Program-made: the position numbers and the translations under genes
Source: Branchiostoma floridae
Taxonomy: Eukaryota; Chordata; Leptocardii; Amphioxiformes; Branchiostomatidae
DNA length: 64,000 bases
Direction: 5' to 3'
NCBI RefSeq assembly: GCF_000003815.2
Contig: NC_049985.1
Span: forward strand, 16,321,604-16,385,603
In this document: piece after piece, positions 1 to 64,000 of the stretch
Layout: the number at the start of each line of letters is the position of its first letter
Numbering within the stretch: position 1 is the first letter of the stretch
Notes under the pieces: model-generated
The model's input: only the letters and a program-made list of their open reading frames with translations
What the model was told of the DNA's origin: nothing
Databases searched by the model: none

Positions 1-358
1 TTGATGCAACACTCTGGTCATAAGGCCCATGGAATATGGTGCATTCTGTCAAATAACAAACCATTGTGCCAAACGTATCTGTCGTGTCGTTACGATATCT
101 GTCAATAGGACCACATAAAATGTGGAAAGTGAAGTCCAGATGAAATATTATTTGTTGTTAGTCTGTCTTAATAAACAGTTGTTTGAACATGCATGAAAGT
201 CTATTTCTTTGCAAAAACATACCTTTTCCCTCCCCCTCTACAATTTTGATGACAAAAACTTGCAAATATGTATTGGCAATCAACTGTTAGATGTTGTGGA
301 ATTAGCATAGTCCTCAGAGACATATCAATGTTACCTTCAGGTGGTATCTCACTGCACT

Positions 359-490
359 TGCGTCATGCTGTGTCACTGCAGGGTTCGAAAGATACTCAAC
401 GAATGTCAGAAATAATGAATGGATTTTCTTTTTGTATTTGCATTCGTTGAGTATCTTTCGAACCCTGCAGTGACACGCACAGCATGACGC
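359..490. repeat. Long near-perfect inverted repeat (hairpin)
   Basis: Arms of about 46 bp at 359-404 and 440-490 (core ctgcagggttcgaaagatac), separated by about 35 bp. A third short copy of the arm tip (gaaccctgcagtgacat) is at about 543-560. It looks like a small palindromic transposon relic. It lies downstream of the SLX4 stop, so it may be transcribed in the 3' UTR. Confidence 0.8.
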
Positions 491-711
491 AATATCTAAA
501 TCAGAAAAAATCAGAAAATAACAAAACAGAGATGACAATGAACGAACCCTGCAGTGACATACCACCTTAACTGTCACCATCCCTTGTCTACATTTGTATG
601 TACAGATCATTATTAAAGTAAAGGTTTTGATTCAAACAAAAGATATTAAATGCAGGGACACCAATGATCTGTCAGATAAAATCCTTCTTTTAATTTTCAT
701 CTTTATTCTAT

Positions 712-717
712 GAAAAA
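712..717 (-). terminator. Candidate SLX4 poly(A) signal
   Basis: AATAAA on the minus strand about 800 nt downstream of the SLX4 stop. Position is plausible, but such hexamers are common in AT-rich DNA. Confidence 0.3.
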
Positions 718-1514
718 TAATACAACAAGTGTTGTACATAAAATATTCATTGATCCAAATATCAAATCAATGTCGATATCAGCAAATGTAGCCTGGGCAT
801 TGCTTTTCATATGCAGCAGAAGGTTATATTTTCTCTATTCTTAAAAGAATACTGGACTGACGATGACCATCTAACCCTATACATCACATCTTTAGTGAGT
901 GTCAGGGATAACGTGGTACCCTTTGTCTTGCATGAAATGTGACATAATAGAATAATGTACACATATGGACATTGCGCTCTAACTGATGTGCTTTGAAGGC
1001 AGAAAAAAAATTGATATCAATAGGACAATTTTCTACTTTAAAATGATAATCAGATGAAAGAGTGATGGTGATATGCTTTTTCCAGGTTAAATATCATCTA
1101 AGATACACACCAATAATTGTAACTTTAACTGCAACTATGAAAAAACCATGATATCACCACAGTAATGAAATTGTACATGCACATGTAGGAGTTGTACTAT
1201 TACTTACCATTGGTGCAATACAGACTGTGTGCTATGATAAATTCTTAAACATCATTTTAGCCTTGTGTATCCTTCATATAAAATAATGCTCCAATTTTCA
1301 TATCAATCTGCTTCTGGCAAACTGTACAAAGCAATGACAGGTTTAATTTTCTTAACTAAAACCTTTGGTCCTGTATAGGTAAGGAAAGACCATTTATAAT
1401 GTATTAGTAATAAAAGTATCTGATACAATTTCTACACCTGCACCAAAGAATGGCACAGCCCAAGACACACATATCAAGTTAGTTACTAGTAGATCTGGTG
1501 AATGCGAGTCTGGA

Positions 1515-4335
1515 CTATACCACTGCTGTGGCAGCCGGGGGTGTTTTCTTCCTTCTCTTCCTTCTTGGCTTTTTCAGCCTCTTCTCGCGAGAACTGGGCA
1601 GGATGAATGTGATGCACTGTTCGTCCAGGAAGTCCAGTAGCTGGTTCTTTGAGCAGCGGATTCCAGCAGACTTCAAGGTTTGCTGAAGGTTCTCAGCATC
1701 TATGGGCTGTCAGAAACATTGGAGATTATCTTATAATCTTTATTTTTACAAATTGCAAACTTACAAGTTATATCATGCAGGAGAGAAACATGTTGTGTCT
1801 GGCAATGCATTGAGTACAGATTAGGGGACTTGTTTAATTTATTGAGATCCCCATTAAGCTGGCATTTTGATAGCTATTCTTCCTTCCAGTGTGTACCTTG
1901 TGTACACAGCTTATACCTACTAGAGTACAAAACTGGTGCCTTTTATGCCCAAAGGCAGTTTACCAGTTATGTGGAACAAACAACTTCAAATTGAGGATGA
2001 GTGGTTTTATATACATTTATCGTATTATAATACAATACATACTTTGAAAATTACATCATATAACAAATTACAACACAAGTCTTGGGAATTTTGAAAACAA
2101 AAGAGAAGGTAACTGAACTATCAAAAGCTCACATTATAGGTAAAACTACAGTCTACGTATCTTCTAGACATGACATCAGAGGAAAAAGAGACAAAGAAAA
2201 GTCAGTTTGTACCTCATACTGCAGGATTTTCTGATACAGCTCCTTGTTGTCCTGAACCCAGTGGAGCAGCTGTCCTTTCAGAGACCCTCCATCAATCTGG
2301 AACAATGTCAGAGTGTTTATCTTTTACATACATGTTGTACAAGTAAAGTAAAGGAAAGCAATATTATTTTCTACAGCATCAAGGCTTAGCTTCTTGCCTA
2401 GCATCAAGACCACGCTAGTTTTTTGCACGCTTTTTTTTTCAAATTGTGCCATGATTTTGCCTAATGTTAGTAACGATTGTATATTTTGATAATGTCATTT
2501 TATGCTAATATTGTACATATCATTGTATCGTGTTATTGTTTATTATGTTGTGCCACGTATGTATGTTATGAACGGGAGGGCAGCCTTCAAAGGTGCATTT
2601 TGCACTTGTTTTGCCCTCCCCTTCACTCTGAAAAATCTAAATAAAGAAATAAAGGCTCGAACATCACGTTTAAACGGGGAAGATACAAAAATTTAACATT
2701 CCACTCAGTGTTGAAAAAAGGGATGAAAGTGCAGCATTTCATACCCTTTTATACTTAATCAGCTGCACAAGGGCATTAATACACAAATCTCAGTCTGCAT
2801 TCTTGTTTACTTAAGTAGTAGTCTGTGACAGTCATTAATAAGTACATTTAAATGTCTTCAAGACATATCAGTAATCAATAACAAAGCCGGAGTGACACTG
2901 GTATTGCTAACATCAGTCTGGTGACACTAAAAATGCTGTCTGTCTTCTTCCTGATAAATTTACTATTTGAATTCCGAGCCTGGAATTCCTTACCTGTTGA
3001 GATGGAGTGATGTCATCGTCATCTGACAGCTCCTCATATTCTTCACCCTCACTGTAAACAAAAACACAAGCTTGAAATCCAACTCAACCTTCTGGCACCA
3101 AGCAACATTAAAGATTAAGAAAGAACATCTCACTGTCAGTGAATAAAATCTAAGTAACATACATATTGTGACAGGTTGAAATGCACCTAAATAATAGTAT
3201 ATCATATTACTATTATAGTAAAATTTTCCTATTTCACCCATTAATTTCTTTACCTTTAGTGTGTGTACTATGTGCTTGGAATATCAGCAACGGTATATAC
3301 AATGTAATCATCACTGTCTCTGTGTGGGGTATGGATTACCATACAGTGAATGCAGCTGTTGGATTGTGCATCATACGAGTCATGTATTTCTACTCACATC
3401 AGCCATTTAACACTAAATGTAGAACAAATACCATTTAAGTCTTCTTCAATACAAAACAAAGAATTTGAACATTATAGATAACCATCTGATAAATGACCAA
3501 ACATTATTCCAGTGCTCACCCATCTTTCTGCATGTTTTTCGTGACAACAACAATGGAGGTACATGGATGGATGACCTATGACCTTACTTGGGTTGTACCA
3601 TTCTCAACAAAGGGAGTTAAATCCTTTTACCCTTATCAGACCACAGAGTTTACAGTTACTGAGACTCCCATGTATGTTTGAGATAAATGTTTAGCAGTTA
3701 GTCACTAAATATTTTCCATTCACAGCAGACATAATATATTTCTTTGTCTATATTATAAATAGAGACGTTAAACAGACGTTAAACTGGGGAGTGAGTGAGT
3801 GTGTGTGATATTATAAATATTATCAATCAAATACTGCAAATGCAGAACTTTCGCACTTATTTAATGTTTGCGGTTTTCGCGGTAGTCGCTTCACTGCAAA
3901 CTTTTTCCCATGTCAATAAGAGACTACAGCGCATGGTGCTACCATGAACTTAAAACCACCGCGAAAAGCCCTTTTCCCCACTACCGTGAAATTAAATCCC
4001 CGCGAACTTAAATGCATTTACAGTAACGGAAAGGTAGAATACACAGCAATCAGCAATAGACAGCATACAAAGATAAACCCCATAACCTTAATAAAATATA
4101 AATAATAGCTAAAGGTCATGGTCAGAAGTTAAATACCTGTTGCTGTCAGTGCTGCCCTCTGACTCACTCCCACCAGTTGCAGTCTCCACACAGGGTACGG
4201 TCTCCACAACTTCCCCTAGCTGAGGCACTGCATGTATGACAGTCTGTCTGCTGTTCATCTGGCGATCCTGTACATCTGCAGCATTATCTGTGGTCCTCTC
4301 CACTGATGGGGTGTCCTCTTCTGAATCAGTCTCCA
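1515..4335 (-). CDS. SLX4: SLX4 exons 17-20: acidic linker and SLX1-binding C-terminus
   Basis: Exons 4335-4137 (acidic, Ser-rich), 3051-2994, 2296-2213 and 1706-1515. The last two encode GQLLHWVQDNKELYQKILQY and LLDFLDEQCITF, the conserved C-terminal helical domain that binds the SLX1 nuclease. The protein ends in a basic tail and a TAG at 1517-1515. A possible extra small exon at about 4497-4556 is not needed for the frame. Confidence 0.93.
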
Positions 4336-7300
4336 CTATGATGAAAAGGAATACAATGCTGACAATCTTTCTTTTTTCTTTAAATGCATGGCTAAATGAC
4401 ATGTTCTTTATTAGCTTATAGCAACCTGCCAACATCTAATAAACTTTTGACTGTACATCTGAAATGCATATTTGCAGTATCGTAACTTACAGTGGAGGAG
4501 TCCAGGGAGGAGTTTGCCAGCCTATAGCTAGTTGGTGTGGGTTGGTTGCCACTCAAAATGTTCAGAAGCAGGGTTGTAGCCAGCCTGAAATCATTTTCCG
4601 TCTCCTCGATTTTGAATCCCTTTGAGCACCCAAGGTGCAAGACATCGCGCCAAAGGCATGACGTTCCTAGCGAGGTCCGGAGGCATGCTCCCCAGAGAAT
4701 TTTGAAATCTAGACCCTCTGAAACACTATGTCCTGCATTTTGAGGTGTACATTTTGCTGGTAAACTAAGCAGTTCAATGGCAATCTGTTTCGGTGAAAAA
4801 TTACACAAGGGTGACATTTTTTTTATATCGTTACATATTGATTTTTTGTCCATCACAGAGGATGGTATGGAATTCTGCAAAATTCCGTCAAAGGACAGGC
4901 TCTGACTACTACCCTGTTCAGTAGTAATTGTCCATTTTTATCCAGTTGTAGAGATTGAATTGTATTCATTTTTTGAACATGTTTGTCATGCTTCTTTGGG
5001 GTACCCTACTATAACTTTATAGTCCTAATAGTCCCTAACTATAAAAGCCCCCTTGTCAGTTGAGCCTGGGAATAGAAGCCTACCTACTGCAGTCTAAAGA
5101 GAATGTATGAAGTATGCAGAGATTAATTACCTTGATGTGTATACTGGTAGATTTCTGTCAGCTTTGCCACCATTTGTGGCTTCTTCAGAACCCGCACTCC
5201 AAATTTCTTGACTTGTTTCTGTGAAATCAAAGTCTCCAGTTAAAGCAAGCCCATTTCCTGGCAAAAATGGCATGTCAATAAAATAAACAATCTGCAGTAC
5301 TCAAAATTATTTCATCACATGCACTCTGCCACGTAGATATGCCACCAAATTTGTACTTGTAGACTTTGAAGATATATATAGAATTTAGATTCAATCAGGT
5401 TTTTCATGTCAAATACAGCATTTTCAATATCTTCCAAAACATTATAAACTTTTATTTGATGCTTCTGGATGAATGGAAATTTAGCAAACTAAGTCTCTTT
5501 TTCCGCAGAATTTCACTTTCTTCAAATTTACCTTAAGTTCTGGTGTTTCCATGTTGGGGTAATCAGGCATGGGAGTAATGGGAACCACAGGGGCCTTGCT
5601 CTTGCGATGTGTCTGCAGTGGAGTGGACTTCACAGCACCTAAACACCATCCAACAAACGGTTACTAGAGAACCATGAGATTCTACACAACTCCACACTTA
5701 AATGATGTAAGCATACTTTTCATCTTCCTATTCATCTCTTTTCTCATGACCATTAATAAAACTTTCATTACTTTCTAAGGCAAAACATGACCATGTCATT
5801 TTTCACAACCGCATGGAGTAATGCAGAAAACAGCTGTTGATTGAAACCATTCTGATATATATCAAACTCAAAGCTACACATATGTATGTTATGTAGAATA
5901 TTTCCACAATACATGTACATGTACAAAATACATGTCGATTGAAAATAATCATCAATAGAGAAGTTGTGAATTTCAAAGGCAATGCTGAAAAGCACTTGTC
6001 ACAGTTCAGTCTCTACCTCATCAAGTAGCTTCTACAAATGTTAAAGAACAGATTGAGCAACTGGGTTGACATGTTTGATGTAGCTATATTTTTGTCTCAG
6101 GACCTTCTGGTACCAGTTATGCACTTCACCCATTTTTTTGTATAAGCTTATTGATATTTCTTGAGGCTATCCATCATTCCTGTTATGTTATGTAATGTTA
6201 TGCTATGTTACATGTATATGTATGTTAGTTATATGGTTGAGAGACATGGCCTGATTTACAGAGGTCACTAACGGTTTATACCTGTTCCAGTTTCTCCGCT
6301 CCCCACCACACTATGTACAGGTGTTGATTCATCAGGTTGTGGTTCATTGCTGTCATCCCAAAAATGGTCTTCATGATAGGGTTCCAAATCATACATGCTA
6401 TTGTTCACTACATCCTCTCCTGCTGTTGGGGACTCCTCAACAACTTCTACAACATATTGATCTGTGTGTGCATCTTCTTCAACATGGACAGGTTCTTGCT
6501 GGGTGTCTGGGAATTCCTCAATGACAGTGGAGGCATTTTTCGGTGATAAAGGCACTGAAGCTGTGGTATCATTGTCCTTTGTTGCATCTAAACTAGGACT
6601 CAACTCCTACAAAACAAGATTCACAAGTTATAAACAATCATATAGCTACACTATTTTAGAGAACTTCCAGTGGAACTCAAAATTAGAAACAAAAAGGAAA
6701 CTGTAGAATGTTTTAAAGGAATCAAAAAACAGAAAGGCTTACATCAGCATTCTTGTCATCTTTTGATTCAGTTTTGCTGGTTACACTGCTCAGGTTGATT
6801 TTGTCATCAGAAGAGTCAGCAGCGCACTCAACTTCTCCACCAAAAGGCACTTCCATGTAACCTCCGTCATCGAAGAAGTCCATTAAACTGTCGTTCACCA
6901 CAGAGGGCTGAGAGCTCTGGGACTGTTGTTCCTCTGCTGGCTTGCTCTGAGAGCTGGGAGAGGAAGGCTGTTCATGCTCAGGAGTCCCACACCCATGTTC
7001 TGTTCCACAAACACCCTGCTGAGGCTCTGCACCAGTTTCATCAGCATGTTCCTGTGTAAGGTCAATCTTCTCTACATCTCCCAAGCCAACATCATCAACT
7101 GAGTTGCCTGCAATGCATTCAACATCATCATCTACATCTTTGCCAGCTACGGATGATTCAAGAGCATCAGTCTTTGGTCTTTTTGCTTCTGATACAGAGT
7201 CTGGTGTGGATCTTTTCCTCTTTGCATCATCTTGGAAATCTCTTTCCTGTACATCATCATCATCATCAGAAAGCTCAATGATGTCATCAGCTGATGGTTC

Positions 7301-10300
7301 TTTTGACTTCAGGTCACTTCCTCCTGTCAATAACCTGCCTTGCCCTTGCCCAAGGGTTGAGCCAATCGTAGGGGAGGCAGGAGGGGAAGCAGTGCTGGAG
7401 ACTCGGGAGCTAACTGTAACTGTAGTTAGTGGTGACTGAGGCGGTGTGGGTGATACTGACCTGGGAACGATGGTCTCCTCGTGAAAATCTATGGTGGGAG
7501 AAAGAAGTTCTGACTGAGTTTGCACAATCACAGCTGGCCCTTCCTGAACACTTTTCACAAACAGCTGGGCTGGTCTAGTAATGCTGCTTGCCTCAGACTC
7601 TGTACTGTTGAAGGAATCATTCAAATTTGAACAAGCTTCTTGCAGCTTCTCCGATGTAGCAGGACTGCTGGTTACTGGTGCTTCTTTCTTATCTTTTCCC
7701 TTACTGGCATCATCAGCTTGCTGAGACCCGGAGTCCAATGAGGTCTTCTTTTCAACTGTTGGAGCATAAGGTTCTGGACCTGTTCCATGGAACACTGTTT
7801 CTGTCTCTGCTTCCTTTAGCTCCTGGTCAAGGCTAAGTCGAGGGGAACCTACTGGTTGGGTGTGGCTGCCCACAGGGGTGGAAAACTTTGGCTGGAAGGT
7901 TGTTGAACCAGTCACTCCTGGAGTTGTCAGAGCCAGTTCTGGTGAGGAGATGCCTCTTCTAACAGGTTTTACAGCACTTAAATCTGGCGTCTGCATCGAT
8001 ATCATTGACTCACCTACTGGCCCAGCTGGAGCATTACCACTAGCCAACTGAGCTTTAAGGTAGTCAGTCCAAAACTTCTTTGGTGACTGAGTACAAGCAT
8101 GCCTCTTCCCTTCTGGTGGTCGACTCATCCGTAGACGTTTGGTAGGTGAAGGTGTTGTTTCACCTTTTTGTTTGCCACCTTTGCTTCTGGTCTGTACAGA
8201 ATTTGTCGCCTGTGATGATGGCATTGTTGCCTCAGTAGGCGTGGTCTGGTTCTTTCTTTGTGACGCTCTCCGACTTACTCTGTTGTTTCCCTGGTCCCTG
8301 GGGATGGACACACCCTGGTTGTTGTCAAAAATACTAGGAACTTTGCCTATATCAGGTTCTTGTCTTTCCGAAGCTGGCTGTTCTCTGTCAGAATTCACCA
8401 CTATTTCCACTGATCCCCTCAACATTGGAGATGTATAATGTCTACTCATTGTGTCTGGGCTGCTTGAAGGGAATGTTGTAGCTGATGTTGCTTTTCCTCT
8501 TCTTTGCTTTGCATTTGGACCTGTAAAAGTGGAACGAAGTTCATCACAGTCTGTGTCCTCCTCTACTTTTGAAGTAGTACATTGTTTTACAACATTCTGT
8601 ACACTTGAGTCACTGTCACACACAGCAGCCACACCGTTACCTTCCTTCTGATGACGACTTCCCTCACCAACCATTGGACTGCAGTCCTTTGTTAGTACTT
8701 TCTCACGTGTTAGTTTCACAGCATGCAACTCTTTACCCTGCACCTTGCCCACTTCACCTCCATCATGCACTGGTTTACCCTTTATTTTTGGCACTGGACT
8801 GAAAGTTTCAGGGTGTACAATTCTAAATAGCATGCTGTCCCTTAACTCATCAGCAGTTGGACATGACAGAGATTCAGTACCACTCTCTTCCCCTGCAAGT
8901 TCATCCTTTCCTTGTTTCACAAGGCTTCCACCATGTTCCACACCTTTCACCACCTCTCTACACTGTTTCTGTGCACCTGAATGACTGTCATGCAGTCCCG
9001 CACCACTCTCTCTAGTCACCATTTGCTTACGAATGTTAGTATCAGCCACTACTATTCCACCATGCACTTCACCACTACAGTTCCTACCCACCACCATTTC
9101 ACCACATGCTTGAGAGGCTGGCTGCACATCATGCTGCTTAGTTTGTGGCATTAGTCTTTTCAATCGTGTTTCTTTCAAAACCTGCTTCTGAATATGAGGG
9201 GGGACTTCCTGATCCTTATACAGCTGCGGAATGGCTGCACCCACCCCTTTTTGCAACAAGACCTTGAGAATGCTACAGTCATCTGTACTTCTCTCTCTCC
9301 TTACCAAACTTGACCAACTCTGTGGCAAAGGCAATATGGTACGCTGGGATTGATGCTTGGGGTTGCTCAATCTGGAAACATGCATCACAGCAGGGTTGCT
9401 GGGAGGCATTGGACTTCCTCCAGCATTGCTAACACCTACCACAATCACAGACTTAGGGCTAGAGGCACTGTGTACCTGGGTACCTGGGATTCCTGGGGGA
9501 GGTGGTGAAGAGATGTCCTCGGATCCTTCAGAGTCCTCTCTCCGCTGTGACATGAACATTAGTGCTTCAGCTGCTGAACGAGTATCGTTGTCCGACTCTG
9601 AGGGAGTCCTGCCTCTGCCGCGCTTGTCTCCTTTCCTCTTCGGCCTCCCTGAACTGGGGGGAGTGTCCGGCACGGCAAACATGTCCGCTGTGCTGCTGTT
9701 GAGAGATGCTGAACTGACCGTGGCTCCGCCTGATGACCTATGAGGCATTCTGCGAGTGGAATCAAGGTTTGGTGAGTTGGAAAAACTGGAAACATTAGCA
9801 CCAGCAGTAGCGGGCACTGCGGCAAGCGGTGGGCTTACATGTCGCTCACTTCTGCCTTGGCCGCTTTTCTCCATTGGAGAGGGGATTCGGATGATAGCCA
9901 CACCAGTTGAAGTGTTGGGTGGTGGGCTAGACTCAGCCACAACAGAAAGCCGAGGTGTGTTGTCGTGAAGTGTTGGCCGCTGGAGGCCAGTTGGAGAGAG
10001 AAACTGATTGCTGAGGTACTGGTTACCAGGTAACATCCTCTGCGCTGTATGCAAGAGCAGTCTCCTGGAGGGAATCAACTCAGAGCCATTCTGGGATGAT
10101 GTCGGGGAATCCAGTTCTTTTCCACTGCGCTGTGAGCTTATGGGAGATATGGCAGGACCTCTCGGACTCCTCTGTGTAGGAAACTGCTCCGGAACAACAC
10201 CCTGTGGGCCATATCTTTGCTGGGCAAATTGAGAGGGTTCTCTCAGCTGAGCAAGAATGTTCGTTCTAGGGAGTAAAGTTGATGCTGGTGGAAGTCTGCC

Positions 10301-13300
10301 ACCAGGTGGAAGTATTCCAAATCCAGGCAGTGGGGGTATTGGTGGTCTACTCCCAGGTAGTCTTACATCAGGTTGTGGTCTCCCTGGTCCAAAAGGTGGG
10401 CTATTAAACTCTGCAAAGTTCTGCATTCTTGCACCAGATGGACTTTGAGTATAGGCTGGACTTGTGTGTGTGTGTCCAGGAGCAGCCGGTGTGACTACTG
10501 TAGCTACTGCAGTCTGCCGCAGGGGACTGTTAGGGGGTGTACGGGATCGAAGACCAGCCAACAGTTGTCCTGCAGATCGGCCCTGGAGAGCTTCTGGTGC
10601 ATGTGGGGGCATCCATGTTGGAGCAACTTGAGAGCCCCAAGAAGGGTACTTCCCGTGCGGGCAGGGCCTCTGTCTCGCAATGATCAACTGTCGCATGGCG
10701 TTTGCAGCTGGGCCACCCTGGATGAGCATCTGTGCCTCATTTGCAGACACTCGTACCCCTGATTTCTCGCACTCCGGGCAACCTATCTTGTTGGAAAGCT
10801 CTTGTGACTGGATGATGAGGGACTGTTCCCTGGCTCCTGGTCGGGGCAATGCGCTGTGGCTGCCCATGGTAGTTTGAGCAGGGCTAGCTTGTGTAACAGC
10901 TGTTGCCACACCAAGTTGTGATGATGACAGAGTTGCTGTTGATGTCACAGCATGTGTTGAAGGCATCACAGTTGTTGTTAGGCCATGTGTTGAAGTCATC
11001 ACAGTTGTTGCTATGCCTTGCATTGAAGGTGCTAAGGATGCTGGTTGTTTCGCTGGACTTACGGTTGTTGCGGACCCTTCTAACATTGGTGCAACAGTTG
11101 TCTTTGGCCCTCGGCGCCCTCTCTGTGTTCCCTTCCTAGGGCTGGTCGAATAGCTGTGCTCAACGGGAATCCTAACGCCAACACCAGCTGTCTGCCCTGT
11201 GCTTGTAAGTATTGGTTGGTGAGCTGGGGCCGACGTTGGGCTGGCATCAGGACCGATTCTGGTGGGCTGTTTTACGTTCTTCACAATTGCAGATTCTACC
11301 ACATCTCCGATGGTCATGACTGGAACATGGAGGCCAGTTTCTTGTCTCTCAGGAGCCTGTCCAAGGCCTCTTCCTGCAGGGGGAACCATCTGGGTAGGTT
11401 TCTTTGTAGCTGCAGGCTCCTTGTTAACGTTTTTTGACGGCAATGTTCTTGCCTTCTGAAACCTTTGCTTCTGACTCAAGGCGATGTCTTCCAACTCCGA
11501 GTCATTAAATCCCTGACTGTCAGAGCTTCGATTCACACTGCCTTGTGAAAGGTTTGGGCTGCTGGTTGGTGAGCCTAACATGGTGTCCAGAAGTTCAGGC
11601 AGATCTTTTTCTTGGAATTCTGGAGATGAGGAAACAGTTGAAAACGTGGGTTTCAGGAAGGCCTTGCAGCTGTCCTCCAGTTCCTTCAGCTCCAGCCTAC
11701 AGGTCAGGCAATACAGCAAACATTCAGTCAGAGAAGCAAATTTCTTTCATTTCTTTTTACTAGGTACGTCCAGAAAGTTGCAAACTGATTTTAATGGATG
11801 AAACAGTTTAAAAGGAAAAGACCGTCATATTTCTGTCTCTTAATTCAAAACAATGTCTAATAAACACGTCACAACCAAACACAATTTCAATTGTCACTAC
11901 ATTTCCATAGCCTTCGTTGACCTAAGGTAAAAGTGAACCGAGCTTGCTCACAATGTAACTTTTAGAAGTACAATGTATGTCTGACTTGCTTTGCTTGACA
12001 CCAACAAGAGGTACAGAGTTAAAATCTGATGATTCTGATTGTAAAAGAAAAGAGAGAGGCAAACTTACTTTTGAGCCACCCTCAGCACATTTGCAGCCAA
12101 AACTGCATCACTCAGGGAGATCTTTCCACCATACATGTACTCTAGAGTAGTTAGTACTGTATCCTTTTCATAGTCAGAGAAGTCCAGTGCAGCTAAGTCT
12201 TTGTCATCTTTCACCTCCAGCATCTGTTTGAAACAACAGTTGGGAAGCTAAGCTAACTTTTGTGATTTTCAGATTGGGATACTGTTTCTAACAATAGGAG
12301 ATATAGTGTCTAGTGCTGTTAATCAAAGAGTCCTTAAAGGTCAAATTCTACCATTGGCTATTTATCTTTCCCTATTGCATAACTGGCTATGTACCAAATT
12401 TGTGTCTAGTCATTGAAGAAATTTGCAGGTGCCCTTTAGTCAGGCATTGGGAACCTCAGAAAGTTTTGTAAGAATCCTAAAGTCATGCTATATGTATAAA
12501 TATAGAATATAACACAGTGTTTTCCACAGGTCATACCCAGGTCGGAAAACACCAGGTTTAATTTCAAAACAATGATTATCATAAAAAGGATAAAATTCGA
12601 CACAGTTTCAACCTACGGCAACAACTTTATTCTTTAAGAACATCCATTTGCTCGCATTGGCAGGCATGGACTGCCTTCTATTTAATCAATGGAAGCCTGT
12701 GTGATACAACTAAGAAGCCTGTGTGATACAGAAAATTATCACTCGGTCTGTAACACCATATCAAACGTTATTTCGGCCAAGGTATGACAATACTGCTATG
12801 CCTTTTTAAAAGATATATATTAAACACTAGAAAGGCCGACATTTGCTTAGGAGCAAATACAGCATATTGCAATCCATCTTCATCCTTGAGAAAATCCCAA
12901 AATTCAACAATTTGAAATAATGTTTGCTCAAAGGGAAAATGAAGTACTGTGGGCACTTGTCCTACACACCTTCATGCCGAATTTTAGGTCATTTGGTTTC
13001 AATATAAGGGCATAGGAGCCAAAAATATACATTTTTAGTTAAAAATGACTAACAATCCCAAAATAACTCATTTTATAAGTGCTCTATGAAGAAAGTGTTG
13101 ATGGGGTCCTGTTGTCATATGTCCAATTTACCTTTGTACCAAATTTCAGGTCATTTGGTTTACATACAAGGGCAAAGAAGCCAAAATATAATTTTTTAGT
13201 CAAAAATGGCTGAAAACCTTAAAATAACTAATTTTTGAAGTGATCTATGAAGAAAGTGTCGATGGGGTCCTGTGAGCATATGTTCAATGCACCTCTGTAC

Positions 13301-16300
13301 CAAATTTCAGGTCCTTTAGTTTCTATACAAGGGCATAGGAGCAAAAAATATACATTTTTAGTAAAAAATGGCCAAAAACCCTAAAATAACTCATTTTTGG
13401 AGTAAACAATGAATGAAGCGTTGATGGGGTTCTGTGGTCATATGTTAAACGCACCCATGTACCAAATTTCAGGTCATTTAGTTTTAATACAAGGGCATAG
13501 GAGCCAAAAATATACATTTTTAGTCAAAAATGGCCAAAACCCCTAAAATAACTCATTTTTGAAGTGATCTATGAAGACAGTGTTGATGGTTTTCTGTGCT
13601 CATATGTCCAATGCACCTCTGTACCAAATTTCAGGTCATTAGCTTGTAATACCAGGGCACAGGGGCCCAAAATATACATATTTTGTCTAAAAATGACCAA
13701 AAACCCTAAATATCATAAATTCTAAGGCCTCTATGAAGAAAGTGAAAAAAACGTCTGGGGGTATTTGCTATTACTACCACCCTGCCAAATTTCAGCTCAT
13801 TTGGCCAAAAAATGAAAAAGTAGAATCCATTTAAAGATTTGACAGGAGAAGAAACAAAGGAAAAGCAATATATTGCAATCCCATACTATGTATGGATTGC
13901 AATATAATTACTGCTAGAAGACAATTGAATAGCAGAGTACTGACCTTTGCTATCACAGGACACCGTGCGACAAGGACAAACTTGTGCACGTGTATCACTT
14001 CCCCATTTCTGCACAGCAGGTTTAAGTCACTGAGTTTGGGACTGTTCACCATTCCCAGGAGGTCTGCAGACAGCTTGGTCAGGGTTGTACTTGGGACAGA
14101 GCTAGGCATCTGAGGGTGAGAAAGGTAGGAATCTGAAGATAGTTTAGCCTAGCGTTGTTTGTACTTGACCTTCAGCCTGCTAAGGTACATACTTACTTTA
14201 GAGACTGCATTGTATACACAACATTAACTACCTATTGATGTTTAAATGTAAATACACTGCATCTGTTAGCAGTGTCATCTACCTGCACTTTAACAAAAAA
14301 AGAAACCAATAAAGGCAACAGTCAGTCACCAAAATGTCGTTCAAGAAGAAAACGCAAACAACTTTGTTATCTTGTACATGTACATGTAGCTGTTCATGCA
14401 GTATAGGAGCAAAAATAAGAACTAACCTTCTGAGGAGAAAGTGGGGTCCTGTCTGGTACGAAGCCACTAGGTTCAGGCAACAGTGTCTGTCCTTCTGTAA
14501 ACACCTCCTGCACCTCTTGTGTGGAGCATCCCTCATCTGCTAATTCTGCCAAAACATTCGCTGTCTCCCTCTGTGTCTGGGTTGGGGTTGGTGTGGACTT
14601 CTTAACAGGAGACCTGGTAGCAGTGGGAGTTTTCTTAGCCTTTTGGCTGCCCGCAACAGCCTTCTGTGGGGGGCCGTCAGTTGTTTCATCCTCGCTTGTG
14701 TCATTTTTCTTCTAATGATGAAGAAGAATTTTGAATATTTAAATATTGCATATTTTTCCCACAGACTTCAGAATTGAGCAAAATGATAACTGAAGGCATA
14801 GTAAACAAAACTACAAGACACTGGACCAGTACTAGTTTTTTTAACAAAAAGACTTCTCACAAAATACAACCAATACATGTAGTATTATCCTACCGTAAAC
14901 GTCAGCATTGCTTTCTTGGCTGCCTTCCTCATTGGTGTGACGGGTACATACTTAGCTGGAGTGATCTGCTTGGACAACTCCTGAACATAGAAGTCATCAG
15001 TCTTCTTCTCGTCAATACGCTTCGTCATGGACCACAGGGGTGCCTGGAGAAAAGTCAAGGGGTAGGAAACCGTTGGGTTATCACAACAAATGTCTTATTT
15101 GAGCTATATGTACTATTACAAATGTCTTATTTGATCTATATGTAGAACTAAACTTCTATTGCTTTTAATTGCTTACTCTTCTGATATTCATACTAGGATT
15201 TCTACTTATCCATATCTGTGTAGGTAGCTGTGATTGGGAAAACAAGTCTTTTCACATAGCTTTAATATGATGGGACAAATGCTCAACTGAAAGGAGGGCC
15301 ATTACAGACTACCAGGCACCTTCGACCCCTGTGACTGCTGACATCACAGTTCAGGTCACGTGAAATAGGCTTTGGGTCATTTGAACTTGAGAAGGATTAG
15401 AGGACTGACTGGAAGCTTTACTTTGTGGACAGAATTAGTGTTCAAAATCTTTATCGTGTCAATTATCTTCACAGAAATTCTTGACATCTAAGCCACCCAC
15501 CTTCTCCTGGCTGGAGGCAGGAGATGCTGCAGTACTGGTGGAAGCTGCAGGGGGGCTGCTGGTCATAGCTGCACCAACTTTCTGTAGGAAGCTGGGGGAG
15601 GATGGGCCCTTACCCATGGTCTTCCTAGCTGTGTGGTACTTCCTACCCAGTTTGCTTTTTCTCAGGCTTGGAGTCTTTGGGTGAGATTCCTGGTCACCCT
15701 AGGCATACATTGTATTACGCATTGGTGTCAAGATGGGTGTCAAGACATTATGTATGATACAGTGTTTAAAACTGAAAATCTTGAAATCTATGCTGTGGTT
15801 TTATGTTCCTGCTTACAATATCTTGATTTCCATATGTAACTATAGCACTGTGTTAACTGCAAATTTTTAAAAACTAAACTTTTCTCTTTATCATAGATTG
15901 AAGTAAATCCCAGCATACAGCTTGAATGCTATTTACATTACAGCATGAAGTATTGATTTCAAGTGACTGAAAGTATATGCAAAAACTATAGCCAGAGACA
16001 CATGTACAAGTACATGAAATATGATTCACAGAAAACTGACATTTTACTCACAATCAAATCTATAACAAATTCTTTAGATAAGAAAAACGTGGATCTACCA
16101 CACAGCTGCTTAAACATTTCGAAATTTTCATTTCTCTTTGTGCTAACTTGTGAAACATTACCTGCACAATGATAGAGGCCACTTTTCGAGCCAGAGTTTT
16201 TTCTCTATCCTCTTTACTTGTCACCAACAGAGCTGGTACTACATCAGTCCTGTAACATAGATAACGACCAGAGTTAATGTATGTGCTGATCAGTACAATA

Positions 16301-19300
16301 CTAAATCAAAAAAGATATGGTCATGACTATAGGCAATGATTCTTCAAGACTTGCTGTCACATTCACTGAAGCATATTGTCATCTGTTAAAACACAAAGCC
16401 ATACAAAGGTCTAGGAAGAATATATGTATGGGATACGCATATGGTACAAACTACAAGAGATCGTTATCTTGCCACTTCAGAAGACAAATCCTTACCACAA
16501 AGCTCGTTTAAAGTGTTACCAGGATGTTGTGTACACAGTACTACACATTAGCAGTTACAGGTATTTAATAGAAACAGTCTTCTTCTGTGATATGACAGGC
16601 TCCTTCTTACCTAAGTGTCACAACATTCCATCTTAATTTCTAAACTTTTGGCATCTACTGTAACCAATGTGATATGACAGTCTCCTTCTTACTTAAGTGT
16701 CACAATGTTCCATCTTCCTTTCTAAACTTTTGGCATCTACTGTAAACAATGTGAGGCCAGGTGGCACACAGCATCAAAGCAATTAATAAATTTACATTTT
16801 TATTAAATAGATTTACTCTCCAGACGTGTTTTGTACATACTTTGCAGCCTTCTTCCTTCTCTTGCTTTCCTTCCCACCTACAGGGAGTGCAGACGTGACT
16901 GTTGGCTGCTCTCTGGATCCTTCCTTCTCCACAAGTGACATAGACATTGCCATGGCAACCTGGGTCCGTTCATCCATTTCCCTGCAGATGGAGGAAGTTT
17001 GTTTACCAACAACTCATGGGTCTACTGTAAATGTTGAAAATTTTGGGGTCTTTTTTCGCGTTTTTCTTATAGGTCTACAGTAAATCTTGAAACTTGAAAA
17101 ATTTGTTGTCTTATTTTTGCGTTTTTCTTTTGGGTCTACTGTAAATCTTGAAATTTTTGTTGTCTTATTTTTGCCTTTTTCTTTTGGGTCTACTGTGAAT
17201 CTTGAAACTTTTGTTGTCTTATTTTCATGTTTTCTTTTGGGTCTACTGTAAATGTTGAAACTTTAAAAAATTTGTTGTCTTATTTTTTCTTTTTTCTTTT
17301 GGGTCTACTGTAAATCTTGAAATTTTTGTTGTCTTACTTTTGCCTTTTTCTTTTGGGTCTACTATGAATCTTGAAACTTTTGTTGTCTTATTTTCATGTT
17401 TTTCTTTTGGGTCTACTGTAAATGTTGAAACTTGAAAAAATTTGTTGTCTTATTTTTGCATTTTTCTTTTGGGTCTACTGTTACTGTAACAGTAAATCTT
17501 GAAACTTTTGTTGTCTTTTTTTTCATGTTTTTCTTTTGGGTCTACTGTAAATGTTGAAACTTTAAAAATATTTTTGCATTTTTCTTTTGGGTCTACTGTA
17601 AATCTTGAAATTTTTGTTGTCTTATTTTTGCCTTTTTCTTTTGGGTCTACTATGAATCTTGAAACTTTTGTTGTTTTATTTTTGCATTTTTCTTTTGGGT
17701 CTACTGTACTGTAACAGTAAATCTTGAAACTTTTGTTGTCTTTTTTTTCATGTTTTTCTTTTGGGTCTACTGTAAATCTCCTACAACAAAATCAAACCTC
17801 CGCAAGAGTAAATGCATTTACAGTATTACATTATCATAAGGAATATTGAAGCCTTCCTCTATGGCAGTTCTCAAGCATAATTTACTACTATATGATTGAA
17901 GAGTGTTGAATGTGCTATGTTTTGTATCTGTAAGGTTTCCCAGACAATAAAATGGCATATATTCCAACTGTTACATTCTCTAGATCTATTCCATGATTTT
18001 CCAATCATTTCCTCAGGATTCCCAATTTGATACAAGAATAGCCAGGCATATACGATTGGTTAGGATTCTTCAATGTGCAAATAGAAAAATTACTGTTATA
18101 AAAAACAATTGAGGTAATTTTCACAGCAAATGCAAGCAAACACACAAATTTCCATGTACCGAAAACAAGCTTCAGATTATGTATTGCAGCTGCTGTAACA
18201 ATTTTGCATTACTGGAAAATTTGGCCAAGGCAAATAAGGAAACACAGATCTTCTGTCACAGTTTAGATCAAAGACCAGATAATCATTAGCACTGCAAGAA
18301 TTAAAAGGAATTATACAGAAATTCAATTTTATTGGAGAGAGATGTCAGCATCTGATTTGACAAAGGTGTACCATTAACATGAACAGTGATAAAATCACCC
18401 TTTTGGTGTGACAAGAGAGCTTTGTTACCACCCGTATGTTTCATCACACCCCCTAGAAAAGATATCGTACATTAACATGTACCTACATGTAATTCATTTT
18501 ACATATCCTGTTCCCTTAAAGCCAATAAGGTCAGTTTCAATTTGAAGAACATTGTTTATGATGGTTAAGAAGTTTTAAGGGTTGTCAAGTTCTTCAAATA
18601 ATCTTTAAATTCCAATTAGTGTAACCCAACAAAACTGAATGGCTTCAGAGATGTGTTTTGGTTTGATTTAAAGTAAATTTTAAAAATGCTGCTTTTAGCT
18701 CTGAAGAGTCATATTTAGCTGCACTATATACCATGTAGGTTTCCGAGGGCAACATTTTCTGTATGAAAAATATTGCTTCATTTGTAAGTATCTGCATGCA
18801 ATTTGAAGCCACACCCTGTTAATCATGTTAGTGGTGTACACCTGAACAGGTAAGCTATTGTCCCACCTGTGAGGAGCACCTTCGCCAGGTGGACCTCTGC
18901 TAGAACTATAGAACACAGTTTACAGTTATGTCTTAAACCTGACAAAAACTCCAACTTTATCATGTTATCAGTATCATTCTCGTCAATACTACAAGCAACT
19001 ACGTAACGTTACATGTATAATTCAAAGTAATTGACACAGCATTCACCACAAGAAAACAGACAACACTATACAGGGCATACTAAGTATCTAACCATCTCTT
19101 TTTAGAAATGAAACAATACATTAAGTGTTAAAATCTGTTGGCAACGTTTGTTTTCAATCAGTCTTTCTGCTTAAATCCTTTGTATTCAAGCAGATGATAA
19201 AGTCTTGCAGGACACACACTTGACATGGAAATATTTCAGCTTCCTTTTATAGATAGCCTGCCACTACGGTGTCAGTCCTGTCATCACTACACAAACATTT

Positions 19301-22300
19301 TATGCAAGATTTCTACAAAATAGTGATACTATTAGTATTACAAAATAGTTATTATAACAGGAGAAAAGAGGATAAAACATACATGACTGGCCTGCCTGGC
19401 TTGCGGGGCCTCTTTCCTGCAGTACCTGCTGGTCCCTCATGGTGTCTCTTTATACCCCTACAGTGACATACATGTAATGGAGTACATGTATGTGAGAAAA
19501 ACTGGATCAAGTCAGTCAAAACTGGTCTAGTAAAGTCTAAACCTAAATCATGTCTCAATTTTACCTTTAAGACAACAATATTGTGTGTCATGTAGCATAC
19601 AAAGAGCAATGTTGCTTCTGCGACATGGGGAAGTTGAGATAAATGATGATTAGTTAGTAATTCTAAGTTTTGAAAACTCTGTCCTGTTTGAAACCATGAG
19701 AAAACTTTGTCATGTTACCTATCTGTCATGTTACAATCTGCATAATGATAACTGAACACGAAACTGATATTCCGAACCTTTGCTGCTGTTGAGCTGGCTG
19801 TAGTTGAGACCTGGGTTGGTTCTTTCTGCGAGCCTCTTTCTCTTCCTCTTGCTTTTTCACCAGTTCCAGCAGCTGTGCCGTGGTCACCCCGTACTGTACA
19901 GCACAGCGCTTCAGGTGGGACTGTCTCTGCTGTGAAGTCGTAAAAAGACACAGCAAAAATGAGCTTAGTTTTCTTAGACAATCTCAGCACACTATCACAT
20001 ACAAAATGGGCTCTGCAGGCAGCCTACGGTTGCATAAGATAATCCAAAGCTGGCAGAGGAGTAAAGCCGGCCAAGGAGTATGTATGCTCTGGTAGCATAC
20101 ACACCCCTAGGCCAGCTTCACTCCACTAACAGCTTTTGATACTACCTTATGCTACCGTAGGATCTGTTGGGAGATTATTTCTGTCTACTGTCTTCAAAAA
20201 TGTCAATTCTAGTCATTTTACCATCCATTTGGATATCAATAAATTGTTTCTTATTGACATCATTATTTTCTTTAATTTTCTACTAAGATCAACTACCAAC
20301 AGAAAATTACCAAAACAAAAATTAGCTATGTGGCTCAGGTTTTACATGTAAGGCTATTTGAATGACAAAAAAACAACAAGCCCAATTACAATAAGGTTCC
20401 CCCATACTATAGATCTTCAAGCAACTGAATGGGTTTCAGATAGCATCTGATTCAGCTATCATTGTAAGTGATTGTAAAAGTAGCGTATACTATGACCTGG
20501 AACGTCTGAACATTTACAAATCAATCCAATTGTTAGAGTAACTTTTGTACTGTGTATCTTATATGATGTCTAACCTTCATTAATACTAAGCCCTGTATCA
20601 TGGGTATTCTTTGACATCAACTTCTACATATGAGATGATAAAAGAAAAACACTTACTGCCCTGCTTTCCAGCACTTTGCCACAGATGGGACAGTCAGGAA
20701 CATCTTTAATGTTCTGCTCTGCGTGCAGTTTTTTCTCCGTCTCCATGGCGTCAATACAGCGGTTGATGTGCTGCGTTCTCCGGACAGTGTTGAGATGAGT
20801 CAGATCACGTCCACAGATCTGACGGTGACGCATTTCAAAACATGTACGCATTTCAAAACAGTACAAAACTTTAGGCCAAAGCAAAATTTGTATCAAAGTA
20901 ATGCCATTCTTCTATGAAAAACCTTGGTCTATACAATATGTATACCATGTGAAGGTCCTGTTAAACCAGCCTAAGATTTCCACTTTTGTGGGCATGGCCC
21001 TCTAACCAGCTTAATGTTTTACCGAAAGAAAACACTTAGGAGATTCTCTGATTAGCTGACACTGGTGAGAAGTCAAACTCATGGAAAAGTGGAAATCTCA
21101 GCTCCGTTTTAGCAGAGCCCCCATGGTTTATAGTATATCATCATCATAGTGCAGGCTATCTTCATTATAGTATAAGGTAAAGCTCTACATATACATCATA
21201 GAATAACTAAGAAATGATGACATTTGTTCCATCTTCTTAGCAAAAGAAATAACTTCAAAAGATAGAAAAGTTTGTTTGGCAACTACAATCTTTAAGTTTA
21301 AGCTTGCCACAGTTCAAGTGCAACACAGACTATGCATCAAATGATCACTGAGAGGACGGTAGAATTTTTCTTCCTTTACCTGGCAGAAGTAGAACTCTGC
21401 ATCTGTAAGCTGCTCTTCCATCAATTTGTCTTCCTCCCTCTGCTGTAAGTGGCGGGCAAAACTCTCATCATCAGACACCTCTGTTTGGAGAGGAGAGGGA
21501 ACAAATTTCGGTCAAACCATCAGTAATTAAAAGAGAGGTTATACAGGAACCGTAGATTGCCAAACCAATGAATTGGTTGGAATCACATGACAGACTTTTT
21601 ACAAGGAAATGACAAGGCTCTAAAATTCAAAACTCAAATATCGCATTAACTTAAAGGCAAAATCATATGAACTACTTACCTAAGTCCATTAGGCCCTCTT
21701 CTGCAGGTTCAGGCAGGTGTCTTAGACCAGTATGTCTTGAGGAATGTTTGTCTGACACAAACCGCTGTCTCAAACAAGTCTTCATGTGTTCCTTCACTGC
21801 CTCTTCTGTACCAAATATGGTCTGTTTGCATGTTAGACAGGTTTTCCCCTCCTTGTTTTCTACATTAACTGGCACACTGCTAGTCTTGCCAGGGCCCTTC
21901 TCTGTAGAAACTGTTGTGTCAGGACTCGCGGGTTTGCGTACTTTATCTTTGGCAGCCTTCTTCACTGCGCGACTGCGTAACTTGCGTACAGCGGGCTGAA
22001 AAGTTTTCCCTGTTTCCACAAAGTCACTGCTGTTGTCCAAATTTCCATTCTCTCCGATGAGACGCTTGAAATTTAGCGCTGCTCCCTTCCCGTTTGCTCG
22101 AGTCTTTGCCTTCTTCACCATCTTCCGAGCGAGTGCTTCCTTTGCTGTTGGGGTCCTGGGCTTGGCTTTGCTTGGGGTGATGCTTGGGTCATTGATGTTG
22201 TATGACTTCTGAGGACTGATGTGCATCGGTAGCTTTGGTACCACAACACTCAGATTGCGACTTTCTGTCATCATGGTCGTCATTTCTTTTGGAGCTGACA

Positions 22301-22889
22301 CTTTCTGACTATCCTTTTCAATCAGTTGAGACCTTTTTCCTTCTGATTTGTCACTTTTGCCTGGGATGTCATCCAAAGTCAGGACTTGGACGACTTTCTT
22401 TACTTCCTTTACTGGGGCTGATAGACTGATCTGAGTCAGCAGGTCTTCTGTTACTGTACTACGGGAGGGTGCGGAAGTCTCTTTACCAACCACGTCTTTC
22501 ACTGATTCTATTACACTACCTTCTGTTGGTTTGTGCTGTGCTTTAGCCTCACTGGCTGGCTTTGCTACTTTCTTTTGTGGTACTTCTGTTGCTGTACTGG
22601 GTTTTGCTTGACTAGGATTTTGCTCAGTGCTTTTTGACAGTGGCTTGGTTACTTCAACCTTCTTTTGAGAGTCCTGCTTTCTCTCACTATCACTCTTTGA
22701 CTGTCGCACTTCGAAGCTTTTTTCCGTATCGGCACTAACACTTGCCCTCTGCTTTCCTGTTTTGTGAAATTTCTCTGGCGTTGTATTTCTCAACACTTCC
22801 TCATCTGAGAGCTTTCTTAGCAAAACGCTGGGGTTTAGGTTTACTTTACTTGCCTTAACGTTCATCACACTTTTGATATTGCCTGACAT
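1515..22889 (-). CDS. SLX4: SLX4 structure-specific endonuclease scaffold, 20 coding exons
   Basis: SLX4 is a nuclear scaffold that binds SLX1, MUS81-EME1 and XPF-ERCC1 for Holliday-junction and crosslink repair. I joined 20 exons (minus strand): 22889-21680, 21480-21380, 20818-20657, 19929-19778, 19457-19383, 16981-16841, 16249-16162, 15698-15501, 15043-14894, 14711-14427, 14109-13945, 12223-12069, 11696-6743, 6606-6282, 5638-5532, 5218-5131, 4335-4137, 3051-2994, 2296-2213, 1706-1515. All junctions are GT-AG and the total is 8889 nt, giving 2962 residues against about 1834 in human. Domain order is that of SLX4: UBZ4 zinc fingers (about 350-510), BTB (about 855-961), a long low-complexity region, SAP (about 2757-2786) and a C-terminal SLX1-binding domain (about 2872-2962). 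Start chosen at the first Met of the open first exon; a 5' noncoding exon may exist. Gene identity is secure; the exact N-terminus and possible microexons are less so. Confidence 0.93.
2440..2665 (+). mobile_element. Possible truncated non-LTR element 3' tail
   Basis: AT-rich stretch followed by a GC-richer block containing cctccccttcactctg and ending in the short tandem aaataaagaaataaa. This is the layout of a 5'-truncated LINE 3' UTR in SLX4 intron 18 (between the exons at 2994 and 2296). There is no ORF; assigned on layout only. Confidence 0.35.
3832..4025. mobile_element. MITE, tactgtaaatgca family, copy 1
   Basis: 194-bp palindromic element with inverted ends tactgcaaatgca and tgcatttacagta and inner blocks rich in cgcggt and ccgcga. 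A terminal TA at each end fits a TA target duplication (Tc1/mariner-like). Two further full copies lie at 56939 and 62398. Confidence 0.85.
4569..4916. mobile_element. hAT-like MITE in SLX4 intron
   Basis: 348 bp. Ends cagggttgtagccagcctg and (reverse) cagggtagtagtcagagcct are imperfect inverted repeats. Flanks ttcagaag and ttcagtag form a 7/8 match, an 8-bp target duplication typical of hAT. The interior carries a chance ORF. Confidence 0.75.
5131..5638 (-). CDS. SLX4: SLX4 exons 15-16: TPMP motif and SAP domain
   Basis: Exon 5638-5532 ends with TPMPDYPNMETPELK, a hallmark of SLX4 just before the SAP domain. Exon 5218-5131 continues KKFGVRVLKKPQMVAKLTEI and then YQYTHQ, the helix-turn-helix SAP fold. 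In vertebrates this SAP region binds MUS81. This is the clearest single piece of evidence for the gene assignment. Confidence 0.95.
6282..6606 (-). CDS. SLX4: SLX4 exon 14, acidic segment
   Basis: A 325-nt exon, very rich in Glu and Asp, with the motif MYDLEPYHEDHFWDD. It follows the giant exon in phase 0 and leaves in phase 1, matching the next exon. It shows no known fold and could be a protein-binding acidic patch. Confidence 0.82.
6743..11696 (-). CDS. SLX4: SLX4 exon 13, giant 4954-nt exon
   Basis: One uninterrupted open exon of 1651 codons, more than half of the protein, between BTB and SAP. It is low complexity: Ser/Pro/Thr/Gln-rich with many SP/TP sites, basic clusters (RPKRKGDKRGRGR) and acidic runs. 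Near its end are two candidate SUMO-interacting motifs, IIELSDDDDD (+ strand about 7250-7290) and EKIDLTQE. Vertebrate SLX4 has its SUMO-interacting motifs in the same interval. Remaining open over nearly 5 kb argues it is coding. The splice acceptor (phase 2) and donor (GTAAGC) fit the neighbouring exons. Confidence 0.92.
12069..14109 (-). CDS. SLX4: SLX4 exons 11-12: BTB/POZ domain
   Basis: Exon 14109-13945 encodes the first half of a BTB domain (LSDLNLLCRNGEVIHVHKFVL is its core: an Asp-Leu strand followed by the His-Lys-Phe-Val-Leu helix). Exon 12223-12069 encodes the second half (DFSDYEKDTVLTTLEYMYGG). In vertebrate SLX4 this BTB drives dimerisation. The intron between them has taken in a repeat of about 1.1 kb (12825-13905). 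Confidence 0.92.
12825..13905 (-). repeat. Tandem-core repeat element, copy 1 (between BTB exons)
   Basis: About 1.1 kb. One end has tattgcaatcccatac followed by its mirror gtatggattgcaatata; the other end has tattgcaatccatcttc. Inside are about five imperfect tandem units of about 160 bp (accaaatttcaggtcattt recurs at about 13138, 13300, 13459, 13622). A copy in opposite orientation is at 48264-49346, and both share the border string aaaggccgacatttgctt. No ORF, so non-autonomous. Confidence 0.85.
14427..16981 (-). CDS. SLX4: SLX4 exons 6-10, linker to BTB (candidate XPF-binding region)
   Basis: Five exons (16981-16841, 16249-16162, 15698-15501, 15043-14894, 14711-14427) with consistent phases. 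Exon 6 has a helix-like segment (QVAMAMSMSLVEKE) similar to the short repeat after the UBZ domains in other SLX4 proteins. Exons 8-10 are Ser/Pro/Lys-rich and contain several SP and TP sites. In vertebrates the XPF-ERCC1 binding region lies between the UBZ4 fingers and BTB, so these exons should hold it, but I cannot pin the contact residues. Confidence 0.82.
16589..16752. repeat. 82-bp tandem duplication
   Basis: Two adjacent copies (16589-16670 and 16671-16752) beginning gatatgacag and containing cttttggcatctactgta, differing at only a few positions. It is a recent local duplication in an SLX4 intron. Confidence 0.85.
17023..17825. repeat. MITE-derived minisatellite next to SLX4 exon 6
   Basis: About 14 units of 50-63 bp, each with gggtctactgtaaat followed by cttgaaacttttgttgtctt. 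The array begins with tactgtaaatg and ends with aaatgcatttacagta, which are the two ends of the tactgtaaatgca MITE. It therefore appears to be a MITE whose left end was amplified in tandem. It starts about 40 bp from the acceptor of the exon at 16981. Confidence 0.88.
19383..19457 (-). CDS. SLX4: SLX4 exon 5, AT-hook-like basic segment
   Basis: A 75-nt exon (phase in 2, out 2) encoding a Gly/Arg/Lys/Pro-rich stretch that includes KRPRKPGRP. This resembles an AT-hook, which binds the minor groove of AT-rich DNA. The frame requires this exon between exons 4 and 6. The function is inferred only from the motif. Confidence 0.75.
19778..20818 (-). CDS. SLX4: SLX4 exons 3-4: tandem UBZ4 zinc fingers
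   Basis: Exon 20818-20657 completes a finger begun at the end of exon 2 (FYFCQ then ICGRDL, ending HINRC) and opens a second one (CPICGKV) that is finished in exon 19929-19778 (SHLKRC). The order and the FYFCQIC and CPICGK signatures match the two UBZ4 domains of vertebrate SLX4. These bind ubiquitin chains and recruit the complex to crosslinks. An intron cuts each finger. The second exon continues into a charged coiled stretch rich in Glu, Lys and Gln. Confidence 0.92.
20018..20168. repeat. Imperfect palindromic MITE
   Basis: Arms agcctacggttgcataag and (reverse) atcctacggtagcataag, with inner matching blocks aaagctg and agtatgtatgct against agcatac. Lies in SLX4 intron 3. Superfamily unclear. 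Confidence 0.65.
20480..20590. repeat. Dispersed repeat ending gatgtctaaccttcatt, copy 1
   Basis: Shares the order acgtctgaacatttacaaat, gagtaactt, gatgtctaaccttcatt with stretches at 37640-37750 and 60225-60325. Three diverged copies in the window identify it as a repeat family. Confidence 0.6.
20954..21120. repeat. Palindromic MITE relic
   Basis: Imperfect arms of about 35 bp: ggtcctgttaaaccagcc with gatttccacttttg at one end, and aaaagtggaaatctcagc with cgttttagcagagcc at the other. In SLX4 intron 2. Confidence 0.65.
21680..22889 (-). CDS. SLX4: SLX4 first coding exon with an N-terminal zinc finger
   Basis: First coding exon, 403 codons, rich in Lys, Ser and Thr and mostly without predicted fold. 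Near residues 352-373 it has a Cys-x2-Cys, 13 residues, His-x3-Cys pattern (CLTC to HMKTC), which looks like a UBZ4 ubiquitin-binding finger. It lies ahead of the two fingers that match the human UBZ4 pair. The exon ends in phase 1 at a GTAAGT donor. The sequence upstream of the ATG has no clear acceptor close by, so transcription may start just upstream or at an unseen leader exon. Confidence 0.85.
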
Positions 22890-23095
22890 CTCTCGTACAG
22901 GGCAAAGTCAAGAACTGGTGTTCAAATCAAGTTAAACATTGAAGCTACATGAGAGCTAATGACAATGTTCACTGTTGCTACAGCTTCCTTCTCTAAAGCT
23001 AACATGGAACACAAAAATCAAACATGCATGCAAAAGTCTGTTGCAACAAATAACAACTACATAACTGAGTTCTTGATTCACTGTTTTTGGTCACA

Positions 23096-23231
23096 TTACT
23101 TGGCTTCAGCCTTCCGTTTCTCTTGTTCTTGTCTTGCCTCGGCTCTCAACTTAAGGAACTGCACATTTTGCTCATGTTGTCGTGCACGTTCCTTCTGTCG
23201 ACTATCTTCAATAACAGACGTGTAGAAGTAT
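23096..23231 (-). CDS. Terminal coding exon of an unidentified gene
   Basis: A tttccag acceptor is followed by 44 codons and TAA. The peptide begins YFYTSVIEDSRQKERARQ and continues as a strongly helical, Glu/Lys/Arg/Gln-rich tail ending KRKAEAK. It is out of the SLX4 coding path because it ends in a stop about 200 bp before the SLX4 start. The pattern (hydrophobic/aromatic start, then a charged coiled tail) recalls small single-pass mitochondrial membrane proteins, but I cannot name it. Its upstream exon or exons, somewhere between 23.2 and 29.9 kb or beyond, were not found. It could also be a pseudo-exon. Confidence 0.5.
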
Positions 23232-23473
23232 CTGGAAATGAAACAAGAATAGAATTTGTATGAATTTTGATCATGTTACACAATGTAAAATATTGTTACG
23301 TAATAGGTATACTCATAAATAGTAACACGATACAATGGTAAAATAAATAAGCTACAAAATACTAAACAATCAGGGCCTACTCCTAGCAAAATAACTCCCA
23401 CCATTCCATCAAACTAGTTCATTGTCTGGAAGGGTTCAAATGGTTTTGCAGTAAACAAACCTGTTAAAAAACT

Positions 23474-23654
23474 ACAGTCAAACCTGCACTTAAAGTGTCC
23501 GTCTCTACATAAGAACTATCTGACCAATGCGATCACTTTTTGGTGGTCGGTTGAATATTTTTTCCATTGACACAGGCATTAAGAAACCTGTCTACAGTGA
23601 CCAACTCTTCACATAGACTATATTCTCATTGTCCCCTGAGTGGTCTTCTTGAGC
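23474..23654 (+). repeat. Dispersed repeat acagtcaaacctg, copy 1
   Basis: Matches the reverse complement of 40478-40654 over its length: cagtcaaacctg, ctacataag, actttttggtg, cacaggcattaagaa, gagtggtcttctt occur in the same order. Divergent old copies of one family. Confidence 0.7.
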
Positions 23655-23910
23655 ATTTCACTGTTGGTAGCCTACTAGTACTAGTCCTGAGATCTACACC
23701 ATGCATATGCCATGTGATCTTCCACAAAGCGTCCCCAAGCTAGGTGGTGACCTCTGTTGTGACCTTGCAGCACAGGTAAACAATACGCCTACACAGGCTG
23801 CTAACGTTTGTCTCCACACCTTTAAGTAAACAAGTCGCCTTCCCTTTACAAGGCCCCACGTGGCTAGACTTAGCATAAGGAACTTTTTTTACATCAATTT
23901 ATATGATAAT

Positions 23911-24551
23911 CGGGGAACGGGTTTTCTGCGCGTGGAGAATTTGCGCGTGCGCGTGAAAAATTTGCGCGTGAAAAAATAAAGTTCCTGAAATATGTCAGAA
24001 AATGTGCAGCAAGGAATTCTAAGGCAGAAAAATTTGATCCTATGATATAATTTCCCATATGTAACCAGAATTTTTGGTTTGAAAAAATCCTGATTTTTAG
24101 ATCCCTTGGGAATAGATTCATTTGCATATTTTGAACAATCCAAAATCCCATTAATATCACAGAAATACATGGAAAAATTACTTGTACGTGTGTGTATGAG
24201 GTTTTATATTGTAAAATGTTACAATTTGAGGCTTTTCTCCATTCTAGAAGCTTCATTTCATCTTTTTTGAAGCAGATTGTTTCACGCGCAGATTTCAAAC
24301 TTTTTTGCGCGTGAAAAGTTAACATTTGAAAATCACTTGAAAATCAATCAGATCGACATTTTGTACCCTAGAATGCAACAATACAATACTTAATTCCATT
24401 CTGTGCCATCTTGTTTCAGCTTTTTAAGTTTAAAACTGCAAATATTTTTTGAATCCCCTGGGAATCTGCTAATTTGCATATTGTCACGCGCAGATTTTTC
24501 ACGAGCAAGTTTTCACGCGCACATTTTTCACGCGCACAAAACCCCATCCCG
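23911..24551. mobile_element. MITE with cgcgtg-rich termini
   Basis: 641 bp. Inverted ends cggggaacgggttttctgcg and (reverse) cgggatggggttttgtgcg, followed by repeated gcgcgtgaaaaatt motifs at both ends. Flanking ataat on both sides is a 5-bp target duplication. No transposase ORF. Confidence 0.8.
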
Positions 24552-24648
24552 ATAATCGTATTGTACTCAAATAAAAATGTCATACATGGCTGAAATTAGA
24601 AACATAAGAAACTTTTTGGCATGAGTTTATATGGTTATCCTATTGTCC

Positions 24649-25002
24649 CAGGGCTCGAAATTCATTTTTGGGATTAGGTGCACTGGTGCACGCAGGTTAA
24701 AAGATTGGGTGCACCCAAAAATGTTTGGGTGCAACACTTAAATTTAAGTAGAATGTAAAAAAAAAACTAATAACAAAACTTAGTTATAAGCTATCAAATT
24801 CTTAAAATAACATGACAGACATTTATATTATCTTTCTAACACTTAGATGTGAAGAATATGTATACTAGTATACTCGATCTTTCCATACATAAACTTAAGA
24901 AAATATTTGGGTGCACCCTGTGCACCCACTGAAAAAAATTGGGTGCACAGTTCCAATTTGGGGTGCACCTGGGTGCACATGCACCCAGTATTTTGAGCCC
25001 TG
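24649..25002. mobile_element. hAT-like element with gggtgcacc motifs and 5-bp TSD
   Basis: 354 bp from cagggctcgaaat to ttttgagccctg, flanked on both sides by tgtcc. Both subterminal regions carry many copies of a gggtgcacc-type motif in either orientation. Non-autonomous. Confidence 0.82.
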
Positions 25003-27283
25003 TGTCCTCATGTAAAAAAATTATTATGATGTCAACAAAATAAAACAAATACCAATATCATTAAAACCTCATACATTATAAGTTAGAAGTTTACAATATT
25101 GTAATATACAGACCAATAAACTAAGATAAAATCACGTCATACATTTACTATCGACATCAAACAACCAATCTGATGTGACAGTATTTTAGATGTAAATATT
25201 ATGATAAGTTTTAGTAACAGTTCCCATTTCACATAGTTGGTCTTCCATAGTATGTATTATCTATAATATTTAGCTCTAGGGTTACAATGATGTGTATTTC
25301 TAAATTGTGGTATAAAAAAAAAATATCTATCATATTGTAGGTACATTATGCAAATAATATCTATTGTGCCTATTTACAATTTCCAAGTCAAGGACACTCA
25401 TTATTCCCTATGAAAAATTCAATAGTTTTCATAATGAGCAGTTCTATACTACAGGTGCTTAATAGACCTGAAAAGTCACTAAGCAACTGAACAATGCATT
25501 AGTTATCAGGCAGTTGCAGGGTCATGTCAATGTTTAACACTACTAAAGCTGTGGTATCAGCCCTATGTACTAGACAAACACAAACCTAGACTTTGGATCT
25601 TCGACAACAGGTGAAAGTGAGGTCAAGCAGCACCTGTACAATATGTTTGGATAGAAACTTCTGGAACATGAGCATACTCTTCAAACTATACATCATAAAA
25701 TAGCTGCACAATATGAGAACTACAGCCACATAATCATTTGGCTTACAAAACAGTGATCATGAGATCTGCAATTTTAAAACAGTAAGATATACAATTCAAG
25801 GACAAATTCAAGGCTTACTTCATATAGGCAAAACTAATTCCAGAAATACTGATCGTAGTTATAGGAGATGCACTTAAGACACCACATCATCTAAAAAAGT
25901 TTTCATTACAATTTCTTTTGAACTTTTTTAATAACAGATCATGTTCTCAAAATAAAAGATAAATACATAGCACCTGGATAAAAGAAAAGGTACTCTTTTA
26001 ACTTAAGATTAAGCTTGGTACAGAATCCAACCCAACAAGCTGTCTACTGCAAAATAGTGAACAATAACAGGATGTCAAAAATCTTTTGTAATCAATCATG
26101 ATAAATGACATTGTCTGAAACTACTAGTAGTAAACATTATGGTGCAAACTCTTGGTAAACAAGTGAGCAAGATCAGAAGTACATATTAACTGGAGGAAAA
26201 TACATGTAATCTAATTTAAAGCCCAGAACTTGACTAGTGAAAGGGATAATCCATTTATCAATGGCCTGTTAAGATTACTACCTCACCTTTCTTCAGCACA
26301 CCTTCCTACCTACCTACCCAAAGTTATCTGGTTTTGTTCCAACAATCTCACTAACACCAACCTACAGCAAACAGTTAAGCCTTTCTATGTTAAACATTTA
26401 CACGATAGTATATTTGCAGAGGGCATGGTAGCTAGCAGTTGGTACCATATGGCTGCAACATTCGAAGCATTTTAACCTATGAAAAAAGTATGGCAATTTG
26501 TCCTGCAATAACCATTTTGCCCCAAGCAACAACAACACATATGTGGACACTAGTAGTACTACTACTACTAGTAGTAGGACCTTCTGTTTCTTCTTACTAA
26601 ACCAGTTCAAAAACACAATTTTCTTTCACTAAAGTTCAATCCTCTGCAAATAGTTACAAATACAAGAGTACAAAAATTCTTCAAGTGTAACCTTTTCAAC
26701 GTTGCGCCATTGTGGATTCTCAATAAGGTTTCTGGTGGGATAACCTGCATATATAGCGAGTAGGTATGAAGACGCGTGAGCGTGGGTACATCCAAACAAC
26801 AAACATGGCAAACAGGTTTTCCTACCAAATTTCTACCCACGGTTGAACTATCGCCACTCGGGGGCGTCCTGAATTTACATCAACAATGCTGCCTTCCTTG
26901 AGAAAGCTAACATATCGGTATCCTACAAATAAGGGTCTATTCACTCACAAGTCCTGAACTTGCCTGTATTGTCAGTGCAATAAGAAGGTAAGCTGAGTTA
27001 GGTCCGGATGTCTAGACGTCTTCATGTTCAAACAAACACAAAGGTAACCATACACCCCCGGGCAACTTAATACATCAACTCTGAACTTTACCCTCTGACC
27101 TGCATTGTTTGGTGCAACACCTGAATATAACACACCACCAGCCAACATGAAATACGACACCCTAATGGCTACTAGGTTAAATACAAGGGTGCAATACACT
27201 GTAGAACTTCAAACTTTTTTGAGTTATCATAAATAAATACAAATGGAGACACAGAAAAAAGGAAGGTTGGTTCAACTTGTTAA
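25003..27283. other. No gene recognised
   Basis: AT-rich sequence without a supported exon or clear repeat. A short open stretch on the minus strand near 26750-26820 ends at a weak donor, but I could not connect it with confidence to the exon at 23231. Confidence 0.4.
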
Positions 27284-27983
27284 AGGCATACTACGGGATT
27301 TTTGAATAAAACAAAAAGTAGCTTTTCCTACTTTTTCTTTACATTGTTAGTTCAATCAACCCTATAGCATTGCATACCAATATTCATTGAGAGATGCTGC
27401 GACATCAATGCACCACATAAGCATGATGTATAAAAATTGTGATCTTCCAAGAAACAGATGGGCACAGGCTGGTTACTGTACTGCCTCTGTGTGTTGTTGT
27501 TTCTTGCTTATCAGCCTGGCTTCCCAGTGGGGGGTCAGTTGACAGTTCCTCTGAGTACAGTAGACTAGCTTTCTGTACAAGGTTTCTTGCAGTTTTGAAG
27601 GGAATATGACCTTAGCTTGTTGATATCCTACGAAATAGACTAATAAGTTCATGATTATATGCTATTTTAGAATGATTAGATATTGGTGTTTCCAAAGAAG
27701 GTCTCCATTGTTTTCTTTATCTGCAGTCTGCCATGCATGTGCTAACTGATTACCCCACCCCGGGGGACCTACCGGTGGCAAGCAAGACCCGGAGGGTCTA
27801 ACTTGGGGGGACACAAGGTTATAGGGTGCCTAGAGCGGAATGTTTGTAGACTAATCCTTTACGTCCCTAACGTGAAATAATGACACAAAAGTGTCAAAAA
27901 GTGACAAAAAGTAGTAGTAAATCTGATATTTCTTAATTCTAGAATATTTCAAATTTGAGCGCAAAAAACTGCGTAGTATGCCT
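27284..27983. mobile_element. TTAA-flanked MITE
   Basis: 700 bp with inverted ends aggcatactacg and cgtagtatgcct, bounded by TTAA on both sides (27280-27283, 27984-27987). TTAA duplications are the mark of piggyBac and Kolobok transposons. No coding capacity. Confidence 0.85.
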
Positions 27984-27987
27984 TTAA

Positions 27988-30160
27988 AAATTCTGTTTTC
28001 ATGCATAGTTTAGTACATTTAAACTTTGACATGAAATTGTCAGTTGATAGTAATTGCACTTACATAAATATTCTATTGTTTAGGGTAAAAACTGCAAGTA
28101 CTGCATGACTTACCTGAGCACCTCCCAAGGACACTTACAAATTACATTTACATATCACATTATGCACCTGTCAATCTGATTTACCACAGTAGTAAAACCT
28201 AAAGAGAATGTGTTTAGATCAGTCCTTATAATGCCACCAGTAAGGTTATACTACGTATACATACCAGCATTTCTACAAGCTATGCCACATGATACCACTG
28301 TTTTAACAATTGCCATGAGCCAACACTTGAAACAACTCTATTTTAAACAACATGTATGACTATGAGCACATGATAAGCTGCACTAACTACAATGTACATG
28401 CATATACTGCAATTTCATATGGTTATATTAAAGTTGTTGCAACTATGTTGAAAAGACAGTTCTACAGAATATTACGTATGTATAAAAATTATCAGCAAAT
28501 ATATATATTAATTATCATAATATATAAATCAAACTTGGATATATCATATTGGATCTGAAGGTACGCCCTTCAGTTGAATAGGGCTAATTTGCAAGGAGGC
28601 CAATCCCATATCACATTTCTAAACACCACACGCCATGGATAACAGTTAAATCTGCCAGTTAAACAATTAAACAAACTGTTGAAAATACACAATGTACCTG
28701 CAAGACACCAGGAGAAAATATCTAACTTTGATAACAGAATGAGCAGGGTGCTTTTCCATACACACCGACTTACACATACAGGTGTACCTTATATACCTGC
28801 TGCCATGACACCATGGCACAGGTATGTCAAGTGAGCCATGACGACCTTAAGGGTCAAGTTACTAGGTGCGCACATGTAAAGAATAGATCTCTGTCTGCAT
28901 TGGTGAAAACAACATGGCCTTGATGACAGTGTTAAAACATTGAAAGTTTTTACATTTTTATGATGTTAGGGATGATCCACAAAGTAATTTTGTTTATAAG
29001 AAGCAAACATGAGTTTCATAAAATAGCATAATAAATGTTGTTTAACATCCATATTCTAAACCTCCATGGCACAACAAAGCACAGAGAAACTTCCTGGTTG
29101 TGTGTTTCGAAAGTTGACACTGTGTCCGAGCAATATGACAGAGCGCTCACTGAATTTCATCGATAAAAAAAAACAAATCTCTTTATGCTTGGCCGTGGAG
29201 CATTTTGTTGTCTTCTTGGTTATACTTGTATGTTATGCATGACAATCCCAAAGTAACATATCCAATTTAGGACACAGCGACACTGCCAATGTGCAGTGAG
29301 ATACCCGCTTTACTTACCTACAAAAAAACAATGTTGAAAGTTCACCAGCTAATCCAGTTGTGCAAATTATGAATAAGGCATATAAAAAAACAGAAGTCTG
29401 GTACCGCCATAGGTTTCATGATCATTATACTTGTAAGCAGGTTCAAGGTATGACCTGGGTAGGCACAAGGTCAAAGGTGAAAGCCCCTAACTTGTAAACA
29501 AGTCTTGTCTAGCCAAGGAGGTTAAAATTGGTCTAGCATGTCCAGAAGCTTCAAGGATATGTTATCCACAATGCATCACACCGAGGAGGTGAAAAAAAGG
29601 AACCTCCTTGATCACATGTACATGCACGCGCAGTTTGAACAGTGAAAGTGGTTAGTGTTTTAGAACAGGTGCTACATAAGAAGTGAATGCGCATGCGTGA
29701 ACGAGTGAAGACACGTCTGGCTGAGGCTGCTGAGAAGAACGGAAAAAGTTTGACTTTTCGTACTTTCTAGAATAGTCCGAACACAGATTTTTTACTTGAA
29801 CGGAAGAAGAAAAGACTAGTTAGACTTCTGCTGGAAAATTTGTAAGATTTTTAGGCTAGGTAGCCGTCTTTTTTTACCAAAAACAGCAGGACAACAGCGC
29901 TACGCTGTCCGCCATCTTGGTCTTCCCGTACAAGTTCGTACACGTAGCTTTTTCTTGATAAAATAGTCGGACATAGCTTAGTAGGACAAAAATTGTAAGG
30001 GATAAAAATCCTTGTATTTTACTAGCCGTAATTTCTTCTTAAAATTTTAACAATAGTCTGACTTTTTGCTTTTAATGTAGGATTTAGATTGGGCATCTTT
30101 GTTAGGTCACGAGGGTAGCCATTTTGTATCGCTCATGTTTAGAAGTTTTATATCGAGTAG
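27988..30160. other. No certain gene; possible minus-strand first exon near 29915
   Basis: No supported exon. Near 29880-29917 the minus strand reads caagATGGCGGACAGCG, a YY1-type start context, and is open for 12 codons to a gtaaaa donor. It would read into a stop if joined directly to the exon at 23231. A small inverted pair aaggaggtt/aacctcctt sits at about 29510-29605. Confidence 0.3.
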
Positions 30161-30447
30161 GCTAACTAGCGCAGCATTTTAGATCTTTACTAGGCAACTC
30201 AGAGACGGTACATTGACTGCACTAGACTAGATAGGGACCAGCCAGGCTCTTTTAGTACTTAGGCCACTGTTAGAAATTTCTATACTCTAGTTTAGACTTG
30301 AGTTGGCTAACTAGCGCAGCATTTTAGATTTTTACTAGGCAACTCAGAGACGGTACATTGACTGCACTAGACTAGATAGGGATCAGCCAGGCTCTTTTAG
30401 TACTTAGGCCACTGTTAGAAATTTTTATACTCTAGTTTAGATTTGAA
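30161..30447 (+). repeat. Two tandem 5' UTR monomers of the LINE (145 bp)
   Basis: gctaactagcgcagcatttt recurs exactly 145 bp apart (30161 and 30306), and the units are nearly identical up to tactctagtttaga. Tandem promoter monomers occur at the 5' ends of some LINEs such as mouse L1, so these may carry the internal promoter. Confidence 0.85.
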
Positions 30448-30538
30448 GAAGCCATCCTGAATTCCTGTCCCTAATTTCAACCTCTCCACCCAGTGTCGGG
30501 GAATTTAGACTCAAGACACAGTAAGGATAGTCAAAAAT

Positions 30539-30728
30539 TCCAGTGGTGGGAAAAGCCACACAGGACAAGGATACTAATTTATGACATATTCCGGTGGTGG
30601 GAAAAACCACATAGGCCCAGAAGTGCACACCGATTTGGGAATAGGATTTGGCAAGATCTAATGAAGTGGACTTCCAGTGGCAGGAAAAGCCATCATAATT
30701 CCTGTGGTAGGAAAAACCACATAGGCCC
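30539..30728 (+). repeat. Four short hairpin repeats in the LINE 5' UTR
   Basis: Four copies of ttccngtggtgggaaaaacc followed by acataggccc-like sequence (about 30539, 30590, 30672, 30699). In each, gtggt pairs with accac across a ggaaa loop, giving a mini-hairpin in the RNA. They could be a protein-binding or translation element upstream of ORF1. Confidence 0.75.
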
Positions 30729-30857
30729 AAGGCCACGAGCAAGACCATAATCATCTAGTCAGTGGAGAATCAGGTCTCAAGAAAAGCAAGCCACAAGGAA
30801 TTACAGAGAAGGGAAGAATAGCCAGTAACAAAAGCACAACGAAGTACAAGATAACGA

Positions 30858-31733
30858 GTGCTGGTCATTAAATCTGTGAAGCACACAATGAATGAGTGTA
30901 GCAAAGAAATCTGGAATTGTGACATTTGTATGAAAACCCTGGACGATAAAAAAGGATGTCAAGCCTTAACATGCGATGGCTGTGAGAAACATTACTGCCT
31001 GACCTGTACCAAATTTGAGCAGGGTGAATTCAAGGCCCTACGTAAACTACAGAGGGATGATGTATGTTGGTTTTGCACAGGATGCAAGAATGACCTACAT
31101 AAGATGTTGAAAAGGGGGAAAGAAAAACAAGACAACAATGCCATCCTGGAGAATATCCTAAACAGACTTGACAAAATTGAAGAGAAAATAAGTACAACAA
31201 AAGAGACAAAGCCACGGGAAGAAACCGGTACCGGGCAGGTGGAGGAAATTGTGAAAAAGACCATAGCTGAACACAAAACAGAGGAAAGGGATAGAGAAAA
31301 TAGAGAGATGAATATAATCATCCACAGAGTACCTGAGCCAACTCAAACAAATGCAGAAGAAAGAGGGATACATGATACAAGGTTTGCTGAGCGGCTGTTT
31401 GCTGAACCACTAGAACTGGGTAAGATTGACATTAGAAACACAGTTCGGCTGGGGAAGAAGAATGAATCAACACCGAGACCCCTAAAAGTGGTACCACAGA
31501 ACAAAGATGACAAGAAGAGAATCATGATCAGACTCAAGAAGCTAAAGCATGCAGATGAAATGTTTAGAGGCATCAGCGTATGTGATGACCTTAACAAGGA
31601 AGAAAGAGAATTGTTGAAACAAAAAGTACAAGAGGCTAAAGATCTGGAAAAAAACCAAGAAACGGAGGGCTACTGGAAGTACCGAGTAAGGGGCCCTCCG
31701 TGGAACCTCCAAATAAGGAGGATAAAGGCTTAG
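30858..31733 (+). CDS. LINE ORF1: PHD finger and coiled-coil RNA-binding protein
   Basis: 291 residues. A PHD-type zinc finger spans about 20-77 (CDIC, CDGC, HYCLTC, CWFCTGC). A coiled coil follows (about 90-150, ILENILNRLDKIEEKIS), then an L1-ORF1-like domain (NIIIHRVPEP, about 150-280). ORF1 proteins coat the element RNA into a ribonucleoprotein. A second Met at residue 11 (30888) may be the true start. It overlaps ORF2 by 34 nt in a different frame, so ORF2 translation needs reinitiation or frameshifting. Confidence 0.85.
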   Translation: MLVIKSVKHTMNECSKEIWNCDICMKTLDDKKGCQALTCDGCEKHYCLTCTKFEQGEFKALRKLQRDDVCWFCTGCKNDLHKMLKRGKEKQDNNAILENILNRLDKIEEKISTTKETKPREETGTGQVEEIVKKTIAEHKTEERDRENREMNIIIHRVPEPTQTNAEERGIHDTRFAERLFAEPLELGKIDIRNTVRLGKKNESTPRPLKVVPQNKDDKKRIMIRLKKLKHADEMFRGISVCDDLNKEERELLKQKVQEAKDLEKNQETEGYWKYRVRGPPWNLQIRRIKA

Positions 31734-34648
31734 AATCAGAAAACATCAACCAAGGAACAAACTGCAGAAAAAAGTCAGACATTAAAGTCTTATACACCAA
31801 CATTGACTGCCTAACTAACAAGAAAGCAGAATACCTTGCGGTGATAGATAATGAGGCACCTGATGTTATAGTTACAACAGAAACAAACCCGAAAAACTCA
31901 AGATTCAAAATGTCACCAGCAGATCTACAAATAGCAGGTTATACGGTGCACACAAATGCAATGAAGGATGGAGTACGTGGTGTTGCAGTACATGTCAGAA
32001 GTAACCTAGTTGCTGGGGAACCGGACATGCCTGAGGAAGTTAGAGCTATGGAGACAGTTATGGTAGAGGTAAAGCTCCATCAGAATGATAAATTACTAAT
32101 CATGGCAATATACAGAAGCCCTAACTCAACTGTGGAAAACAATGAGAAACTGTACAATATGCTAAAGAACTGCAACAGGGGGAAATATACCCATGTGTTA
32201 CTTCTAGGAGATTTCAACTACCCAGACATAGCCTGGAGAGAAGGCGAGGGGTTGACACGCTCGGCCAACAGAGAAGGGAATAAGTTTCTCGAAGCCACGA
32301 GAGACGCCTATTTATTCCAACACGTGTCATTTCCTACAAGGCATAGGCCGAGTCAAGAAAGCAACATACTTGATCTGATATTCACCAATGAAGGACACAT
32401 GGTTGATGACATAAAGACAAGTCCACCTATTGGGAAGAGTGATCATGTTGTACTGTCTTTCGTGTATAAGTGCTATGCTGAGAGGTCTCAGACTAGACCA
32501 GAGTACTTCAAGTACAATAAGGGGGACTATCAACAGATGGCGCAAGAACTTGATACGGACTGGGAGGAACTCCTATTAGGCAAATCAGTAGAAGAAAGTT
32601 GGCTACTTTTTGCTGACAGGGTAAAAGGCGCCACAGAGAAATGCATACCAAAAGCGACTTTAAAAATGAAAGAAGGTCTACCATGGAGAAACAGGGACCT
32701 CATAAGTAAGCTGAACAAAAAACAAAAAGCTTGGAAGAAATATCAAGAATCAAAAAAAGACAAAGATTACAAAAGCTATACAAAGGCAAGGAACCAAGCT
32801 CGCTGGGCAGCCAGAAAAGCCGCAAAAAACTACGAGAAAGAAATGGCATACAACATTAAGGGCAACCCAAAACTGTTTTGGAAATATGTAAATAGTAAAT
32901 CCAAGACAAGAGAGAGCATCCCAGAACTAAATGATGGAAATGAAATTGCAAAAACGGACAGAGAAAAAGCAGAAACTTTAAATAAATTCTTTGTGAGCAC
33001 GTTCACTGAGGAAAGAACTGGCACCATACCACAAGCAAAAAAACAAAATGTGAATGCACTGCTGTCTATGGTTGAACTGTCAGTGGAGGACATTGGCAAG
33101 AGACTGAAAGAGGTAAACCAGAATAAAACCATGGGTCCAGACGGGATTCATCCGAGAATTCTGAAGGAACTGGCAGAAATCCTGGCAAAGCCACTGTACA
33201 TTATTTTTAATAAGTCACTAGAAGAGGGGAGGTTACCGAATGACTGGAAAGTCGGGCATATCACGCCAATATTCAAGAAAGGGAGTAAAAAACTACCGAG
33301 TAATTATAGACCAGTGAGCCTAACATCAGTAACAGGAAAGATACTGGAAAGTATCATCAGAGACGAGATCGTAGATCATATGCGAGCTCACAGTCTGTTT
33401 ACAGAGAACCAACACGGCTTCCTACCGGGAAGATCCACGACGACACAAATACTAGAATGTCTTGACGACTGGACGACTTGGATTGAGCAAGGCTGGCCAG
33501 TGGATGTAATATATCTCGATTTCCAAAAAGCTTTTGACTCGGTACCAATTGAGAGACTACTGAGAAAGGTCGAAAGCTACGGGATATGTGGTAACTTGCT
33601 CCAATGGGTGAGGTCTTTCCTGACGGAACGCAAGCAGCGAGTTTGCGTGAACGGAGCACGCTCAAGTTGGGCAAATGTCACTAGCGGAGTACCGCAGGGT
33701 AGCGTTCTCGGTCCGGTTCTATTTACAATTTTCATCAACGACATGCCAGAAGTAGTACAGAGCAAATCAAAACTTTTTGCAGACGACACGAAAGTCTATC
33801 GAAGTGTATGTAACATAAAGGACTGTGAATACCTACAGAAAGACCTTAACAGCTTGCAAGAATGGGCAAACAAGTGGCAATTAAGGTTCCACCCCAGCAA
33901 ATGTATTGTTCTGAGGGTGGGCTCTAAGCACCCAGAGTTTACATACCACATGATTGACCAGTCTGCGGCGAAGGTGAACCTGACCTTCAACAAAGAGGAA
34001 AAAGATCTGGGAATTACTATAGATCAAGACTTGATGTTTGAAAATCACATCTTATCCATTGCATCAAAGGCCAATCAAATGGCGGGTATCATGTGGCGAA
34101 CATTCCACCATGTGGATAAGGAAATCTTCACTCTGTTATATAAGTCACTAATAAGACCCCACATTGAGTATGGTGGCCCGATATGGTCCCCGAGTACGTG
34201 GAGATTGACTGACCTCTTAGAAAATGTGCAAAGGAGAGCGACGAAAAGGGTTCCCGGTCTGAAGGATCTATCATATGAAGAAAGACTCCGAGCCTTGAAA
34301 TTGCCAACACTACTGTATCGACGGCTGAGGGGAGACCTCATCAATACGTACAAATATGTGCATGGACTGTATGACACAAAGCCTTGCTTAACAGAAAAAA
34401 TAAGGGACAGCAGAACTAGGGGTCACAGTCTACGCCTAACAAGATGTGCATCAAACAACAGCAGAAGACAGGCTTTCTTCAGTAGTAGAGTGGTACCTTG
34501 GTGGAATGGGTTGACAGAGGAGGTGGTAACAGCACCGTCAGTAAACAGTTTTAAAATAAGACTTGACAGACTGATGGAGAACCACCCAGTAGTGTACAAC
34601 TACAGGGCCTTGGATAATCCCCATAAACCAAACATCACAGTCAGCTGA
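31700..34648 (+). CDS. LINE ORF2: AP endonuclease and reverse transcriptase
   Basis: 982 residues, uninterrupted. The N-terminal APE-type endonuclease has YTNIDCLTNK, the acidic TETNP (about 60), LLGDFNYPDIAW (about 168-179) and SDHVVLS (about 248). The reverse transcriptase has GPDGIHPRILKEL, NYRPVSLTS, YLDFQKAFDSV (about 604), SGVPQGSVLGPVLF and the catalytic FADD (about 692-695). A C-terminal conserved region follows. The protein nicks target DNA and copies the element RNA into it. All catalytic motifs are present, so the copy may be competent. No RNase H domain was seen. Confidence 0.95.
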   Translation: MEPPNKEDKGLESENINQGTNCRKKSDIKVLYTNIDCLTNKKAEYLAVIDNEAPDVIVTTETNPKNSRFKMSPADLQIAGYTVHTNAMKDGVRGVAVHVRSNLVAGEPDMPEEVRAMETVMVEVKLHQNDKLLIMAIYRSPNSTVENNEKLYNMLKNCNRGKYTHVLLLGDFNYPDIAWREGEGLTRSANREGNKFLEATRDAYLFQHVSFPTRHRPSQESNILDLIFTNEGHMVDDIKTSPPIGKSDHVVLSFVYKCYAERSQTRPEYFKYNKGDYQQMAQELDTDWEELLLGKSVEESWLLFADRVKGATEKCIPKATLKMKEGLPWRNRDLISKLNKKQKAWKKYQESKKDKDYKSYTKARNQARWAARKAAKNYEKEMAYNIKGNPKLFWKYVNSKSKTRESIPELNDGNEIAKTDREKAETLNKFFVSTFTEERTGTIPQAKKQNVNALLSMVELSVEDIGKRLKEVNQNKTMGPDGIHPRILKELAEILAKPLYIIFNKSLEEGRLPNDWKVGHITPIFKKGSKKLPSNYRPVSLTSVTGKILESIIRDEIVDHMRAHSLFTENQHGFLPGRSTTTQILECLDDWTTWIEQGWPVDVIYLDFQKAFDSVPIERLLRKVESYGICGNLLQWVRSFLTERKQRVCVNGARSSWANVTSGVPQGSVLGPVLFTIFINDMPEVVQSKSKLFADDTKVYRSVCNIKDCEYLQKDLNSLQEWANKWQLRFHPSKCIVLRVGSKHPEFTYHMIDQSAAKVNLTFNKEEKDLGITIDQDLMFENHILSIASKANQMAGIMWRTFHHVDKEIFTLLYKSLIRPHIEYGGPIWSPSTWRLTDLLENVQRRATKRVPGLKDLSYEERLRALKLPTLLYRRLRGDLINTYKYVHGLYDTKPCLTEKIRDSRTRGHSLRLTRCASNNSRRQAFFSSRVVPWWNGLTEEVVTAPSVNSFKIRLDRLMENHPVVYNYRALDNPHKPNITVS

Positions 34649-34719
34649 TTGCAGAGAGGAAGAAACAGTTGATCAGGAGCGGTTCCATGGAGTGCGAACT
34701 CCTACCCAACCGAAGGACC

Positions 34720-34754
34720 TCTACTCTACTCTACTCTACTCTACTCTACTCTAC
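34720..34754 (+). repeat. (ctact)n tail of the LINE
   Basis: About seven perfect ctact pentamers follow the ORF2 3' UTR. Short tandem 3' tails instead of poly(A) are usual in CR1 and L2-type LINEs, so this marks the element's 3' end. Confidence 0.9.
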
Positions 34755-35460
34755 ACATGTACCTGTGTAGGTACAAAAACAGTTTCTGACCTAAATAGCA
34801 ATACCTGTTTATTGTCAGGGCGCCCCACACAGTGGGTGGGACTATAAACGTTTTGTCACGCCTCACCGCTCCCCCAGGTTAGCATAATTACAACATGTCT
34901 AGTCAGGGGGCAAAGGTCGTGGCGTTGGGAGGCGGGAAAGGGGAGGGTGATTTTGACGAGGGAAACATAAATCATTTGCCACGTTTTGGGACACATTCTT
35001 TCTGTACGTGTATACATAACAATCGCATGAAATCTATTGACAGTAGTAGCATTGATTCACTGTAATCAAGGAGGTTAAAAATCACTTTTTTAAACCTCGT
35101 TGCTGTGATGACCAAGATCGCACACGCGCAAAAAACGACTTGCAAGTGTGTACAAACCGGTAGAACAAGAACCCAGATCCGAGCGACAGAGTGAAGAGTA
35201 GCGGGAACCGAATACGGGTATACAGCCGGCCTATGTTGACCATGACGATTTTTAGTTCCAAACCAAACTTCAGCGGTCCAAAGCGAAGCAAACTCCGACG
35301 AACTCGTGAGAAACAGCTGCGAACCTCCCCGTAAATAACTAATGAGGGTGCCTGCGTTGTTAGCCATAACGCACGAGACAAGGACTCTGATTGGTTACAT
35401 TTCTCAAGAAGAAACTATTTGTCAAATTTCATCCAATCAGAATGTTTCTAGCAACTTCAT
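34755..35460. other. Intergenic, upstream of AMDHD2
   Basis: GC- and CpG-richer than the introns, with no exon supported. Includes tcaaggaggttaaaaatc (about 35068), similar to a string near 29510. Probably the AMDHD2 promoter region. Confidence 0.4.
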
Positions 35461-35479
35461 GAAGAAAATCCCGTCATGC

Positions 35480-35557
35480 ATCGTGATCCAAGATGGCTGC
35501 CTCCTGTGACTAAGAAACCGAGCTCTTCTGCAAAGTTACCTTGTTTACTGGTCAAAG
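35480..35557 (+). promoter_or_regulatory. AMDHD2: AMDHD2 5' noncoding exon with YY1-like start and short uORF
   Basis: Contains ccaagatggctgcc, a YY1-type motif common at animal promoters, and a six-codon upstream ORF (35493-35513). It ends at a strong donor (caaag then gtgagt at 35558). The next acceptor on this strand is at 36515. The transcription start was not determined. Confidence 0.55.
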
Positions 35558-36533
35558 GTGAGTTAATAGCTAACTTATCGATCGATAAAGTCTAAGGCAC
35601 TAGATTTACAGCCGGATCCTTGAGTTGACACGTACGGGACGTGGCACAGAAACAGCCGTTTGTCGGTAGCTTCTAACCCGCTCAAGTTTATCAAACTCGT
35701 GACCGTCATATGTCGACTGTGAATCAGCTGTTGATAAAAACATGTCACGACAGAAATCTTCTGCTTCCTTAAAACGGAAATGTCAAGACGACAGGGGGAA
35801 AGTCGTGAGAGGTAAAGGACCATGGAGTGCCGCGGTAGGTGTGGGATCGTGTTTTGAGTGTTGTTTATGGAATTGAAGCTGCATTATTTCTATTACGATT
35901 TCCTCCACAAAAACAAGTTAACGTTACCTTCATGAAAAATCATGATTATCTTTACAGCATGGATGTTGAATTTATAAACTCAGCAGTGTACTACTACACT
36001 CCAAGCCACCAAATTAGATATCTGACTACACAGAGAACACCATTATTTTATTTTGATAAATTATGGTAATAAAAGCCTCTGTGAGTTTTTAAAAAATTGT
36101 CTAATTTCTAAATGGTTTGCATTTTTGTCTTGGATTTTTTTTATCCCAATTTAGTCAGGCCCCTTGGTACACGAAGCAGGTAAGTCATCCAACAGAATTA
36201 CTTTAGAGGTGAGGCATTAGCTGTAAATGATGAATTGTTTTATTGAAAAAAAAATTACTCTCAAAATCCAACAATGGTAGCCAGCTGGCTTACTGATGTC
36301 ATACTTAACATCATATTAAAATCAATGTACAAGTTACCAACATTCTCAACTGTACGTACACAGGTATTAATGTGTGTCACAGATTGTAGATATTGGACTG
36401 TTCTTTTTACTTATTGTTAAAATACAACACCGGTTTTGAATCAGAACCAGATGTTAGCTAAACTTAAGACGCGATGTACATTTGAAAAAAACAACTACTT
36501 GTGATTGTTTTACAGGTGTATGGGTACTTGGAG

Positions 36534-39500
36534 ATGCCTTCCAACAAGTCCTCCTCAACCATCTACCAGTTCTACAACTGCCGCATTCTCAAGGATGGGA
36601 AACTTCAAAGGTACAAAATTCAATACAAATTCTACTCCTACATTGTATTGGACGGACATTCATACTTGCACCAGGTCAACAAAATATGATTTAGGTATAG
36701 ATGTAAATGAGCCCATTATAGATACAATTCAGACATTACAACCTTATGAGTTACAACATAGATAGATCCGATAGCAACCACATCTGTCAAAACGTAGAAC
36801 TGCAAAATAAAAGCATAAAGCCAAATATTTGACAGACATGCAATGATTCTCGCAAGCAGCTAATAGCTATGCAGTCATAGGTTAGATTGCTAATTGTGAT
36901 AGACATTCAGGATTGGTTTATTCTCAATTACTATTCATTTGGTAATCCTCAAGTCTTCAATATTTCCAGATATGTTGTTTTCATCAGTAGTGCAGAATAA
37001 GGAGTAGGAAGATGAAGATGAAGATGAAAGTGTCAGTTCAGTTGTAACTTTAAGTATGACTCCGACATAATACCTTAAAAATTCAACTAGTCTTCCATCA
37101 TCATTATCCTTGTGGTAGTCCTCAATATATTTTAGATATTGATACAGATGTTTCATGTATCGTTTTTGATATTTCAGGGAAGACTTATGGATAAGAGATG
37201 GGAAGATCCTCAACCCAGAGAAGCTGTTCTTTGATGAGAAGGGGTATGCAGATGTGCGGATTGACTGTAAAAATCTCCTCATCGCCCCAGGATACATTGA
37301 TGTACAGATCAATGGTAATCATTTTCTAATTGTCTTATTTGATATCTATATGTATTTATTTGCTTTTGTTTTGTTATGGTGCATAATGCATATGATATAC
37401 TGGTTTATTATAGACAATACACAAGTGTCTCAGACAACTGGATTTTTGTTAACAGTCAGATATTATTCAAATATAACTACGTTTGTACTAGTATACATGT
37501 AGCATTGGCTGTCTTTTGTCAGTGACTGATGAAAGATACTTGATGCTATCTAGATGCTAACTAGCTAGTTAGCATCCAGATATAGCATCAAGTACATTGT
37601 ATCTTTATACTATTATTATATAGAGTCCCTGGTAAAAGATACTGGATGCTACACGGAATGTCTGACCGTTTACAAAAATTGATCCAGTTGCATGACTCAT
37701 GAGTAACTTCTGTATTTGGCATCTTGTGACTTGGATGTCTAACCTTCATTGACACATGGTTTATAGTAATTACAAAATGACAATTACCAGAAAGTTTGAT
37801 TCATGTATGTGTTTTGCTCCAGGTGGGTTTGGGGTTGACTTCTCCTCAGACGTGGAGAATTGTGAAGAGGGAATTTCCAAAGTTGCTAAGGGACTGCTGG
37901 CCTATGGCTGTACATCGTTCTGTCCAACTATAGTCACCTCACCTCCTGAGATATATAAACAGGTAAGATAATGTATTACTTGTTCATTTGTGTTTTAGTG
38001 TTTAAGTATAGTAAAAATCCACAGTTATTCATTTAGCAGTACTGTATTGGATGCTGTGGATGCTTTGAACAAAAATGCTTAAAATCGGATTTTATTTTCA
38101 GATCCTCCCAAGGATAAAGTTGAGAGATGGAAGCTCAGAAGGAGCAGGGGTGTTGGGTAAGTTGTGCTAAAATACAATAGCTAGCATTATTTTGCCATGG
38201 CTTTTTTTAATAAAAAAAACATTGCTATATTGATAAAATAATAAAATGAAAAAAAGTCTGTCCATTTTTTATTAGAACATATAGGCATTTCATCAATGTG
38301 CTAAAATCTGTATGTATATCCTAAACATTTATACAAAGGAGAAACATTTGACAAACTATGTACTATACTATGTACATGTAGGAGACATGGAACAGTATTC
38401 ATAACACGAGAAGTAAAATCTCCATATATCGTAGTACATACAGCTCTTCTTGTTCAACAATATCTTTGTTCTTGATAAATTGTTAAAGAAATCAAAAGGC
38501 TGTAAATATCTGGATTTAATGGTTTGACCAAGAACATGGCTTGAGATAGGTGCCTGATACTCATGATGATGTTTTTCTCATGTATGATCTACACAGGAAT
38601 ACATATTGAGGGACCCTTCATCAGTAAAGACAAGAAGGGAGCCCATCCTGAGAGGTACCTTAGGAAGTTCCGGCAGGGCTGGGATGATGTGTTAGACACC
38701 TACAGTACCCTGGAGGGTGTCAGGCTCTTCACCATCGCACCTGAACTGGAGAATTCCTCTGACATCATCAAACAAATGGTCAAAAGGAACATCAGAGTTT
38801 CTGTAGGTAGGTGGTCTGTGTCTGTGGTATACATCACAAGTCAACCTTTCAACATCTGTATTACCAGCTTCTTTGTTTTGCATAAAGCCATGCTGATTCA
38901 TTTGTATGGATGACATCCTCTGGGGACCAAGTGCAAAAGTATGGCAAAAAAAGTTGCCTTCATTATGAAATCTAAATAGTCAGGAAGGTTGAACAAATGA
39001 CTAAACACATATGGTATGGTGTACTGAACATCCTCTTCATCTTCTTTGACTTTGAAGTCACTGACATTGACATTTTATGACATAAGTGACCGTTTTTTGT
39101 TGCAATATACAGCATATTTTGCACCTGCTTTGTACAATTTGCAGTGTGATTGAAACTTTTCTTCAACGGACCAAAATTGACATGCACTCAAATGTCATCC
39201 TTGTAATCAAATCAACACGAGTTTTGTACAGTAAGTACAAGCTGTGTAAGACTTAAGACTTTAAAGTTTGACAGTACAGCACAGCATACCGGTATCCTGT
39301 CTGGCCATTGGTAGAGGTCCCTAGAGTCGGCAACTTCATTGAATGATACTGATGGACAATTTTTGTTGAATTTCGTAAAGCCACAGGTTTCTTGAAAAAA
39401 GTTCTTATTACTTGTTTGCATTGTTCCTGTAGGGCATTCCTCAGCTAACCTGTCGCAGGCGGAAGCAGCTGTGAAAGCAGGTGCCACCTGTATTACCCAC

Positions 39501-42500
39501 CTGTTTAATGCCATGGGACCGGTAAGTATATGTTTAACAGTTGTAGGGGATATACTAGTAGGCAGAAAGATTGCAACATGAGATAAAAACATTACTTATA
39601 CTGGTAGAAATAGTTTCATTTCTTCACGGTTTACCCAATTTCAAAGATGCTTAAAGTCTTAAACAATTAAAGACTATGAAAATGTACATTTGACAAACAT
39701 ACCTAACATATATGTAAGGAAGGCTCTATGAAAAGTGACATACGAAGATTTGACCTGTAATAAATGTATTATTGTCCCCATGTCATTTACATGTGCCAAT
39801 TATTATCATAATGATATGAAGTGGTAAGAAAGACATTTTCTTTCTACATTTTTAGTTGGGAATAATGCCAAGAGAGAAATATTTTGTATTTTTGTTCTCA
39901 TTTATTCATTTACCTATTTACAGCCTGCTAGCCAATTTTCTGTTGCCAAGGGCAATCCCTATAGCTAAGAATACAAAAAGTACAATGGAACATGTGTAAA
40001 AATCATAAACTACTATATCTAAGGTTAGACTCATAGACATTTCTACCCACAGTTCCACCACAGAGACCCAGGGATAGTTGGGCTACTGACCAGCCACAAG
40101 ATTCCCAAAGGAGTGACCCTGTTCTACGGGATGATTGCTGACGGTATCCACACGGACCCTGCTGCCTTAAGGATAGCGTACAGGGCACATCCACAAGGTT
40201 AGCAATAGCCCGCGTACCAACACTACAGGCTTTCAAGAAAGCCATTACCAACTACTATTAGAGCTATTGGTACTCACCGCCTCCCAGATACAGGAAGGCG
40301 GACAGGGATTAGCACCCCTGCCCTTGAGGAGCTAGGCTCCCCATCTCTTACCACTCACACAAACATAAAGCAAAGAAATAAAAAGCGACCACCACTAAAC
40401 CAAAAACCCTTGTCCACGTCTGGAGTCTTCAGCTTTATTGAAGTTGGACGTGCACATGAAGACGATACTTCCTTTAGTAGTGCAAAACTGTCCAAGAAGA
40501 CCACTCGGGGGACTGGTAAAGTCTGGACTGTGTGGATAGGTGGTCACTATAGGAAGAATTCTTAATGCTTGTGTCATTTGGAAATAACACCAAAAAGTCG
40601 TCACATTGGCCAGGTTGGCCTTATGTAGGGTGGTCACTTGCACAGGTTTGACTGCAATCTGTTTTTTATATAAACTCTGTAAGGGTGTGGTTTTATACTG
40701 TAATACATGTATTATGATTAGAACCACAGGAACTTTTAGACAATTGTCTTTCCTTGACTGTACATTTCTATTGGTGGTTAAAGGGATGTAGACATTGGAT
40801 GTATGATTTGTGTTTAGTCAGTTGCTTATTTTAGTAACGTCTTTTATTGTTGAACACATATACCATGTAACGTGTCATCGCATTTCTATAACCCCAACTA
40901 ACCAGTATGATTCCATGCCATGTTGCTTATTCATCTCATTCATCATCATTTTGCATCATTACTAACCAGCATTTCACCATTCACAAGTGTTTGCTGCTTT
41001 TACACACTACATATGCATTGAACCTCTTTTTAATCAACATTTTCATTTCATGTGCCTCTCTGCAATGCCAATGGTGAAAGATCATATTTAACTAACCAGC
41101 TTGCTTTTGTACCATACATACGCACCTACAACTAACCAGTGTCGATCTTAAGGTTCCACATTGTTACAAACATGACAATAGATAGTTTTACATTTGATTT
41201 TGTACTCGTAAGAGAATCCAGAAAGTTTGTCCTGGCCAAATGATTACTTAGTAGATCTAATGACACTTAATGTTCTTTGGAATCATTGTTGTCTTAATAA
41301 TTTTTTCTCATAAGGTATTTATGGATGATTCAATGCAATTCTTGCACACGCTTGCCACAACACTTTGTAGGACTGATGGTCGTCACGGATGCCATCAACG
41401 CCATGGGGTTCCCTATAGGAACGCACAAAATCGGACAGTTAGATGTCGACGTCACCTCCGATGGTCGGGCCTGCATCTCAGGAACCAATACTCTCTGTGG
41501 AAGGTACCATTGTCGACAGGCGGGGGTCTCCCCATTGCATGGAGCACTGGTGTTCAGCTTTGTGGACCACAGAAAACACACCACAGCCACATTTTTCTCC
41601 CTTAAATCTGTTTCAGAAGTCTGACAGCTTTCACATTCTTTCTTGTTGATTGAAGAAAGAAGAACTGAAACTCATAGTTTTTATTCAAGTTCTATTTAAG
41701 ATTACACCCCTTAAATATAATCTGCGTGTACCAGATTTTAAATGATTAAAAGTGTTGATGACACAATAACCTGACCTATATTTGACACCGTCATGCTCCA
41801 TGCTCTAGGGAGACCCTAAGCTGTTTGCGTGCCATCCCTCTCTTTTCTGATGCCTGCACCAAGAGTGAGTGACAGCTGAACATGACAGCCATATGTAGTG
41901 CGGATGTACAACATCACACCAGTACACTGCCGCACATGTAGTTGTACTAACTTCAGTCGCCAGTTCATTTACAAAAGAAAAGCACCAGTTGGAGCAAGAG
42001 AACATGATGATAATTTTCTGCTCTTTCAGTCAGTTGTTTTACAAGAATTCGTCTTCGAATTCTAAAACGTCCCCCTCAGTGTTTTTCTTTTTGGTTAACC
42101 GGTATACAGATATTTCCTGTCCCAAGTCACTAGGAACTAATATGGCATGATGCTCAGCAATTAGCTTTCATTTTGGAGCCAGCATCAGAAAGGTCTGCCT
42201 AGCCCTCCTTCCCTAGTACTGATGGTGATACCATACATATGAACACTACAGGTATTGTGCTGGTCACTGATGCCATCACAGCCATGGGTTTACCGATCGG
42301 CAGCTACAAAGTTGGGCAACAAGAGTTTGAGGTGACGCCCGAGGGCAGGGCCTTTGTTCTGGGGACCAAAACTCTCATTGGAAGGTACAATAGCCACGCC
42401 CTCATGATGTTCAGAGTTCTCTGATGGATCAGAAGTCCATAAAATCTCTGTAAAAAGTAGATGACCAATATCTGATTTTACCTTCCAACAGTTTCTACCT

Positions 42501-43461
42501 CTGAGTCTGTGATAAGCAAACAATTCATACCACATGTAGGACAACCCTTTCCCTTCTCTAATTTGTAAAAAAAGAAGAACTGAAATCTAAATTTAAAGGC
42601 CCCACTAAAATCTCTTTTAATTTCTGCTGCCTGATCTTTGTAGTTTTTGTCCATATGAATTTAGTTTAATGTTTTTTCAATCTTCTTTAATCGTCTTTTA
42701 TACTTAAGAGAATTACTTCAATTAACTCTGATAGAGCTTTGTGAGCCATTACAAACTGTAGGCTTTGCCTTACTTTACAGGTCCATTTGCATGTTAACTT
42801 TCAGTGCTAGTGATTTGTCTGTCTCTGAGAGTCTGTATATGCTATGTCATCTGTCTGTATATGCTATGTTAGACATCCTCAGTGCAAGCTTTAAACTTGA
42901 ATAAAACTAGAAAACTTCTTTCATATATTTTCAGGGAAGTTCCATGTTCAGTAGTGTTCTGCAACATAGCATTTCATTTATTACACAGCTAAATTTGCGC
43001 AAATCCTGGCCTTCATAATCTGCAGTATTTCTAGTACATGTAGTTAGTTCAAAAAAACTCGCATTGCACTGGTTGTGTTCTTTTTAATTAATGATGGAGT
43101 TTTAGAACATTTGTTTGCTTTTGTAACGATTTTCAGTCCTGTGTAACTGATAAAATCTCACCCGTAGTTGTTTGTTTTTTCCTCTTCCAGCATTGTGACA
43201 ATGGACAAGTGTGTCAAACACTTTCTAGAGGCAACAAACTGTTCCATTGAGGAGGCCCTGGAGGCTGGCACGCGCCACCCGGCAGAGATGATGGGTATTG
43301 CAGCTCAGAAAGGGACTCTGGACTACAACTCTGATGCAGATTTTATCCTTCTGGACGATGAGCTGAACGTCCAGGCAACGTACATTGCAGGGGAACTGGT
43401 GTGGGATAAAGTCACAGGGAACCATGATAAACGTGTCATACAGAGGAAGGGTATCAGTTGA
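36534..43461 (+). CDS. AMDHD2: N-acetylglucosamine-6-phosphate deacetylase
   Basis: Hydrolyses GlcNAc-6-phosphate to glucosamine-6-phosphate and acetate in the cytosol, returning amino sugar to the hexosamine pathway. Exons: 36534-36610 (exon from 36516), 37178-37314, 37823-37962, 38102-38156, 38597-38806, 39433-39521, 40053-40197, then either 41371-41503 or 42252-42384, then 43191-43461. With one alternative exon the product is 418 residues (human about 409). Amidohydrolase signatures: [17 protein letters not shown] (about 61), HIEGPF (metal-ligand Glu141), GHSSA (His208), THLFNAM (His229), DGIHTD (His269) and VTDA (catalytic Asp291). Start is the first Met after the acceptor at 36515; [19 protein letters not shown] matches the family start. 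Confidence 0.95.
37640..37755. repeat. Dispersed repeat ending gatgtctaaccttcatt, copy 2
   Basis: Same family as 20480-20590 and 60225-60325, with gtctgaccgtttacaaaa, gatccagttgcatgac, gagtaactt and gatgtctaaccttcattgac. A small palindrome (gatgctatctagatgc) lies just upstream at about 37540-37590. Confidence 0.6.
38936..39215. repeat. Dispersed repeat aaaaaaagttgccttc, copy 1
   Basis: Parallels 60415-60740: aaaaaaagttgccttcnttatgaaatc, then cttcatcttctttga, then gcatatttt with gca, then ggancaaaattgacat, then tcatccntataatcaa, in the same order. Old interspersed element within AMDHD2 intron 5. Confidence 0.6.
40478..40654 (-). repeat. Dispersed repeat acagtcaaacctg, copy 2
   Basis: Reverse-orientation copy of the repeat at 23474-23654, in the AMDHD2 intron before exon 8a. 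Confidence 0.7.
41371..41503 (+). CDS. AMDHD2: AMDHD2 alternative exon 8a
   Basis: 133 nt, with acceptor tttgtag and donor aaggtacc. Encodes [16 protein letters not shown], then [23 protein letters not shown]. It enters in phase 1 and leaves with two bases, exactly like exon 8b. It has the catalytic Asp but departs from the usual family GTKTL as GTNTL. The open frame and intact splice sites argue against decay. Confidence 0.85.
42252..42384 (+). CDS. AMDHD2: AMDHD2 alternative exon 8b
   Basis: 133 nt, with acceptor cactacag and donor aaggtaca. Encodes [16 protein letters not shown], then [23 protein letters not shown]. Same length and phases as exon 8a, 748 bp downstream of it. GQQE and GTKTL are closer to vertebrate AMDHD2, so this is probably the ancestral form. 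Including both exons (266 nt) or neither shifts the frame of the last exon. Confidence 0.9.
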
Positions 43462-45215
43462 TATGAAGCTATATTTTGATCACTCTTCGTTCAATAGATG
43501 ATGTGTCATATTTCCTTGTGTTATATTTTGTTCTATTGACAAATTAGAGGAAACCAGCAAAACTGTGGCCTTAAAATTAGACTAGCATGTAGAACTGCAC
43601 GCATATATCAAATTTTGCTTACAAAGGGTTCAACTCAGTAATAATTCATATGCGCACATGCTTCTTTACTTTCTGTTCCAAAAGAAATATCATATAAAAT
43701 ATATGTTGAGAAAGAAGTTATCGTAGATTCCTCCTAACCCTATTTGACACCATCCTCATATGTAAACTATTGAAATGTATCAAAATAATTAATGGTTGTT
43801 TATGAAGTTAATGGGAAGTAGATTTTGCAGAAAGTATTGCAGGTGCTAAAACATGCTGCTCGGTGTGTTGTATATGTATACATATTCCTTACCAATTGTT
43901 AACAATTCCTCAACCCTCATTTGCCACACTTATTTAGTTTCACCATGGTTATGTGTTGTAAGCATTTCTGTTTGTATGTGTGGAACCAATTTTGTTATTC
44001 ATTGGTGACCAAGTGATAAAGGATATTTGACAGAGGTCTACGTACTTAACCTATAATAATCTATTTAATTCATGCATAGTTCTTGGAGCAAGAATTTTAG
44101 CCTTGGGTGCCAGAGATCAGTATTATATCTGTGAGACAGATGCTATAAATTGCAAATAAATATTGCTAAAGAAACAAACTGACATTCACTGTAGTTGTAT
44201 TTTTGTTGTATTTTGTAACAATATGGGAGAAACAGCACAAAACATCAACATGACACAACCATATAGAACAACCAGGAAAGGTAAATATTCTCAACTCGTA
44301 TGGAAACAAATCTTCCATCTTACTGACAAATACAGAATAGTCACAATTTACGGAAGCTCAAGTTCAAACAATTGGTTTTCAGTTTGGTCTTTTGATGCCA
44401 GAAAACTACCTTCTACAATAGATATGAAGGGAAGTGTTATAATTGGATTTGACATGATTACAGTATACTGCATTTTTCAAACATCTCCCTATTTTGTAAT
44501 CATGTGAGATGGTCTAAACTTTCAATATCAGAATTTTCCTCTTTCAAATGCTACATCAAAATATGTTGGGACAAAATTTCCATCATTTTCATAAAACAAA
44601 ACAAAAAACAAAGTTTTCAAAATTAATATCATATTTGGAACAATATTTGTAACATGTTTTCCATCCATGCAGTTCATATGTGCATTGTACATTTACAAAT
44701 CAAATTGGACTGGGCAAACTATCATAAAAATAAAACATTCTTGATTGTATACATCTATGACTGGTCAAACCTGTAACTGCAATACCTTCACAATGCAATT
44801 CTGTTCATACATGATATACATGATTGTACAGTATTTACAAAGTCACTACAGCATAACCTCCAAGTTGATCATATCTACTACTTATCAAATTGCAGACCGG
44901 TACAAATGTTTGCATATAAACAACCAGAGGTCTAGGCACAAAAGTCATATTAGGGCCTTAAATACTGCCTGCTGCATATACAGTTTAATTCATGTAAAAT
45001 TGTAGCAGAATGTGTGGGTACTAGTATTTATCATACAAATAATAAAACCAACTTTCCAGCCAGTGGTAAATCCAACATGTGACATTTGCCTGGTGCAGGT
45101 ATTTTGTGTAATTTGATTTTAGCCTTGCATTACTAACCCTTAAAATTTTCTAGTACATTTTATATGTTAAATCAGGTATGTCTGATACCAGTAAGCGTGA
45201 ATGGTACATAAAGAC
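43462..45215. other. 3' flanks between convergent AMDHD2 and VMA21
   Basis: No coding exon recognised. The longest open stretch (44163-44507) has no recognisable domain and sits in the likely AMDHD2 3' region, so I do not call it a gene. Confidence 0.5.
44155..44160 (+). terminator. AMDHD2: Candidate AMDHD2 poly(A) signal
   Basis: aataaa about 700 nt after the AMDHD2 stop at 43461, followed by AT-rich sequence. Other signals may be used. Confidence 0.35.
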
Positions 45216-45456
45216 CAGGGTTGGACAAGTCCACTTGCCCGATTGTCCAGGGCAAGTGCATGTCCTATCCCCTTTGTCCGATCGGGCAAGTAAGATTTTT
45301 CCATGAGAGAGATTTTAATATACTTGTTACTTTTCACAGTCATAGCATCGAGCATTGGTCAATGCCCAGACAAATGAAAAGTTAGTTCGGGCAAGTAAAT
45401 TTTTTATACACTTGCCCGATAGGACAAGTGAATTTTAGAAAACTTGTCCAACCCTG
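45216..45456. mobile_element. hAT-like element with gcaagt motifs and 5-bp TSD
   Basis: 241 bp from cagggttggacaagt to acttgtccaaccctg (perfect 15-bp inverted ends), flanked by aagac on both sides. The interior repeats cttgccc and gggcaagt in both orientations. Non-autonomous. Confidence 0.85.
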
Positions 45457-45477
45457 AAGACATCACTTTTCATTCAC

Positions 45478-45483
45478 TTTATT
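45478..45483 (-). terminator. VMA21: Candidate VMA21 poly(A) signal
   Basis: AATAAA on the minus strand about 100 nt downstream of the distal VMA21 stop (45580), a normal spacing for a short 3' UTR. Confidence 0.5.
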
Positions 45484-45579
45484 TCAAATTGACAAAACTT
45501 TTGTCTAGATAGAAATGTATCCTTTTCCCCAAAGACTTGAAAAATGCCTTGATAATCATCCTTGCTGATATGGTGTACA

Positions 45580-45722
45580 CTAGTCCTGTTTGAGTGGGAA
45601 TCCAGCCTTTGGTTTTTCCCTGAAGGCCACCACCACAAACATGATCAGGATGATGTGAACAACCACCACAGCAGTAATGGCACCGTAGAAGTATGCATCA
45701 TTCTCCTCCATAGATAGCATCC
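45580..45722 (-). CDS. VMA21: VMA21 alternative last exon B (LKQD ending)
   Basis: Acceptor cccaccag, phase 1, the same as exon A. Encodes MLSMEENDAYFYGAITAVVV and then the second membrane helix (VHIILIMFVVVAF). The tail KPKAGFPLKQD ends with TAG. YFYGAI and the KQD ending are closest to vertebrate VMA21, which also ends KQD. It lacks the di-lysine of exon A. Confidence 0.9.
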
Positions 45723-48700
45723 CTGGTGGGAGCAGAGATAGGGAGTCAAACCCATGTTACAATAATATGCAGACATTTTGCAGAGTCCAGAAATCATAGA
45801 AAGTTACTGAACCTACTGCCATAACAGCTATCATCCTTTACATTCATATTCAATGAATGACCACAAAAGTCGAAATGACAAATGTAGAGCCATAAACAAA
45901 GAGTTGTACGAACTGACATGGGAAGCAAGTGCATGTACCAACATAGCTTTAACACCTACATTGTACATCCTAGACCAGATAACATCCTCCTACGCAGGGA
46001 CATCCACTGGCAAAACCACCTGTCTGGATGTACCCTGCTTTCTCAACCGCCACTCTTAGTTCCTGTGGGCGTTGCCACAAACCAGCTGTCAGCCAATCAG
46101 AGATTAGTCCATTTAGTTTTCAAAAGGGATCTTGCATATATAAGGGAGAGCTCATTTATATTTATAGGCAGGGCAGTCAAGAACTAAGGGTGACAGTTGA
46201 GAAAGTAAGTTTTCTCAGACAGGCGGTTTCGCCATTGGATTTCTCTGTGTATATAGGAGGATGGATAACAATTTCTGCATGGAAACACATTTGGCAGTTG
46301 GTACATGTATTTCACTGTAGTTTGAATTCTCAGTTTACATAAAACTCCATTCCCCACAAGTATCCTTGACTGGTAGAAGTCTTGAACATGAGAAATGTCT
46401 TGTCAGAAGTCCTAGAATTAAAACATTCCTTGTTATCCTCTGTGCTGTTGTATTCAGTCCCCTGCGACTTGACCCCACAGTCAGAACAGAAGAGTAGTCA
46501 TCTTACTGTTGAAAAGTCTTGAAACATGATTGTTAGTCTTTCTTCTTGCTTGGCGGTGGTGCGACCGTCCTGAAGCCCAGATCGTCCCCGTAAAGCACAT
46601 AAACAGCTAGTGCCAGGACTAGATGTATGGTTACCACTGCAACAATGGCACTGTATATGTTAGCAGTCTGGGGGTCCACGTCAAATACACCTGGAAATGA
46701 AGGAGAGAAAATATGCTCAGGTTAGAGACTATGACTAACCCATCTATACTGTCAAAGATTAGTCTGGGTACTATCCTCCGTACTGACTGCTGGCTCAATC
46801 TTTTCGCTGACTACCCATTTAGTTAGTTACCACTAGCTCAAACTTTTCCTGGCTAACCACACGTCAAGTCAAGTCACATGTCAAGTCAAAGTCCTTCCCG
46901 TGCCTTATGGCGCATAGGGCGGCGCCCATCTCTGTTTCAGTAGCCCTGGGCCACACAGTTTGTGCAATCTCTACAGCAGGGGGCTAGTCCACTGGTAGTG
47001 GTGTGAGTTCAACTTCCATACTCTTTCCCAAATGCTGAGTGCTAAGCAGAGAAAGCAGCATGTACTATTTTTAAAGTCTTTGGTATGACTTGGCCGGGGA
47101 TCGATCAACCTACCGAGCGCAAGGCAAACACTCTACCCACTTGGCCATTGGGTTTCTGGACATTTCCCCGTCATTCACTTTCCCCGTCAGGACATGTCCC
47201 CATCATTCTTCTTGCACAAATTTTGAAGAAACATTACATCTTTCTCGTTTTGAATCCTTGCAAAAGTCACATGGTTAGCCAGCAAAAAGATTGAGCCAGC
47301 AGTCACTATGGAGGATGGTACCAAGGCTTGTTGAACATAACAATATTAGATAAAACAAGCAAGGACCTGTTCTTGCCTTCTAGACAAATGTTGGTTGGTA
47401 AGTTCAAGAGAAAGCAACTACCGGTAAATTCTGTTTCCTAGCCTTCACACATTAGAACTGAGTGCACTACGAGTACTTGTATACTATTACACATAGCTGT
47501 GTTTGTGACTCACCTTCAAACACTATTGTCTTAGACAGGAAGTAAAGGCCTATAGGAGCTGTCACCATCAGGAGAGTGAAGACTAGAAGTGTCCTGAATG
47601 GCCCTATGTTCTCTTGGTCTGGGCTGAAATACAGAATTAGACAAACATTGAGTACTATTGGGATTCACTTGATGCGACCTTGAAGTATTCTTTTCACAGT
47701 TACTTTTAAACTTATGTTGTTCCTATCAAGGGTCTGAAATACATGGTTGCCCACTTGCAAGGGGGCTGCACAATCATAATTGCAGAAATAACTTTTAAAC
47801 TCAAATGTAATCAAATGTAAGGCTACATCTTCTCACTTTAACCTCTGGGTCAGGTTGCGCAGCACAGTACAAAGTTTCCATGGTGGAAACTCTAAGTGTC
47901 CTGGGAGCAGCCTACCACTGTGTGCACCAAGCTTCAAGTTATCAAATCAACGTTGCAACCAGATCTGGCTTGATAACAATGGAGCATAGAATTCATCTAC
48001 TGAGCTGAAGATTTGGGACTTCAACCTTCAAAATGTTTGTAGACTTTTTTTGAATTTTTGCTCTTCTTCTTTGTGACTTTCAATGGTCCCCTGGTAGTTT
48101 TATGATCACATACATGTAGATAATTGACCTGATTTGCATAAGGTCATAGACAAAAGGTGCAGACGTGCTTTGTTTTCATTCAACGTATAATTTGCAATTA
48201 ATTGCCACAAGAAACGTCTAAATACACTTCAATTCAATCGGCTAGGAACAAAAGTACATTGTTATATTGCAATCCATACATAGTATGGGATTGCAATATA
48301 TTGTTTTTCCTTCGTTTCTTCTCCTCCTGTCAAAATCTTCAAGTTGATTCAACTTTTTCATTTTTGGATCAAATGAGCTGAAATTTGGCAGGGTGGTAGA
48401 AATAGCAAATACCCCCAGGTGTTTTTTTCACTTTCTTCATAGAGGCCTTAGAATTTATGATATTTAGGGTTTTTGGTCATTTTTAGACCAATTATGTATA
48501 TTTTGGGACCCTGTGCCCTGGTATTACAACCTAATGGCCTGAAATTTGGTACAGAGGTGCATTGGACATATGACCACAGGACCCCATCAACATTTTTGTC
48601 ATAGATTACTTAGAAATTAGTTATTTTGGGGTGTTTTGGCCATTTTTGACTAAAAATGTCTATTTTTGGCTCCTATGCCCTTGTATGGAAACCAAATGAC

Positions 48701-49715
48701 CTGCAATTTAGTACATAGGTGCATTGGACATATGACAACAGGACCATATCAACGCTTTCGTTATCGATCATTTCAAAAATGAGTTATTTTGGGGTTTTGG
48801 GCCATTTTTGACTAAAAATGTTTATTTTTGGCTCCTATACCATTGTATGAAAACCTAATGACCTGAAATTCGGCATGAAGGTGTGTCTGGTATGTGCCCA
48901 CAGTACCTCATTTTCACTTTGGGCATACATTACCTTGAATTGTTGAATTTTGGGATTTTTTGCCATTTATGGACTAAAAATGTTAAGTTTTGGCTCCTGT
49001 GCCTATGTATGAAAACCAAATGGTCTGAAATTTGGTATGAAGGTGCGTACAGTATGTAGCCACAGGGCTCTATCCACACCTATGGTGTACATCAATCAAA
49101 AATTGTGAAATTTTGGATTTTTTGCCATTATTGACCAAAAATGTACATTTTTGCTTCCTGTGTCATGAAAAAGCCAACTGATCTGGAATTTGGTGTTGGG
49201 GTAGCTTTAGCACTATAAATGGGAAATGGGCCACATAGACTGGTCCATTTTGCATAGATTGGGGTGTTCTGGAAGAGTCCTTTATTGTATGAAGATGGAT
49301 TGCAATATGCTGTATTTGCTCCCAAGCAAATGTCGGCCTTTCTAGTTCTATGTATATTCTAAACAATGTTGCCTTGTGGAGATTCGACCAAACAGCACAT
49401 ATAACCAGACTATTAGGTGGTAATTTTATGTATAATACATCTATACGACATTTCCCCTTGTTCAGTCAAACCAAGGAGCTTTTATCACGTCCCTCGAACT
49501 TAGTGAGAGAATGCCGTGCCCCCCTCCCACCTAATTTTTCAAACATAAATTTGGCTTCAAATGAGAAAACGCAATATCAAAACACACGCCTGAATGCTTA
49601 GAATAATTGTATACTTTCTCAGGATAAGTGTAGGTGCCAACAGTCGGACATAGCAGCCAGAGAAACACAAAATTTACCCGTAGTACGTGACATGCGTTGT
49701 TCTTGTGTCAGCCAT
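45580..49715 (-). CDS. VMA21: V-ATPase assembly factor VMA21
   Basis: VMA21 is a small ER membrane chaperone that helps assemble the V0 sector of the proton-pumping V-ATPase. Exon 1 is 49715-49678 (MADTRTTHVTYY) and exon 2 is 47623-47514 (first membrane helix, TLLVFTLLMVTAPIGLYF, then LSKTIVFE). The transcript then uses one of two last exons, 46690-46533 or 45722-45580, giving 101 or 96 residues (human 101). The PIGLYF string and the two-helix layout identify the family. Exon 1 is 494 bp from the start of divergent COMMD5. Intron 1 holds the repeat at 48264-49346. Confidence 0.92.
46533..46690 (-). CDS. VMA21: VMA21 alternative last exon A (KKKD ending)
   Basis: Acceptor tttccag, phase 1. 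Encodes VFDVDPQTANIYSAIVAVVT and continues as the second membrane helix (IHLVLALAVYVLY). It ends in a longer cytosolic tail, APPPSKKKD, and TAA. The KKKD ending fits the KKxx ER-retrieval signal, as in yeast Vma21. No AATAAA was found close downstream. Confidence 0.9.
46767..47322. mobile_element. Foldback-type element hosting a SINE
   Basis: Long inverted ends of about 55 bp: ggtactatcctccgtactga through gactgctggctcaatctttt, mirrored by agattgagccagcagtcact ending gaggatggtacc. Between the arms lies the SINE at about 46862-47152. It is in the VMA21 intron before last exon A. Confidence 0.75.
46862..47152 (-). mobile_element. tRNA-derived SINE
   Basis: Minus strand: the head tggccaagtgggtagagtg (A box) and ggttgatcgatcccc (B box-like) resemble a tRNA gene. 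A unique body follows (gcttagcactcagcatttgg, gatgggcgccgccctatgcg). The tail is a short tandem acttgac-type repeat. This three-part layout is that of a pol III SINE. Confidence 0.75.
48264..49346 (+). repeat. Tandem-core repeat element, copy 2 (VMA21 intron 1)
   Basis: Opposite-orientation copy of 12825-13905, starting at the palindrome tattgcaatccatac with gtatgggattgcaata. About five or six units of about 160 bp with atgacctgaaatttggtaca and ggccatttttgactaaaaat follow, ending ggattgcaatatgctgtatt and aaatgtcggcctttctagt. No ORF. Confidence 0.85.
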
Positions 49716-50209
49716 TTTGTCTTCTTTTTCGAAGTAGGAATTTTGATTATAGGGATGTACTAAATTTTATCAGAATGAGATATAATGCTAAGCATGCTTA
49801 AATTTCCGTAATTGAGTCTTGTAATATTCATGATAATATACTACTGATACAAAGATATGTTAAGATTGTACATAAATGTTAAGCTCTGTTCTAAGTTATT
49901 TCAATTTTTTTGTGTTACCTTAAAACTCCCCTTTTTTGTAATGGTATGTTCTAGTGTAATGGTCAAAGGTTAGTCCTATGACCAGTCCGGAAGGGGAGGA
50001 TCTCAGCTGACTTACTCAACTTTTCCCGTGATTTTCTTCCTTCAAAATTATCCTGAGATATCACCTTACCTGTTTGTACTGTTTAGAGAACCAAAGAAAA
50101 TTTCTAGTATTCGTAGAAATGTCAAAATTCTGAGGAAAAGTGACTTTCAAGAAGCTACCATTTATTTTTTGTGTGCACTTGAACGTTTTGTAGTGGAACT
50201 GTAGTTATA
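49716..50209. promoter_or_regulatory. Shared divergent promoter region of VMA21 and COMMD5
   Basis: 494 bp separates the two start codons, which point away from each other. Both 5' UTRs and both promoters must lie here unless leader exons exist. No TATA box was convincingly placed. Confidence 0.55.
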
Positions 50210-53200
50210 ATGTCTATCATCCAAGTCCAGTCCAGTAAAGCTGGCGGGAGCTCCTCTCTTGCGGACAGGACACCGTTCTACGGGACACGGCTTCCTTCTG
50301 AGGTCAAGGCCATGGTCAAGGAGCTGAAGAAGTTGGACAAGAAAACGTTCCGAAGTCTCCTCACAGGTGAGCTATAGGATTACACTGGATGTAGACAGGG
50401 ATGTAAATACAAGTGAAGACTCAGCACAACTATTATACTATACTATTATATCATTATATTATATACTAAATCTATTAAACCATAGCTTATAAGCCTTCTT
50501 GCACTAGTTACCACGCAAGCGCGGGTTAAGGAACTGTGGATAATAATATGTCAAAGTTGAAGGCACACAGAAAATCAACATTCTGCCAATTTGGGGGCGC
50601 CATTACGTTGTTACACAAATCGAAACAATGGTAAAAGCGAGACTGTTGATTTCCTGTGTGCCTTCAACTTTGACATATTACCCGAGTTCCTTTAACCTGT
50701 GCTTACATGGTAACTACTTACATGGTGTGAGAAGGCTTATTACACTTAACAGCTTGTCACACCTTACCTTTGCACATCTAACTGTAAGCTTAGCAAGGCG
50801 TTGTTTAAGCAAGGAGCTTTTAGCTCCTTGGTTTAAGCTATCCAATGAGCATGCACCTGCAATACTTGTCGGCAGTGAGATCCACTAGAGACAATAGTTC
50901 TACTATAGAAAGATCAATTTTTGAACGTTCCGTCTTTCTAATGGTTCAGATGATTGTTTTCTCTCTACAGTTGCTGTCTCTGCCCTTGAAGGTGCTGATG
51001 TGGACACCAAGAGCTTCACTGACCTACAGACCAATGGGATGACAGAGGATCTCATTAACATAATCTATTCAGGGCTGCTCAGCACCCTGAGGTTGGCACT
51101 GAGGTTACCCCAAACCTCCCTCAAACCTGAGGTATTTAGTCTATTAGATTTCCTTAAATCTCATGTACAATGTAGTTGTATCAAGTTAGGCCACACACAA
51201 CACATTGCCTTGCAAAATCTGTATAACATCCTGTTTATAATCAGTTGTATTGTACGTACAACGAGTACAGTATATTGTACGCTATTCAGTCAAAAGCTTG
51301 CCTTTGGCTAGCCCATAGCCCTTCCTGTATGTTTGAATACAAGCTAATATTAAATCAAATCACTGTTGTTTGTACTACATCGATAGTCACACAGATATTG
51401 CCATGTTATTGTCATTAATGTTGGAGATGATTATGCCTATTATTCAATTTTTCAGCTTTTCAAGGAAGACCTTAAGGAACTCAAGTAAGTTAAAGGCACC
51501 CTTACAAAAATGGAAATGAAAATTATTGCTAGTCCCAGTTATAATATTTTTAGGGGTGATGTACATTGTAAACATACATGTACATGCAACATGTCTTAGA
51601 ATTATGTCATGTTTCCCTCATTCTTTTATAATGGTGTTTCTGGCTTTAGTTGGAGTGAAGTAGGGGTATGGTTGTCAGTTGTAAATTGTCTTGCTCTTGA
51701 CTTTTCTTGTAGCATTCCAGAAGAGTTTATTGTGGACCTTGCCAGTGCTGTTTTTGGTGGAAAGTAAGTAATCCTAGATTTCTTCATCTCTATTTCTTCT
51801 TATAATATTATATAATATTAGTTTAGCTTGTTTTATTTTATTGCCATGATAATGACATAAAGTTTATAAAGACATAAAATTTTGTACAAATCTAGACACC
51901 TATACTGTTTACATTAAAGCTGTACATGAGTGACATCTAGTGGACTTTAATGGTATTGCAGGAGGACCAACCTTGATGCCTCTGCACTAGACTCTAGAAG
52001 CCGACTTCCAACCCTGCAGAACTTCAGGTGGAGGGTAGATGTCGGTATATCAACCAGGTAAGCCTAAATCTTCCAAAAGAAAGATTTGCAAAAGAAATTA
52101 GGCACTTTTTTTCCCTTCAGCATTTTTGTCAGCAACACAGCCTCTTCCAAAGTTACAAGATGATTCTATAATACACCTTTCTCACGCGGCGGCCATGATA
52201 GATCTAAAACGAGTTCAATGTGGCAAACAAAAGGCTGTCCATCATAATTAGCAGTTCGACCAATGGTAGCCTGCCAATTAGGAAATCGACCAATAAGTGA
52301 ATGGCTGCAAATTCGTTAAGAATTTGCATTATTATGTTTTTATTTTGCATCTCTTAATGGACTATGGGGTCAGTCTACACTACTCTAAATTGCTACATTT
52401 TTCGGTGCATAACACTTCTTGTAATATTTATTATTCCATCTTATATCATGAAAATTTGTGTGGTTTTGGGGAAAACTAATTGGGACCTGATTTTAGAAAT
52501 AAGTTTTGTCTGTTTGCCTCATTGACCTCTTCTTGGATCTATCATGGCCACCGCGTGAGAAAGGTGTATTGTCTGCCATTTGCATTTTAATGACAACATC
52601 TAGCCTGGTATTCATTCCTATCGTACCTACTGGGCTTCTTATAATCCCCTTCACTACAAGAACCCTGGCAGCTATAATAGTATGGTTACCAGGCTAGACC
52701 TCGTCATCATGACAGTACATGATATTTTGATATTTTGTGACTCTTCAGATCCATGCAAGCCTTGATGCCGTATCACATATGTACATTAGTTATTTTAGCT
52801 GTTCTATAATTATGATGATCATTCTTGCTGCATCACACCTGTGGCCGTGGTAGGCCTTCATTTAAGCTGCTTTCCATCACCTTTACATGTAAAAGGGCAT
52901 TCAATGCCAGAAGCGAGTATCAAGATTCCTCAGAGAATGAATAATTATGCTTGAATCAAGTTTGTTTGGTCGAATTTACCAGAAGTTCAAGCCTAAATCT
53001 AAATGCAAACAACCTCTCTGGGGCTCTTTTTCAGCTCATAATACACTTTAGCTGTCAATTGGCCAATGAATCAGCAATGGCCGGCAATCAGTGACATAGT
53101 ACCAAAAGAAATGGCCAGTAAAAGTGTATTATGAGCCAAAAAAGGGCCCCAGAGAGCCTGCTACAGAGGCTAATATACAGTGCAGTTCATCAGAAGTGGG

Positions 53201-54796
53201 TCCATATTGGGGTACTTGGACTTAGAAAAGGATTCTTGTCAAAAAGACAAATGAGGTAATTTTGCGAAAGTCGAGTGTATTTGTATCCCCCAAAGTATTA
53301 TTTATCAGAAAATAACACTCGCTTCTGCAGTAGAATGCCGCTTTAAATTCCCCTGCTAGTACATCATAGTAGGGGAATGAAACAAAAAGTCATTTGGCTA
53401 GAGGCTGTTCTATGTTTTTTAAATAGAAATGTGGGCTGGGAGGAACAATTTCCTGTTCTTTCATAACACATGAACACCTGTCACACCGCCGACTAGCTTT
53501 GGCCTTATTTGGTCATAACCAGAAGGTTGCCGAATCTAAAAATGGGCAGATATATTCTAGTCAAGCATATTTTCCACCTGAGAATCTACCCATCGCATTG
53601 GACGGGGCTCCTGGACCTGTGAACATCGCCTGATGTCTAAAAATTACACGATGAGAAAACATTGGATGAACAAAGTACAATTATGTACTAGAATTTTCAT
53701 TAGTAACTCAAGCCATAACACTCCTTTCTGTGCATGTATGAACAAACAAGTTTCTCCAGTGCCCCTTTCATAAGTGAATATTCAAGGTTGCTTACATAAA
53801 GTATGATTCTTTTGATATTCATATCCAACAGTCCTCTAAGGTTACTGAACTTAAGATTCATGATGTAACATGACAAATATGGGACATGACATAACATGAA
53901 TTGAATTGAAAAAATACTCCCTGTGGCATAAACGTGGACGTTGAATAACAGTCATGAATAGTAATGAGTACTTACATGCATACATTCACACTCTGCTCTG
54001 TTGTATAACATACCTGTTGCATAAGTGTTGTTCTGTTGTTTTGCCATATTTCTATCAAATTTGCATGCATTTTTAATGATTTTATGGAAGAAAGCCATCT
54101 TTAAAGAATGTTACTGTTGTGTTTTGTTCTTCACCTTTTACACATTTCTATCATTTTGTTAGTTTGGATATCTATGATTTTTTATATGATAAATGATTTT
54201 TTATAGAAGAAGACATTTTCTTTCTGTACCTTTTACATACTTCTATCATTTTCTTAGTTTGCATGTCTATAAAATGTTTTTTGCAGTTAAGCCACACCAA
54301 ATCTATTTGATACTTCTCGGATTTTTTCAGAAAAAAAATTGGACCAGCAGGTCAAAAAAATATTCAAAAGGTCTGGGGTGAAGATATACGGCTTAAATAA
54401 TACAGAAAACAACATGATTATTCAAGTTTTCAGCTTTTAATGGCATGTTTGATGCAATGAATCCCTTCCTTTGATTTGTTACTAATGTTCTGAATAAAAG
54501 ACATTATGTGTCTGTAGATCTGAATGGTAATATTTACAGGTTTGTGATTCATCATAGCAAAACTGTATCATTTTTTCTCGGATTTAGTTCATTTTTGTTT
54601 TTCAAAGTGAAAAAAAGAACAGGCAAATCTGAGATGCAAGATTTGGTGTGGCCTGAGTGAGGAACATTTAAGAAATGTAACATAATGATAATGTCTTGTT
54701 TGTATCTCCACCTTCTACAGTGCACTGAATCGTGTGTTAGAACCAACCATTCTCATGGAGATGACATTGAGCGATGGAAGAATACAAACCTTTGAG
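50210..54796 (+). CDS. COMMD5: COMM domain-containing protein 5 (last exon missing)
   Basis: COMMD proteins form the Commander complex that recycles membrane cargo and also affect NF-kB. Exons: 50210-50366, 50971-51131, 51456-51484, 51713-51763, 51962-52057, 54721-54796, with all phases consistent, giving about 190 residues. Signatures: FYGTRLPSEVKAMVKELKKL, LRLPQTSLKPELFKEDLKEL, IPEEFIVDLASAVFGGKR, and the start of the COMM domain at NFRWRVDVGIST, then SALNRVLEPTILMEMTLSDG. The last exon should encode about 33 more residues (an LRY-type segment in human); I did not find it before 64000. COMMD5 fits better than other COMMD members because of the LPPTSLKP-like and FRWRVDV strings. Confidence 0.9.
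50489..50740. mobile_element. Palindromic MITE in COMMD5 intron 1
   Basis: 252 bp. Arms match over about 90 bp: ataagccttcttgcactagt through tcaaagttgaaggcacacag, mirrored by ctgtgtgccttcaactttga ending gagaaggcttat. Superfamily unclear. Confidence 0.8.
52170..52570. mobile_element. MITE in COMMD5 intron 5
   Basis: 401 bp with near-perfect inverted ends of about 38 bp: aatacacctttctcacgcgg with catgatagatc, mirrored by gatctatcatggccaccgcg with tgagaaaggtgtatt. No ORF. The target duplication is not clear. Confidence 0.85.
53014..53157. repeat. Short palindromic element
   Basis: Arms ctctctggggctcttttt with cagctcataatacacttt, mirrored by aaagtgtattatgagcc and aaaaagggccccagagag, about 36 bp each, with a 70-bp centre. 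Confidence 0.8.
54289..54654. mobile_element. MITE, aggccacaccaaatct family, copy 1
   Basis: Inverted ends aagccacaccaaatct and (reverse) aggccacaccaaatcttg. The interior (ggtctggggtgaagatata, ggcaaatctgaga) matches the copy at 62685-63342. It ends 66 bp before the COMMD5 exon at 54721. Confidence 0.75.
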
Positions 54797-56938
54797 GTCA
54801 GTCTATATCAGATAGAACTCAATTTTTTTCTCTTGCATAACTATCCATTTGAGATACTAAAAACAATAGTTACAAACTGAGTGGTAACAAACACACGTGA
54901 GCATGAAACTTTAGCCTCTAAATATTCAAGTTGATATTTTTTCTCTAAAGTCTGTCTATAAAATGTAATGCAGACTGTAGGTGCACTGGGTATTTTGAGA
55001 CCTGTAAATTCAAAAAAGCAGAACTTGCACATGATTCAATGACACAACCTGAAATACCCTATTTCATTGTGTGCAACTTTATCAGCCAGACCATCAGAAA
55101 AGATAAGGAATTTGTTTTAGGCACAGCAGATATCCTTACAATATTTGTTATATCCTTACAATGTTTGTCATGTCAAATATAAACATATTGATTTACTTAT
55201 TGATAAGCTGAATTGTTGATGTGAAACGATTCCTAATCACTGCAGTGATTTTGGGGAGTCCTTAGGTCCAGGTGTTCAATTTGGTAATTGACCAAAATGT
55301 CCTTGCTTCATGCAGATAGAAGGGTTAAGAATCAGGTTTAACCTGTTTGATTGGAGATTTCAGATAACCTTTGTTGACCCCACTACATTGTATGTTACCA
55401 GTCCTTGTGTAACTGCTAGTAAGCTTGAAGTCTAAAACACCAGTCCTGTATTTGGTCTCTCCCCACTGTAGTTGGTTGGCACTGCAACACTGTATTAGAA
55501 AGGCTTCTTTCTTCATCCAACACCAAACTTCATGGCAACTCCTGAAACTTTTCATAGCACAATTTGTTTGGTGCAGTGTTATATAAGGTGTTTTTCTCTC
55601 TTGACACTTAACTACAGCAACTTTTGAAATTTCCTGTTCAATTAAAAAAAGTCTGCACTGTGAAACAGTGTTACATAATTTTTTTTTTCTTTTGATGGTA
55701 ATGATCTTCTCTGTTAACCCTAAACTGTAGTATATATTATTCAACAACTTAGAAAACTTGTTTGGAAGTACAAAGCATTACATAATCGTTTCCTATTTTT
55801 CAAAATATCAAACTGCGTGGCAAGTTACGAAACTTCCTATATGTCAAAAGTCAGTTTGTTCTAAGTTCTAACTCTTGGTTTAACCTTCACTTTTAACAAA
55901 AGGAAGAAAGAGATCAACACAAAACGGGGGCAAAAGCAAAAGCTTAACTCTTGAATACATTCAAGGGTATCTCTGTTGCGTACTAAGCTAGCTGGTTTAA
56001 GTAACCTGAAATAGGTATCATGCATCACATAAAAACATATGTCATAAAGACTGGAGGGGGGGGTAAATTTTATATCTAATTCTTAGGCCTGGGGAAATTT
56101 AAGTTGTGTTCCCAATAGTGATCATGAAAAAATGATAAGTTCTTTAGGTAGGAATGGTCTTTTTTGTTTTTTTATTCTTAGATTTTGGCCAAAAGTGATT
56201 AAAAAATTAAGTCTTTGTTGCTGTTTCATTCTTACATGAACTGTTCAGAGCTGTTCACAGTGTGTGTGAACTTTTGGAATTCTGTAAGAAATTTTGCAAG
56301 ACTACTTAGAATTCTCTTTCAATTTTGTTCTTCATCAGTCAGATGTCAGATCAAAAATGTTATACCTCTTGCCAGTGAAGAACCCAAAAAAAGGCTAGGG
56401 TCTGCAGTTTTTTAAGATGGTTGAATAACTAGAACACACAATTTTTTCCCTTAGGCCTTTTCCTTTACATTAGAGTGTGTTTACACAATCTCTGGCTAGG
56501 ATTAATGAATGAATGAATGAAGACCTTAGTGTACAATTTTTCCCAACCGAGTTAAGTACACTGGTCACAACAAGTCAACATATATACATAAAAAAGTATC
56601 ACAAATCTAATTAATGACCCCCTCCCCATGGCAGCAACTGTAGGGCTGGCCGCTAGGCATGGTTTTAGTCAGGCTAGGCCTTACATAACCATCGTTATAT
56701 ATCACATCTCAGTCCTTTACATAACAGACAGGTGTTCATTCATCTGATATGATTAAAAGCTATCAATTCCTCGAATAGAGTTCTTTTCTGGATAATGTTA
56801 GACTAATTGTCTACCCACAGGACAAACATACTATTTAGATCTGTTTTTGTCACCCTTTCCACTCTAGGGTGAATCTTGAACAGGCCACAGAAATTTCATC
56901 TTTTGTTTTTGTTTTATGTATATGCTATGTACAGATAA
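54797..56938. other. COMMD5 intron, no exon seen
   Basis: AT-rich, with no supported exon on either strand. Confidence 0.45.
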
Positions 56939-57151
56939 TACTGTAAATGCATTTAAGTTCGCGGGGATTTAATTTCGCGGTAGCGGGAAAAGGGACTTTT
57001 CGCGGTGGATTTAATTTCGCGGTTACACCACAGACTGCAGCCTAATACCACAATAGAAAAAATTTTCCCAGTGGATTTAAGTTCGCGGTGAAGTGGTCAC
57101 CGCGAAAACCGCGAATATTAATCCACCGCGAACATTTCTGCATTTACAGTA
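56939..57151. mobile_element. MITE, tactgtaaatgca family, copy 2
   Basis: 213 bp. tactgtaaatgcatttaagt at one end, tctgcatttacagta at the other. Inner ttcgcgg and ccgcgaa blocks let the whole unit fold on itself. Confidence 0.9.
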
Positions 57152-58360
57152 ACAGGACAAACATGAGACAAAACTAGCTCCTTACGCAGTTATTCCTCCT
57201 ACATTATTTAATATTCAAAGGAAAGCTAAGTAAGTGTAAGGCCTAATTCATCCCAGGCATTAGTGCCGCACAAAGACCGCTTTTAACGCAGGAAAAGATT
57301 AAGCAGGCTGAAACACTTGGGATTCTGAAGCTGTTTGTTTGTAAGCTTTTAAGCTAAATGCATCTATAGAATTTCTATAGGAAAATGTTTGCTTTTGACT
57401 CTGAGATCTTTATTATTTATTTATTTTTTTATTCATTCATTTTCCATTAAGATAAGCAAAAAATCAGACATTAAAAACAAAAAACAGATGAAGCCACCCT
57501 TTGCAGATGTGTTATAACGAAAATTGATAAATTGATAAACAACTACATAGTATGGTAGAAAAAAAGCAACTTAAGCATTACATAAAGAAAACTGATAAAT
57601 TGATAAATAATGACCTAGTATGGTAGAAACAAATATGCAACTTAAGCGTTAAGACTCTGAGATTTAAAAGACATATAAAATTTCGTATAATGAAACTAAA
57701 TCACTAGCGTTTGGTGCCCCATTTGGTGAATGGGCAATTAGTGCAGTTTCATCTGTCATATTTGTTATCCCCAGAAATGTAAGACCTTATTTTCTAATTG
57801 TTAATCTCCGAAGAGTGGGCGAGAAGAAGTAATTGGAGTGGAAATTAGTTCTGGCACACGGCAAGACATGTGACGGTGGGAAAACTGTTATGTAAGGCCC
57901 CATATAGGCTATTTCCTTCGTAAAGCTATGATCATCACATTACATAAGTCTTTGGCACTCTTTGCTTATGTAACATCCTGTCTTTAATAAAAAGTTATAA
58001 TCTTGCGTATCCAGAAGGATGTTAAGAGACTAATATATTTCGTCTCCCAGAAGAGTTGATGCATACCTCCTTGATGCAATTTCTAAGTGGTGATTATGAA
58101 ATTTGCAACGTATGTGGTTTGTTGGTATATTCTCTTCTTTTGAAGTCTTCTTCCCTTGCCCCATACATCAGTGGTATCAAGTACAAAGGAAATAGAAAAT
58201 ACTATATTGTGGGTTTTGGTACATGGTACTTGTAATATACAACTGTAAGTCTTGTTAGTTGTCACATATTCTAGCAATTAGCCCCATTAATTGAGGGGTT
58301 TGCCTTTTGCGTGAGCTACAATATAATGATGCACAATTGTATCTTTTAATATGTTTGATA
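57152..58360. other. No gene recognised
   Basis: AT-rich intronic or intergenic sequence. A 70-80 bp direct duplication around 57510-57650 (gaaaattgataaattgataa and gaaaactgataaattgataa, each followed by tagtatggtagaaa) is the only structure seen. Confidence 0.45.
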
Positions 58361-58440
58361 GTGTCATCAGTGTGGTGTAATGGTAGGGTGTTTGGCCCAG
58401 ACCCTAGAGGTCCCAGGTTTGAATCTTTTGACATGCTCCA
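58361..58440 (+). repeat. tRNA-like sequence, probable SINE head
   Basis: gtggtgtaatggtagggtg resembles an A box and ggtttgaatc a B box, with tRNA-like spacing, but no full cloverleaf acceptor stem is evident. A hAT-like element begins 9 bp after it, so the SINE body may be truncated. Confidence 0.4.
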
Positions 58441-58448
58441 TTGATGTT

Positions 58449-58786
58449 CAGGGCTCGAAATACCACCTGCATATGGGGTTAGTGCAGGTAAAATTGGAGC
58501 TGTGCAGGTAATTTCTGGTGTCTACCTGCACCTAACCTGCACTGGTCCATGTGCTGGGTATTATACATGTCCTTTAATGTAGGTGTATATGGATTGGCAT
58601 AATAGGCTTTGACTGTTTACCACCTAGAGTATAAAAGAACAAAATAGCAATGGTTCCTGAACAATTTTAGTATGATCCATACATCCTTAACTCAGAGTGG
58701 TACTGGTAAAATATGCCTCAGGTGCAGGTAATTTTCAATGTTACCTGCACCAGTGCAGGTATGAAGAAAAAAGTGTTTGAGCTCTG
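58449..58786. mobile_element. hAT-like element with gtgcaggta motifs and 5-bp TSD
   Basis: 338 bp from cagggctcgaaat to gtttgagctctg, flanked by atgtt on both sides. Subterminal regions repeat gtgcaggta and tacctgcac many times. Same end sequence as 24649-25002 but a different internal motif. Confidence 0.82.
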
Positions 58787-59249
58787 ATGTTGTACCCTTG
58801 AGAAAAATTACACAACTTTCCTCACTTCACTCAGGTGAAAAAGAGTACTAATTAACATTGGTTAGGGATGTCCCATATTTAAGGAGAGCCACACCTTGAG
58901 CATGTAGAGGAACCCACCACACTTATTCATAGAATTGTCCAAATATGCAGCATGTACTCTTCAGTACAAACCTGGTATGTTACACTATGAGGTAGTTTAC
59001 TAGTTATGTGACAGCCCAAGAACATTCACACAAATTCTACATCACAGGTCAGCCACTTTTTCCAGCTTGACTATCACCATTTTACTTAGTGTGAAAGTAC
59101 CAGAGTACAGTAGTGAATTTAGAGTCATGATTTGAATGGAAAATACGTCCATCCTGGAAAAAGTTGAACTGTAATTTCCAACATAAAAAATTGGACTTAT
59201 TACCCAAGTCTTTCATCCTTTAATACATAAGAAATTCTATATAAGCTTA

Positions 59250-59775
59250 AAAGGACTGTTCCCCATCAAAGAAAGTTGTGGTTTCAGGGCAACGGAAATG
59301 ACTGTCCGAACATTTCAGATGTGGACAAGTCTTGTTACTTGTACTACCGGTTACTGAGTCTGCAAACAGGAATTGCCCCAAGAAAAACTTGTGGGAGGCA
59401 AGGCAACAAAGAGGAAACAAACTTGAAAGGCCGACATTTGCTTGAGAACAAATACTGCATATTTCAGCCATACACCTTCCCACACAACATTGGACTGTTT
59501 CAAATCACCCCTGCATAAAAATGGAACATTTTAAAAGTTAGCTACATGTATCCCCAAATGTTAACTAATATTTTGAATTGATTCCACAAAACGGAGCTTG
59601 CTCAATATGCCCAATATTCTTTTGTAACAGTTACTTAAAAGGACTGTTCACCATCAAGAAAAGTTATGGTTTCAGGGCAATGGAACTGACTGTCTGATCT
59701 TGTTACTTGTACTACCGGTTACTGATTCCACAATCAGGAATTGCCCCAAGAAAAACTAGTGGGAGGCAAGGCAAC
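59250..59775. repeat. Direct duplication of about 160 bp (units near 59250 and 59638)
   Basis: aaaaggactgttc, ggtttcagggcaa, cttgttacttgtactaccgg, caggaattgccccaagaaaa and gggaggcaaggcaacaaaga occur in the same order in both units, 388 bp apart. The first unit is followed by a piece (about 59426-59465) of the border of the tandem-core repeat (aaaggccgacatttgctt). Confidence 0.75.
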
Positions 59776-60115
59776 AAAGAAACAGAAAATTGAGCTCAAA
59801 CTGTTCAGACTAGATTTCCTCTGCGTGAGATTTTGGACTAATTGGTCTCAGAGGTATCATTTGATTGTACATGTAGTTAAAGATATACTTCCATCGTGCC
59901 CTTTTTTTCGAAAATCTCCACAGAATTCCGTAGGGATGTAGATAGAAAGCTGAAGACCTAAGTGGATGTTACATAATATTTTGTGAGCATGTTATGTAAC
60001 ATCAGTGAATAGACTTGCTAACGTCATTGCAAGAACCGAGTGAATATGGAAGGGAAGCGACTGTTGAGCTCAGACAAAAGCAGCTGTGTTTACGTGCAAT
60101 ATGTCATGTACACTA

Positions 60116-60325
60116 AAAGCAATTACTCAAGCAACTGGATATGATTTTGGAAAGGGTCAGACATTTCAGACAACCAGTGTCAGTGTCACGGACAAAATGA
60201 CACTGACGAAAGACACCGAATGGTTGAGTGAAACGTCCAACCCTTTCCAAAATTATATCCAGTTGCTTGAGTAACTGCTTTTTGGTGTATGTTATTACCT
60301 GGATGTCTAACCTTCATTGACGTAA
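60116..60325. repeat. Hairpin repeat with dispersed tail, copy 3
   Basis: Arms of about 42 bp (attactcaagcaactggata with tgattttggaaagggt, mirrored from 60238 to 60283), then ggatgtctaaccttcattgac, which it shares with 20565 and 37730. This looks like the most complete copy of that family. Confidence 0.7.
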
Positions 60326-60414
60326 TATGTCATGTATTTTGAAGACAAAACATGTTTGTATGAAGGTTCACATGTGACAGTTTTACACAGTTTCCATACA
60401 CAATAAGTTTGGGA

Positions 60415-60740
60415 AAAAAAGTTGCCTTCCTTATGAAATCCAAGTGGTCATGAAGATTGAAGGAATAGCTGAGGACAGATGGATTGCCAAAATAGATTCT
60501 TCATATTCTTTATTCTTTTGCATCTTCTTCTTTGATATTGGAATATTCTAAAGCATTGACTTTGGCCTTATTCTGAATGTACGGCATTAATATCCATTTT
60601 TCGACATTTCTTGCATTTCACAGCATAATATATGCTCATTTTGCAGCTTAGCTTGAAAAGATATGTATCAAGTATCGTTGAAGACTTTTTTCTTTTAATG
60701 GAGTAAAATTGACACACGTCATCCATATAATCCAATCCCT
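60415..60740. repeat. Dispersed repeat aaaaaaagttgccttc, copy 2
   Basis: Same order of blocks as at 38936-39215. In both places it lies shortly downstream of a gatgtctaaccttcatt repeat (about 1.2 kb at the AMDHD2 copy, about 100 bp here), so the two may be parts of one larger element. Confidence 0.55.
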
Positions 60741-61137
60741 ATGGCCTCTTGGAGATGTAAGACAGGAGCAATGCTTGGTACAACAAATGTACAAGATTTA
60801 CAATTACATTTGTACATACTGGGAAGGAGTCCCAGAACCAATGTGCAAGACTTAAGTGAAGGGAATGTTACATTGGAGATTTCTCTGATTCACTGTTCAC
60901 AAGATTGAAGCTTGTCTACTTGGAGAATGATAGATGAATATTTGGGATGAACACCCTTTCTAATGCACTCAAGTTACATAACCACACTTCCAAATTACTG
61001 CTAAAAGGATTGCTTTACCTCAGGGCTGGGATATCATGTTAAGAAGCAGCTTTTTGTCTAGAAGCCTTCATAAAAGGTTAGTGATTAAAGTGTTGCGGAA
61101 CTCAACCTTAGATAACAGATGTAAGTCAGGTGTTACG

Positions 61138-62100
61138 TAGCAGGCTGTTATGAAAGGTTCTTGACTTCAAAGTTGAGAAGATTTTGAATGATAAGCACAG
61201 TGACAGGTTTGTTACGTATTGTTAGTAGCAGGCTGTTATGAAATATTCTTGACTGCAGAGTTTTGGAGAGGATTTTGAATGATAATCAAAGATTCTTGAC
61301 TGCAGAGTTGAGAAGATTTTGACTAATCATCACAGTTACATATTGTGAGTAGCAGCCTGTTATGAAAGATTCTTGACTGTAGAGGCTTGAGATTTGAATG
61401 TTTGAATAATTAGTATAGCACACACTCAGGTTCAGTTGTTATACTTTGTAGATAGCATGCTTTATAATACATGTAGCTGTTATGAAAGATTCTTGTTTCT
61501 TGCTGTTATGAAAGATCTTTGTTACATACATTGTAGGTAGCATGAAGTAGGCAATGAATGCTGTTATAAAAGATTCTTGCAGCTTGATGTTATGAAAAAT
61601 TCTTGACAGAAGAATTCGTGAGAAGATTTTGAATAATTATCACAGAGATTTCTTACATTGTACACCAGGGCTCTAGCCAGCGTACGTTTTTCGGTCAATG
61701 GACGGAAATTTGCTGAGTCCCAGCCTGCGTGTGACGGAAAAATTTTAAAATCAATCCGTCAACCTTGACGGACAAAAATCCTTGGTGGAAGCTACAGGCG
61801 GCTTGGGGACGCCGTCCACGGCCGTAAAAGCCACACACTGTTTGTTTTGCCATAGTTGACAAAGTGTGTTGGCCTCCTTTTGCATACGACTATCTCATTA
61901 AAACCTGTTTTTCAAGGTCTCAGTTCAGTCTGTCTAATAGCTCCTGGAATAGTGTTTTCGCGGTTTTTGCGACAATGGGAATTGGCTGATGGAAAAGAAA
62001 ATTGAGCTGGCTAGAGCCCTGTTGTACACTGTAGGTAGCATGCTGCTATGAAAGATGAATTCTTTAGAAGACGTTGAATGAATACCACAGAGGTTTGTTA
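61138..62100. repeat. Degenerate tandem repeat, units about 80-110 bp
   Basis: Recurrent gctgttatgaaagattcttg, agaagattttgaat and atcacag over about 1 kb in irregular units. A hAT-like element (61666-62021) is inserted in one unit. Confidence 0.75.
61666..62021. mobile_element. hAT-like MITE with perfect 8-bp TSD
   Basis: 356 bp from cagggctctagccagc to gctggctagagccctg, flanked on both sides by ttgtacac, an exact 8-bp duplication typical of hAT. The interior repeats gacgga and tccgtc. Confidence 0.9.
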
Positions 62101-62397
62101 ATGTGGGTGGGGTGATAGTCGATATGTAAAGGGACCACCACATCAAAGAAATTATCTAAGCCTTAACACTTTGTAGATTATGCTCTTTGAAAATCAGAAG
62201 AGGTCTTAGCTCTCATTTTGTGTAAAGGTTTTCCCGGGGGAATCACAATCCTCATGGAGTAGCATTCTGTTCTTTCAAAAGATTTCCAGCATGACCCAAT
62301 TTTCCTTAAATTGTGGCCTGTTATTCAAGTAACTGCACTCATGAGCAGAAATTGTGATAGAGGTTTCTGAAGAAAACAAAAGGAGTGCCAAAGGGGC

Positions 62398-62610
62398 TAC
62401 TGTAAATGCAGAAACTTTCGCGGTGGTTTAATGTTCGCGGTTTTGGGCGGTGGCTGTTTTACCGCAAATTTAAAACGACTGCGAACATTTTTCTATGGAA
62501 CTTAGACACTACAGTGCGTGGTGCTAACGCGAACTTAAAACCACCGCGAAAAGTCCCTTTTCCTACTACCGCGAAATTAGATCCCCGTGAAGTTAAATGC
62601 ATTTACAGTA
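62398..62610. mobile_element. MITE, tactgtaaatgca family, copy 3
   Basis: 213 bp with ends tactgtaaatgcagaaactt and taaatgcatttacagta, and inner cgcggt and accgcga blocks. The same length as copy 2, so this is probably the family's standard size. Confidence 0.9.
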
Positions 62611-62684
62611 TATGAGAAGATTTTGATTGCCATTAAAACTCAGATTTTGAGATATTTCTTTCATACATCACAAAACGCCCATGT

Positions 62685-63342
62685 TAGGCCACACCAAGTC
62701 TATTTGTAAGTGCTTCTCTTGTTTTTTCAGAAATAAATTGGACCGACAATCGAAAGAAAAAAAAAGATTATTTCAAAAGGTCTGGGGTGAAGATATAAAT
62801 ACAGATTAGATAACAGCCTATACCCTGGGAAAACACAGACTCCTTCGAGGCGCGCAAGGCCTAGTTTACCGATCCCCAGCACACGCGCGCACGGAACACT
62901 CGCCGCCCAACACCCGCCGGCCCCACAAACACCAGCTGGCCTCAACTATCGCTTTACCTCTCACAGAAGCGAGCTATAGTTGGGGGCCGGCGTAAGTGGG
63001 GCCAGCTGGTAGTGGGGCGGGTGTATAGAGGCAGGAGGGCGCGCGTTAGGCAGGGGATCGGTAACTCTTATTTGTGAAGCTTCTTCGAGCTGGTTTCGTC
63101 AGGGTATACAGCCTGAGGATGTTTAATGCAATAAATCATTTGTTAGCTACTTATCTTTTTAATAAATGGCATTGTTTTTTTACACTGAAATTATGTGTTT
63201 GTGGCTTTGAATGGCAATATTCACAGATTTGTGATAGCAAAACCTGTTATTATTTTTTCTCGGGACTTTTTTTTGGAAAATGAAAAAAAGATGGACAGGC
63301 AAATCCGAGAAGCAGCAAATAAAATTGGTATGACCATACCTG
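62685..63342. mobile_element. MITE, aggccacaccaaatct family, copy 2, interrupted
   Basis: Starts taggccacaccaagtct and matches copy 1 through aaaggtctggggtgaagata. It is then interrupted and resumes near atgtttaatgcaataaatca, running to ggcaaatccgaga. The right end is decayed. Confidence 0.65.
62812..63116. mobile_element. GC-rich palindromic element nested in the previous MITE
   Basis: Ends cagcctataccctgggaaaa and (reverse) caggctgtataccctgacg; inner pairs gtttaccgatcccc with ggggatcggtaac, and a centre with ctatcgctttacc against gcgagctatag. It is much richer in GC than its host sequence. Confidence 0.7.
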
Positions 63343-64000
63343 TTTTACTTAAATTGTGCCGTCTCAACATAACTGATGAGCAAAATTTCTGATTGAGGTT
63401 TCTGAAGAAAACAAAAGGCATATCTGGCCACAGAGACTGTATATCTATAGCATCAAGATATTGCGTAAGCTTTTGAGATTTTTCTCAGTTATATCTTACA
63501 CAAAATGACCATGTTACGATTGTTACCTGAAGGAAAAACCTGCCACTAAGAGTAAGACTATATATTATCAAATGCTACATGAATGATTTTACGTTCACAG
63601 GGATTTAATCAAAAGTAGAATTTCCATGGTGGTTTTGAGTTTGTTGGTTGAAACAAGGGGGTAGATCGTGCATAACACATGTACAGAGCAAGCATTTTTT
63701 TTCCAGGTTTCATGTTCAAGGTAAAGAGGGTTATAATCACAAATCAAATACTGCAAAACAAAATTATTATCATTGTAGACTACTAGTAGAACTTATCATG
63801 AATCAGCTCTTAAGACTTCATCTGGACAAGTATTTCCTTGACAGATGTCAAAAAGATAAATTTGTAATTGTCAAAAATTATTCTAAGACTAATGTCTGCA
63901 GAAATACTGCACACTCCTATACTGATTTGAATCGTTTCCAAATGAATGACCATTGTCAGTTAGTTTAGTAAGATGATGTAACATTTATCATAATACTGGC
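63343..64000. other. No gene recognised
   Basis: AT-rich sequence to the window end. The COMMD5 last exon was looked for here and not found. Confidence 0.4.

Follow-up and report, generated by a model that had tools for sequence, protein, structure and literature searches.

Does the AMDHD2 gene of amphioxus carry two interchangeable versions of the exon that encodes its catalytic aspartate, and if so, what would the exchange alter in the enzyme? The question is raised by a stretch of 64,000 nucleotides of Branchiostoma floridae DNA, analyzed here in full and called the window. A preliminary description of this DNA had pointed to two consecutive exons of 133 nt with identical phases, both encoding the same block of the protein, including the catalytic VTDA motif, and differing from each other at quoted residues. 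We refer to the upstream copy as exon A and to the downstream copy as exon B, and to the proteins containing them as the A and B isoforms.

A complete and apparently single-copy AMDHD2 gene

The plus strand of the window contains a complete gene for AMDHD2 (GlcNAc-6-phosphate deacetylase), the coding exons of which are listed in Table 1 together with the other features of the locus. To build the splice model, all AG/GT borders within 6 nt of those set by eye were tried and an open frame was required. One solution with an open frame was obtained, and it gives a protein of 418 aa with exon A or with exon B.

Table 1. Coding exons of AMDHD2 and intronic features of the locus, with positions counted from the first nucleotide of the window
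Feature	Position	Strand	Basis
Coding exon 1, from ATG	36534..36610	+	splice model, tblastn
Coding exon 2	37178..37314	+	splice model, tblastn
Coding exon 3	37823..37962	+	splice model, tblastn
Coding exon 4	38102..38156	+	splice model, tblastn
Coding exon 5; equivalents of human E143, A154	38597..38806	+	splice model, human alignment
Coding exon 6; equivalents of human H211, H232, N235, A236 (last three in THLFNAM)	39433..39521	+	splice model, human alignment
Coding exon 7; equivalents of human H242, R243, H272, I280	40053..40197	+	splice model, human alignment
Cluster of four ACTAACCAG (starts 40897, 40961, 41091, 41131) in the intron before exon A; candidate QKI/SF1 (STAR) sites	40897..41139	+	
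Alternative exon A, 133 nt; residues 285-328, VTDA, probable lid; more derived copy	41371..41503	+	
Intronic stem, arms 41523-41546 and 41794-41817; possible but unremarkable	41523..41817	+	
Second intronic stem, arms 41842-41864 and 42171-42193; possible but unremarkable	41842..42193	+	
Alternative exon B, 133 nt; residues 285-328, VTDA, probable lid; copy nearer human AMDHD2	42252..42384	+	
Last coding exon; stop TGA 43459-43461; most pyrimidine-rich acceptor of the gene	43191..43461	+	

The closest solved relative of both isoforms is human AMDHD2 (7nut), which scores 553 bits with the B isoform and 547 bits with the A isoform. Both isoforms also lie above the cut-off of 225.65 bits for TIGR00221, the nagA equivalog model (B, 275.1 bits; A, 271.2 bits), and both lie below the cut-off of 483 bits for a second NagA model, NF008371 (B, 214.0 bits; A, 220.3 bits). 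Among the non-human NagA chains found in the PDB, the A isoform outscores the B isoform on 8 of 9; B is higher on 2vhl and on the human chain. A protein search of the species' own genome, in which 11 candidates were scored, returned 9 matches at E values up to 0.001. Since all of them fall in this one locus, AMDHD2 appears to be single-copy in this genome.

Two exons locked to a common frame

Exon A is preceded by TAG and followed by GTACC, and exon B is preceded by CAG and followed by GTACA. Both are entered at phase 1 after position 40197 and left in the same phase toward position 43191; the coordinates and phases given in the preliminary description proved exact. When both isoforms were used as tblastn queries against the window, each copy was found by the other isoform (E values of 2e-11 and 1e-11). 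The remaining matches outside the exons of the gene had E values of at least 0.93, and no third copy of the exon was seen in the 64-kb window. The two exons thus are neighbors of similar length and identical phase, with matching borders and recognizable homology, and either of them completes the open frame, which both together do not; these are the DNA-level marks of mutually exclusive tandem-duplicated exons. At the RNA level, the class is recognized by junction reads that connect each exon to both of its neighbors, with reads that join the two exons to each other either missing or frame-shifting (PMC5740500).

The two ways of departing from one-of-two splicing differ in their predicted outcome. 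With both A and B included, the frame runs into a stop after 334 aa; this stop lies 117 nt before the last junction, a setting that predicts nonsense-mediated decay. With neither exon, translation would end after 286 aa, at a stop a short way into the last exon, and the transcript could yield a truncated product lacking the catalytic Asp that need not be removed by decay. Because the stop in the latter case lies in the last exon, only double inclusion predicts nonsense-mediated decay. The frame lock proposed in the preliminary description holds to the extent that either exon alone leaves the frame open and both or neither put it out of frame; its corollary, that only one-of-two splicing gives a protein, has to be relaxed to allow for the truncated protein that skipping of both exons may produce.

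Two familiar devices for keeping such exons apart were considered and rejected. A mismatch between U2 and U12 splice sites does not apply here, as both donors begin with GTAC and both acceptors end in AG, and neither donor looks to be of the U12 type by eye. Steric exclusion has been proposed to operate when donor and branch point are less than about 50 nt apart (PMC7969005). The intron between A and B, at 748 nt, is far longer than this, and steric exclusion is therefore not expected, barring a distant branch point; exclusivity would need a regulator or decay.

Divergence of the pair and evidence for constraint

Exons A and B are alike at 25 of 44 residues and at 88 of 132 nt, and their 44 nucleotide differences are spread over codon positions 1, 2, and 3 as 12, 6, and 26. 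The corresponding estimates are a pS of 0.66 and a pN of 0.22, with a dS of 1.59 (near saturation), a dN of 0.26, and a dN/dS of about 0.17. The homology of the two blocks, the presence of the Asp in both, and the individual residue differences quoted in the preliminary description can all be read from the translations.

Random mutation rarely produces a pair like this. When exon B was mutated at random to the same distance in 20,000 runs, 0.07% of the products were open with at least 25 of 44 residues kept. We also simulated divergence with one copy neutral, using exon B as the ancestor, an omega of 0.15 for the other copy, no variation among sites, and four mutation loads of 1,500 runs each. 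None of the 6,000 runs gave a pN of 0.223 or less, a cut-off that is slightly strict in that the script's own observed values were 0.228 for pN and 0.645 for pS. Simulations with an omega of 0.15 to 0.2 in both copies gave a pN of 0.19 to 0.25. The failure of all neutral-copy runs, together with the low dN/dS, argues that both copies have been kept as coding sequence. It would seem very unlikely that either copy has been neutral or decaying over the history of the pair, a very recent loss being beyond the reach of the simulation.

Apart from the border GGAAG-GTACNAT, the introns that flank A and B have only short matches in common, of which the best is 17 of 18 nt. With flanking introns so little alike, the duplication is an old one. 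The identity between A and B (25/44) is near that between B and human AMDHD2 (26/43). The human sequence agrees with B only at 8 columns and with A only at 3, and A and B agree against human at 7; these counts do not decide whether the duplication or the split from vertebrates came first.

The swapped block carries the catalytic Asp and probably the lid

In human AMDHD2, the equivalent of the swapped block comprises residues 288-331, and the Asp of VTDA is D294, the replacement of which by alanine left no detectable activity (PMC8970586). The same paper identifies E143, H211, and H232 as Zn ligands; N235, A236, H242*, and R243* as phosphate contacts; A154 and H272 as sugar contacts; and I280 as a dimer residue (PMC8970586). 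In our alignment with the human protein, all ten of these other named residues are kept and lie in constant exons, and the equivalent of D294 is present in both A and B.

The human enzyme also has three extra antiparallel strands (strands 15 to 17) inserted after barrel strand 8 and helix 7; these strands have the highest B-factors in one monomer and were proposed to act as a lid of the active site (PMC8970586). From this topology and from general amidohydrolase anatomy, D294 should lie at the end of strand 8, with the last barrel helix following GSI. The swapped exon, placed by topology and not by coordinates, would then probably span the catalytic base plus the three-strand lid. The preliminary description had seen the catalytic Asp only, and the probable inclusion of the lid extends it.

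The pattern of residue differences fits a retained function in both copies. The Asp and two glycines, one after VTDA and one ending the block, are invariant in human AMDHD2 and 8 bacterial relatives, and they are kept in A and B. Where human and B share Gln, Glu (at two positions), and Lys, exon A carries Leu, Asp (at both), and Asn, respectively. The residue before the final Gly is Ile in B, Cys in A, Ser in human, and Ala in 6 of the 8 bacterial sequences. Judging from these sequences, both copies should encode active enzymes whose lids are tuned, and a dead copy is not expected.

Splice signals and an ACUAAC cluster before exon A

The intron before exon A contains four copies of ACTAACCAG within 243 nt, all on the coding strand. 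The word occurs nowhere else in the window on either strand, and by calculation only 0.2 to 0.3 copies are expected per strand per 64 kb. It was also absent from both strands of 20 sampled 10-kb stretches of the same contig (20,179 of the 200,000 bases being N). In the same background, the shorter word ACTAAC reached a density of at most 2 per 250 nt across 40 sampled 10-kb strands. ACUAAC is a site common to SF1 and QKI, and in mammalian cells strong repression of RAI14 exon 11 by QKI requires both of the two ACUAAC elements that precede it (PMC13004596). Exon A, with 4 copies in 243 nt, thus has the upstream clustering of ACUAAC seen for QKI-repressed exons, and by analogy we hypothesize that the cluster is a repressor element of exon A. 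The cluster begins 474 nt and ends 240 nt upstream of the exon, and the AG-free stretch before A measures 54 nt. The copies were rejected as branch points for exon A, being at least 240 nt from the acceptor and beyond this stretch.

An evident decayed tandem repeat was likewise rejected as the origin of the cluster: the mean identity of the sequences flanking the ACTAACCAG copies is 27%, compared to a background of 26%, and the copies lie in no tandem array. A 22-nt ATTCATCATC array at 40929-40950 is located between two of them. Two copies are included in a pair of 26-nt direct repeats (40896-40921 and 41090-41115; 73% alike), within which some shared origin is possible. Clusters of a 9-mer with unrelated flanks also occur elsewhere, which, like the repeat pair, weighs against a special meaning of this one: there was 1 more among 7 groups in the window and 4 among 199 in the 200-kb sample, though none in 30 simulated windows.

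The splice sites of the pair are in part weak. By a matrix score over the nine donors of the gene, based on assumed base frequencies, exon A has the lowest value and exon B ties with exon 1 for the second lowest. U1 pairing energy does not set A and B apart: four donors have the same value of -5.6, and exon 2, at -5.1, has a weaker one. The pyrimidine fraction before the acceptor is 0.47 for B, the lowest of the gene, 0.65 for A, which is ordinary, and 0.94 for the shared last exon.

Other sequences in the introns and elsewhere in the window

One TGCATG, an RBFOX-type word, is found at 41536, 33 nt past the exon A border and within a stem arm; with 22 occurrences on the plus strand of the window, its position may be due to chance. 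The intron before A also contains, outside the ACTAACCAG cluster, one member (40493-40668) of an inverted pair of dispersed repeat pieces, the other being at 23465-23651 (about 70% alike).

A non-LTR retrotransposon lies on the plus strand (30858-34648, with a tail to about 34755), roughly 1.8 kb before the AMDHD2 start codon. Its first frame, of 291 aa, looks Cys-rich near the start and has no Pfam match; its second frame, of 982 aa, encodes an endonuclease-reverse transcriptase (Pfam RVT_1 and Exo_endo_phos_2), and the element ends in a TCTAC repeat. On the minus strand, a single open frame spans 6722-11719; its 1,665 aa match neither a Pfam model (E values up to 0.001) nor any solved chain (E values up to 0.01). 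On the same strand, 21672-22889 contains an ATG open frame of 405 aa with no match in Pfam or among PDB sequences. The word GTGCAGGTA / TACCTGCAC is repeated with unrelated flanks at 58482-58761 of the window and at about 9080-9331 of one background stretch (L026); this looks like a dispersed element rich in that word.

A proposed mechanism

These results make it very probable, as judged from the genomic sequence, that A and B arose by tandem duplication and serve as mutually exclusive exons of AMDHD2, a single-copy gene that probably is able to make two versions of the enzyme. In transcripts, exon 7 would be spliced to either A or B, and the chosen exon in turn to the last one; products of double inclusion would be removed by nonsense-mediated decay. 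Going by the human structure, the exchange would replace the end of barrel strand 8 with its catalytic base, together with the strands of the lid. With the other named active-site and dimer residues constant, both isoforms would be active deacetylases, and it is the behavior of the lid that may be tuned between them, in turnover, in affinity, or in tolerance of the acyl group or the sugar. More tentatively, the choice of exon might be helped by the weak splice sites, and a Quaking-type protein bound to the ACUAAC cluster might hold back exon A and leave B as the default.

A more far-reaching version of this explanation is that the swap of catalytic base plus lid yields two deacetylases of different specificity, that a Quaking-type tissue switch acts on the ACUAAC cluster, and that it is through splicing, not gene duplication, that the hexosamine pathway is tuned. 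One isoform might then serve GlcNAc-6-P, for example, and the other tolerate GlcNGc-6-P or another acyl sugar. AMDHD2 is described as limiting for the hexosamine pathway in mouse stem cells, and the human enzyme as specific for GlcNAc-6-P and inactive on both GalNAc-6-P and GlcNAc-6-S (PMC8970586). We regard this version as rather unlikely.

Alternative explanations

Exon A might be a decaying leftover of the exon duplication, with only B in use. It is the more derived copy, with 3 columns at which it alone matches human AMDHD2 compared to 8 for B, and its donor has a lower matrix score than any other in the gene. Against this, A remains open for 44 codons with VTDA intact, it exceeds B on 8 of the 9 non-human NagA chains in the PDB, and the low amino-acid divergence observed was reached in 0 of 6,000 simulations with one neutral copy (a test that does not cover very recent loss), all of which makes a mere leftover highly improbable. 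We think it quite improbable, too, that exon A is mainly a dosage switch, the addition of which to a B transcript would shift the frame and trigger decay. A poison exon needs no constrained, NagA-like frame of 44 codons, even though the stop created by double inclusion, 117 nt before the last junction, is within reach of decay; the two roles could also coexist. As for an assembly artefact or an allelic copy, we found no point in favor of it, and its probability is close to nil: the copies differ at 44 of 132 nt, their introns share the border and short matches only, the DNA of exon A has one match in the assembly, and the protein search finds one place for each exon.

The remaining alternative, exclusion by intronic RNA structure of the docker-selector type or by compacting stems, opposes only the regulator part of our preferred explanation and not the exon pair itself. 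Duplication of a stem arm has been proposed as the origin of docker-selector-type structures (PMC6071210). The intron between A and B contains two stems that beat shuffled sequences (the best scored 20.8, with 0 of 60 shuffles as high; the second scored 17.1, with 2 of 60), and a 14-nt stretch downstream can pair with the exon B donor. However, when the window was divided into 170 half-overlapping real segments, 19 had a stem as good (2 of these contain the same stem), and 8, one being this locus, had both stems of such quality. The stems thus beat shuffles but are ordinary compared to real segments, and they were downgraded as an exclusion device. Sequestration of the splice site at exon B by this donor pairing (inverted repeat I7) was rejected, as this pairing, although no other stem in its region scores higher, does not exceed shuffles (P of 0.48). 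Exclusion by RNA structure seems unlikely on this evidence.

Comparison with known systems

Among the matches listed in open-licence PubMed Central, mostly judged by their listing, there was no paper on mutually exclusive exons in AMDHD2, and those on mutually exclusive exons in amphioxus held nothing on AMDHD2. The main texts of two surveys of human mutually exclusive exons do not name AMDHD2 (PMC9741552, PMC5740500). The AMDHD2 pair presents itself as a convincing further case of a known exon architecture, well supported at the DNA level.

Exons 9 and 10 of PKM are mutually exclusive, equal in length, and frame-locked, and they belong to a metabolic enzyme. The AMDHD2 pair resembles them in equal length and frame lock and differs in that the catalytic base is swapped, since the PKM swap alters allostery and the subunit interface instead. 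Nearest in kind is ketohexokinase (KHK), the alternative exons of which are named 3a and 3c and the fold of which is unrelated to that of AMDHD2. Like the AMDHD2 pair, KHK is a metabolic sugar enzyme with one catalytic residue in the swapped region; its tandem-duplicated exon substitution holds Arg108, which is kept in both isoforms (PMC9741552). The KHK isoforms are established, whereas those of AMDHD2 are predicted from DNA. Human mutually exclusive tandem-duplicated exons in general are described as mostly ancient, with key functional residues kept (PMC9741552).

In ACSL1 and ACSL6, mutually exclusive exons swap the fatty-acid gate to the active site; the authors stressed one Phe/Tyr difference, and transcripts with neither exon exist (PMC1543647). 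A probable active-site lid, placed by topology, would likewise be exchanged in AMDHD2, but here the catalytic base is inside the swapped block and 19 of 44 residues differ. As for regulation, RAI14 exon 11 shares with exon A the repeated ACUAAC upstream of an alternative exon. It is a skipped exon studied in mammalian cells, and its ACUAAC elements are real branch sites (PMC13004596), unlike those of AMDHD2, which are at least 240 nt from the exon A acceptor and each directly followed by CAG. Amphioxus itself provides an example of the exon class in Fgfr, the homologous and mutually exclusive exons IIIb, IIIc, and IIIx of which are spliced in a manner tied to Esrp (PMC5703972); these differ from the AMDHD2 pair in encoding part of an immunoglobulin domain of a receptor. 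If our interpretation is correct, splicing of the catalytic and lid block in a chordate would constitute a natural experiment on how a lid controls turnover and substrate choice, and an amidohydrolase would join the enzymes in which a segment of the active site is swapped by mutually exclusive splicing.
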